A stretch of DNA of 42,361 nt. Origin: Candidatus Latescibacterota bacterium. GTDB taxonomy: Bacteria; Latescibacterota; Latescibacteria; Latescibacterales; Latescibacteraceae. The number at the start of each line of letters is the position of its first letter. The stretch's first letter is position 1. This document shows positions 1 to 42,361 of this stretch, one piece after another. The notes beneath the pieces are model-generated. The model did not search any database and was not told the DNA's origin. It worked only from the letters and a program-made list of their open reading frames with translations. The position numbers and the translations under genes are program-made. The DNA is taken from assembly GCA_016927495.1 (NCBI GenBank), contig JAFGMP010000258.1, positions 1 through 42,361 on the forward strand, written 5' to 3'.

Positions 1-846
1 ACCGATGACTGGCAGGTAACAACACTGCCGTTGGTGTCGGATCATCTGTGGTCACGGGCGACTGAATTTCTAATTAAAGGCCCGGAAGACCTCGATAAAC
101 TTAGTTATATTTTACACGATCCTTTCAATGTCGATTTAACGGATTATTACGAGTCGATAGATACTGTCAAACGTTTTGCCGTGAAGCACGATGTGCTTAT
201 AGAGGGTGATGTAAACGCCGTATCGAATATTGCCCTGAATCTGCGTGGAGCGACCAATTTTATGTGTGATACTGTCGAAAATCCCGGATTTGCAGAGGAG
301 CTTATGGATATAATCGAGGCCTGGAATATGCGGCGACTTGAACTGATACTCGACATCGGGGTGGATACGGTTTACCATACCGCATGTTACGAAACCACCG
401 CTTTCTGGTCACCGGAGATGTACCGGAGATTTTTTAAACCGCGTATTCAAAGAAAACTCGATTTAATTCATCAGACCGGAGCCAAACTGCATTATTATAT
501 GGATCTGGGCGTTATGCCGCTCATACACGATTTCAGAGACATGGGGATAGACATACTCTCGACAATCGATCCGCCGCCGCAGGGTGATGCCGATATCGAA
601 TTGATCAAACGTGAAGCGGGAGACAGAATCTGCCTGTGGGGAGGCGTCGATTCACCTAAGACAATAGAGCGAGGCACTCCGGAACAGGTACAAGAGGAGG
701 TCAAACGTGCAATTTCGATTGCCGCTCCCGGAGGAGGATTTGTGCTATCGACTGCTGATTCGATCTGGAATAAAGATGTATATGATAATGTAATGGAATT
801 CATTAAAGCGGGGCATGAATACGGAAAATATCCGATTTCTTTATGA
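1..846 (+). CDS. URO-D superfamily protein, 5'-truncated by window edge
   Basis: The reading frame is open from base 1, so the true start lies outside the window; the TTG at 31 is not needed as a start. The visible ~281 residues are the C-terminal two thirds of a uroporphyrinogen-decarboxylase-like TIM barrel. Typical signs are the block LHYYMDLGVMPLIHDF, then TIDPPPQGD, LWGGVD and a glycine-rich GGGFVLSTADSI near the end. Real UroD makes coproporphyrinogen, and the MtaA/CmuA branch transfers methyl groups from corrinoids using a zinc site HxC...C. Here the HxC position reads H-Y-Y and the later cysteine position reads S-T, so the zinc site of those methyltransferases is not visible. Function unknown. 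It is followed after 50 nt by a RidA-family lipoprotein gene, probably in the same operon. Confidence 0.85.
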   Translation, partial: TDDWQVTTLPLVSDHLWSRATEFLIKGPEDLDKLSYILHDPFNVDLTDYYESIDTVKRFAVKHDVLIEGDVNAVSNIALNLRGATNFMCDTVENPGFAEELMDIIEAWNMRRLELILDIGVDTVYHTACYETTAFWSPEMYRRFFKPRIQRKLDLIHQTGAKLHYYMDLGVMPLIHDFRDMGIDILSTIDPPPQGDADIELIKREAGDRICLWGGVDSPKTIERGTPEQVQEEVKRAISIAAPGGGFVLSTADSIWNKDVYDNVMEFIKAGHEYGKYPISL

Positions 847-896
847 CAACAAAAAAGGATTGCCAGATTTTTACAATTTTCAAGGAGGAAAGAAAT

Positions 897-1484
897 ATGA
901 AGAGAAGTACCGGATTGTTATATTTGATAATATCTTGTTTATCGATATTGTCTGTGTTATTTATAACCGGTTGTTCAAATGAGAGTGGTGCTATGAAATC
1001 AGCAGAAGCACAAAATATGAACTATGATATCGGAAAACGACTTAAAGATCTGGGTATTGAACTGAGTACACCTCAGCCACCTGTGGCAAATTTTGTCAAT
1101 TCGGTGCGCAGCGGGAATCTGGTTTTTCTCGCGGGGCATGGCCCTCAGAGGGCGGACGGCAGTTGGATGAAAGGAAAAGTCGGTCGGGATATGGATCTGG
1201 AAACAGGTAATCAGGCGGCACGATTAACTGCAATCAATTTGCTCTCTTCACTCAAGGCTGAAATTGGTGATCTGAATAAAGTCAAACGTGTAGTGAAAGT
1301 CCATGGGATGGTCAATTCCGATGAATCGTTTACCGATCAGCCCAAAGTGATGAACGGATGCTCCGACCTGCTTGTGGATGTTTTCGGTGAGAGGGGTAAA
1401 CATGCCCGTGCAGCTGTCGGAATGGCTTCGCTGCCGTTCGGTATACCTGTGGAAATAGAAATGATTGTCGAGGTGGAAGAGTAA
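897..1484 (+). CDS. RidA (YjgF/YER057c/UK114) family lipoprotein
   Basis: 195 aa. The ATG at 897 is chosen because AAGGAGGA lies at 882-889; an in-frame ATG at 843 overlaps the previous gene and lacks such a site. Residues 1-26 form a lipoprotein signal (KR, hydrophobic core, then ITGC with Cys26). The remainder is a single RidA-like domain: VRSGNLVFLAGHGP, then VHGMVNS, and HARAAVGMASLP near the end. Arg171 in that last block matches the arginine that contacts imines in RidA, and the following EIEM matches the conserved EIEA strand. Known RidA proteins deaminate reactive enamine/imine intermediates in the cytosol as trimers. A membrane-anchored, exported copy would need a different substrate or role. 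It sits just downstream of a URO-D-like gene. Confidence 0.85.
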   Translation: MKRSTGLLYLIISCLSILSVLFITGCSNESGAMKSAEAQNMNYDIGKRLKDLGIELSTPQPPVANFVNSVRSGNLVFLAGHGPQRADGSWMKGKVGRDMDLETGNQAARLTAINLLSSLKAEIGDLNKVKRVVKVHGMVNSDESFTDQPKVMNGCSDLLVDVFGERGKHARAAVGMASLPFGIPVEIEMIVEVEE

Positions 1485-1493
1485 AATATTATA

Positions 1494-1531
1494 TGGGCAG
1501 AGCCGGATGATTTGTTTCCGGTTTCTGCCCA
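1494..1531. other. inverted repeat after the RidA gene
   Basis: TGGGCAGA pairs with TCTGCCCA, and an inner CCGGA pairs with TCCGG, across a 38-nt element starting 9 nt after the stop codon. There is no T-run after it, so it could be an RNA 3'-end stabilising hairpin rather than an intrinsic terminator. Confidence 0.5.
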
Positions 1532-1618
1532 CATTACAAAGTAGCCGATTAATTGTAGCATTAATGTGGTACAGTGGTAAAACCACTGAAAAAAGTTGTG
1601 GTAGTAGTGACAACATAT

Positions 1619-1662
1619 AAAAATACAGGCGGACAGGCAGGTGAATATCCGCCTGTATTTTT
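1619..1662. terminator. bidirectional rho-independent terminator
   Basis: A perfect 15-bp stem: AAAAATACAGGCGGA (1619-1633) pairs with its complement at 1648-1662, with a 14-nt loop. A-runs and T-runs flank the GC-rich core on both strands, so it can terminate in either direction. It lies exactly between the convergent RidA and Cys-ladder genes. Confidence 0.85.
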
Positions 1663-1678
1663 ACTGCATTATTACCGG

Positions 1679-2155
1679 TTAATTCTTAACAGCAATAGTG
1701 TCAGATCCTGTAAATGATTCATTGGTTTTGTAGGAACCTGTCAGAGTCAGAGTTGCTTGTGGAGGAGTTACGATTGCCTCAACTGCTTCCTGAGTGAATT
1801 TGGCCACAAGGTTCCCTCTGTTATCGGGGAATACCGAAGAGGCAACAATACCATCCAACTCCACTGACGAACCGTCCACCGATGAATAAGCTATATCCGT
1901 ATGAACGGTAACCCATTCACCCTGCAAACCGAGAACGAGTGTTTTCGGTGCGATAGTGATATTGATGGTACCGGATACTTCATCCGTGTCGGACTGGACA
2001 TCTGCCGTACATATTCCTGTGCAATCGTTCGGGCATGTTCCTGTGCAATCGTTCGGACATGTTGAACCCTGATTCCTGCAACCAGCATATGAATTAATTA
2101 CGGCAAACGTACCGATTACTATGAGAACTAACAGCATAATTGCGGTTTTTTTCAT
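1679..2155 (-). CDS. small exported protein with cysteine ladder and beta domain
   Basis: 158 aa. The ATG at 2155 is preceded by GGAGGA 9 nt upstream. Residues 1-24 are a signal peptide (KK, hydrophobic core, SYA). A lipidation site at Cys26 (YAGC) is possible but is a poor lipobox. Residues 33-49 carry Cys every fourth position (33, 37, 41, 45, 49) in two copies of CPNDCTG. From about residue 62 to the end is a beta-rich domain that by memory resembles a C-terminal module of secreted bacterial and archaeal proteins (a 'P.TL.L...G.WVTV' block, then KF...AV, then FTGSDTI). No enzyme motif is seen. The evenly spaced cysteines could bind metal or form disulfides. A sigma-54-like promoter lies upstream. 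Function unknown. Confidence 0.75.
   Translation of the reverse strand: MKKTAIMLLVLIVIGTFAVINSYAGCRNQGSTCPNDCTGTCPNDCTGICTADVQSDTDEVSGTINITIAPKTLVLGLQGEWVTVHTDIAYSSVDGSSVELDGIVASSVFPDNRGNLVAKFTQEAVEAIVTPPQATLTLTGSYKTNESFTGSDTIAVKN
2016..2063. repeat. two tandem 24-bp units encoding the Cys ladder
   Basis: Units 2016-2039 and 2040-2063 differ at a single base. Each encodes eight residues including CPNDC, so the ladder probably grew by in-frame tandem duplication. Confidence 0.85.
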
Positions 2156-2473
2156 GTTGCCTGTTCCTCCGAAAATGTGTGTTCATGGTAAAAAAAACGT
2201 GAATCGATATCGATATGTTAAATAAAAGCAATGACCATGCCAAAACATTCCAAACATATCGGCGATGCTTGTAAGGTATTGAAAGATAATTCATTATGAC
2301 TGAATATAGTTTATTTGGAAGGCGTTATATATTATATATGATATGGTCTGCCGGATTATTTGATGTGTATATATTCCGGGGATATTTTGGTATAAGTTAT
2401 TGTTAATAATTAAGTAAGTCATATTACGACAAAAATGTCGAAAAACAACGAAAATGTCGAACATTGTTTTTTC
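2156..2473. other. 318-bp intergenic region with promoter and repeats
   Basis: No gene is seen here. Next to the Cys-ladder gene it holds its SD (2165-2170) and the sigma-54-like element listed separately. At the other end, just past the stop of the URO-D-like gene, an 11-bp direct repeat AAAATGTCGAA occurs at 2432 and 2451. Read on the minus strand the same stretch can fold as AAAACAA...TTGTTTT followed by T's, a weak AT-rich terminator for the URO-D-like gene. The middle is AT-rich without clear structure. Confidence 0.4.
2227..2243 (-). promoter_or_regulatory. candidate sigma-54 (-24/-12) promoter
   Basis: On the minus strand the sequence is TTGGCATGGTCATTGCT, against the sigma-54 consensus TTGGCAC-R-N4-TTGCW. 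Only the C after TTGGCA differs (T here), and the GG and GC are separated by the required 10 bp. It would start transcription near 2216, about 60 nt before the ATG of the Cys-ladder gene. No activator-binding site was identified. Confidence 0.5.
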
Positions 2474-3571
2474 TCAGTCATTGACGCCATACCTGTTCAG
2501 TGCTTCGATAATTTCCGTCTTTGAGGGTTTGGGTGTCGGATTGTCGAAATCCATACAGATAAGCGCTATACCTTCAGCGCTGCCGAGTTGTTCAATAATA
2601 GTATCAAGATCACCGATATCGCCGAAAATCTGAATGAGTTTGCCTGCATTGCGGATTTTACGGTATACATCGGGCCAATGGCGAATGCCGGGTGAACCGT
2701 CCCCGGGAATCCATTGTATGCCTTTGAGTTCGTCTATAGCGAGAAGTGAATCAAGATGAACCAGTTGGCCGGGACCATCGAGGTGATAGAATGCATTAGT
2801 TAGCCGTTTGCATGATGCGGTTAATTCGGGTTTAACGAATTCATCAAACATGTCGGGGCTTATCATATATGCGAAATCGCATTGTAACATATAATAGGGG
2901 TATTCGGAGAAGATTGGAGTCCATGCGGTACACCCATGGTTGGGCGGCCGTATCAGGGTGTCGAAAACTTCATAACAATTCCACCATTGTTCATGAGCCT
3001 CCCATGTTAGGCGTTTAATGTCGTCAGGATAGTCATACAGGTCAAGCAGAAGCTTTTCACCGGGACGGAAGCTGGCAAGCACATCGAGATTTCCCCCAAG
3101 ATCGGTAATCGCAAGCTGAACCAGGCCCTCCCACCGTTCGACTCCCGCAGTATAGATATCTTTTACACGGTTATACCATCTGTTTTCAGGATCGGGTTGA
3201 AAGGTGATTTCAGAAACCGATTTGTCACTTACCGGATGGAACCAGCATGTTTCTTTACGTTGATCGAGTTGTGCTCCCAGAAATGCCGCTAAAACACCCG
3301 CTCCGAAGAATGGCATATAATGGGGGAAAGCATCGCCGTAAAATGTGAGGCATGAAAGATCGTAATCAATCCTGTCGATGATGTCTGTTGCGGATACGGA
3401 AAAAGGGTATACGGCATTATAGAATTCATAGGAGAGTTTTGGTTCCGGCCTTCCCGGGTCATGGTCTCGTGTGGTTACCTGAATGAGAGGCCTTTTAAGT
3501 TTACCTGCCCACCATTTTCTGCTCGTTTCGATGATACGCTCAAAACGATTGTTGTTGAAATTAATCGACAT
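2474..3571 (-). CDS. URO-D superfamily protein (unknown function)
   Basis: 365 aa, full length for the family. The ATG at 3571 has GAGGA 6 nt upstream. The N-terminus (WWAGKLKRPLIQVTTRD) and the C-terminal block YHLDGPGQLVHLDSLL...GIQWIPGDGSPG are typical of the URO-D-like TIM-barrel proteins common in glycan-degrading bacteria. The UroD substrate motif (RQAGR) is absent. The HxC zinc motif of methyltransferases is replaced by H-L-D. No signal peptide is seen, so it is cytosolic. It is transcribed alone, divergently from the sensor cyclase, and its stop is followed by a possible weak terminator. Its role may lie in sugar or methyl-group metabolism, but nothing in the sequence proves either. 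Confidence 0.8.
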   Translation of the reverse strand: MSINFNNNRFERIIETSRKWWAGKLKRPLIQVTTRDHDPGRPEPKLSYEFYNAVYPFSVSATDIIDRIDYDLSCLTFYGDAFPHYMPFFGAGVLAAFLGAQLDQRKETCWFHPVSDKSVSEITFQPDPENRWYNRVKDIYTAGVERWEGLVQLAITDLGGNLDVLASFRPGEKLLLDLYDYPDDIKRLTWEAHEQWWNCYEVFDTLIRPPNHGCTAWTPIFSEYPYYMLQCDFAYMISPDMFDEFVKPELTASCKRLTNAFYHLDGPGQLVHLDSLLAIDELKGIQWIPGDGSPGIRHWPDVYRKIRNAGKLIQIFGDIGDLDTIIEQLGSAEGIALICMDFDNPTPKPSKTEIIEALNRYGVND

Positions 3572-3600
3572 AGTGATCCTCGAAGATTTGTATTTTTATA

Positions 3601-3621
3601 GTAGTTAATCATTGCAACTAC
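3601..3621. promoter_or_regulatory. inverted repeat, possible operator
   Basis: GTAGTT and AACTAC are separated by 9 nt in the divergent region, 30 nt upstream of the URO-D-like start codon at 3571. Size and place suit a dimeric regulator, but no second copy was found in the window. Confidence 0.3.
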
Positions 3622-3672
3622 ATTAAATTAGAGTGCTGAAGATACTATCTAATAAAGAAAGTGAGACTTTTC

Positions 3673-3701
3673 TTGTCAATCATTTTTGAGTTATTTATTG
3701 T
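3673..3701 (+). promoter_or_regulatory. candidate sigma-70 promoter of the sensor cyclase
   Basis: TTGTCA and TATTGT are separated by 17 bp, matching the consensus at 5/6 and 4/6 positions, about 130 nt upstream of the start codon. The surrounding region is AT-rich, so chance matches are likely. Confidence 0.25.
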
Positions 3702-3830
3702 AAATAGATTACATATTCATTCTGATATGTAAAAAAAGTAAAAAAGAGTTAAGAAAACACTTGCTGTTTGTTAACAGGGAATTTTAATTCATCTATATGC
3801 GTTAAAATGATTCCATGGAGCATTTTTACG

Positions 3831-6800
3831 ATGAATATTTTTCGTGGCAATAAAGTTATATTACTCAAATATCTTTCTTCTTCACTATTGACGTTTTTTT
3901 ATGTGATAATCCAGCCATATATCACCGATGCAAAGATTCGCTTTGACCGCTTCGATGTCCGGGACGGCTTGTCCGACAATACTGTTACCTCCATTTGCAG
4001 GGGCTCGAAAGGATTCATGTGGTTTGGAACTACTAATGGCCTCAACAGGTTCGACGGTTATAGTTATATTCATTTTAAACATGATCTTAACGACTCGACG
4101 AGCATATCCGATAATTATATACAAGATATTTTTGAGGATAAATCCGGTAATTTATGGATTGGGACATTGAACGGCGGGCTGAACAGATTTGAACGCGATT
4201 CTGAATCGTTTGTTCGATATATGCATGATCCTGACAATCCGGAGGGAATTTCGAGCAATTTAATTAGCTCGATCACGGAAGGGAAAGATGGAACGATATG
4301 GGTTGCAACGGATTATGGGCTTAATGCTCTTGATAGAAATAATGGTACGTTCAGGCGATATTACCACGATCCATCTGATGCAACGACAATAAACAACAAT
4401 AATATCGGGTGTGTTTATGCTGACAAAAAAGGTGATATATGGATAGGGACTCATTACGGTTTGAATATTATTTCTTTTGATACGGGAAAAGTAAAACGAC
4501 TTGCTGACAGAAATAGTGATACTTCTAAAATCAACCAGAACATAATAGATATTGTTGAGGGTGATGATGAAATATTATGGCTGTCCACATGGGGCGGTGG
4601 CTTGAGAAAATACGATCCGAAGACTGATACATATTGCGTTTTTCAATATGATCCGAATGATCCCGGCAGCATACGCAGTAATATTGTCGGCCACATATCT
4701 TTTGATAATAACGGAATTTTATGGTTCGGAACTGCACAGGGGCTTCATACAATAGATCCTTCCGACAATACGATTGAACATTACAGCCACGAACCTACTG
4801 ATCAGTTTTCAATCAGCACTGATTCCATATGGGCAGTCTATCATGACAGGTCCGGAATAGGATGGGTAGGAACACTTTTTGGTGGTGGAAATAAAATTGT
4901 GCCGTCTAAATCTATTTTCAGATTATATAGCCTTGAAGAGATATATGCAGGCGCTACAAAAGGTGGATTTATCAATGAATTCTGTGAAGCTGGTTCATCC
5001 GTCTGGCTTACCTCAAACTATGGACTTCACAGACTTGATATTAATAAGCAATCGTTTTCATTATATACTCCTGAGGATAACAATAAAATGGGGCTTGAGA
5101 CGTTATTATTACGAACAATTTTCAACGATGATAGCGGACATCTCTGGTTTGGAACATCAATAGTGGGATTGATTCGATTTGATATCGATACAGGTTCATT
5201 TACCTCTTTTCAGCATAACGATTTAATTTCCTCTGTCATTTCTCTGGATGTTACTTCAGTTAACAAAGATTCCGATGACCTATTCTGGCTCGGTACAAAT
5301 TTGGGGATTCTCACGTTCAATCCACAAACCGAATCGTTTAGTAAGATAGACATTGATGATAATGAGAATGATAAAATGAAGGGTGTAAGCAACATTATAT
5401 TTGATTCAGATGGCACTACTGTCTGGATATCCGGCCAGTTCGGATTGTCACAATATAACAGAAAAAGTAAGAACCTGAGCTTCATTTTCTCAAATAACCG
5501 GGAAAGCCGGAGTCTAAGCAGTAATTTCATTAGCTGCATGCTGGACGACGGACAGGGATCAATATGGCTTGGTACAAACGACGGTCTCTATTCATATGGC
5601 AAGAAAACGAAAATACTGTCGAGATATACTTTACCCAATAGTACTGTTAACGGTCTCATACAAGATAAAAAAGATAATATCTGGGCTAGCACAAATGCGG
5701 GCTTGTCACGTATCAAACTATCAACAAAAGAAATTCTGAATTATGACAGCGGGGACGGTCTTCCATCCGATCAAAACATGAATCTGTCTATGTATTGCGG
5801 GAGTGACGGCACAATATTTGTAGGGGGTCACAACGGATTCTATACTTTTCTGCCGGATAGTATATTTATAAACAATGATCCTCCTCCGGTTGTGATTACT
5901 TCTTTCAAAATTGATAATGTCGAAGCGAAATTTGAGAAAAAAATTTCGGAACTTACTGAAATCGGGATACCATATAAAAATGCTCCGTTAACCTTTGAGT
6001 TTGCTGCGCTCGATTATTCGAATCCGATGAGAAATGTATATGAATACAAAATGGAAGGCTTAAATGACAATTGGATTCAGTCGGGAAACGAACGAAAAGT
6101 AATATATACTAACATTGCACCGGGATTATATACATTCAGGGTGAAAGCCGCTAACAGCCAGGGGGTGTGGAATCAAAAGGGAGTATCTTTACGAATTACA
6201 ATAATTCCACCATTCTGGAAAACAGTATGGTTCAAATTAATCATTCTTGCCATATCGGCCGCTGCAATGTATGCTGCTTATAATGCAAGTATTATCGCAA
6301 TGAAACGTCAACGCGAGAACCTTAAAAAACTGGTAGATAAACAGACCAGCGATCTCAGAAAAATAAATGAAAAGCTCGAACAGCTTGCTGTTATCGATGC
6401 ACTCACACAGATCAACAACCGTCGTAATTTCAATACATACATTGATTCTCAATGGAAAATCGCAGCTCGGGATAAGACACCTTTGTCGCTTATTATCGGA
6501 GATATAGATTATTTTAAGAATTACAACGATTGTTACGGCCATCAGAAAGGAGATCAATGCCTGTATCAAGTGGCACAAATTCTGAAAAATCAGATAAACA
6601 GGCCGCAAGATTTTGTCGCACGTTATGGGGGAGAGGAATTTGTTATAGTTTTGCCAAACTCACCGCGAGAAGGAGCAAAACATGTTGCGGCAAGATTAAT
6701 CGATGAAATCAGATCCGCAGCAATACCCCATGAAAAATCAAAAATAAATAACATTGTAACTCTCAGCGTCGGAGTCGCAACAGTATATCCGGATATGAAC

Positions 6801-6893
6801 AACAATCCAAGTACGGTCATGAAATTAGCCGACGATGCTCTCTATGAAGCGAAAAATCAGGGTAGAGACCGTATGGTTGTATGTTCGACGTGA
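3831..6893 (+). CDS. two-propeller periplasmic sensor diguanylate cyclase
   Basis: 1020 aa from the ATG at 3831, chosen for TGGAG 10 nt upstream; in-frame TTG 3768 and ATG 3807 lack a site. An N-terminal hydrophobic segment (~10-32) is followed by 14 regulator-propeller blades with the W-x-G-T-x-x-G-L pattern (~40-670), which fits two seven-bladed propellers. A Y_Y_Y domain (~725-790), one membrane helix (~800-822), a coiled coil and a GGDEF domain follow. The active-site motif is GGEEF (933-937). RPQD at 924-927, five residues before it, is the inhibitory I-site. The N-terminal half is what hybrid two-component sugar sensors use, but the output here is c-di-GMP synthesis rather than a histidine kinase. 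The ligand is probably a glycan fragment made by neighbouring exported enzymes. Confidence 0.92.
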   Translation: MNIFRGNKVILLKYLSSSLLTFFYVIIQPYITDAKIRFDRFDVRDGLSDNTVTSICRGSKGFMWFGTTNGLNRFDGYSYIHFKHDLNDSTSISDNYIQDIFEDKSGNLWIGTLNGGLNRFERDSESFVRYMHDPDNPEGISSNLISSITEGKDGTIWVATDYGLNALDRNNGTFRRYYHDPSDATTINNNNIGCVYADKKGDIWIGTHYGLNIISFDTGKVKRLADRNSDTSKINQNIIDIVEGDDEILWLSTWGGGLRKYDPKTDTYCVFQYDPNDPGSIRSNIVGHISFDNNGILWFGTAQGLHTIDPSDNTIEHYSHEPTDQFSISTDSIWAVYHDRSGIGWVGTLFGGGNKIVPSKSIFRLYSLEEIYAGATKGGFINEFCEAGSSVWLTSNYGLHRLDINKQSFSLYTPEDNNKMGLETLLLRTIFNDDSGHLWFGTSIVGLIRFDIDTGSFTSFQHNDLISSVISLDVTSVNKDSDDLFWLGTNLGILTFNPQTESFSKIDIDDNENDKMKGVSNIIFDSDGTTVWISGQFGLSQYNRKSKNLSFIFSNNRESRSLSSNFISCMLDDGQGSIWLGTNDGLYSYGKKTKILSRYTLPNSTVNGLIQDKKDNIWASTNAGLSRIKLSTKEILNYDSGDGLPSDQNMNLSMYCGSDGTIFVGGHNGFYTFLPDSIFINNDPPPVVITSFKIDNVEAKFEKKISELTEIGIPYKNAPLTFEFAALDYSNPMRNVYEYKMEGLNDNWIQSGNERKVIYTNIAPGLYTFRVKAANSQGVWNQKGVSLRITIIPPFWKTVWFKLIILAISAAAMYAAYNASIIAMKRQRENLKKLVDKQTSDLRKINEKLEQLAVIDALTQINNRRNFNTYIDSQWKIAARDKTPLSLIIGDIDYFKNYNDCYGHQKGDQCLYQVAQILKNQINRPQDFVARYGGEEFVIVLPNSPREGAKHVAARLIDEIRSAAIPHEKSKINNIVTLSVGVATVYPDMNNNPSTVMKLADDALYEAKNQGRDRMVVCST

Positions 6894-6945
6894 TAAGATG
6901 AATAGGGAAATACGGCGTTATATTACAATTTATTTCAACAGGTTT

Positions 6946-8682
6946 CTATTTATAGACTAACCCGGAAAATGTCACAATCAACATAATTACCAGCAACGCA
7001 AACAATCCCCACCACAATACCACGCTGTTATACCATTTAGTACCCAAATCACTGAAAATATTCAATTTTTCCCAGTTAAACACAAGCAGGTCTGTTACCC
7101 GGTCCTCCGGTGGCGGTTTTGTCGCCAGGCTGAACACAATGCAAATTATCATGCAAAATGACCAGGTGACAGCGCCCTGTATTCCATAAGGTTCTATCCA
7201 TACCGGATGCGACGGAATGAGAAATACATATAATTTCATGGCAATGTAGAGCGTAAAACCAAGCAATACAGCGGCGGTTGCACCGGTACTGTTAATTCTG
7301 CGCCAGAAGATTCCAAGCAGAAAAATTGCAGCAAACGGCGGGGCAAAAAAAGCATACAAAGTCTGTATATAGACAAAAAGGCTCGCTCCGAGTTTTCCTA
7401 TCATTCCCGCAAGGCCAATTGCTATGATCAATACCGTGACAGAAATGCCTATACCGACCTTGACGAGATGCCTGTCCGATGCAGCGGGACGGAAAATCCG
7501 GCGATAGATATCGAGGGTAATGATAGTGGCCGTCGAGTTAAGAACCGAATTTACCGTCGACTGTATCGCGCCGAAAAGTGATGCAAGAATCAAACCCCGC
7601 AATCCGATGGGAACCAGCATTTGCACCATATTAACATAGGCCTTGTCAGCCTCAGGACGAACCTGATCCCACGGCAGCAAAAGCGTTTCGGGAAATCGGG
7701 CAAACATAATCATTCCGGGGACTACGATAATCAGCGGCAGGATTATCTGCATGTAACCGGCCAATACAATACCCATCCGGGCATGATACATGTTCTTTGC
7801 CCCGAGGACACGCTGAATCATGAATTGATTCAGTACGTTGTACCAGATACTGACAGAAAATACCCCGAAAATCAAACTCGGCCAGGGTGTGACCTGATGA
7901 GTAGCAGGTTGAATAACAGCCATACGGTTGTAATTGTCTATGTGGGCAAGCCGCTGCGATGTCCGGGATACCGCTTCAGCCCATATACCGGTTTTAGCCT
8001 GGTTCCTTTCCAGCATAATTTTAAAACCGTCGATAATAGTGCCTGAATCCCCTGCGAGCATTTTGAATCCAAGTACAACAACGATAAAACCCCCGGTCAT
8101 CATCACTATGACGGTGAAAAAGTCTGTCCATGCGACCGACGACAGTCCACCGTAAATTGCCCATGTTCCCGCTACGACTCCGAGGGTGATAATGGCAAAC
8201 CACAACGGCCAGCCGAAAAGTGTCTGCAGCGCCAGCCCACCGCCATACAATACCGCTGCAAGAAACGCCACAATGTTACTGATCACGGTGACCACAGCGA
8301 AAATTTCACGCAGCGCGGTGTTGTACCGTTTTTCAAGAAATTCCGGTGTTGTGAATACTTTTGAGGCGAGCAGGAACGGAATGAAAAACCAGATGAGAAA
8401 TGAGAATGAATTGATATTACCCCAGCAGGACATGGAAACACACAATCCGTAAATGTATGCCGCACCGATCATGCCGATGAAATGTTCGCTGCTGATATTT
8501 GACGCTATAAACGAACTGCCGACTACATACCACGGCAATTTTCGCCCCGCAAGGAAGTATTCGCTCAGGCCTGTCCGCTCTTTTCTTCCGGCCATATAAC
8601 CGATTACCGAAAGCACGGCAAAAAAAGCACCGAAAGCAAAAAAATCCCAGAATCCGAGGGGTAATGTGTTGGTGGTATTCAC
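6946..8682 (-). CDS. sodium:solute symporter (SSS family)
   Basis: 578 aa with about 13 hydrophobic helices, the usual size for the SSS/SGLT family, which imports sugars, polyols or organic acids with Na+. Hallmarks are the GRK...YFLAGRKLPWYVVG block after helix 1, IYGGLSSVAWTDFF in the middle and GAIQSTVNSVLNSTAT, where SGLT-type proteins place Na+-ligating serines. The start is GTG (8682) with a weak SD. It is a close relative (about two thirds or more identical by eye) of the 576-aa symporter two genes upstream, with a URO-D-like gene between them. Substrate unknown. Last gene of the minus-strand run; no clear terminator is visible after it. Confidence 0.92.
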   Translation of the reverse strand: MNTTNTLPLGFWDFFAFGAFFAVLSVIGYMAGRKERTGLSEYFLAGRKLPWYVVGSSFIASNISSEHFIGMIGAAYIYGLCVSMSCWGNINSFSFLIWFFIPFLLASKVFTTPEFLEKRYNTALREIFAVVTVISNIVAFLAAVLYGGGLALQTLFGWPLWFAIITLGVVAGTWAIYGGLSSVAWTDFFTVIVMMTGGFIVVVLGFKMLAGDSGTIIDGFKIMLERNQAKTGIWAEAVSRTSQRLAHIDNYNRMAVIQPATHQVTPWPSLIFGVFSVSIWYNVLNQFMIQRVLGAKNMYHARMGIVLAGYMQIILPLIIVVPGMIMFARFPETLLLPWDQVRPEADKAYVNMVQMLVPIGLRGLILASLFGAIQSTVNSVLNSTATIITLDIYRRIFRPAASDRHLVKVGIGISVTVLIIAIGLAGMIGKLGASLFVYIQTLYAFFAPPFAAIFLLGIFWRRINSTGATAAVLLGFTLYIAMKLYVFLIPSHPVWIEPYGIQGAVTWSFCMIICIVFSLATKPPPEDRVTDLLVFNWEKLNIFSDLGTKWYNSVVLWWGLFALLVIMLIVTFSGLVYK

Positions 8683-8779
8683 TGGTAATATCCGGCCATA
8701 TTTAAATTTATAAATTATTTATTACGACTGATGATTATGAATCCATATCGTTCTGAATACCGTATCATCCATAATATCA

Positions 8780-8853
8780 TGTCATCCTGAACAAAGTGAA
8801 GGATCCTGCTTTTTTTACATTTTTTGAGACTCTTCGCTTCACTCACTGTGACA
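8780..8853. repeat. dispersed imperfect palindrome, copy A
   Basis: 74 bp with TGTCA/TGACA ends. One arm reads TGAACAAAGTGAAGGATC, the centre is T-rich, and the other arm is CTCTTCGCTTCACTC. It occupies the gap between a symporter gene and a URO-D-like gene, and is the same element as 16528-16602 and (inverted) 25114-25176. Confidence 0.8.
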
Positions 8854-8866
8854 ACGACACTCAGCG

Positions 8867-9916
8867 TCATGAATTCATATTCTTAAGTGTATGCAATACA
8901 ATAGGAACCGATATTTCCCAGTTCGGCGGCACTTCCTCGCTGATCATGAGACAAAACCGTGTAGGCCCTGCATCTTCCACAACTCGCTTGATTTTTGCAA
9001 CCAGTTCATTTTCCGGCAGACTGAACCAGCCCAGATTCGGGTGAAGCCAGAAAAATTTGTCAGGCCATGCGCTGCGGGCATCTGCCGCTGTTATGTCACC
9101 CTCAGGCGGGCCGGTCAGTGAATCGATGCCGTCTAACGGCATATAATGGATGTCATCGGCGATCACTCGTAATTTGCCGTCATAATGAACCTGAAGTTTT
9201 TTGTCTGAGCCGTCGAGTACCTCGAATATTCTCCGGTAAATCGGCATGTGATATTTGCGGAAAATTTTAGGCCCCATGGTTTCTATACTTACATTCTCCC
9301 AGAGTTTGATATGTTGCGCCTTTGTCTTGAGTATCTGTTTGAAGGCTTCTACGATCTGGTCGTTCAGGAGTTCGATCAATTCCAAAAGCTCGGGCTGTTC
9401 CTGCAAGATATCGATTGAAAAGCGTTCCAGACCGGCATAATCAATCTGAATTTCCTGAAGCGCTGTCCGGCGGCATTCGTACGGTGTCCAGCCGAGGTGG
9501 GCGACGGTGATTCCATTTTCTCCAAGTTCGGCTTCGGATTGATCATAATACGTATCTGTAGGAGTAATTGTGGTATCGGACAAAGCGTAAGCCATGATTT
9601 GGTAATCTTCCGGAGATTTGATCAGGTATTCCTGCAGCCAGCCGTCCAGATAGTACTCGTGAAGTTCTCCGATATCGGTAATCCATCTGATATCTTTTCG
9701 TGTCTGGCCATTAACGATAGCCTCGGTTTCCACAATGTCGAGATGAGGACGTTCGAATTCGATAACATCGACATGATTCATCTGTCCCAGTCCGAGATCG
9801 AACAGGTGCGACCAGTCTATATCGCGGTTTTTGACAAACCAGTCATACACAAGATAAACTGGTTGTTCTACAGGATCACCAGCCAGTGTGGATTCGAGAC
9901 GTTTTCGAATGGACAT
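8867..9916 (-). CDS. URO-D superfamily protein between two symporters
   Basis: 349 aa from the ATG at 9916 (AAGGGA 7 nt upstream). A longer frame exists but would overlap the symporter gene. The N-terminus MSIRKRLESTLAGDPVEQP is typical of the MtaA/CmuA-like branch of the URO-D superfamily. The later block VHYDGKLRVIADDI...GIDSLTGPPEGD aligns with the two other URO-D-like proteins here. The zinc motif HxC is replaced by H-Y-D, so a corrinoid methyltransferase role is doubtful. No corrinoid protein is encoded in the window. It is cytosolic and sits 32 nt downstream of one symporter gene and upstream of its near-duplicate. That suggests it acts on the imported solute, but no reaction can be assigned. 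Confidence 0.82.
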   Translation of the reverse strand: MSIRKRLESTLAGDPVEQPVYLVYDWFVKNRDIDWSHLFDLGLGQMNHVDVIEFERPHLDIVETEAIVNGQTRKDIRWITDIGELHEYYLDGWLQEYLIKSPEDYQIMAYALSDTTITPTDTYYDQSEAELGENGITVAHLGWTPYECRRTALQEIQIDYAGLERFSIDILQEQPELLELIELLNDQIVEAFKQILKTKAQHIKLWENVSIETMGPKIFRKYHMPIYRRIFEVLDGSDKKLQVHYDGKLRVIADDIHYMPLDGIDSLTGPPEGDITAADARSAWPDKFFWLHPNLGWFSLPENELVAKIKRVVEDAGPTRFCLMISEEVPPNWEISVPIVLHTLKNMNS

Positions 9917-9948
9917 TATATTTCCCTTAAAACTTGTTAATTTTAATT

Positions 9949-11679
9949 TTACATGAATAATCCTGAGAAAATAATCATCAGCAGAATTATGCCCGCTGCG
10001 AACAGACCCCACCAGAAGGTTACTCCGGAGTACCAGTGGGACCCCAGGTCTTCGAATATGTTGAGCTTTTGCCAGTTAAAGGTCAACAAATCGGTTACCT
10101 GTTCCGGCAAAGGTTTTGGTGTCATAAAGCTTACCGTGACGCAAATCGCAACGCAGAATCCCCAGTTAATGATCGACTGCATGGTGTATGGTTCAAGCCA
10201 TGCCGGATGTCCGGGCAATTGTACATACAGTTTCATGAGTATCCCCATGACGAAACCGAGTATTACCGCTGTTGACGCTCCGGGAGCGTTGATGCGTCTG
10301 AACAGTATTCCCAGGAGGAAAATTGCGGCAAACGGCGGGGCAAAGAAGGCATACAATGTCTGTATGTATACAAAAAGGCTGCCTTCCAGCTTGCTTATGA
10401 AACCAGCAAGAACTATTGATATAATAAGGATTACCACCGATGACCATATTCCCATTCTTACCAGATGTTTTTCCGGTGCGTTTTCATGAAATAATCGTTT
10501 GTAGATATCAAGTGTGAAAATAGTGGATGTCGAGTTCAACACCGAATTGACCGTCGACTGGATAGCTCCGAAAAGCGCTGCGAGAAACAAACCGCGAAGA
10601 CCGGCTGGTACGAGCATTTGCAGCATAGTTACATAGCCTTTGTCCGCTTCCGGTCGGATCTTCTCCCAGGGCAGTTCCATAACATCGGGAAACCGTGCGA
10701 ACAGGATCAAGCCCGGCATCACGACGATTACCGGTAACAGAATCTTTATATAACCTGCCAGTACTATTCCCATGCGGGCATGATACATATCCTTTGCACC
10801 GAGTACCCGCTGGATCATGAACTGGTTAATAACATTGTACCACAGGCTTACGGAAAATATGCCGATGAATATCCCCGGCCAGGGTGTTGTCTGGTGGGTA
10901 ACCGGCTGGAAAACTGACAGACGGTTGTAAGAATCGGCATGGACAATAGATTGTGCATTTTGCGCTACGACTTTTGCCCATATCCCGGCTTTTGCCTGAT
11001 TCCGTTCAATCATTATCCTGAAACCTTCCAGAAACGAGTGGGTATTTCCTGACAACATATACAGGCCGAGAACAGTCACCATCATGCCTCCGGCAATCAT
11101 GATGATTACGGTGAAAAAGTCAGTCCATGCTACTGATTTCAGACCGCCGTAAATTGCCCAGCTTCCCGCAACAACACCGAGTGTTATTATGGCAAACCAT
11201 AGATTCCACCCGAAAAGTTTATGCAGGGCAAGACCACCGCCATACAGTACGGCAGCGAGAAATGCAACAACATTACTGATGACGGTGACGATGGCGAAAA
11301 ACTGCCGTAAAAAAGAATTGAACCGCTTTTCCAGGAATTCAGGTGTCGTGAATACTTTCGCCGACATCAGAAACGGGATGAAAAACCAGATCAGGAGAGA
11401 AAAAGAGAATATATTGCCCCATTCACTCATGGATACACAGATACCATATACAAATGCAGCACCGATCATCCCGATAAAATGTTCGGTGCTGATATTTGAC
11501 GCTATGAATGACCCTCCGACAACATACCAGGGCAGGGAACGGCCTGCAAGAAAATAGTCTGCAGAACTTGTCTTTTCCTTTCTGCCTACCCAGAATCCTA
11601 TAAAACATAGAACAAAAAAGTAGAGACCGAATGCCGCATAATCAAGGAATCCAAGCCTGAAACTGTCAAGATCATTCAT
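9949..11679 (-). CDS. sodium:solute symporter (SSS family), paralogue
   Basis: 576 aa, ~13 membrane helices. The ATG at 11679 has AGGA 7 nt upstream. It is nearly superimposable on the 578-aa symporter at 6946-8682: SADYFLAGRSLPWYVVGGSF, IYGGLKSVAWTDFFTV and GAIQSTVNSVLNSTST all match with few changes, including the charged loop ERNQAKAGIW. It lies 13 nt downstream of the cytosolic ceramidase-like gene, so the two are surely cotranscribed. Tandem duplication of a symporter gene around a URO-D-like gene suggests either dosage or split substrate range. Substrate unknown. Confidence 0.92.
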   Translation of the reverse strand: MNDLDSFRLGFLDYAAFGLYFFVLCFIGFWVGRKEKTSSADYFLAGRSLPWYVVGGSFIASNISTEHFIGMIGAAFVYGICVSMSEWGNIFSFSLLIWFFIPFLMSAKVFTTPEFLEKRFNSFLRQFFAIVTVISNVVAFLAAVLYGGGLALHKLFGWNLWFAIITLGVVAGSWAIYGGLKSVAWTDFFTVIIMIAGGMMVTVLGLYMLSGNTHSFLEGFRIMIERNQAKAGIWAKVVAQNAQSIVHADSYNRLSVFQPVTHQTTPWPGIFIGIFSVSLWYNVINQFMIQRVLGAKDMYHARMGIVLAGYIKILLPVIVVMPGLILFARFPDVMELPWEKIRPEADKGYVTMLQMLVPAGLRGLFLAALFGAIQSTVNSVLNSTSTIFTLDIYKRLFHENAPEKHLVRMGIWSSVVILIISIVLAGFISKLEGSLFVYIQTLYAFFAPPFAAIFLLGILFRRINAPGASTAVILGFVMGILMKLYVQLPGHPAWLEPYTMQSIINWGFCVAICVTVSFMTPKPLPEQVTDLLTFNWQKLNIFEDLGSHWYSGVTFWWGLFAAGIILLMIIFSGLFM

Positions 11680-11692
11680 TATGATGTCCTGT

Positions 11693-13012
11693 TTATTTCA
11701 GTCGGTTGATCAAATCGAGAGAACAATTCACACAGGTTTGCTCGGCTTTTGGACTGTATTTACAGCCGTCGACCTCATAATCGCCTTCGATAAATTCTTT
11801 TGCCGTGGGCATGTAACCTTCATATCCGCCGCTGATGGCAAGTACAAAAGTATTTTTGAATGGAGATCTTTTTTTGATCTGAAGGCCTATTTCGGAGAAA
11901 ACTTCACCCGGAACACTGACTATTACCGTATTACCGATTTGTATCGACTGCTGCTCGATATTCAGCTTCGATGGTCGGTCTTTAGTTTCATAGAATATCT
12001 TTGCCGTTTCAAGTCGCTGGTTTGCTGAAAAATGTTCAAAACGGATATGATCCAGTTTCCTTGTTCCCTGCAATTCGCCTTTCTTTTCCATTATGGAAAG
12101 TTTTTTATTTGCAACTTCAGCGTCTTTTTCCGCCTGTTCAAGGGTCACGGGGAAGCTTTCACGCAGCGGGTAATCAAAAAAGTCGGTTACCATGGCAATT
12201 TTTTGGTTGTCCGATGTGGTTATTCCGGGCAGCGCATCGAGAACAGCTTTCACCATTTGGTTACCTTTGACCTCGATATACCAGTAGGTTCTGACCGGCA
12301 TATCTACACCTACTGCCGACAGTTCCGAGGAATAACCGACATTGATATCACCCTGGCAGGACTGGAAATAACCCACACAGACATCTTTGCCCACTTTTTC
12401 TTTTATACCCTTTATCGCATAGTACGGCCAGTCCTCGGAGTAGAGGCGGTTTTGCCAGTCGAGGGCTGAGGGATGGCAGCCATATACGAAGAATATACCC
12501 AGGAGTTTACCCTTAGTGTTTTCAGCTTTAATAATCCCAACCTGAGGATCGGGATGAATACCGCCGTACAGGAGCCTTCGACGGTTTCTGCCCAGTTCCA
12601 AAACTTCCGTAGTGCCGATACCCAGTTTTCCCGGTGCGCGGTTTTCATATGCCGTATTTGCGCTTGCCACTGCCTGATCCAGAACATATTTCCGATATTT
12701 TTCACCGGCTTTCTGAATCCATGGCCCGGCATGAGTGTGCGTACAGGTTATCAGTGTCCGTTTTTCCGGTATCCCGATCTTTTTACTGATGGTTTCCCGT
12801 ATTTTCAGGAGTAATTCACGATCGATATACACCAGTGAAAGCGTCATCAAAATAACGCCAAAACCTTTGGCATCCTCTATATAGAGGCTTCTGGCATGCA
12901 GATCATCATGAACTCCGGTAGCCACCTGGCTTCGCGCAAATCCCCTCAACAAAAGATTTTCCTTCGGTGTTATAACTGTTTCACCAACTCCAACTTTCAT
13001 AGCGCCACTCAT
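11693..13012 (-). CDS. neutral-ceramidase-like hydrolase, cytosolic, probable loss of nucleophile
   Basis: 439 aa. The ATG at 13012 is chosen for GGAGGA 4 nt upstream; a longer frame would overlap the aldolase gene. The fold is the N-terminal domain of neutral/alkaline ceramidases: VGVGETVITP at the start, the zinc-binding TCTHTHAGPW, YGCHPSAL, and near the end AISGGYEGYMPTAKEF, which carries the conserved Tyr. The usual nucleophile block GDVSPN is replaced by QGDINVG, so the serine is not seen. No signal peptide. Proteins of this family in glycan clusters are unlikely to cleave ceramide. It lies between an aldolase gene and a symporter gene and may hydrolyse or bind an imported conjugate. 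Confidence 0.8.
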   Translation of the reverse strand: MSGAMKVGVGETVITPKENLLLRGFARSQVATGVHDDLHARSLYIEDAKGFGVILMTLSLVYIDRELLLKIRETISKKIGIPEKRTLITCTHTHAGPWIQKAGEKYRKYVLDQAVASANTAYENRAPGKLGIGTTEVLELGRNRRRLLYGGIHPDPQVGIIKAENTKGKLLGIFFVYGCHPSALDWQNRLYSEDWPYYAIKGIKEKVGKDVCVGYFQSCQGDINVGYSSELSAVGVDMPVRTYWYIEVKGNQMVKAVLDALPGITTSDNQKIAMVTDFFDYPLRESFPVTLEQAEKDAEVANKKLSIMEKKGELQGTRKLDHIRFEHFSANQRLETAKIFYETKDRPSKLNIEQQSIQIGNTVIVSVPGEVFSEIGLQIKKRSPFKNTFVLAISGGYEGYMPTAKEFIEGDYEVDGCKYSPKAEQTCVNCSLDLINRLK

Positions 13013-13034
13013 ATTTTCCTCCGATAAATTTCTG

Positions 13035-13847
13035 TTAGTTATCCTGTAAATTGTATTTGTTAACCGCATATTGTGGTGATAACCCCCATTTTACTACATC
13101 GCACAGGGCCCGTTGAAATGCTGCCGGGTCGGGTACCTGAATTGCATTACGCCCAAATACCACTCCGCCGGCGCCGTCAGCGACCTCATCCGCCGCAAGC
13201 TGCAGAGCTTCAAGTTGTGTCGGCTTTTTCTCAGCTCCCAATCCGAGAACAGGTACCGGGCAGCTTTCCGTCACCGCCTTGAAATTATTTGTATAAAATG
13301 TTTTAATCAGATCAGCACCCAATTCAGAAATAATTCGCGCTGCAACAAATACCTTGTTGTGCAGTTTATCGGGTGAAAGTTTCTCCGGTTCCGCCGGGTA
13401 ATATTCGCCAACTACCGGCAGCCCGTATTCTTTTGCCTCGCTGCAAAGCTTGCGAAACACCTCAACATTGTGTGCATCATTGGCTTCGCTCCCCGTTTCC
13501 AGAGTCAGGGAAACGAGAACCGCATCTGCACCGAGTCTCAGAGCCTCTTTCGGACTGAACGCCGGTACAGTCACCGAATCTTTGTAATTCCACTGAAAAC
13601 AGTACACTGTGCTCCAGTTCAACCTGACAATCGCCATAGGCGCGCCCTTGTAATTGAATGCTTGGGCGCAGTGCGGAAGCATTCCGGGTGACAGCAGAAT
13701 GCCGTCCACAACCGAATCGATTTTCGACACTGTTTCGGATAAGTTTATCATACCCGGTATCGGGCCATCAAATTCACCATGATCGGCCGCGATGATCACT
13801 GTTCGTTCATTTTTGTTGAACAAACGGCTGAAACGTATAGTATTCAT
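13035..13847 (-). CDS. class I aldolase, DhnA/FbaB/LsrF type
   Basis: 270 aa. AGGAG lies 9 nt before the ATG at 13847. It belongs to the DeoC/FbaB TIM-barrel family. AADHGEFDGPIPG near the N-terminus and GADLIKTFYTNNF contain the family's Schiff-base lysine, here Lys182. This is followed by PVPVLGLGAEK and GGVVFGRNAIQ, which bind phosphate. Known members cleave fructose-1,6-bisphosphate or act on related ketose phosphates. Its place directly after a fucose-isomerase-like gene and a PfkB kinase gene suggests it cleaves the phosphorylated ketose into two triose-size units, probably DHAP plus an aldehyde. The exact substrate is open. Confidence 0.9.
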   Translation of the reverse strand: MNTIRFSRLFNKNERTVIIAADHGEFDGPIPGMINLSETVSKIDSVVDGILLSPGMLPHCAQAFNYKGAPMAIVRLNWSTVYCFQWNYKDSVTVPAFSPKEALRLGADAVLVSLTLETGSEANDAHNVEVFRKLCSEAKEYGLPVVGEYYPAEPEKLSPDKLHNKVFVAARIISELGADLIKTFYTNNFKAVTESCPVPVLGLGAEKKPTQLEALQLAADEVADGAGGVVFGRNAIQVPDPAAFQRALCDVVKWGLSPQYAVNKYNLQDN

Positions 13848-13901
13848 GTAAATTGTCTCCTGTTTATATAACTTCTTTTGAAAATATTATACGATAAACT
13901 G

Positions 13902-15017
13902 TCACCGGTTTAGTTCTTGAGTCATTGTTTCCCAGTCGCAAAGCCCGTCAGTTGCATTTATGCCATAAAGATTATCTCTTCCTGCACACATGGTATATTT
14001 CAGTGCAATTTCAGGATCAAAATTCTTCAGTAAAGCAGCGAGAAATCCTGCAACTGCAACATCTCCGGCCCCTGATGCATTTTTTACCCTTCCGGAATCA
14101 ACCCGAAAAGCCGGCGATCGTAATTCCTGGTGATTCCATCGGTCTTCCGATAAACTGAAGCCTGAAACATTATTAAGCGAAGAGACATCACCCGTAAAAA
14201 GGTATGCGCCATTTCTCCCGGTCTTTATTAATGTTATGCATGACCCGAGACTGATTATTTCTCTGCCGATATCGAGTATAATCTTCTCGGAAATCGAGTC
14301 TGTAATATATCCGTCAGAATTGTCTTTTGTTATTTGCGAGCAGAGTTCCGGTCTCATCATAAACACAATTTCTTCGATGCTCGGAGTAAAAATATCCACA
14401 TAGGGAAGTACACGTCTCAGAATATTTTTCCAGTCGATTTTTCCTGATTCGCTGTGAGGATCAGGCAACGTCATATCGAGTGAGGTTAAAACATCGAGTT
14501 TTTTTATCCTTGAAAACATCTTCGCTAACTCTTTACCGTTATTATCATAAAACACCTTCATGAGTGGCGGATACCCAAAATGGTAAATACGGCTTTCGGC
14601 AACAACATTATAATCGATATCACCGGATGAGAAATATCGATTACAGCCCGGTGATTCGAAAAAGATACGGTCTCGTCCGGGTGGTGACAGAACGATCCCG
14701 TATGCAGTGCCGGATTTATCGGTAGTTCTGATGCCTTCTGCCAATCCATTCTCACTGAGGATTTTTAATGCTATTTCACCAAGGATGTCATTCCCGACCA
14801 ATCCCTGGAGTCTGACCCGCAGATTAAATATTTTCAGAGCTAATCCCGTGTTTGCTACAACACCGCCGAGGGAGATTGACAAATCTTTAACTTCGGTCAA
14901 TGATCCCGGTTTAAAAAAATCAGTGCTGTTCGGATATCCGCTTATTTCATAAAACCCGGGAGCCAGATCAACACCAAGATACCCGGCGACAACAACATCG
15001 TATTTCTTTTCTTTCAC
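13902..15017 (-). CDS. PfkB-family carbohydrate kinase
   Basis: 371 aa, somewhat longer than the usual ~310. The start is GTG at 15017 with only a weak SD, 24 nt after the isomerase stop, so translation may depend on coupling. The ribokinase/PfkB signature is clear: GGVVANTGLALKIF near residue 50 (sugar side) and NASGAGDVAVAGFLAALL near the end, with Asp319 as the catalytic base of GAGD. It phosphorylates a sugar or sugar derivative with ATP. Set between an isomerase and an aldolase, it most likely makes the ketose phosphate that the aldolase splits. Cytosolic. Confidence 0.9.
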   Translation of the reverse strand: MKEKKYDVVVAGYLGVDLAPGFYEISGYPNSTDFFKPGSLTEVKDLSISLGGVVANTGLALKIFNLRVRLQGLVGNDILGEIALKILSENGLAEGIRTTDKSGTAYGIVLSPPGRDRIFFESPGCNRYFSSGDIDYNVVAESRIYHFGYPPLMKVFYDNNGKELAKMFSRIKKLDVLTSLDMTLPDPHSESGKIDWKNILRRVLPYVDIFTPSIEEIVFMMRPELCSQITKDNSDGYITDSISEKIILDIGREIISLGSCITLIKTGRNGAYLFTGDVSSLNNVSGFSLSEDRWNHQELRSPAFRVDSGRVKNASGAGDVAVAGFLAALLKNFDPEIALKYTMCAGRDNLYGINATDGLCDWETMTQELNR

Positions 15018-15041
15018 ATCTTAATCCAATCGCAAATGATG

Positions 15042-16397
15042 TCATATCATCTCAACACCCAAAATGCCGCATAAATCCTTAAATAAGCTGGTATTATTCC
15101 CGTAGGAAATGATATAATGCTGGCCAAGGACTTTCTGCATGAAATCCCCAACAGGTTTGTCGAGTATGATCTCAAGGCTTGGTAATTGCGGGACGGGTGG
15201 TTGCCAGCCTGCTTCTTCCCATGAACGGGGTGTTTTGCCTTCTCCGGTCACAACATGCATACAGTATTTATTACCGGTAGAGGACAAACGTGCCAGCGTA
15301 ACTTCTCCGGTTTTAATTTTTGAAACGTTCAACAGCCCTTCGCCGAACTCACCAAATGAGTTTGGCATGACTGTCACAGGCCCATCGACGATTTCCGAAG
15401 GAACATAGTCGGGAACACCCATAAGGACACCATTATCCAAAAACTCATAAAACTCGAGGTATGCACCGACCTGACCGGTCAAATATCTCGTGATAAGCTG
15501 CGTGACCGAACCCAATGTATCATTTTCGGGTATTGTGCAAATATCATCCTCATCGTGGAGCAGCATAAAAACGCCTGCCGGAGCGAATTTCATCAATTTT
15601 TTTACACCGTCAACATCGATCAACGATACCGCTTCATAGTTTCTTTCCCTGACTTTCTTACTGACAGCAAGATAGAGCCTGACTGCGTTCTCGATCGTAC
15701 CTTCCAATGGTTCCCTGACAAATTTCCACCTCTGAATCACTTTATCTTTCAAAAGTTTGATATCATCTTTGTTCAACATTTCCATGATTTGTTGAATTTC
15801 GAGCATTTCAAAGAACTCAACTTCGGGGCCGATGACTGACCGTAATGATACACCGTCATAGAGTGTTCCGTACAGTCGCATATCACGAAAACCCATCATG
15901 CCAATATGGGAACCACGGAGCATCGATCCGGCACGGGCGGCTTTTGCATAACTTACAATTTCTTCTATCGGCGCCGGGCCGCCATAAAAATTCATAACAT
16001 ATTTGAATGTATAGCCAAGGTCTTCCATGGGTTTTCTCAAAGCCGTTGTACCAGCCTGGTCAGCCGTGGTGATAAACCTCCCGCCTTCGCTCCACCCGGT
16101 GAGCCCCCAAAGCAGCATCGGTTTATGGCGAAATGGATCGATTACATCAATAACTGCATGAGAAGGAATCCATCCGGCAATACAGATTATAAGCAGATCG
16201 AACTCATTTCCCGCCAGTTCTTTTTTTGCCCTTCGTACATCAGCGCCGGATGGATCATCACTAACCGGTTCGACCCAGATAAGTTCGATTCCTTCGGCCT
16301 CGATTTGTTTTCGTGCCTGATTACATTTTTTTTCTATTATCTCTTTCGGAGTGTTTATTTCTCCGAATCCGATAAATGCGGCTTTGATTTTCCTCAT
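15042..16397 (-). CDS. L-fucose/L-arabinose isomerase family protein
   Basis: 451 aa. The ATG at 16397 has AGGGGA close upstream. The N-terminal two thirds is the Rossmann-like substrate-entry part (FIGFGEINTPKE, then LIICIAGWIPSHAVID). The C-terminal part ends with GQHYIISYGN, which matches the metal-binding histidine block of fucose isomerase-like proteins. It is shorter than E. coli FucI (591 aa), as are many members of this COG2407-type group. Such enzymes interconvert aldoses and ketoses with Mn2+. First of three genes (isomerase, kinase, aldolase) separated by 24 and 54 nt, which reads as a complete route from aldose to trioses. Confidence 0.85.
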   Translation of the reverse strand: MRKIKAAFIGFGEINTPKEIIEKKCNQARKQIEAEGIELIWVEPVSDDPSGADVRRAKKELAGNEFDLLIICIAGWIPSHAVIDVIDPFRHKPMLLWGLTGWSEGGRFITTADQAGTTALRKPMEDLGYTFKYVMNFYGGPAPIEEIVSYAKAARAGSMLRGSHIGMMGFRDMRLYGTLYDGVSLRSVIGPEVEFFEMLEIQQIMEMLNKDDIKLLKDKVIQRWKFVREPLEGTIENAVRLYLAVSKKVRERNYEAVSLIDVDGVKKLMKFAPAGVFMLLHDEDDICTIPENDTLGSVTQLITRYLTGQVGAYLEFYEFLDNGVLMGVPDYVPSEIVDGPVTVMPNSFGEFGEGLLNVSKIKTGEVTLARLSSTGNKYCMHVVTGEGKTPRSWEEAGWQPPVPQLPSLEIILDKPVGDFMQKVLGQHYIISYGNNTSLFKDLCGILGVEMI

Positions 16398-16727
16398 GAT
16401 TTCCCCTGTTTGAAATACCTATCAATTCATATCCAGGCAATATTAATTATTATTATTTATAAAAATATTTTCAAAGATTCATAAGTGTGCTGAATATGTT
16501 CAAAAAGAATATCATAATTATACAACCCTGTCATTCTGAACGAAGTGAAGAATCTCGTTTTTTTTATTTTTCAGAGACTCTTCGTTTCACTCAGAGTGAC
16601 AGTTAACGGATTATTGTGAGAAACATTGGTTTGTTTTGCATTGATATATTCATTAAAAAAAATTCGACCAAATAACAATAATCACAATTTGCGACACAAA
16701 TAATACTTATCTTAAATTAAAAAAAAC
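16398..16727. other. 330-bp intergenic region
   Basis: No gene is seen. It is AT-rich on the isomerase side, with poor promoter-like matches on the minus strand. It holds the palindromic repeat copy B and then AT-rich sequence up to the symporter stop codon. The gap suggests that the isomerase-kinase-aldolase unit may have its own promoter, separate from the symporter upstream. Confidence 0.4.
16528..16602. repeat. dispersed imperfect palindrome, copy B
   Basis: 75 bp running from CTGTCA to TGACAG. The left arm TTCTGAACGAAGTGAAGAAT and the right arm ACTCTTCGTTTCACTCAGAG flank a T-rich centre. Most complete copy of the family in the window. Confidence 0.85.
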
Positions 16728-18311
16728 TTACCAGAATTTAGCATATATAGCGCACATGACCGCAATCCATATTGCACACCAGATCCATAGATTTTTATAC
16801 CATGGATATCCGCCGGATATTTCTTCTTCCGGCAACTTCATCATGGAGGGCTTCCAAACCAGTCCTTCCACGTTTTCTTTTTTTGGCTGTTCGGTTTTCA
16901 GGCTCACAACAATTGCAAATACAAACGAAAACAGAAATACAATGCCCGCAAGATTGAACTCGTTCATCTGCCAGCCGAGTCTTATTTCCGCTAATCGCAA
17001 AACATACGGCAGGACGAACAAGGGAAAGCACAAGGCCAGCGTCAGAAATGCCGCTTTCTCAGTCATTCGTTTCCAGAGTATGGCAAGAATGAAAACAGAA
17101 GCGACCGGTCCGGCAAAGAAAAACCAGCATTTCTGGAAGAACTCGAATATTGTGGGAAATTTTCCGACAACTGGAGCCCATAAACCACCGAGAATAAGGA
17201 CAACCGTGCTGCAGATACGGCCGACTCTGATCAATGTATCATCCGAAACATCGGTTCTGATCTTGTGATATAATTCCAGTGTGAACAAAGTTGATGCCGA
17301 ATGAACAAGCGCTTCAATAGTGCTCATAACAGCACCACACAATCCGGCGAGTATCAATCCACGAAAACCGGTCGATACTAACGCTTTGACCACAAACGGA
17401 TAAGCCATGTCGGGGCTTTCGAGATTCGGATTCAGTGCATATGCAATAAGTCCCGGGAATTCGATTGCCATTGTTGAAATTATTATGAGGAAACCGGTTA
17501 GAATAATACCCATCTTACCATCCCAGCGCGACTTTGCACCGAGACAACTTTGTATCATTGGCTGGCTGGTGCACCAGTACCAGATATTGACAGGGATGGT
17601 CAGAACGAGGATCGCTGTCCAGGGAATTTCCGGATGGCTTAAAGGCTGTATAAGGTGCGCTCGTTCACCGGTACCTACAATTGCGCTGAACCCACCGTCG
17701 ATAGTCATCATCCCCAACACCGACACAAGCACGCCGCCACCGAGAAGGAGAACACCCTGGAGGAGCTGTGTCCATGCCACGGAAATCAAACCGCCGAACA
17801 CCGTATAACTCCCGGCGACTATGACCATCAGCCAGATACCGGCAAGTTTATTCAACCCGAAAATCTGTTCCAGCAGAAATCCACCGGTGTAAACAACACC
17901 TGCCAGCATAATGAAAACAAGCGCGAAAATACTGATCACCGCATAAATGTTTCTCGGACCGCTCCCGAAACGTAATTCAAGGTATTGAGGAATGGTTATA
18001 ATACGTTTGTTCAGATAGACGGGAATAAAAATCCAAAGCATAATCAGCATGGAGACAAAATTTGCCAGCTCCCAGTTGAACACAGGAGCGCCCCACTTGT
18101 AGGTAAATCCGCATGATCCGATAAACTGTTCGGTGCTGACCGAGGAGGCGAGCATGCTGAATCCTATGAGATAAAACGGAAGTTTGCCTGATGTGACAAA
18201 GTAATCCCGGGCTGATTCTTTTTTTTTCCTGCCCACAAAAAAACCAATGAATGTTACGATTACAAAATAGGAAACAAATATTATCATATCCGGTAATCCA
18301 ATATCCCACAT
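16728..18311 (-). CDS. sodium:solute symporter (SSS family), divergent subtype
   Basis: 527 aa with about 13 hydrophobic segments. GAGGAG lies 8 nt before the ATG at 18311. It has the SSS hallmarks SARDYFVTSGKLPFYLIGFSM, VFGGLISVAWTQLL and GAVMSTIEALVHSASTLFTLELY. The last places serines where Na+ binds in the family, but the sequence is clearly different from the two near-identical symporters at 6946 and 9949, and shorter. It lies 25 nt downstream of an exported ceramidase-like gene. It probably imports the product of the exported enzymes upstream. Confidence 0.92.
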   Translation of the reverse strand: MWDIGLPDMIIFVSYFVIVTFIGFFVGRKKKESARDYFVTSGKLPFYLIGFSMLASSVSTEQFIGSCGFTYKWGAPVFNWELANFVSMLIMLWIFIPVYLNKRIITIPQYLELRFGSGPRNIYAVISIFALVFIMLAGVVYTGGFLLEQIFGLNKLAGIWLMVIVAGSYTVFGGLISVAWTQLLQGVLLLGGGVLVSVLGMMTIDGGFSAIVGTGERAHLIQPLSHPEIPWTAILVLTIPVNIWYWCTSQPMIQSCLGAKSRWDGKMGIILTGFLIIISTMAIEFPGLIAYALNPNLESPDMAYPFVVKALVSTGFRGLILAGLCGAVMSTIEALVHSASTLFTLELYHKIRTDVSDDTLIRVGRICSTVVLILGGLWAPVVGKFPTIFEFFQKCWFFFAGPVASVFILAILWKRMTEKAAFLTLALCFPLFVLPYVLRLAEIRLGWQMNEFNLAGIVFLFSFVFAIVVSLKTEQPKKENVEGLVWKPSMMKLPEEEISGGYPWYKNLWIWCAIWIAVMCAIYAKFW

Positions 18312-18336
18312 AAACAGCTCCTCATCTCATATATCA

Positions 18337-19875
18337 TTACCACAATGCATTGATAGCTTCAACAGTTTCATTGACCAGAACCTGTCCTCCTATAGGACCG
18401 ATTCTGGTGACCATAGCGCTGTATCCGCCACCGGGAATGGCTCTTGCTGTCGGCAGATAACCGCACGAATCACCACTCAATTGAATCACGAATGTCTGTG
18501 CAGCTTTACTTCGGGCAGTTATCCTGAAACCGTAATCCAGATATAATTCAAAAGGATTTGTGGCAAAAGCCACATCGCCAAGCCTGATAACATGAAGTTC
18601 CATCGAATAAAAGGGATCATTATTCTGATTTTTGTATTTTTCAACCAGCGCCTGTTTCTTTTTAACTATGCCGAAATCGGTGATTTTGTTGTCCCATGGA
18701 CCAAATTCTTTTGTTTTTTCATTGTCCTCGATAATTTTTAAAAAACGATTCCATGCAGTATCAGGGGAATTCGGATCATCCGGTTCACGGGACATTATTT
18801 CCTCAACGATCGCGAGCGCTTCTTGATATTCTTTTTCGCTGACTCTCCGCGTGGGCAGTTTGATCTCTTTTACTGTATGACCGAAAACCACGTTTGTTTG
18901 AATGTTTTCTTTCGCGGATGGATACACTACGTCAACGGCACGGGCGATTCTTTTCCCGATTTCGATTATGCCCGGGACATCCCACATATTGGGTTCCCCT
19001 TTATAATTACGAACCAAATCACGGGGTGACTGGTCTCCGGCCGCACCGCATTGAGTCAATACAAACAAATCCTCGGAATATTTTGCCTTCAATTGTTTTC
19101 TGACCTCGCTCCAGTAATCGGACGAAACGTAATATTTTGCTTCCGTTACCTGTGACGGGCATGATACGTTGAGAACAATTCCGGTGAGCTTTTTATCCGT
19201 GTTCCAACAGAACAGCATCTCCACTCCATGATCGCTCGGGCCTTCAAGGTCGATAAAATCCTCGGTATCGGAAGCGCCGTACATCTGTGCCCTGCCGTCG
19301 GCATACCGAACCCTGCGGCAATGTCCCACGACTGCTTGGCCAAGCTCCCAACTGATACCGCCCGGTTTACGTGCCTTCCATGCCTCAATAACGGCTTCGG
19401 CAACACGGTCGATGAATATGACCTCAAACTCAGCCCCTGTCGTTCCCTTTCCTTCCTCGACGTCATCACTCGTTCTTGGGCCTACATAGGGCGCGCTGTG
19501 GGTATGAGTTGCATTCAAAAAGAGTTTGCTGACATCGAAATCGGGAATTTCAACCGTTACCTTTTCCCTGATTTTATCCTGAACTTCTCTGTTAAAGCTT
19601 ATGACATCGCACGATACCATTATAGCCTGTTCTTTCACACTTCCTTCAGCCCGTGTTTCAAGAGCAAGAGCAGTAACTTTCAACGGACTCTGTACATATG
19701 TCGAAATACGTTTGTAATACTGGCCATACAGCGATACCGGTTTATCCGGAGTTATGTCTTTGCATGACCAGCCGATATATATCCGGCCCTTTTCCGATGC
19801 ATCGGAAATATCTGCGAAACTCATCATAACAACCATAACGGCAATTACAACAAAAAGCACAGTGATTTTGTCCAT
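18337..19875 (-). CDS. exported neutral-ceramidase-like hydrolase
   Basis: 512 aa. An SD GGAG precedes the ATG at 19875. Residues 1-27 are a signal peptide (hydrophobic core, then DASEKG). The mature part matches the N-terminal catalytic domain of neutral/alkaline non-lysosomal ceramidases: IGWSCKDITPDKPVSLYGQY, the zinc-binding LNATHTHSAPY, QCGAAGDQSP, which corresponds to the nucleophile block GDVSPN with its serine kept, and CGYLPTARAIPGGGY with the conserved tyrosine. It thus keeps the key residues its cytosolic relative at 11693 lacks. True substrate uncertain: the family is abundant in glycan-degrading bacteria, where amide-linked or glycosidic conjugates are plausible. Cotranscribed with the symporter that follows. 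Confidence 0.85.
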   Translation of the reverse strand: MDKITVLFVVIAVMVVMMSFADISDASEKGRIYIGWSCKDITPDKPVSLYGQYYKRISTYVQSPLKVTALALETRAEGSVKEQAIMVSCDVISFNREVQDKIREKVTVEIPDFDVSKLFLNATHTHSAPYVGPRTSDDVEEGKGTTGAEFEVIFIDRVAEAVIEAWKARKPGGISWELGQAVVGHCRRVRYADGRAQMYGASDTEDFIDLEGPSDHGVEMLFCWNTDKKLTGIVLNVSCPSQVTEAKYYVSSDYWSEVRKQLKAKYSEDLFVLTQCGAAGDQSPRDLVRNYKGEPNMWDVPGIIEIGKRIARAVDVVYPSAKENIQTNVVFGHTVKEIKLPTRRVSEKEYQEALAIVEEIMSREPDDPNSPDTAWNRFLKIIEDNEKTKEFGPWDNKITDFGIVKKKQALVEKYKNQNNDPFYSMELHVIRLGDVAFATNPFELYLDYGFRITARSKAAQTFVIQLSGDSCGYLPTARAIPGGGYSAMVTRIGPIGGQVLVNETVEAINALW

Positions 19876-19937
19876 TTTTTACTCCGGGATAAAGTTTGTT
19901 TGTTATCCAGTTAATTCGAAATAATTCCTTTTATTGA

Positions 19938-20002
19938 TCCGTGATTATCCGCATAATTTGTGTAAATCCGCGTTCTATTTTTTATGAGTATTCCGGGTTA
20001 AG
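19938..20002. repeat. short dispersed repeat, family 3, copy 1
   Basis: It matches 37766-37837 in the same orientation, sharing the blocks ATCCGC, CGTTCTATT and CCGG.TTAA at the same spacing. It lies in the gap between a Gfo/Idh/MocA gene and the exported ceramidase-like gene. Confidence 0.55.
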
Positions 20003-20014
20003 TAATCATTCAAA

Positions 20015-21163
20015 TCATACTTTGACCACTATCTGTTTATTTTGTGATTCCAGCGCTGCAGTGAACAGTCTGTGACTTAGCTCCGTCTCTTCGGGAGTCA
20101 CACATCCGGCAAATCTTTTCAACGGTTTTCCGTGTTTGAATTCGTAGAGAAATGCCGCCCACATCTGGAGAAGCGCATCGGAGAAACTCAGGGTGAAAAT
20201 GCCGCCACTTATGGTTTTAAACGCTGTTTCCTGCCCCGTATCGATGTGCTGCCAGGTCTGTGTGCCTCCGGTATACTCGAGTTTCTGCAGTAATTTCGGA
20301 TTTTTCGTTGAAAACCGTGCCGAGGCTTTTGTGCCTAATATCGACAGGTTCCATGAATTAGTTTCACCGGGTGCGATTCTGTGGGTTTTTAACGTCATGG
20401 GGAATATATTATCCCCGTCAGCGTTCTTTGTTTCACAGAAAAGCGTTGCATTATCCCATGTTTCGCACGGCACGATGTTTCCTTTGCCATCCGGCCGCTC
20501 AGTCACTATGTTCGAGAGAATAGCACGAACATTTAGAGGCCTCCATCCTGCACGGAACGGTACATGGCAAATATGCATGCCGAGATCGCCCATGCTGCCA
20601 TACTCGCCGTTGATGTCAAGTATCCGTTTCCAGTTTATAGGTTTTGCGGGATCAAGGTCGCTTGCATGAAAGAAACCGGCCTCGACCTCGATAATTTTCC
20701 CGAAAACATCGGATTCGATCATATTGCAAATCTGCTGAACCGCCGGGTAAAAAATAAAATGCGATGTGCAGCGAACAAAAGCTTCGGGATGGCTGCGAAT
20801 GGCGGAAAGTATATTTTTATTTGCATCGATGTTTATGCCAAACGGTTTCTCTCCGACGAGATGTTTGCCAGCCTCAATTGCCGCACAATACATTTCTTGA
20901 TGAAGGTTATGAGGCACGGCAATATAGACCACATCGACATCCGGATTTTCTATCAGTTCACGGTAATTTTGAGTAACCTGCCGTATCGAGGGAATGTTAT
21001 CCGTATACCATCCGGTCTTTTTCGGATCGGGTGTTCTGCTGCATATAGCTACGATCTCCGGCCTTATATTCATATCGGGAAGATGACACCAGCGTGCAGC
21101 GGCGCTGGCAAATTCACGGCCCATCATTCCGATTCCTATTATTCCAAAGCGGACGGTTTCCAC
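20015..21163 (-). CDS. cytosolic Gfo/Idh/MocA oxidoreductase
   Basis: 382 aa. The start is GTG (21163) with the strong SD AAGGAG just upstream, 28 nt after the previous gene. Residues 6-15 (GIIGIGMMGR) form the Rossmann dinucleotide site. EAGKHLVGEKPFG holds the catalytic Lys of the EKP motif. DLGMHICH supplies the acid and histidines expected in the C-terminal domain. No signal peptide. Members oxidise or epimerise sugars and cyclitols with NAD(P). Unlike the two exported Gfo-like proteins in the window it keeps every canonical residue, so it is the most likely working dehydrogenase of the cluster. Confidence 0.9.
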   Translation of the reverse strand: METVRFGIIGIGMMGREFASAAARWCHLPDMNIRPEIVAICSRTPDPKKTGWYTDNIPSIRQVTQNYRELIENPDVDVVYIAVPHNLHQEMYCAAIEAGKHLVGEKPFGINIDANKNILSAIRSHPEAFVRCTSHFIFYPAVQQICNMIESDVFGKIIEVEAGFFHASDLDPAKPINWKRILDINGEYGSMGDLGMHICHVPFRAGWRPLNVRAILSNIVTERPDGKGNIVPCETWDNATLFCETKNADGDNIFPMTLKTHRIAPGETNSWNLSILGTKASARFSTKNPKLLQKLEYTGGTQTWQHIDTGQETAFKTISGGIFTLSFSDALLQMWAAFLYEFKHGKPLKRFAGCVTPEETELSHRLFTAALESQNKQIVVKV

Positions 21164-21191
21164 AAGATCTCCTTATAATCAGATGATGTTT

Positions 21192-22361
21192 CTACTTAAA
21201 AATACTCTCGTCTATCCAGTCAGGGTGTGGGCACGGCGCTTCCCAGTTTTCGGGGACATCCTCGATCCTTACGAATCCGCCGTTATGTTCGAGATGCGAT
21301 TTAAATCCCGCGAGAAAAATGTTGGTCTTTTTCAGGATGTAGTCGTAGTCCCATATCATCTTGCGGGTTTCGAACAGACGCTGCATTTGAAGGACTGTCG
21401 GGAAAAACAGCGTGAACATACGCATGGCACGGTCGTTATAGGTCCAGTGGTTATCGATATCCCACCAGCCCCCATCGTAATAGATGCGCATGTTTGCATT
21501 CGATGCATATCCGGTCAACTGCTGCTGGGCAACCATGAACTTCTTGTCCTGCTTGCCGACTCCGGGAATATCGATCCCGTTGTATTGCAGAGTCAACAAG
21601 CCGTACTCCATCGTTTTACGCGATGTCAGAGTGACATTGTTCCACCAGCTATCCGCCTGGAAACTCACCTGGTTTACATCGAGGCCGAGAATTGCCAGCA
21701 GATAATACAAACCGTGGACACCGTGTGCCGGGTATTCGTAACCCGCCGAATTGTCAGAATTCGCGCCAAGGATGTTCTTGCCTTCCTTTAGAAGCTGTTC
21801 GACTTTACCGCGGGCAGTAACCGATTCCTTTATGAATTCACGCTCGTCGGTACACTGGATAGGGGTATTGTATTTTTTCGCCGTCTCGATCATTTGCCGT
21901 GCTGATTTCATGCTGTAGGCAAACGGTCGGTTGATGTGGCAGGGTATACCCGCTTCTAGATAGGGACGCGTCAATTGAGGCCACCATTTTACCTCGTAAA
22001 AACCGCCGAAGATCATACCGTCGACTTTCCCGACCATATCGTCGTAGTTTTTCACTGCTTCGCATCCGAATTCCTTTGCGTATGCGGCAGCAACCTCCGG
22101 GTCACGGTCCCAGCAGTGGGTGATTTTCATCCTGGTGGTTCGACCATACCATTCTTTCCCCGGTACGGGATTAATCATCGGCGACCAGATATCGTAGTTC
22201 AGATGACTACCGTCACCGACAGCGACAACACCGATATTAAGAAGTTCGCAGGTCGATGATGTACGTTTTGCGGCGGTTGCCGGGCCGACACTCAGCGCGG
22301 AGGCTGTACCTGCCGCAGCTGCTTTTCCAATAAAACTCCGTCGTGTATGATCATTATTCAT
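21192..22361 (-). CDS. Tat-exported Gfo/Idh/MocA-like protein with altered EKP motif
   Basis: 389 aa. AAGGA lies about 10 nt before the ATG at 22361. Residues 6-12 (TRRSFIG) followed by an Ala-rich stretch and ATA|A form a twin-arginine signal. NIGVVAVGDGSHLN stands for the Rossmann glycine loop. The EKP motif reads N-R-P (INRPF), so the catalytic lysine is replaced by arginine. YPAHGVHG supplies histidines. Tat export means it folds, probably with bound NAD(P), before leaving the cytoplasm. First gene of the long minus-strand run, overlapping nothing; 28 nt separate it from the next oxidoreductase. Catalysis uncertain. Confidence 0.85.
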   Translation of the reverse strand: MNNDHTRRSFIGKAAAAGTASALSVGPATAAKRTSSTCELLNIGVVAVGDGSHLNYDIWSPMINPVPGKEWYGRTTRMKITHCWDRDPEVAAAYAKEFGCEAVKNYDDMVGKVDGMIFGGFYEVKWWPQLTRPYLEAGIPCHINRPFAYSMKSARQMIETAKKYNTPIQCTDEREFIKESVTARGKVEQLLKEGKNILGANSDNSAGYEYPAHGVHGLYYLLAILGLDVNQVSFQADSWWNNVTLTSRKTMEYGLLTLQYNGIDIPGVGKQDKKFMVAQQQLTGYASNANMRIYYDGGWWDIDNHWTYNDRAMRMFTLFFPTVLQMQRLFETRKMIWDYDYILKKTNIFLAGFKSHLEHNGGFVRIEDVPENWEAPCPHPDWIDESIFK

Positions 22362-22679
22362 AATCCTGATTCCTTATCGTATAGTAAAGTGTGCAGTACT
22401 TGTTTTTTATAAAATTTGAATTTTTAAATGTCTGCTTTGAAGATTCACGTATTTCATTTAGTTACCAATAAAAAACAATATGGTTAAAGTAAAACATTAA
22501 CCTGGTATAATATTCTATCCTGTTGGACGTACGACGGTACACCCCTACATGGCTATTATCGATATTTTGTTGGGGCAGACCCCTGTGTCTGCCCTCTCCG
22601 GGTGCCCCCTTAATATTCATTTATTATGTCGGTTTTTGATCAGTCATATACCCGGTCTTAAAGCAGTTCATAATTGAAC
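22362..22679. other. 318-bp intergenic region
   Basis: No gene is seen. The side next to 22361 is AT-rich and must hold the promoter of the long minus-strand run, but no good -35/-10 pair stands out. The other half is GC-richer and holds the hairpin at 22573-22594. Confidence 0.4.
22573..22594. other. GC-rich hairpin
   Basis: A perfect 8-bp stem, GGGCAGAC / GTCTGCCC, with loop CCCTGT, 86 nt downstream of the aminotransferase stop. It lacks a T-run on either strand. It could be a terminator-like or a repeat-derived hairpin. Confidence 0.55.
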
Positions 22680-24044
22680 CTAATAACCGAAATGCTGTTC
22701 AGCTTCACCGATAGCTTCGTCGATAATATCCATGCATTTACCTGCAACATCGGTATCCATGACAATCGGTGGGCTCATACGTAATATATGCCCTGCCGGA
22801 ATCCATGCCAGCCCTTTTCTAAACGCGCTTTTATAAACATACTCTCCGGCTTTGTTAAATGGTTCTTTTGTAGTACGGTCTTTTACCAGTTCAACTCCCA
22901 TCAGGCAGCCTTTACACCTTACATCGCCGATTATGGGATGATTTTCCTTCATCGAATCGAGCCGCTTCACAAAGTAGTTTTCAAGCCTTTTGGCATTTTC
23001 CAGCAGGCCCTCCTCCTGAATCGCTTCAATGGAAGCGAGCGCCGCCGCACAGGCCATGGGATTTCCGCCGTAACTGGTGGAAGCGCTGATTGTCTCGATG
23101 GATTCGGCATACTCTTCTCTTACAATCATCGCCGTCACCGGAAAGCCGTTGCCAAAACCTTTGCCGAGGGTTACCACATCGGGAATAGTATCCCAGTGTT
23201 CCATGGCGAGAAAAGTTCCTGTCCTCCCCATGGATGTAAGTACCTCATCGGAAAACAGAAGTATATTGCGTTCATCGCACCATCGCCTCAGTTTCGGAAA
23301 AAAATCGTCCGGTGGAAAAATCGAACCTGCCCATCCCTGAATCGGTTCGAGTACAATGGCGGCAATCTGCCCGGTTGTACCTTCGAGTATGAATTCATCA
23401 TAGAATTTGAGGTATGCTTCTGTGTCGACTGACCCGTCCGTTCTTGTGAACAAAGGCCGGTATGTATTGGGGCGGGGGAGCATGTAAAATCCCGGTGCAC
23501 GGGTCGGGCCGTTGACAGGCTTCATTCGGGCGAGACTGATTGAATGCCCCGATTTGCCGTGGAAATCGGCAAAACATGACAGAAACTCATGTTTCCCGGT
23601 TGCCGCTCTGCATACACGCAGTCCGGCTTCAACCGCTGTTGTTCCGCTGTCATACAACTGCATGCCTGAAAGGTCTCCCGGGAGAATTTCTTTCAGCTTT
23701 TCCAGCAGTTTCACTTTTATGGGTGTGGTAAAATCATGGCAGTTCATCAATTGTCCGGCAGCTTTCTGAACAGCTTCGGTTACTTTCGGATGGCAGTGAC
23801 CAAGCGTTGTGACATATATGCCGGAAGAAAAGTCGAGATAGGTGTTGCCGTCCGCATCGGTGAGGGTGCAGCCGTAACCCTTTTCAAAAACTACAGGGAA
23901 AAGCTTCACCTGGCCTGAATACCCCTTCATGATGGCTGATGCTCTTCCATGAAGTTCACGGGATTTCGGGCCGGGAACCTCGGAAGTTCTAATGTCGGGA
24001 ATTTTATTGAGATCGACTTTTGCCCATTCAATCGAGTAACTCAT
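22680..24044 (-). CDS. class III aminotransferase (PLP)
   Basis: 454 aa. The ATG at 24044 overlaps the deoR stop as ATGA and has GGAGG 7 nt upstream, so a longer frame is rejected. It is a fold-type I, class III transaminase: DADGNTYLDFSSGIYVTTLGH, the PLP phosphate block YDSGTTAVEAGLR, VLEPIQGWAG, FSDEVLTSMGRTG, and Lys295 in TLGKGFGNG, which forms the Schiff base. Members act on omega-amino groups (GABA, ornithine, amino sugars) or as 2,2-dialkylglycine decarboxylases. The substrate cannot be fixed here. Overlap with a sugar-type repressor gene suggests an amino-sugar or aminocyclitol role, which is only inference. Confidence 0.9.
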   Translation of the reverse strand: MSYSIEWAKVDLNKIPDIRTSEVPGPKSRELHGRASAIMKGYSGQVKLFPVVFEKGYGCTLTDADGNTYLDFSSGIYVTTLGHCHPKVTEAVQKAAGQLMNCHDFTTPIKVKLLEKLKEILPGDLSGMQLYDSGTTAVEAGLRVCRAATGKHEFLSCFADFHGKSGHSISLARMKPVNGPTRAPGFYMLPRPNTYRPLFTRTDGSVDTEAYLKFYDEFILEGTTGQIAAIVLEPIQGWAGSIFPPDDFFPKLRRWCDERNILLFSDEVLTSMGRTGTFLAMEHWDTIPDVVTLGKGFGNGFPVTAMIVREEYAESIETISASTSYGGNPMACAAALASIEAIQEEGLLENAKRLENYFVKRLDSMKENHPIIGDVRCKGCLMGVELVKDRTTKEPFNKAGEYVYKSAFRKGLAWIPAGHILRMSPPIVMDTDVAGKCMDIIDEAIGEAEQHFGY

Positions 24045-24808
24045 CGTGCTGCCTCCACTATATGTGTCATTGTGTTGAATTCTTTCATTAATTCTTTTTT
24101 CATGCCGGGTGTTGTAATCCATATATCGAAATCGTTAAGATTGCCATAGGAAATGTAACCTTTTTTCCCGGTTTTGGTATGGTCTGCAAGCAGAATTTTT
24201 TGTGTGCCGCTTCGAAGCATAACCTGTGTAAGCCGTGCCTCGTCAGATGAGCCAACCATACATCTTCCGCTGTTGTCAATTGCATCGACACCGAGAAACA
24301 CCGTGTCAAAATGGAGTAGCTCAAGCATGTGTTCTGTCAGACTCCCCGACAACGAATAAAGGTCCGGATTGTATTCTCCGCCCAATATATGCAGTTTCAC
24401 ATGGTCATACCTGCTGAGTTCGGCTATCATGGCGAGCGAGTTTGTATAAACAGTGAGCGGTGATGTTTCGCCAATATATGTAGCAAGATGATATGTGGTC
24501 GAACCGTCGTTGATGAGAACTACATCACCGGATTTCACCATGTGTCTTGCTGTTTTACCGATAGCCTGTTTCAAATCGAAATTTAGAGCGACTTTTTTAT
24601 AATAGCCGGTTTCCATTGAGGCACGGCCTGAGGCGAGACATCCTCCATGTGTTCTGATAATAGCACCCGCCATAAAAAGTTGATGTAGATCCCTTCGTAT
24701 GGTAAGAGAGGAAACACCAAGAATTTCCGCAAGCTCGTCGACATGGAATTCCTTCTGCATGGCACGGAGGATGGCGAGTATTTCTTTCTGGCGTTCTTGT
24801 GGTTTCAT
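24041..24808 (-). CDS. DeoR-family transcriptional regulator
   Basis: 255 aa from the ATG at 24808 (an in-frame ATG at 24853 would add 15 residues; neither has a good SD). Residues 5-55 are the DeoR winged helix-turn-helix (ERQKEILAIL...VDELAEILGVSSLTIRRDLHQL). The rest is the DeoR sensor domain: ALNFDLKQAIGKTA, DVVLINDGSTTYHLA and LHILGGEYN, which binds a phosphorylated sugar in known members. The repressor is released when such an intermediate accumulates. It overlaps the aminotransferase start by 4 nt and is divergent from the plus-strand sugar operon. It therefore likely controls both. Confidence 0.9.
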   Translation of the reverse strand: MKPQERQKEILAILRAMQKEFHVDELAEILGVSSLTIRRDLHQLFMAGAIIRTHGGCLASGRASMETGYYKKVALNFDLKQAIGKTARHMVKSGDVVLINDGSTTYHLATYIGETSPLTVYTNSLAMIAELSRYDHVKLHILGGEYNPDLYSLSGSLTEHMLELLHFDTVFLGVDAIDNSGRCMVGSSDEARLTQVMLRSGTQKILLADHTKTGKKGYISYGNLNDFDIWITTPGMKKELMKEFNTMTHIVEAAR

Positions 24809-24896
24809 AGTATAATAGTATAATGTCGGTTCAGTATTGCATTCTATAATCATACCCTAAAATTACAAAAATGAAAATTTTAATCATGAATAATGT

Positions 24897-24925
24897 ACAA
24901 TATTATCATTCAAGCTAAATATCAA
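24897..24925 (-). promoter_or_regulatory. candidate promoter of deoR-aminotransferase operon
   Basis: On the minus strand TTGATA and TATTGT are separated by 17 bp, about 40 nt upstream of the ATG at 24853. The match is moderate and the region AT-rich. Confidence 0.3.
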
Positions 24926-25040
24926 GTATTATTTTTATGTAGTCGTAAAAAATATTGAAAATCAATTATGTATATAATATGTTGAAATATAATACTTTAT
25001 GTAAGTTATTCAAAATAAATTCAATTCCATTTTTTTCATC

Positions 25041-25069
25041 TTGACATTTTTACATTATTATCTTACAAT
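25041..25069 (+). promoter_or_regulatory. near-consensus sigma-70 promoter
   Basis: TTGACA (6/6) and TACAAT (5/6) are separated by exactly 17 bp. It points to the plus-strand operon, with a start near 25076 and a leader of about 200 nt. Best sigma-70 promoter in the window. Confidence 0.65.
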
Positions 25070-25075
25070 GAGAAA

Positions 25076-25085
25076 AATGATCATT
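25076..25085. promoter_or_regulatory. palindrome at predicted transcription start
   Basis: AATGATCATT is a perfect 10-bp palindrome placed exactly at the predicted start of the promoter at 25041-25069. It could be the operator for the divergent DeoR-type repressor, though short AT-rich palindromes arise by chance. Confidence 0.3.
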
Positions 25086-25113
25086 ATAGTGTTGTCATGG
25101 ATTATAAACGATT

Positions 25114-25176
25114 TGTCACTCTGAGTGCACCGGAGAGTTAAAAAAAACGAGATCCTTCACTTTGTTCAGGATGACA
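25114..25176. repeat. dispersed imperfect palindrome, copy C (inverted)
   Basis: 63 bp, TGTCA to TGACA. It matches copies A and B in reverse orientation: GAGATCCTTCACTTTGTTCA here is the complement of their left arm. It lies in the untranslated leader of the plus-strand operon and would form a hairpin in the RNA. Confidence 0.8.
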
Positions 25177-25250
25177 AAATTATGGGATGACAAAATATAT
25201 GTATGAAAAATATATGGATAACAAAGTTTATGGATGACGAAATTTTATGG
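25171..25250. repeat. five degenerate tandem 15-17 bp units
   Basis: Units begin at 25171, 25187, 25203, 25218 and 25234. The consensus is about ATGACAAAATTTATGG. The array begins inside the last bases of palindrome copy C and ends 26 nt before the chosen start codon of the amidohydrolase gene, so it lies in the leader. The ATG inside the last unit (25247) is in frame with that gene but has no SD. Confidence 0.7.
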
Positions 25251-25276
25251 TAGGAAAACACCAGGGAGAATTATCC

Positions 25277-26299
25277 ATGCTGCCTTTTTTCGATTATACC
25301 GAAGTTGATACAATATTCTACGAACAACACATAGCACCGCGGATTCCTTCGAAGATATTTGATGTGCATGTTCATATTTTTCAAAAATCACATGTGGAAA
25401 TGATTCCCGAAAAATCTGTTAAAGCACACTGGGCATCGGAGTGTGCCCATGTTTTGACCTGCGAGGACACCCATGCCTGTGCCCGTGAACTGTATCCCGA
25501 TACAGAATATGGTTTTGCCGGTTTTCCCACCGCTTCACCCGAGGCGGACACAAAGGGCATGAACAATTATGTCGCAAAAATGGGATATGAAGGGAAATGT
25601 GTACCATTAATGATGGTGAGACCTGAATGGGACCCGGAAGAAATCGAACGAGAGTTTCTTGCGGGCGATTTCGTTGGATTTAAACCATATCCCGGAATGG
25701 TTAAGGGTATATCCAGCGGCGAGGTGGGCATTTTTGAATTTTTACCTCATGAGCAGTGGGAAATTCTGAATCGTCACAAAAAATCGGTTATGCTGCATAT
25801 AGGGCGAAAAGAGCGTTTTGCAGATGCGGAAAATATTCATGATCTGTTGACTGCACGTGAAAAATACCCGGATGTCACCATCATTATAGCGCACCTGGGA
25901 AGATCGTATAATCCGTATTATCTCAGGATTGGATTGGGTAAAATGGGCAATCCCGAAGGTTTTTATTTTGATACCACTGCTGTTGTGAATCCTGATGTCT
26001 ATGATATGGCATTTGCGAAAATCCCGCTGCAAAATATTCTGTACGGTTCGGATATGCATGTGCTGTTATGGCATGGGAAACGTGAATGGGATGAAAGGAA
26101 TTATTACAACTTCACCCGTGAGAATTTTTCATGGAATACTAACCGCAAATCGCCCGAAGAAGAGGCGGCTTACACTATCTTTTTGTATGAACAGATGAAA
26201 TCAATTCTCGATGCGATGGATCGACATGGCTTATCCGAATCACAAAAGATCGGGATTTTTGGTGAAAATACAAAGTATGCCCTAAGAATTAACACTTGA
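25277..26299 (+). CDS. amidohydrolase-family (amidohydrolase 2) TIM-barrel protein
   Basis: 340 aa. The ATG at 25277 is chosen for AGGGAG 8 nt upstream over the in-frame ATG at 25247. Metal-binding residues of the amidohydrolase-2 family are all present: His31/His33 in FDVHVHIF, the later His in VMLHIGR, another in IIAHLGR and the final Asp in ILYGSDMH. Members include lactone hydrolases and decarboxylases acting on sugar lactones and aromatic acids. No signal peptide, so it is cytosolic. First gene of the plus-strand operon with the exported Gfo-like, LamG, isomerase and kinase genes. A sugar-lactonase role is plausible but not proven. Confidence 0.85.
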   Translation: MLPFFDYTEVDTIFYEQHIAPRIPSKIFDVHVHIFQKSHVEMIPEKSVKAHWASECAHVLTCEDTHACARELYPDTEYGFAGFPTASPEADTKGMNNYVAKMGYEGKCVPLMMVRPEWDPEEIEREFLAGDFVGFKPYPGMVKGISSGEVGIFEFLPHEQWEILNRHKKSVMLHIGRKERFADAENIHDLLTAREKYPDVTIIIAHLGRSYNPYYLRIGLGKMGNPEGFYFDTTAVVNPDVYDMAFAKIPLQNILYGSDMHVLLWHGKREWDERNYYNFTRENFSWNTNRKSPEEEAAYTIFLYEQMKSILDAMDRHGLSESQKIGIFGENTKYALRINT

Positions 26300-26377
26300 T
26301 ATATTGATATTTATTGTTATGGCAAGTCTTGTTTGATATCATAAAAAAATACATTCTCCTTTTGAAAGGAGTTCATT

Positions 26378-27673
26378 ATGAGTCAATACCAGCAGATTGA
26401 ATCAAATACTACGGCAGGTATATCCGGTACACCTTCCGATATAAAACGAAGTTCGAACCAAGGTTTCTCACGGCGTAATTTTCTCAGGTATAACAGTGCG
26501 GCCTTTGCCGGTATCGCGCTGAGTTCAAAAACGGCATACGCTGTCGATACTGCTCCGAAAAAAATTAGAATAGGTATTGTCGGCGGTGGTTTCGGATGTT
26601 CGTTTCAGTGGCATGAGCATCCTGATTGTATAGTTGAAGCTGTAAGCGACCTGATCCCTGATCGCCGCGACCGTTTGCAGAAAATTTACGATTGTACTAA
26701 ATCGTATAATTCCCTTGAAGAACTTGTGTTGGATAAAAATATAGATGCGGTGGGTGTTTTTACCGATGCTCCGCTTCATGTACAGCATGCAGTTCGGGCA
26801 ATGAAGCACGGCAAGCATGTCATATCCGCAGTGCCCGCAAGCGCCGGTTCGGTCGAAGATGCCGAACTGCTGCTGGATACGGTTAAATCGACCGGACTTA
26901 CCTATATGATGGCTGAGACAAGCCATTATCAGCAGCACACTATATCCGCACGTAATTTCTATAATAACGGACTTTTCGGAGATATATATTATTGCGAATC
27001 CGAATATCAGCATCCGGGATTGAAAACGTTATTCGAGTTTGACGGGAAACGTACATGGCGTCATGGTTACCCACCGATGTATTATCCGACTCACTGTACC
27101 GCTCATCTTGTAAGCGTAACCGGAGAACGGCTGATCGAGGTTGTCTGCCATGGCTGGGGCGATAATGATCCGATAGTGAAAGATAATGTGTACGGCAATC
27201 CGTACTGGAACGAATCGGCGATGTTCAAGACGAACAAAGGGCATGCTTTCCGGGTAAATATCTGGTGGGAGGGCGCCCATCGCGGTTGTGAACGCGCACA
27301 GTGGATTGGCAATAAAATGAGTTTTTATGCGCAGCATCCCAACGGTGTAGGTCCGGTAATCATACGCTCCGAAGACCGTATGGAAAAGGATGATGCCGGT
27401 TTTGAGCGGATGGCTCCGAGATTTGAGGAATATGAGCAGACGGAGTGGTGGAAAACCGATATGTTGCCGGAACCGCTGCGTCATAACAGCGGACATGAAG
27501 GCTCTCATACATTTCTGACCCATGAATTCATCGATGCGCTGACCCATGACCGTAAACCCTCTGTCAACATTTATGAGGCGCTGGCGTATACCGTACCCGG
27601 AATCATTGCGCATCAGTCGGCATTGAGCGGCGGTGAATTGAATAAAATTCCACAATTTGATGAAAAAATTTAA
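26378..27673 (+). CDS. Tat-exported Gfo/Idh/MocA-like protein lacking EKP
   Basis: 431 aa. AAAGGAGTT precedes the ATG at 26378. A long N-region carries the twin arginines (SRRNFLRYN, Arg32-Arg33) and a probable cleavage at AYA|VDT. IGIVGGGFGCSFQ is the dinucleotide loop. Where the family has EKP this protein has A-V-P (SAVPASAG), so the catalytic lysine is missing. YYPTHCTAHLV shares the YPxHxxH pattern with the other exported relative at 21192. Probably folded with cofactor before export. It may bind rather than oxidise a sugar. Second gene of the operon, 78 nt after the amidohydrolase gene. Confidence 0.87.
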   Translation: MSQYQQIESNTTAGISGTPSDIKRSSNQGFSRRNFLRYNSAAFAGIALSSKTAYAVDTAPKKIRIGIVGGGFGCSFQWHEHPDCIVEAVSDLIPDRRDRLQKIYDCTKSYNSLEELVLDKNIDAVGVFTDAPLHVQHAVRAMKHGKHVISAVPASAGSVEDAELLLDTVKSTGLTYMMAETSHYQQHTISARNFYNNGLFGDIYYCESEYQHPGLKTLFEFDGKRTWRHGYPPMYYPTHCTAHLVSVTGERLIEVVCHGWGDNDPIVKDNVYGNPYWNESAMFKTNKGHAFRVNIWWEGAHRGCERAQWIGNKMSFYAQHPNGVGPVIIRSEDRMEKDDAGFERMAPRFEEYEQTEWWKTDMLPEPLRHNSGHEGSHTFLTHEFIDALTHDRKPSVNIYEALAYTVPGIIAHQSALSGGELNKIPQFDEKI

Positions 27674-27721
27674 CGGTCACGATATGAATAAAACCGATAC
27701 TATTTCTACGGAGACATCGTA

Positions 27722-28417
27722 ATGAAAAGAATATTCATAACGGTTATATGTATTTTGGTCGCTGTTGATATTTTGCAATGTTCAGGTGGAGATTCAACTC
27801 GTAATCCCGATCTGGTGGCCTATTGGAAATTCGATGATCTGACACAAAACAATGAAACTGCACCTGATGCCACAGGAAACGGACATGATGGCCGTGTTCA
27901 CGGACAGAAACTTGTTGACGGCGTAATCGGGAAAGCCATGCTGTTTGAGGGATTGGATCAGATCGTTGAAACGGGTGATCTCGGATTAAAGGCTCCGGCG
28001 ACAGTGGCTTTCTGGCTAAAGACAGATGATTTGTTTCGCGACAGGCATTTTTTTTCGCAGACAGAGGGTTCGAAAAAACAGGCCGGCGCGCTGCGGCTTG
28101 ATGGCGTACAGGTCGAGGTTTGGGACGGCAGCGAATGGCAGGCGTTGATTAACCGTGATATGAGAATCAAAACATGGATGCATATAGCGGTTGTGTTCGA
28201 TCTGGGCGGTAAAACATTGGGATACCTGAACGGTGACCGTCAGCGGCTCACCAAATGCGGTTTCGATTTCGATGGTGTGAAAGCGGCAATCGGGGCGCCG
28301 TTTATAGGCGAAACAGGGAATTCTTATACCGGTGAACTTGATGATTTTCGCATATACTCAAGAGCTTTAAGTGAAGATGATATAAAAGCTTTGTACATGC
28401 AAGGCGCTAATCGATAG
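27722..28417 (+). CDS. LamG-domain (concanavalin A-like) lipoprotein
   Basis: 231 aa. An SD-like GGAG lies upstream of the ATG at 27722. Residues 1-20 look like a lipoprotein signal with Cys20 (ILQC, an imperfect lipobox). The rest is one jelly-roll LamG/Laminin_G_3 domain: VAYWKFDD, DATGNGHDG, GKAMLFEG, TVAFWLKTDD, WMHIAVVFD and LDDFRIYSRALSEDDI. Such domains bind polysaccharides at the cell surface, and no catalytic motif is seen. It lies between an exported Gfo-like gene and the isomerase gene. Confidence 0.85.
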   Translation: MKRIFITVICILVAVDILQCSGGDSTRNPDLVAYWKFDDLTQNNETAPDATGNGHDGRVHGQKLVDGVIGKAMLFEGLDQIVETGDLGLKAPATVAFWLKTDDLFRDRHFFSQTEGSKKQAGALRLDGVQVEVWDGSEWQALINRDMRIKTWMHIAVVFDLGGKTLGYLNGDRQRLTKCGFDFDGVKAAIGAPFIGETGNSYTGELDDFRIYSRALSEDDIKALYMQGANR

Positions 28418-28454
28418 ATATACGGAACAGTGGTAAAATAGGAGCTTTTAATCA

Positions 28455-29852
28455 ATGAACGAAAAAATAAAGCCAAAAATCGGATTGCTTCCGTTAATGC
28501 TGGAACTTTATCAAAAATCCTATCCGCAGCTTCCTGAAAAACAGAAACCGTTTATCGATCATATTCGATCCAATTTTCAGCAATTTTCAAATGTGTTTGT
28601 TGCCCGGGTTTGTTCGACGAGCGCTGATGTAAGATCGGCAATACGGGAATTTGAAGAGGATGATGTGGATGGTATTGTTATCCTGTTTATTGCCTATTCC
28701 ACAAGCATTTCCGCTCTGAATCCGCTTCTTGAAACAACATTGCCGCTCTTGCTGTTCAGTACAGTGCCTAAAAACTCTATGGCCGAAGGTATGAGCAGTG
28801 AGGATATTATCCTGAATCATGGTGTGCATGGTTATATGGATCTATCAAATGTACTTAAACGCAATAAACGCCGCTATCAGTTTGTGAGCGGTACAATTGA
28901 TGACGCAATGGCAATGGAGTCGATTAAACTATGGGCAAAAGCTGCCTCGGTGAAAAAAAGACTCAGACAGTCTATCATAGGCCTTGCGGGTTATACTTTT
29001 GATGGCATGGGTGATTTTGGAATCGACACGACGCTTCTTAATACTAATTTAGGCCCTGAAGTCAGACATGTTTCCCTGCATGAATTTGGCGATGCAATTT
29101 CAGGTATCGAACAAAAAGATCTGGAGTCTGAAATTCAATCAGACAGACAAAGATTTTCCATTGAAAACAATGTCGACACTGTTATTCTCAATGAGTCCAA
29201 CAGGGTATATCTCGGGCTTTTAAAAATAGTGAAAGACATGGGACTGAACGCATTTACCATGCATTTTATGGGAATTCTTGAAAATCCGCAGATCAGGACG
29301 CTGCCGTTTTTGGCGATATCGAAACTACAGGAAAAAGGGCTTGCATATGCAGGTGAAGGTGATCTGCTCGGTGCGACTGCGAACCTGTTGATGAGATATT
29401 TATGCGGTGATACCGTTTTTACCGAAACATTCTGTCCCGATTTCGACGGCGGGCGGATTGTCATGGGGCATATGGGCGAATCGAATCCTGCTATGGGAAC
29501 GGTAACGACATTATTACGAAAAAACTTCCGTTTTGGGAAAGCAATCGATCCCGTAGTTGCCGATGTAAAAATGAAAGAGGGCACAGCGACGGTTGTAAAT
29601 CTCGGTATTGGCGAGGATAATAAATTTCAGATGATTTTGTATAAAGGCGAAATTTGTGAAAAAATACCCGGGGCAGGTGATGTCGATATGCCATATTTTC
29701 ATTTCAAACCCGATCTTGCTCTGGCGGATTTTTTGACTTCGTACGGACTGGCTGGCGGCACCCATCACATTGCCATGACTTACGGCAACAGACTCCGTGA
29801 ACTGGATCAGCTATCCGAAATGCTCCGAATTCAATGTATTACTCTGAGATAA
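28455..29852 (+). CDS. L-arabinose/L-fucose isomerase-like protein
   Basis: 465 aa. AGGAG lies 10 nt before the ATG at 28455. It resembles L-arabinose isomerase: AGEGDLLGATANLL and FTETFCPDFDGGRIVMGHMGE would hold two metal-ligand Glu and one His, and GGTHHIAMTYGN the last His. Length is near AraA (~500 aa). It is not close to the fucose-isomerase-like protein at 15042. The enzyme would turn an aldose into a ketose with Mn2+. Its stop is 3 nt from the start of the FGGY kinase gene, so the two must be translated together. Confidence 0.82.
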   Translation: MNEKIKPKIGLLPLMLELYQKSYPQLPEKQKPFIDHIRSNFQQFSNVFVARVCSTSADVRSAIREFEEDDVDGIVILFIAYSTSISALNPLLETTLPLLLFSTVPKNSMAEGMSSEDIILNHGVHGYMDLSNVLKRNKRRYQFVSGTIDDAMAMESIKLWAKAASVKKRLRQSIIGLAGYTFDGMGDFGIDTTLLNTNLGPEVRHVSLHEFGDAISGIEQKDLESEIQSDRQRFSIENNVDTVILNESNRVYLGLLKIVKDMGLNAFTMHFMGILENPQIRTLPFLAISKLQEKGLAYAGEGDLLGATANLLMRYLCGDTVFTETFCPDFDGGRIVMGHMGESNPAMGTVTTLLRKNFRFGKAIDPVVADVKMKEGTATVVNLGIGEDNKFQMILYKGEICEKIPGAGDVDMPYFHFKPDLALADFLTSYGLAGGTHHIAMTYGNRLRELDQLSEMLRIQCITLR

Positions 29853-29855
29853 TTC

Positions 29856-31307
29856 ATGGACTGTTTACTCGGCATCGATATCGGTACTGCCGGAACAAAA
29901 AGTATACTGTTTACTACAAACGGTGATTATGTAGACACCGACTATATTCCGTATTCAATCACCTATCCGTCAGAAGGCCTCGCCGAACAAAATCCTGAGG
30001 ACTGGTGGCTTGCGCTCGTTACAACAGTAAAGAATATTCTATCCAGGAATAATGGTGCAAATGTTCTGGCCATGAGTTTATCGACTCAGGGGGGGTGTAC
30101 GCTGCTGCTCGATGAGAGCTTTCGGCCAATCTGCAATGCTGTTAGCTGGCTCGATTCACGGGCAAAAGAAACATCCGGTTTAATGCGGACACAAATTGGT
30201 GAGGATGAACTCTACAGGGCATGCGGCTGGCCGGGCATTAACGGTATGAATTTCGCCACAATCCTTTGGTTTAAGGAGAAAATGCCTGCGATCTATAACC
30301 GAACGCAATTTTTCGCTTCGACTGTCGACTATCTTAATTATCGCCTCACCGGAGTTTTTACAATAGACTACTCAAACCTTGCGATGACATCATTTCTCGA
30401 TCTAAAAAAACGTGACTGGTCGGATAAAGCCCTCGCTATAGCCGGATTATCCCGTAGCAAAGTTTCCCGAATAATACCCTCCGGCAAAGTATTGGGGACA
30501 TTGAACGCTCAAGCCGCAAATGAACTAGGTTTGCCTCGGGATGTTTCGGTGGTTTCCGGTGCGCATGACCAGTATTGTGCAAGTATCGGTGCCGGAGCAA
30601 TCGAAAACGGTGATTGCGTACTGTCGACCGGAACTGCCTGGGTTTTGACGGTAACATCCGACACGATGCTTTTTAACGACAGCAGGACTATCCATCCCTG
30701 TATTCATGTGCTCGAAAATAAATACGGCCTTTTGACTACGGTGCCGTCGGGCGGTAACTCCCTCAACTGGTTTCAGCATACATTCAGACCCGATGCGGAT
30801 TTTGAAACGCTGAACAGCGCTGCGGAAAGTGTTTACCCCGGCTGTGACAATTTACAGTTCATTCCCCAAAAAGTTTCAGGAAACAACAGCGGATTATTTG
30901 CCAACATCGATAATTCACATTCATTTAACCATTTTGCACGGTCGGTTTTCGAAGGTGTGGCGTTAGCCAACAGGAGGCATCTGGATGCTTTTTCCAAAAG
31001 TGGTATATCAGTCAGCAAGGTAATTATGATCGGTGGCGGAGCAAAAAGTTTCGTATGGCCGCAGATTGTCGCCGATGTTTCCAATGTCCCGGTGATAATT
31101 CCCGATCAGAGAGAGGCTTCCTGTACCGGTGCTGCAATGCTGGCAGGTGTCGGCTCCGGTACTTATCCCTCAATCGAAACCGCAGTCACCAGGTTTATCG
31201 GGGGCAATAAAACAATCTGTCAACCGAATGAGAGGAATGTTGCAGTGTATGCAAAAAAATACCGGGAATTTTCTGCAATTTTGGACAATACGGTATTGCA
31301 TCAGTAA
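29856..31307 (+). CDS. FGGY-family carbohydrate kinase (xylulokinase-like)
   Basis: 483 aa. The start lies 3 nt after the isomerase stop with only a weak SD, so translation is probably coupled. The N-terminal GIDIGTAGTKSIL is the phosphate-binding strand; Asp238 in SGAHDQYCASIGAG is the expected catalytic base; MIGGGAKSFVWPQI (~390) binds adenosine. These match xylulokinase and related ketose kinases. With the isomerase before it, it forms a classic aldose-to-ketose-phosphate pair as in xylose or arabinose use. The sugar itself is unknown, and no epimerase or aldolase follows. Last gene of this operon. Confidence 0.9.
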   Translation: MDCLLGIDIGTAGTKSILFTTNGDYVDTDYIPYSITYPSEGLAEQNPEDWWLALVTTVKNILSRNNGANVLAMSLSTQGGCTLLLDESFRPICNAVSWLDSRAKETSGLMRTQIGEDELYRACGWPGINGMNFATILWFKEKMPAIYNRTQFFASTVDYLNYRLTGVFTIDYSNLAMTSFLDLKKRDWSDKALAIAGLSRSKVSRIIPSGKVLGTLNAQAANELGLPRDVSVVSGAHDQYCASIGAGAIENGDCVLSTGTAWVLTVTSDTMLFNDSRTIHPCIHVLENKYGLLTTVPSGGNSLNWFQHTFRPDADFETLNSAAESVYPGCDNLQFIPQKVSGNNSGLFANIDNSHSFNHFARSVFEGVALANRRHLDAFSKSGISVSKVIMIGGGAKSFVWPQIVADVSNVPVIIPDQREASCTGAAMLAGVGSGTYPSIETAVTRFIGGNKTICQPNERNVAVYAKKYREFSAILDNTVLHQ

Positions 31308-31381
31308 CTTCATTTCCTTCATGGTGAATATTCAAAAAAAACAAAGGCGTGATTATGGCTTGTGTTCAATAATTTTTCTAC

Positions 31382-31408
31382 CATGAAGCACATGAAGAGC
31401 ATGAAGAA
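31382..31408. repeat. three tandem 9-bp units
   Basis: CATGAAGNN repeated three times, followed by an A-run, in the 164-bp gap between the convergent kinase and TIM-barrel genes. No terminator is seen there. Confidence 0.6.
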
Positions 31409-31471
31409 AAAACTACATTCTCTTTATGGTGAAGTGTAACGTTCAGGGGCACATTTTTATGCGTTCCTTTT

Positions 31472-32551
31472 CTACCCATATATCTTAACTCCCACCTTTG
31501 CCGCGGTATCCTCGATATACTTTTTAGCGTCCGCATACTGTTCATCGGGAATATGCTCGATGAGCAGCGGCCGTGGGGTGCTCAGGCGGCTCAGTCCGAC
31601 AAGATAGGTTTCATAATCGAGAATACCCTTGCCGGGGGCGAGTTCGGTTATATACGCCGACATCTTATCCGGAAGTATGTAGGTGTCTTTTGCGTGGCAT
31701 GCGATGATATTTTCTCCGAGAAGGTCGAAACACTCCTGAATGAGTTCGGTGTTCCGGTAATACACTCCGAGATGCATCATATTGACCGGGTCGAGGCATA
31801 TTTTCAGGCGCGGGTCGGCGACATCCTCGATAAGCCGGAGGTGTGCACGCGGATTATTCGATGCGGTCATATTCACCGCTTCTATGCCGAATACCACATT
31901 CATTCCCGATGTATCCTGCAAAAGTTGTTTGATGACTTTAACACCCAGTTTCCATGTGTCCCATGTCCAGTTATCCTTATGCGGCGAGATAGGATGTTCG
32001 GCGCTGCAAGTTCCGGTGTGGGTGGTAACCATAGGGCATCCGACACGTTCGGCCGCTTCGCACTGCTCGATGACATACCGGTGGTTTTTTGCCCGTGTCT
32101 CAAGATCGGGATGTATGTTGTTGGTGTAGGTGTGCATATCGAAAAAGGTGACATCGTACGTTTTCAGTGCGGTTTTAAGTTCGGCGATTTCACTGTCGCT
32201 TGCTTCAAGCCATGGATTTCTTCCCGATTGCCCGTAACTGGAGTTACCCGTGGTGTATCCCGCATCGCGAATCCTTTTCACCATATCGGTGATACTGATA
32301 TCGGTCGGATAATCGAGTGTCGTATGGCCCCGCGACCATGCGCCGAGACGTACCGGTGTCGAACCGGGAGTCAGGTCACGTTTGAGGTCGGAAGGCGGAC
32401 TCCACGGTGTGAGAAAAGGTGGATGCGAATCCGCATTCGGGCTTTTTGATATTTCGTTTTTTTCACTTTTTGAGCAACCGGCGCTGCAGAGCGCTCCGGT
32501 CGTAACGATTCCCTGTGTTATTGCTTTACGCCGTGTTATGAATTCAGACAT
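31472..32551 (-). CDS. Tat-exported TIM-barrel protein (sugar phosphate isomerase/epimerase-like)
   Basis: 359 aa. The ATG at 32551 has GGAGG 8 nt upstream. Residues 6-9 TRRK begin a twin-arginine-type signal that ends in SAGC (Cys26), a possible lipidation site. The mature part is a xylose-isomerase-like TIM barrel (AP endonuclease 2 family): ITDMVKRIRDAGY, FFDMHTYTNN, VTTHTG, VFGIEAVNM, ICLDPVNM, CHAKDTY and IEHIPD. The His/Glu/Asp residues at these strand ends are typical metal ligands. Intracellular relatives isomerise or epimerise sugars, here outside the cytoplasm. Tandem paralogue of the gene 24 nt upstream. Confidence 0.85.
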   Translation of the reverse strand: MSEFITRRKAITQGIVTTGALCSAGCSKSEKNEISKSPNADSHPPFLTPWSPPSDLKRDLTPGSTPVRLGAWSRGHTTLDYPTDISITDMVKRIRDAGYTTGNSSYGQSGRNPWLEASDSEIAELKTALKTYDVTFFDMHTYTNNIHPDLETRAKNHRYVIEQCEAAERVGCPMVTTHTGTCSAEHPISPHKDNWTWDTWKLGVKVIKQLLQDTSGMNVVFGIEAVNMTASNNPRAHLRLIEDVADPRLKICLDPVNMMHLGVYYRNTELIQECFDLLGENIIACHAKDTYILPDKMSAYITELAPGKGILDYETYLVGLSRLSTPRPLLIEHIPDEQYADAKKYIEDTAAKVGVKIYG

Positions 32552-32575
32552 CGGTAGTTCCTCCCTCAATAATCC

Positions 32576-33634
32576 TTAATGATATATATTTGCATTGACC
32601 TTTTTCGCTGTGTCTTCGATGTATTTTTTTGCTCCGGGATATTCTTCGTCAGGAATATGCTCGATAAGCAGTGTCCTCGGATAACTCAGACGGCTCAGTC
32701 TCACGAGGTATGTTTCGTAATCGAGTATGCCTTTGCCGGGAGCGACCTCGGTGATATACGCCGACATTTTGTTAGGCAGGATATAGGTGTCTTTCGCATG
32801 CGCCGCTATGATGTGTTCACCCAAAAGGTCGAAACATTCCCCGATCAGTTCGGTGTTTCGAAAGTATGTGCCGAGGTTGATCATATTTACCGGATCGATG
32901 CAGACTTTAAGACGAGGATCGCCTATTTCCTCGATCAGTTGAAGGTGTGCACGAGGATTGTTCATAGCGGTCATGTTTGTCGCTTCGACACCAAGAGCTA
33001 CCTTCATACCGGCAGTATCTTTGAGTATGGTGCGCATCGCCTGTACCGACTTTTTCCATGTGTCACGGGTCCAGTTATCTTTATGCGGAGACATCGCACG
33101 TTCATAGCCTGCGCTACCGGTATGTGTGGTAACCATCGGGCATCCCGTTTTTTCCGCCGCAATACATGAATCTATTGTGTATCTGTAGACTTTCTCACGT
33201 TCTTCCGGATCGGGATGAATGTTGCTTCCGGTTGTATGCATGTCAAAGAATGTGACATCGTATTCAGCGAGAGCTGCCTGAAGTTCTTTCACCTCGGAGT
33301 CGGTGGCATCGAACCAGATACTTCTTCTGATACTTGCATTGCCCGAAGTGTAGCCGGCATCGCGAATCCGTTTCACCATATCGGTAATGCTTATACCGCC
33401 GTCACGATTATAGTCGAGAGTAGTGGTGCTCGACCATGAAGCGAGACGTATCGGAGTTTTGCCGGGTGTTAGGTCACGTTTGTGATTTGGCGGCGGACTC
33501 CAGGGTGTAAGAAACGGGGGCGGAGTAAACTTTTCAGACATCTGTGATTCTGATCCCGCACCATGTGTTAGTGATAACATACCTGCCACCGTTCCTGTAG
33601 AAAGCGCTTCGCGTCGGGATATTTTCTTAGCCAT
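32576..33634 (-). CDS. Tat-exported TIM-barrel protein, tandem paralogue
   Basis: 352 aa. The ATG at 33634 has GGAG 9 nt upstream. SRREALSTG (Arg7-Arg8) starts a twin-arginine signal without a clear lipobox. The mature domain follows the downstream paralogue closely (~60-65% by eye), keeping ISITDMVKRIRDAGY, FFDMHT, VTTHTG, LGVEATNM, VCIDPVNM, AHAKDTY and IEHIPD. Both share the odd proline-rich entry PPFLTPWSPP before the barrel. One copy is anchored (Cys26) and the other free, so they may serve different places in the envelope. Confidence 0.85.
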   Translation of the reverse strand: MAKKISRREALSTGTVAGMLSLTHGAGSESQMSEKFTPPPFLTPWSPPPNHKRDLTPGKTPIRLASWSSTTTLDYNRDGGISITDMVKRIRDAGYTSGNASIRRSIWFDATDSEVKELQAALAEYDVTFFDMHTTGSNIHPDPEEREKVYRYTIDSCIAAEKTGCPMVTTHTGSAGYERAMSPHKDNWTRDTWKKSVQAMRTILKDTAGMKVALGVEATNMTAMNNPRAHLQLIEEIGDPRLKVCIDPVNMINLGTYFRNTELIGECFDLLGEHIIAAHAKDTYILPNKMSAYITEVAPGKGILDYETYLVRLSRLSYPRTLLIEHIPDEEYPGAKKYIEDTAKKVNANIYH

Positions 33635-33678
33635 AAAACTGAACTCCGTCACTACATGTTATAGTATCGATGAACGAC

Positions 33679-34785
33679 TTAATTCCTTTTAACACTTGAA
33701 CCGACATCCAGTTCTTCTTTCCAGGTTAACTGCCATTCGATGTTTTCATGCAGTTTATATTTTCTAACATACATTCCGGGAGCGGGTCCGATAATGTCGA
33801 TTTTTGATCGATCACCCTGACCGAGCCCGGCATCCGAGCAATAATTCAAATAGCCGATATCTTCCCATGGGATACCCATAAGTTCCGTGCCGATACGGTC
33901 GACTGCCAGAAAATCAGGTCCGGCAAGTGCGACTCTGTGATCAACCGGCGTACCGTTTGCAGGGCCGTTTCCTTCAACTCCTTCGAATCCGTCGAGGACT
34001 GCAAAATCTGGCCGTACCCTGTTTGCCATCAGAAAGAGATTATGATTGATGAATTTAGGAGTTTTGTTGCCCGCATGCATCTTCGCTTTATCGTTAATAT
34101 TCAGGTTTGGAATTTTTTGCGGTGATCCCATGACGACATTTTTAAGGGACAATGTGGCAACAACGCAGTTATGCGTTTTAAGACGTGTAACAGAGATAAT
34201 AAAATTGTTCGGATCGAGGAAAGTATCGATAACCTTTATCGGAATGGGTTTAAGGTTTTTGTCGAGTATCCATTGATATGTAGTCGGTTCATGATTGAGT
34301 TCGACTATTTTTGCATTGTATTCACGTTCCAGCGGCAGATAGCCGAAGATTTCAAATGTCTTTTCCGGGTTTTTGTTCTGGACGGTCGATTCTCCAACAA
34401 TGACCGTTTTTTTATATATCGGTTGTAAAAAATCGAGCACACCGCGGACAGCATCAGGATGGGTTACCATAAGAGGATGGCCGTTCTGTCCCACACAATT
34501 GAGCTTTACCACTACCTGTTTATTTCTTATTGCTTCTGCCAGATTGTCTCTGAACGGCTGCAAAGCATTGTATATCATTTCCCGACGGTCGTTACCCGGA
34601 ACCAGTGAGACTATTGCTTTACCGGGATCAATAATAGAGGTTTTTCCTGGCATGTTTCGGTTAAAAACATACGATGAACATCCGGAAAGGGCTGACGAAA
34701 ACCCGGCCACTCCCAAAAGAGATGCTTTCAGGAAATCGCGTCTTGCCGGTGATTGTATTTCTGGTTTACTTCTGTATTTACCCAT
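33679..34785 (-). CDS. Tat-exported DUF362 lipoprotein
   Basis: 368 aa. AGAGGT lies 6 nt before the ATG at 34785. Residues 14-20 (ARRDFLK) and LSGC (Cys36) give a combined Tat/lipoprotein signal. The mature part is a DUF362 domain: VVVKLNCVGQ, THPDAVRGVLDFL, VGESTVQN, SVTRLKTHNCVVATLSLKN and a C-terminal AVDRIGTELMGI. DUF362 is known mainly by sequence and often sits beside ferredoxin-like modules. No cysteine cluster for Fe-S is visible here. Function unknown. 18 nt downstream of the bicupin gene. Confidence 0.85.
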   Translation of the reverse strand: MGKYRSKPEIQSPARRDFLKASLLGVAGFSSALSGCSSYVFNRNMPGKTSIIDPGKAIVSLVPGNDRREMIYNALQPFRDNLAEAIRNKQVVVKLNCVGQNGHPLMVTHPDAVRGVLDFLQPIYKKTVIVGESTVQNKNPEKTFEIFGYLPLEREYNAKIVELNHEPTTYQWILDKNLKPIPIKVIDTFLDPNNFIISVTRLKTHNCVVATLSLKNVVMGSPQKIPNLNINDKAKMHAGNKTPKFINHNLFLMANRVRPDFAVLDGFEGVEGNGPANGTPVDHRVALAGPDFLAVDRIGTELMGIPWEDIGYLNYCSDAGLGQGDRSKIDIIGPAPGMYVRKYKLHENIEWQLTWKEELDVGSSVKRN

Positions 34786-34803
34786 ATTTTACCTCTGCCG
34801 TCT

Positions 34804-35682
34804 TTATTTACGAACCTCATGATCTCTGTACCGGGCAAAGTAGAATAACTTGATACGGTCATCCGAAACATTGAAATTCGCATGCGGCGTTTTCCCGTCC
34901 GGCGGAATAAGATATGCCGTTCCGGGAGGTTGATATCGTATCTGTTTGCCCAGCAGGAAGTGCACGTTGTCGGTAATGGCTATCCAGACCTCCTCGCAAC
35001 CCTCCACGTGGCTGTGCGGCTGGAAAAATGTCATGGGATCGAACTGAACGGTAAGTATATTTTCAAGGGTGCCAAGGCCTTTCTGAGTATTGAATAACGG
35101 TTTCGAAAGTCCGACCCAGTGAGGATTGCCCTTATTCCATGCTTCGGTGTTTTCATCGGTTACCAGCAGTTCCTCGTTCGGCCGGAAATCTGCCGGTACC
35201 GGTTCATTAATAAGATACATTGTCAGAGTTGTATTTTCGGTATTCTTCATCGTGAATTCGAGCTTCTCCGGAATGAGAACGCCAATTCCGGGATACAGTT
35301 CGGCAGTTTTGTCTCCGCCCGATATCGTTCCTTCTCCTGCCAGTATATAGATTACTTCCTGTTCACCTGAAAGCGTCACCGGTTCCGTAGATTCATATGC
35401 CCCCAAAGTAGCGTACACAAAACGGTTGACGTATTTGAGCACAGCACCTTTTGTATGAGGATCGAGCGGATCGCCTTTAGTGAGAATATCGCGCTCCACG
35501 AGAGCGCCGTGGGACTTTCGCGGCATCGATTCTTTCCAGCTACCCATGTACATGTCGATATTAGCGTCCCTTTCGGGATCATAGGGTTTTGGATCGAGTT
35601 GACTGTAATCGGGAGTTTGGGCCGTTGCACAAGGTGCAAACGCTACTAAAACAATGAAGGATACATAAAACACTCGCAGCAT
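34804..35682 (-). CDS. exported bicupin protein
   Basis: 292 aa from the ATG at 35682 (GGAG 8 nt upstream); a longer frame has no site. Residues 1-22 are a signal peptide (FIVLVAFAPCATAQ). Two cupin barrels follow. The first (YILAGEGTISGG...IPEKLEF) lacks the usual histidines. The second has the metal set FFQPHSHVEGCEEVW...HANFN, that is two His, one Glu and a later His. Such bicupins in glycan clusters include uronate lyase- or isomerase-like enzymes and binding proteins. It stands just upstream of DUF362 and the TIM-barrel pair, with no signal for its own operon end. Substrate unknown. Confidence 0.82.
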   Translation of the reverse strand: MLRVFYVSFIVLVAFAPCATAQTPDYSQLDPKPYDPERDANIDMYMGSWKESMPRKSHGALVERDILTKGDPLDPHTKGAVLKYVNRFVYATLGAYESTEPVTLSGEQEVIYILAGEGTISGGDKTAELYPGIGVLIPEKLEFTMKNTENTTLTMYLINEPVPADFRPNEELLVTDENTEAWNKGNPHWVGLSKPLFNTQKGLGTLENILTVQFDPMTFFQPHSHVEGCEEVWIAITDNVHFLLGKQIRYQPPGTAYLIPPDGKTPHANFNVSDDRIKLFYFARYRDHEVRK

Positions 35683-35727
35683 TTCGAATTCTCCAATTGA
35701 TATGTAAAAGTACCTCAAGTTTCGTTT

Positions 35728-35761
35728 GAAATTGCTTCGTCGTTTAATTTTACGTAATGAC
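35728..35761. repeat. dispersed 34-bp element, family 2, copy 1
   Basis: ATTGCTTCGTC with flanks, matching 37707-37740 at 26 of 34 positions. It lies in the gap before the bicupin start. Confidence 0.6.
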
Positions 35762-35833
35762 AAAATAAATACTTTTCCCTAACAAATTGCTTACTATTTT
35801 TTACAAGATTAGTGATTTATCATAATTACGAAT

Positions 35834-37324
35834 TTACATCGTTCCGTAAAGATTGTCCAATCTTTTGAGTTCCTCTTTCAATTGACGGATTATCTTTTCG
35901 TATCCCGGTTGTCCGTACAGATTGTTTACCTCATTCGGATCAGTCTCAAGATCAAACAGTTCCCAATAGTTATTTTCGGTATAGTATTCAATCAACTTGT
36001 ATCGTTCGGTACGTACTCCACGATGCGGTCCCACACGGTGTGCCGTAAAATACCGGGTATAGGTGCGGTCATTGATATCATTGGGATCGAGATTCTGATA
36101 CATTCGCCATGAATCTTCGTAATAAGAGTAATATACCGATTTTCGCCAATTATCAGGGGCTTTTCCCCCCAGAATGGGCAGAAGGCTTCGGCCATGCATG
36201 TTTTTCGGTACCGGAACACCTGCCGCATCGAGAATGGTTGGGGCAACATCGACATTCAATACCATATTGTCGCTGACCTGTCCTGAAATACCGAGTCGTG
36301 GATATCTTATTAGTAGTGGGATTCTCAGGGATGGCTCATACATAAACCGCTTATCATACCAGCCGTGCTCACCAAGGAAAAAACCATTATCCGAAGTATA
36401 GAATATGAGTGTATCGTCTGCAATCTGTTTCTTTTCGATCAGGTTGAGTACACGTCCCAGATTTTCATCGATTCCGACAACAGCGCGGCAACTGTCTTTT
36501 ACGAATCTCTGATAAATCCATCGTTTCTTTTCACTTTCCGGGAGATTTTCGGGGAGGTCGTCATAGTCGTCTGCAAGGCTGATTTCAATTTTCATGTCCT
36601 GCGCAAGTCCTGCTATCCGCCGTGTTGAGTAATCATCATCGAACGTTTCGGGGTAGGGGAATTCCACATCTTCCCACAGATGAGCGTGACGAGGCGCCGG
36701 TGTGAACGGTCTGTGTGGGGCTTTGTGCTGATATATCAGGCAGAACGGCTGCGATGAATCGGCCCGATTGAGAAAATCAACGGTTTTATCCGTAATTACA
36801 TCGGTTACATACCCCTCATTTTGGGTTTGAACACCGTTTTCGATGAATTCGGGATTGAAATATGATCCCTGGCCGGGAAGAATACGCCATTCGTCAAATC
36901 CTCTGGGATTCTCCCTGAGATGGTATTTGCCGATTATTGCCGTATAGTAACCTGTCTGTTGAAGAAGTTCCGGGAAGGTTGGTATATCCGGATTGAGCTG
37001 TTCCTCGCTTCCTTTTTTTTCGGAATTGCCGGTTATGCCATTCAGGCTTGAATAACATCCGGTCAGAATCGATGCACGGCTTGGAGCACAGAGCGAATTT
37101 GTACAGTAACAGTTATTGAACCGTATTCCTTCATTCGCCAGACGGTCCATGTTCGGTGTTTGAAGTATAGTATGGCCGTAACAACTCATCTGGTCGACAG
37201 TCTGATCATCGGTCATAATAAAAATGATATTTGGCGGTCGATTACTGCTGTGAGTACTGCACTGCGAAACAAGTACTCCTGTTCCTGCGACTGTTATGGT
37301 TTGGAGCGCTTCACGGCGGTTCAT
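35834..37324 (-). CDS. Tat-exported sulfatase (formylglycine-dependent)
   Basis: 496 aa. The ATG at 37324 is chosen for AAAGG 7 nt upstream; TTG 37363 and ATG 37330 are in frame but badly placed. NRREALQTI begins a twin-arginine signal with VSQC (Cys22). It is an S1-type sulfatase: IIFIMTDDQ (Asp39-Asp40 bind Ca2+), CAPSRASILTG with Cys79 as the residue converted to formylglycine (C-x-P-S-R), IIGKYHL, and FYTSDNGFFLGEHGWYDK. It removes sulfate esters from a glycan. It is the 5' gene of the run that continues with bicupin, DUF362 and TIM-barrel genes, and divergent from a second sulfatase. Confidence 0.93.
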   Translation of the reverse strand: MNRREALQTITVAGTGVLVSQCSTHSSNRPPNIIFIMTDDQTVDQMSCYGHTILQTPNMDRLANEGIRFNNCYCTNSLCAPSRASILTGCYSSLNGITGNSEKKGSEEQLNPDIPTFPELLQQTGYYTAIIGKYHLRENPRGFDEWRILPGQGSYFNPEFIENGVQTQNEGYVTDVITDKTVDFLNRADSSQPFCLIYQHKAPHRPFTPAPRHAHLWEDVEFPYPETFDDDYSTRRIAGLAQDMKIEISLADDYDDLPENLPESEKKRWIYQRFVKDSCRAVVGIDENLGRVLNLIEKKQIADDTLIFYTSDNGFFLGEHGWYDKRFMYEPSLRIPLLIRYPRLGISGQVSDNMVLNVDVAPTILDAAGVPVPKNMHGRSLLPILGGKAPDNWRKSVYYSYYEDSWRMYQNLDPNDINDRTYTRYFTAHRVGPHRGVRTERYKLIEYYTENNYWELFDLETDPNEVNNLYGQPGYEKIIRQLKEELKRLDNLYGTM

Positions 37325-37547
37325 GGGCATACCTTTGCATAGGGATGATTTGTTTTTTTTCAAAATATATGATGAATCTTCCGGTAAAACAAATTTTAAT
37401 AAAAGTGCGGAAAGATAATAATTTTACCGTTGGATTATTGAAATATAAAGTTTATAATGAAATTCTGTGATTACGTCCAAAAATTTTGATCTAAGTATTC
37501 CACGATGCTTGCTTCAGGGTAAGGAAAAAATATTAAAAGTCAGGCAG

Positions 37548-37572
37548 GAATGTCTGAACTGCCGAGACATTC
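37548..37572. other. short hairpin
   Basis: GAATGTCT and AGACATTC form an 8-bp stem with a 9-nt loop. No T-run. Confidence 0.5.
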
Positions 37573-37581
37573 TTGTCCGTC

Positions 37582-37624
37582 ATGAACTATATGATACCTC
37601 GACCCTTGGGTGGGGGTAGTTCAT
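37582..37624. other. longer inverted repeat
   Basis: ATGAACTA pairs with TAGTTCAT around a 27-nt centre that contains a small ACCC/GGGT stem. It could be an operator or a folded leader. Confidence 0.4.
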
Positions 37625-37706
37625 TTAAGATAAGATTACATCTATTTGAAATTGCGAACGAACAACGTGAGTGAAGTAATCTTGTTTTTTACCCATTTCA
37701 GATGTT

Positions 37707-37740
37707 GAGATTGCTTCGTCATTTCATTCCTCGCAATAAC
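37707..37740. repeat. dispersed 34-bp element, family 2, copy 2
   Basis: GAGATTGCTTCGTCATTTCA with a CTCGCAATAAC tail. With ATTGCGAACGAACAACGTGA at about 37650 it forms a larger imperfect palindrome, so this copy is more complete than the one at 35728. Confidence 0.6.
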
Positions 37741-37765
37741 AGAAGTAATTGTTAGGTAAGTATTA

Positions 37766-37837
37766 ATCTGTGAAAATCCGCACAATCCGCGTATATCAGC
37801 GTTCTATTCTTTTTTGAGAATAATCCGGATTAACTGA
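37766..37837. repeat. short dispersed repeat, family 3, copy 2
   Basis: Same element as 19938-20002: ATCCGC, CGTTCTATT, TTTTGAG and CCGGATTAA in the same order and orientation. It lies just upstream of the plus-strand sulfatase. Confidence 0.55.
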
Positions 37838-37875
37838 TAATATCGGATTTTATTATCGTAAATGCGAGGTCAAAT

Positions 37876-39654
37876 ATGAAAAAGCACACACGTCGTGGTT
37901 TCCTAAAAAAATCCGGAGAGGTTGCTGTTTCCACCGGTGCTTTGTCTTTCCTTCCAGGTTGCGGCTCAATAACCGGGCATGAAAAAAAAAGACGATATAA
38001 TGTAATTTTAATTCTAACGGACGACCAGGGGTACGGTGATGTCGGATGTCATGGTAACGACATAATTAAAACGCCGAATCTTGATCGTTTTGCCTTAGAA
38101 AATATTGAATTCACACGTTTTTATGTATGCCCCACCTGTGCGCCCACAAGGGCGGGATTGTTAACCGGACGTTATCATCATAGAACCGGAATTCAGGGTG
38201 TTATGAGCGGTGAAGCCCTTATAAATCCTGATGAAATAACAATAGCGGAAATGTTCGGTAATTCAGGATATACAACCGGGATTTTCGGAAAATGGCATCT
38301 TGGCGACAATTATCCGCGACGTCCCATGGAGAAAGGATTTTTTGAATCAGTTGTCCATAACGGCGGAGGATTAAGCCAGCCATCCTGCCCTCCGGGTAAA
38401 GGATATTTCGATCCCGAATTTCAAAAGAAACATAACTTTGTACTGCCTGAATACATACCGCACTGGCTTGGAAGCAATGCCTATTTCGATCCCTTGCTTC
38501 AGCACAACGGCCAACAGGAACAATATAAGGGGTATTGTACCGACATATTTTTCAACGAAGCGAAAACGTTCATCGAAAAGCACAGGGCAGAACCTTTTTT
38601 CGTGTACCTTCCGCTCAATGCGCCCCATGCACCTGAATTTGTCAGCGAAGATTATCTTGCACCATACCGTAATAAAGGTCTCGATGACAAGACGGCACGG
38701 TGTTATGCCATGATTACCAATATCGATGACAATTTTGGCCGACTAATAAACAAACTGGAAGAATTGAAACTTGAAGAAAATACCATACTCATCTTTTTAG
38801 GGGATAATGGCCCGCAGTATTTGCGTTATAATGCAGGCATTCGTGACAGAAAAGGAAGTTTCTATGAAGGTGGGTTTCGTGTTCCTTGTTTTATGCGGTT
38901 TCCCGGTATGATGGACGGCAGCAGAAAAACAGACACGATAGCGGCTAACATCGATATATGTCCCACATTACTTGAAGCGTGTGATGTCGGAAAACCGGCC
39001 GGTGTCAAACTTGACGGAATGAGTCTTTTATCGCTATTGGAGAACAGTTCTATTGAATGGCCAGCTCGCACATTGTTTTTTCAGGGTAATAACGGCGTCC
39101 CCGAAAAATACAACCAATGTGCGGCTTTGACACAACAGTACAAGCTTGTGAATGGAAAAGAACTGTACGATATCATAGAAGATCCATCGGAAAAAAATGA
39201 TATTTCCGGTAACCATCCCGACATCGTGGCGAAGCTTAGAAGTGAATATGAAAAATGGTTCGATGATGTGGTCAACACACGTGGTCAGGAACCGCAGTAT
39301 ATCTATGTCGGAACATCACACGAAAATCCGGTGATTCTTACGCCGCAGGACTGGCGGGGACCACGTTCGAGATTTGTCAGTGAGGACAGCCTTGGCTACT
39401 GGTTAATTGATGTCAGAAGCTCAGGTACATATGAAATTACCCTGAGATTTAAGAAAAAAGACAAGCCGGTAATTGCACATCTTACAATCGGTGACAAATC
39501 AGCGAGTCAAGAATGTGGTAAGGAAGCCACAAGTGTTACTTTCGATTCCTATAATATAGATACGGGTAAAACACGACTCGACGGCTGGCTTGAAATCGAT
39601 AATAAGTCGATTGGTGTGGATTATGTTGATGTAAGAAAGCTTGATCGACTTTAA
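37876..39654 (+). CDS. Tat-exported arylsulfatase with C-terminal extension
   Basis: 592 aa. GAGG lies 6 nt before the ATG at 37876. TRRGFLKKS (Arg6-Arg7) starts a Tat signal ending in LPGC (Cys29). It is an arylsulfatase A-type enzyme: ILTDDQGYGD (Asp49-Asp50), CAPTRAGLLTGR with Cys88 for formylglycine (C-x-P-T-R instead of S-R, a common variant), IFGKWHLGD, and FLGDNGPQ. From about residue 470 to the end a ~120-residue beta-rich domain (PVILTPQDWRGPRSRFVSED...) follows, resembling the carbohydrate-binding tails of some sulfatases. Divergent from the sulfatase at 35834 and different in subfamily, so they probably cut sulfate at different positions. Confidence 0.93.
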   Translation: MKKHTRRGFLKKSGEVAVSTGALSFLPGCGSITGHEKKRRYNVILILTDDQGYGDVGCHGNDIIKTPNLDRFALENIEFTRFYVCPTCAPTRAGLLTGRYHHRTGIQGVMSGEALINPDEITIAEMFGNSGYTTGIFGKWHLGDNYPRRPMEKGFFESVVHNGGGLSQPSCPPGKGYFDPEFQKKHNFVLPEYIPHWLGSNAYFDPLLQHNGQQEQYKGYCTDIFFNEAKTFIEKHRAEPFFVYLPLNAPHAPEFVSEDYLAPYRNKGLDDKTARCYAMITNIDDNFGRLINKLEELKLEENTILIFLGDNGPQYLRYNAGIRDRKGSFYEGGFRVPCFMRFPGMMDGSRKTDTIAANIDICPTLLEACDVGKPAGVKLDGMSLLSLLENSSIEWPARTLFFQGNNGVPEKYNQCAALTQQYKLVNGKELYDIIEDPSEKNDISGNHPDIVAKLRSEYEKWFDDVVNTRGQEPQYIYVGTSHENPVILTPQDWRGPRSRFVSEDSLGYWLIDVRSSGTYEITLRFKKKDKPVIAHLTIGDKSASQECGKEATSVTFDSYNIDTGKTRLDGWLEIDNKSIGVDYVDVRKLDRL

Positions 39655-39689
39655 AATATATTAGACAAAATCGAAAATTATTGTGGATC

Positions 39690-41159
39690 TTATGATTGGG
39701 AGTCAGGTAATACCTGTGAAATAATTGCGGAATAATCCTCGATATCGCATACCTGTTCAAGTTTTTCGATGATTACGTTATTAATGCGTAATTTTTTTGC
39801 CAGGTCGTCGATAACATTTTTGAGAACGATTATGCCCATATCCGAATCATTGTGCAATACTTCAAAAAGGTCCGATTTGAGAATATCGAGAACAACGCAT
39901 TCATTAGCCGCAATTACCATGGCTGATCGTTTCTCTCCGGTAAAAACTCCCATTTCTCCAACAATCCCAAGTGGAATGATACGGGACAATTCTTTGCCTT
40001 CTCTGAAAGTGATACGAAGCATTCCCTTGATCAGAATGAAAATATTAAATGATTCTTCATCGATATAACAGAGGATTTCGTCTTTGTAAAGTGTTCGTTT
40101 CGAGCAGATTCCAAGGATTTTTTTCAATTGGGGTAAAGACAGTCCCCTGAAAATGGGAATTCTTCCGAGGACATCGATAACCTGTTCTTTCCTTTTATTC
40201 CTGCGATTTTTTTCTTTTTGGGTTTCAGCAATGACCCCAGACGTTTTATGTCCCGTCAAAGCCAGACGTAACTCTTCAAAAGAAAAATAACGGTTATCCG
40301 GTTTTTTTTCGAGGCATTTCAATATCACATCACATAACCAGGATGGTACTGCAGTGTTACGGACATCCGGAGGATCGGGTATCTCATGGACGTGCATATA
40401 CATGAGTGACGGGGGATCGAGAGCAAGAAACGGGAGGGTGGCTGTGGCCATCTGATACAGCACTACACCCATTGAATAAATATCGCTGCGTGTGTCAATC
40501 TCAACACCTTTTGCCATTTCCGGGCTTAAATATTGTGGGGATCCTATTATCGTATCTTTTTGAGTCAGTACGGAACTCTGTGCGGCCCGTGCAATACCGA
40601 AGTCCATGACAATTGCCCGGTTATACTGGTCGATCATAATATTATCGGGTTTGAGATCCCGATGAATGACATCATGTTCGTGCGCATATTGCAGTCCTGA
40701 ACAAACATCCGTTCCCCAGAGGATAATATCATCGGTCGATAGTATTCCCTGTTCCTGCATTTTTTCTGAAAGCGTACCACCGGGGATATAACTCATGACG
40801 AAATAACATAATTCTTTGTCCTGACTGATCTGGTAAATACGCACTATATTCGGATGTTCGAGGTTTGCCGCAATCTGCGCCTCACGTTTGAACCGAGCCA
40901 CAAACTCCCGGTCACGGAGATATTCACGGGGCAGCACTTTAATGGCAACGTTACGGTCAAGATCGATTTCCCGTGCGAGATATACCCTTGCCATTCCTCC
41001 CGATCCAAGTTTACGGATAACATCGTATCGGCCTGCGAGAGTTTTGACAAGTTGCTTTTCTTCATCGGAAACCCATTCTGATGCAAAAATATCAGCTCCG
41101 CAATGAATGCACGTATCCTGAAAATCGGGAGTTTCCTGATTACATTCGGGGCAGATCAT
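39690..41159 (-). CDS. zinc-ribbon Ser/Thr protein kinase with C-terminal cNMP-binding domain
   Basis: 489 aa. An SD GAGGA precedes the ATG at 41159. Residues 3-20 are a zinc ribbon (CPEC...CIHC: Cys3, Cys6, Cys17, Cys20). Residues ~45-310 are a PknB-type kinase: GSGGMARV (52-59), Lys74 in VAIK, HRDLKPDN (166-173, catalytic Asp168), DFG (186-188) and SPE. After a basic linker, residues ~335-460 form a Crp/PKA-type cyclic-nucleotide domain with the phosphate cassette GEMGVFTGEKRSA, in which the Glu and Arg that bind cAMP/cGMP are kept. No membrane helix and no helix-turn-helix. It reads as a cytosolic kinase gated by a cyclic nucleotide. Monocistronic. Confidence 0.92.
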   Translation of the reverse strand: MICPECNQETPDFQDTCIHCGADIFASEWVSDEEKQLVKTLAGRYDVIRKLGSGGMARVYLAREIDLDRNVAIKVLPREYLRDREFVARFKREAQIAANLEHPNIVRIYQISQDKELCYFVMSYIPGGTLSEKMQEQGILSTDDIILWGTDVCSGLQYAHEHDVIHRDLKPDNIMIDQYNRAIVMDFGIARAAQSSVLTQKDTIIGSPQYLSPEMAKGVEIDTRSDIYSMGVVLYQMATATLPFLALDPPSLMYMHVHEIPDPPDVRNTAVPSWLCDVILKCLEKKPDNRYFSFEELRLALTGHKTSGVIAETQKEKNRRNKRKEQVIDVLGRIPIFRGLSLPQLKKILGICSKRTLYKDEILCYIDEESFNIFILIKGMLRITFREGKELSRIIPLGIVGEMGVFTGEKRSAMVIAANECVVLDILKSDLFEVLHNDSDMGIIVLKNVIDDLAKKLRINNVIIEKLEQVCDIEDYSAIISQVLPDSQS

Positions 41160-41276
41160 TCGGTATTCCTCTGCCGAAATACTTAATCAAAAGTTTTAAT
41201 TGTACTCAAAATTAAAAAAATCATCGGCAATTCTTTATTTCGTCTGTCAAAATGCAATAATACTCTGTTTTATCAT

Positions 41277-42062
41277 TTATGATATATAACTTTTTAACAG
41301 TGTTTCGGCGCCGGTTTTCATTATTCTTGTATCCAGGCCACAGAGAATCATGGAAAAACCGATTTTATGATAATATCTGACTGTTGAGGGATCTGGTACA
41401 ACCAGTGCACCGATTTTACCGGCTTTTTTCAAAGCTTCACCAACTTTTTTGAGGGCATCGGCGCATTTTGGATGATTCGGATCGGGTGAAATTCCCATAT
41501 CCTGACATAAATCGGCATATCCGACAAACGCGGCATCGACCCCATCGATTTGTACAATTTTATCGACATTTGCCACCGCTACCTCAGATTCGATTAAAAC
41601 CATGAGCATAGTTTCTTCATTTTTTTTCGCCATTAATGTGGTGTCCAGCTTTATGATGCCATGACCGGTGCTTCTGCTGCTCGATGCATAACCCCGTCTG
41701 CCGAGAGGAAAATATTTTGCGCTCCTGACAGCATACTTCGCATCTTCAATAGTGTCGATATGCGGAATGCTCACAATTCCGGCACCCATATCGAGAACCT
41801 GGCCGATACTGTTCGATTCGTTGAACCGAACCCGCACAAGAGGGACACATCCCGTATTTTCAAGCGTTATGATCAGTTGTTCCACATCCTTGAAATCAAG
41901 AGAGGTATGTTCCATATCGATCCATGCATAATCATAACCTGTGAGCCCCGCTATTTCCGCAAATGCTGTAGCCGCACTGGTTAAAACAATTCCGTACACC
42001 GGTTTTCCTTCGGCCAGCTTTGATTTTAAATTAATCAGCATTTCACTGCTTTTATTCAGCAC
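41277..42062 (-). CDS. HpcH/HpaI-family class II aldolase
   Basis: 261 aa. The start is GTG at 42062 with GGAGG 6 nt upstream, inside the end of the SDR gene (7-nt overlap). The next ATG, 42041, has no site. It is an HpcH/HpaI TIM barrel: WIDMEHTSLDF (catalytic His52), PLVRVRF, then VLIESEVAV and FVGYADLCQDMG, whose Glu and Asp bind the divalent metal. Members cleave 2-keto-3-deoxy sugar acids to pyruvate and an aldehyde. Coupled to an SDR dehydrogenase gene, it probably ends an oxidative, non-phosphorylated sugar-acid path. Exact substrate unknown. Confidence 0.9.
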   Translation of the reverse strand: MLNKSSEMLINLKSKLAEGKPVYGIVLTSAATAFAEIAGLTGYDYAWIDMEHTSLDFKDVEQLIITLENTGCVPLVRVRFNESNSIGQVLDMGAGIVSIPHIDTIEDAKYAVRSAKYFPLGRRGYASSSRSTGHGIIKLDTTLMAKKNEETMLMVLIESEVAVANVDKIVQIDGVDAAFVGYADLCQDMGISPDPNHPKCADALKKVGEALKKAGKIGALVVPDPSTVRYYHKIGFSMILCGLDTRIMKTGAETLLKSYIS

Positions 42063-42361
42063 GTTGCCCCTCCGTCGACGACAATAACCTGTCCGGTAAT
42101 AAAATCCGCTTCATCCGATGCAAGAAATGTTATGATCCCGGCGACATCTTTTGTATATCCGGGCCGTCCCTTAGGTATTTGATTTATGTAACTATTAAGT
42201 TTTTCCTCTGCCATATTTTCATTAAAACCTGTGTCGAGAATTAATCCAGGTGCAACACAATTCACCGTGATGTTATCTTTCCCAAAATCACGAGCCAGCC
42301 TTTTTGTCAGAGCGATAATACCGCCCTTGGCTGCTCCGTAATGAGCGTTACATGTCACAAT
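42056..42361 (-). CDS. short-chain dehydrogenase/reductase (SDR), N-terminus outside window
   Basis: Only the last ~101 residues are visible; the frame is open to base 42361. The catalytic pair of classical SDRs is present in HYGAAKGGIIALTK (YxxxK). VNCVAPGLILDTGF and FITGQVIVVDGGATC close the Rossmann fold, as in FabG-like enzymes. Cytosolic NAD(P)-dependent oxidation or reduction of a sugar, sugar acid or ketone. Its stop codon overlaps the GTG start of the HpcH/HpaI aldolase gene, so the two are translated together and probably act in one path. Confidence 0.9.
   Translation of the reverse strand: MVTCNAHYGAAKGGIIALTKRLARDFGKDNITVNCVAPGLILDTGFNENMAEEKLNSYINQIPKGRPGYTKDVAGIITFLASDEADFITGQVIVVDGGATC

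Follow-up and report, generated by a model that had tools for sequence, protein, structure and literature searches.

Among the closest described systems to the locus analyzed here are the sulfo-EMP and sulfo-EMP2 variants of sulfoglycolysis and the FucI-FucK-FucA path. In Escherichia coli, sulfofructose kinase belongs to PF00294 and the SFP aldolase to PF01791 (PMC12421959), and YihS to PF07221 (PMC9594981). Sulfo-EMP2 places a FucI-type isomerase (SftI/SqvD) before a PfkA-type kinase, SqiK (PF00365), and a class II aldolase, SqiA (PF01116) (PMC9594981). The FucI-FucK-FucA path has the same isomerase-kinase-aldolase logic, with a class II aldolase (FucA) at its end. The fold of YihS differs from the AraA/FucI type.

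The stretch of DNA analyzed (42,361 nucleotides of a Candidatus Latescibacterota bacterium, hereafter the window) contains such a gene sequence. A sequence-only reading had described three adjacent genes separated by 24 and 54 nt, for an isomerase (ISO), a kinase (KIN) and an aldolase (ALDO), and the same coordinates and spacings were recovered on the minus strand from the open reading frames and from reading of the intergenic sequence (Table 1). The three genes are conserved across phyla, which rules out chance open reading frames, and they are probably co-transcribed in the window, since ALDO lies only 54 nt from KIN and no terminator-like site was found between the two among those listed. 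Taken over all the evidence presented below, the window probably represents, in our moderately confident view, two linked, cooperating sugar-catabolic modules (A and B) united in one genome, the ISO-KIN-ALDO order being mostly a local juxtaposition. The direct basis of this reading is gene content, the folds of ISO and of a hydrolase (CER2), and the conservation of catalytic residues and neighborhoods. Besides ALDO, module B occupies positions 25247-31307 of the window, where a LamG protein is also encoded on the plus strand between GFO3 and ARAA. Downstream of ALDO, the true start of CER1 is probably near 13012, past the ALDO stop.

Table 1. Genes of the two proposed modules and their neighbors in the window.
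Gene	Predicted product	Coordinates	Strand	Remarks
UROD	Uroporphyrinogen-decarboxylase/methyltransferase-family protein	8867..10012	-	Last gene of the run
SSS2	Sodium/solute symporter	9949..11679	-	Downstream of CER1
CER1	Second neutral-ceramidase-family protein	11693..13069	-	Downstream of ALDO
ALDO	Class I DhnA/LsrF-type aldolase	13035..13847	-	270 aa, ATG start
KIN	PfkB-family kinase	13902..15017	-	371 aa, GTG start; partner kinase of ISO
ISO	AraA/FucI-fold aldose-ketose isomerase	15042..16397	-	451 aa, ATG start; orthologs in 80 loci
SSS1	Sodium/solute symporter	16728..18311	-	Adjoins ISO; 83% conserved and syntenic in congeneric G001
CER2	Neutral-ceramidase-fold hydrolase	18337..19875	-	Commonest non-kinase neighbor of ISO
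GFO1	Gfo/Idh/MocA oxidoreductase	20015..21163	-	50-62% identity in ISO loci
GFO2	Weak Gfo/Idh homolog	21192..22361	-	Between AMT3 and GFO1
AMT3	Class III aminotransferase	22680..24122	-	59-71% identity in ISO loci; present at several ALDO loci too
DEOR	DeoR-family regulator	24041..24853	-	Heads the minus-strand genes; DeoR genes recurrent in both modules
AMH	Amidohydrolase (PF04909)	25247..26299	+	Recurrent neighbor of ALDO orthologs; module B
GFO3	Gfo/Idh/MocA oxidoreductase	26378..27673	+	Module B
ARAA	L-arabinose-isomerase-like protein	28455..29852	+	Isomerase recurring with ALDO
FGGY	FGGY-family sugar kinase, nearest XylB	29856..31307	+	Kinase recurring with ALDO

Sequence links between ISO and FucI were weak, and ISO had no Pfam match, PF07221 included. 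Its AlphaFold model (pLDDT 92.8, pTM 0.92, from 42 aligned sequences) matched AraA in Foldseek with an E-value of 2e-27 and a TM score of 0.85, and showed TM scores of 0.80-0.85 to 7chl, 4f2d, 3a9r and 1fui (L-arabinose, D-arabinose and L-fucose isomerases). The modeled fold settles the predicted placement of ISO in the AraA/FucI isomerase superfamily, and bore out the earlier description of a short fucose-isomerase-like protein. ISO residues E291 and E315 aligned with the metal ligands E337 and D361 of FucI; among 42 sequences E291 and H427 were invariant and position 315 was E or D, H427 being, from its motif, the putative third ligand. Loss of metal ligands in the isomerase, named beforehand as an outcome refuting the sequence-only reading, did not occur, as all three residues were kept. 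ISO has the fold and the metal-ligand positions of AraA/FucI isomerases, yet at 13-16% identity to them it forms a distinct subfamily conserved across many phyla. A plasmid search gave no match for ISO or AMT3.

The three enzyme classes originally assigned (isomerase, PfkB kinase and class I aldolase) were correct. KIN matched PF00294 with 62.6 bits and carries a GAGD motif (G316-A317-G318-D319) that did not vary among 17 aligned sequences; its length of 371 residues, against 302 Pfam model positions, bears out the roughly 60 extra residues noticed earlier. ALDO matched PF01791 (DeoC/LacD clan, 71.1 bits), and its nearest PDB sequences were MJ0400 (116 bits, full-length), LsrF and an archaeal class I FBP aldolase. 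The lysine proposed earlier as its Schiff-base residue, K182, aligned with the Schiff-base lysine of the family and was invariant in 21 orthologs, in which D22, H23 and the GRN at 232-234 were also retained. ALDO therefore shares with the DhnA/LsrF/MJ0400 class I aldolases a full-length alignment, the Schiff-base lysine, D22 and the phosphate-site GRN, although it scored under every curated subfamily cut-off. In archaeal FBP aldolase and MJ0400 a tyrosine serves as general acid. Position 150, which aligns with the MJ0400 tyrosine, is Tyr in the window protein and Phe in 16 of the 21 orthologs, so that the acid/base partner of K182 is not assured. In-frame stops in three ALDO orthologs fell outside the aligned protein upon direct re-alignment, and a plasmid search with ALDO retrieved remote LsrF/DHN relatives only. 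As key catalytic residues are kept in each of the three proteins, their genes look active.

The resemblance to sulfoglycolysis was analyzed at the level of families and profiles. A sulfo-EMP or sulfo-EMP2 variant acting on sulfoquinovose or another sulfosugar would account for the similar reaction logic, for the order of FucI-type isomerase, kinase and aldolase that the window has in common with sulfo-EMP2 (PMC9594981), and for the membership of KIN (PF00294) and ALDO (PF01791) in the kinase and aldolase families of the E. coli pathway. It would also fit a full-length match of ISO to the SftI profile (NF048012), yet this match was weak (29.6 bits, where the cut-off is 700) and ARAA outscored ISO on the same profile. 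The E. coli type fails on the isomerase, given that ISO has the AraA/FucI fold instead of a match to PF07221, and neither YihV nor YihT was a near neighbor of KIN or ALDO in sequence searches, despite the common families. None of the features defining SqvD, SqiK, SqiA and SqvB was found, and membership in sulfo-EMP2 was rejected: KIN does not belong to PF00365, nor ALDO to PF01116, and SqvB (PF16161) is absent from the genome of the window (G000). Moreover, the family scans of window genes and of the recurring neighbors of ISO revealed no sulfoquinovosidase, no sulfolactaldehyde dehydrogenase or reductase and no sulfonate exporter, in agreement with the earlier remark that no gene specific to sulfoglycolysis or to fucose degradation lies nearby. 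Overall, a sulfoglycolytic role is very improbable. The FucI-FucK-FucA path resembles the locus in its logic and in its FGGY-type kinase, a family that occurs both in module B and at many loci of module A, but ALDO is a class I DhnA-type enzyme, unlike the class II FucA, and the kinase beside ISO in the window is of the PfkB family.

Scanning of GTDB contigs with the ISO alignment yielded 80 loci (52-72% identity) from Planctomycetes, Lentisphaerae, Kiritimatiellae, Spirochaetes, Clostridia, Chloroflexi, Armatimonadetes, WS1, Omnitrophota and Terriglobia, among others. Within 7 kb of ISO, FGGY and CER2 homologs were the most frequent (42 loci each), followed by DEOR (17), KIN and GFO1 (16 each), AMT3 (13) and ALDO (1); many loci were cut by contig ends, which makes gene absences evidence of lower quality. 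A kinase, either KIN or FGGY, was found at this distance in 57 of the 80 loci, and both together in a single one. This near mutual exclusivity is what would be expected if one kinase replaces the other on the product of ISO, and ISO plus a kinase is, as judged from gene neighborhoods, a conserved pair of predicted steps in which an FGGY kinase can take the place of KIN. G001, the only congeneric genome, had the identical order DEOR-AMT3-GFO1-CER2-SSS1-ISO-KIN, with ISO split over two contigs; no aldolase followed KIN, and no relative of ALDO or ARAA was detected genome-wide (95% complete). We refer to these seven genes as module A, an apparently undescribed and widespread gene set for sugar degradation. 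The combination was not found in the literature searched, which is weak evidence since subscription journals were mostly outside its coverage, and the enzyme classes themselves are already known.

The neighborhoods of ALDO were different from those of ISO. Among 50 ISO-bearing genomes, orthologs of ALDO (E ≤ 1e-40) were present in 23, whereas among 64 genomes of the window's phylum the only one was that of the window itself; excluding the latter and the congeneric genome, the comparison was 23/50 vs. 0/62 (Fisher p ~2e-10), with a control that was not phylum-matched. FGGY and/or ARAA lay beside ALDO in 16 of the 23 genomes (in G072, within one run but at a distance of about 8 kb), AMH and DEOR being common further neighbors and AMT3 an occasional one, while KIN was near ALDO in one genome and ISO in three. 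Neither ARAA nor FGGY was near ALDO in the remaining seven, and in Zipacnadia, WS1 and Armatimonadetes ALDO had no ARAA, FGGY, AMH, DEOR, AMT3, KIN or ISO neighbors. In addition, ARAA was present in 22/23 ALDO-positive vs. 14/26 ALDO-negative genomes (Fisher p = 0.001). Based on these associations, module B is taken to comprise ARAA, FGGY, ALDO, AMH and GFO3, a predicted unit that is complete in the window. At two further loci (L075 and L102), ALDO, ARAA, AMH, GFO3 and ISO occurred together as in the window, with both modules interleaved in one run.

These patterns bear on the original interpretation of the three adjacent genes, namely one linear route for a single sugar in which ISO would convert an aldose to a ketose, KIN would produce the ketose 1-phosphate and ALDO would release two trioses, with ARAA and FGGY acting separately. 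The adjacency of the genes in reaction order and the co-occurrence of ALDO with ISO across genomes agree with it. So do three Clostridia loci with the same logic and a different aldolase, where the neighbors of ISO are an FGGY kinase, a TIM-like isomerase and an aldolase of the FSA type, such runs in some Clostridia including also YjbQ and a SIS isomerase; remote ISO homologs (30%) are, moreover, paired with DhnA-type aldolases in four genomes (G007, G008, G011 and G012). However, the congeneric genome has ISO and KIN without ALDO, and the neighbors of ALDO are FGGY and ARAA far more often than KIN or ISO, so that we regard the linear route as unlikely, though still the strongest of the alternatives. 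Likewise, the "self-contained" character claimed for the cassette did not hold, given that ALDO was within 7 kb of ISO in 1/80 loci and anywhere in the retrieved locus in 3/80. Co-occurrence of the three genes in related genomes, the test set in advance, was recovered at the genome level and not at the operon level. Of the earlier interpretation, the enzyme classes and the ISO-kinase pair stood, while the triple gave way to a partnership of ALDO with an ARAA-like isomerase and FGGY.

The model of CER2 showed a neutral ceramidase fold, in agreement with profile comparison. In Foldseek it matched 2zws and 4wgk (E-values of 1e-20 to 1e-22, probability 1.00), and the HxH motif was retained. CER2 has in common with neutral ceramidases (PF04734) this fold and motif, but it differs in its low identity to those structures (13-15%), in a score under the Pfam cut-off and in its setting among sugar genes. 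A signal peptide was not evident in most CER2 relatives, as judged by eye. A GH188-like role for the Gfo genes was set aside, their nearest solved structures being oxidoreductases and sugar dehydrogenases. An inositol-type route (KIN is weakly IolC-like and Gfo weakly IolG-like) was also discarded, as no iolB/D/E-type partners were recognised, and nothing in the literature searched usefully connected the locus to the inositol path of Thermotoga.

Pairs of Gfo/Idh oxidoreductases and aminotransferases are known in amino-sugar and aminocyclitol metabolism. The occurrence of such a pair together with a kinase, and the conservation of AMT3 beside ISO (59-71%) and its presence near ALDO, would suit the making or salvage of an aminated sugar derivative rather than the catabolism of a free sugar. 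Nevertheless, DeoR regulators, sodium symporters, aldolases and glycosidases (GH51 in G001, a GH28-like enzyme in L102) point to catabolism, and at many ISO loci no AMT3 was found nearby; we consider this alternative improbable. Only slightly less doubtful is a further proposal, according to which module A would degrade an N-acylated amino sugar or amino polyol by an undescribed route occurring across phyla: CER2, the ceramidase-fold hydrolase, would deacylate the compound, AMT3 would convert the amine to an aldehyde, ISO and a kinase would channel the aldose so formed into central metabolism, and ALDO or another aldolase would perform the cleavage in some lineages.

For the favored reading of two linked modules, we infer the reactions, their order and the substrates of both, with reactions tentatively assigned from family membership and residues. 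In module A, a sugar-like compound would be taken up and processed by the ceramidase-fold hydrolase and by the oxidoreductase and aminotransferase, after which ISO would convert an aldose to a ketose by metal-assisted enediol transfer and KIN would phosphorylate the ketose. In module B, ARAA and FGGY would apply the same isomerise-and-phosphorylate logic to a related sugar, ending in Schiff-base aldol cleavage by ALDO. Since genome-level co-occurrence of ALDO and ISO is high, ALDO could serve both branches, and in the genome of the window, where ALDO, ISO and KIN share a gene run, it may act on the products of both.

The interest of the finding lies in module A and its wide distribution: conserved sets of this type, which combine an isomerase and an interchangeable kinase with a ceramidase-fold hydrolase, an aminotransferase, a DeoR regulator and a Gfo/Idh oxidoreductase, are found across many phyla, in bacteria from gut, rumen, lakes and sediments. 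Identification of the sugar would allow a catabolic capability shared widely among uncultured bacteria to be annotated, and a possible role of ceramidase-fold hydrolases in sugar metabolism to be tested.

In three Clostridial operons (L124, L131 and L144), the gene for ISO, an isomerase of the AraA/FucI fold, was found together with those for an FSA-type aldolase, a TIM-like isomerase and a YjbQ (UPF0047) protein, as well as an FGGY-family sugar kinase, a SIS isomerase and the neutral-ceramidase-fold hydrolase CER2; a PgtP-like transporter was present in two of the three. Within the phylum of the window, remote ISO homologs (30%) were paired with a DhnA-type aldolase at loci L028, L029 and L036, alongside GH38 mannosidase-family genes at the first two and a DeoR gene at the last two. 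These loci represent an isomerase-aldolase cluster of its own, which may run in parallel.

In the congeneric genome, a GH51-type arabinofuranosidase gene (L027, 9737-11725) was flanked by ceramidase-like genes on one side and by the module A symporter on the other. When CER2 (window 18337-19875) was compared by eye with CER1 (11693-13069), the second neutral-ceramidase-family protein, Cys239 (CPSQ) of the former stood opposite a His (GCHPS) of the latter, at a position that, judging from sequence, may correspond to a zinc ligand of neutral ceramidases.

Fusion proteins and sulfatases of the window
Feature	Position	Description
1041-aa protein	3768-6893	GGDEF diguanylate cyclase in fusion with sensor domains (Reg_prop and Y_Y_Y)
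Kinase fusion	39690-41159	N-terminal zinc ribbon; protein kinase domain fused to cyclic-nucleotide-binding domain
Sulfatase 1	35834-37363	Close to modules
Sulfatase 2	37876-39654	Close to modules

The proximity of two sulfatases to the modules suggests that sulfated glycans are used.
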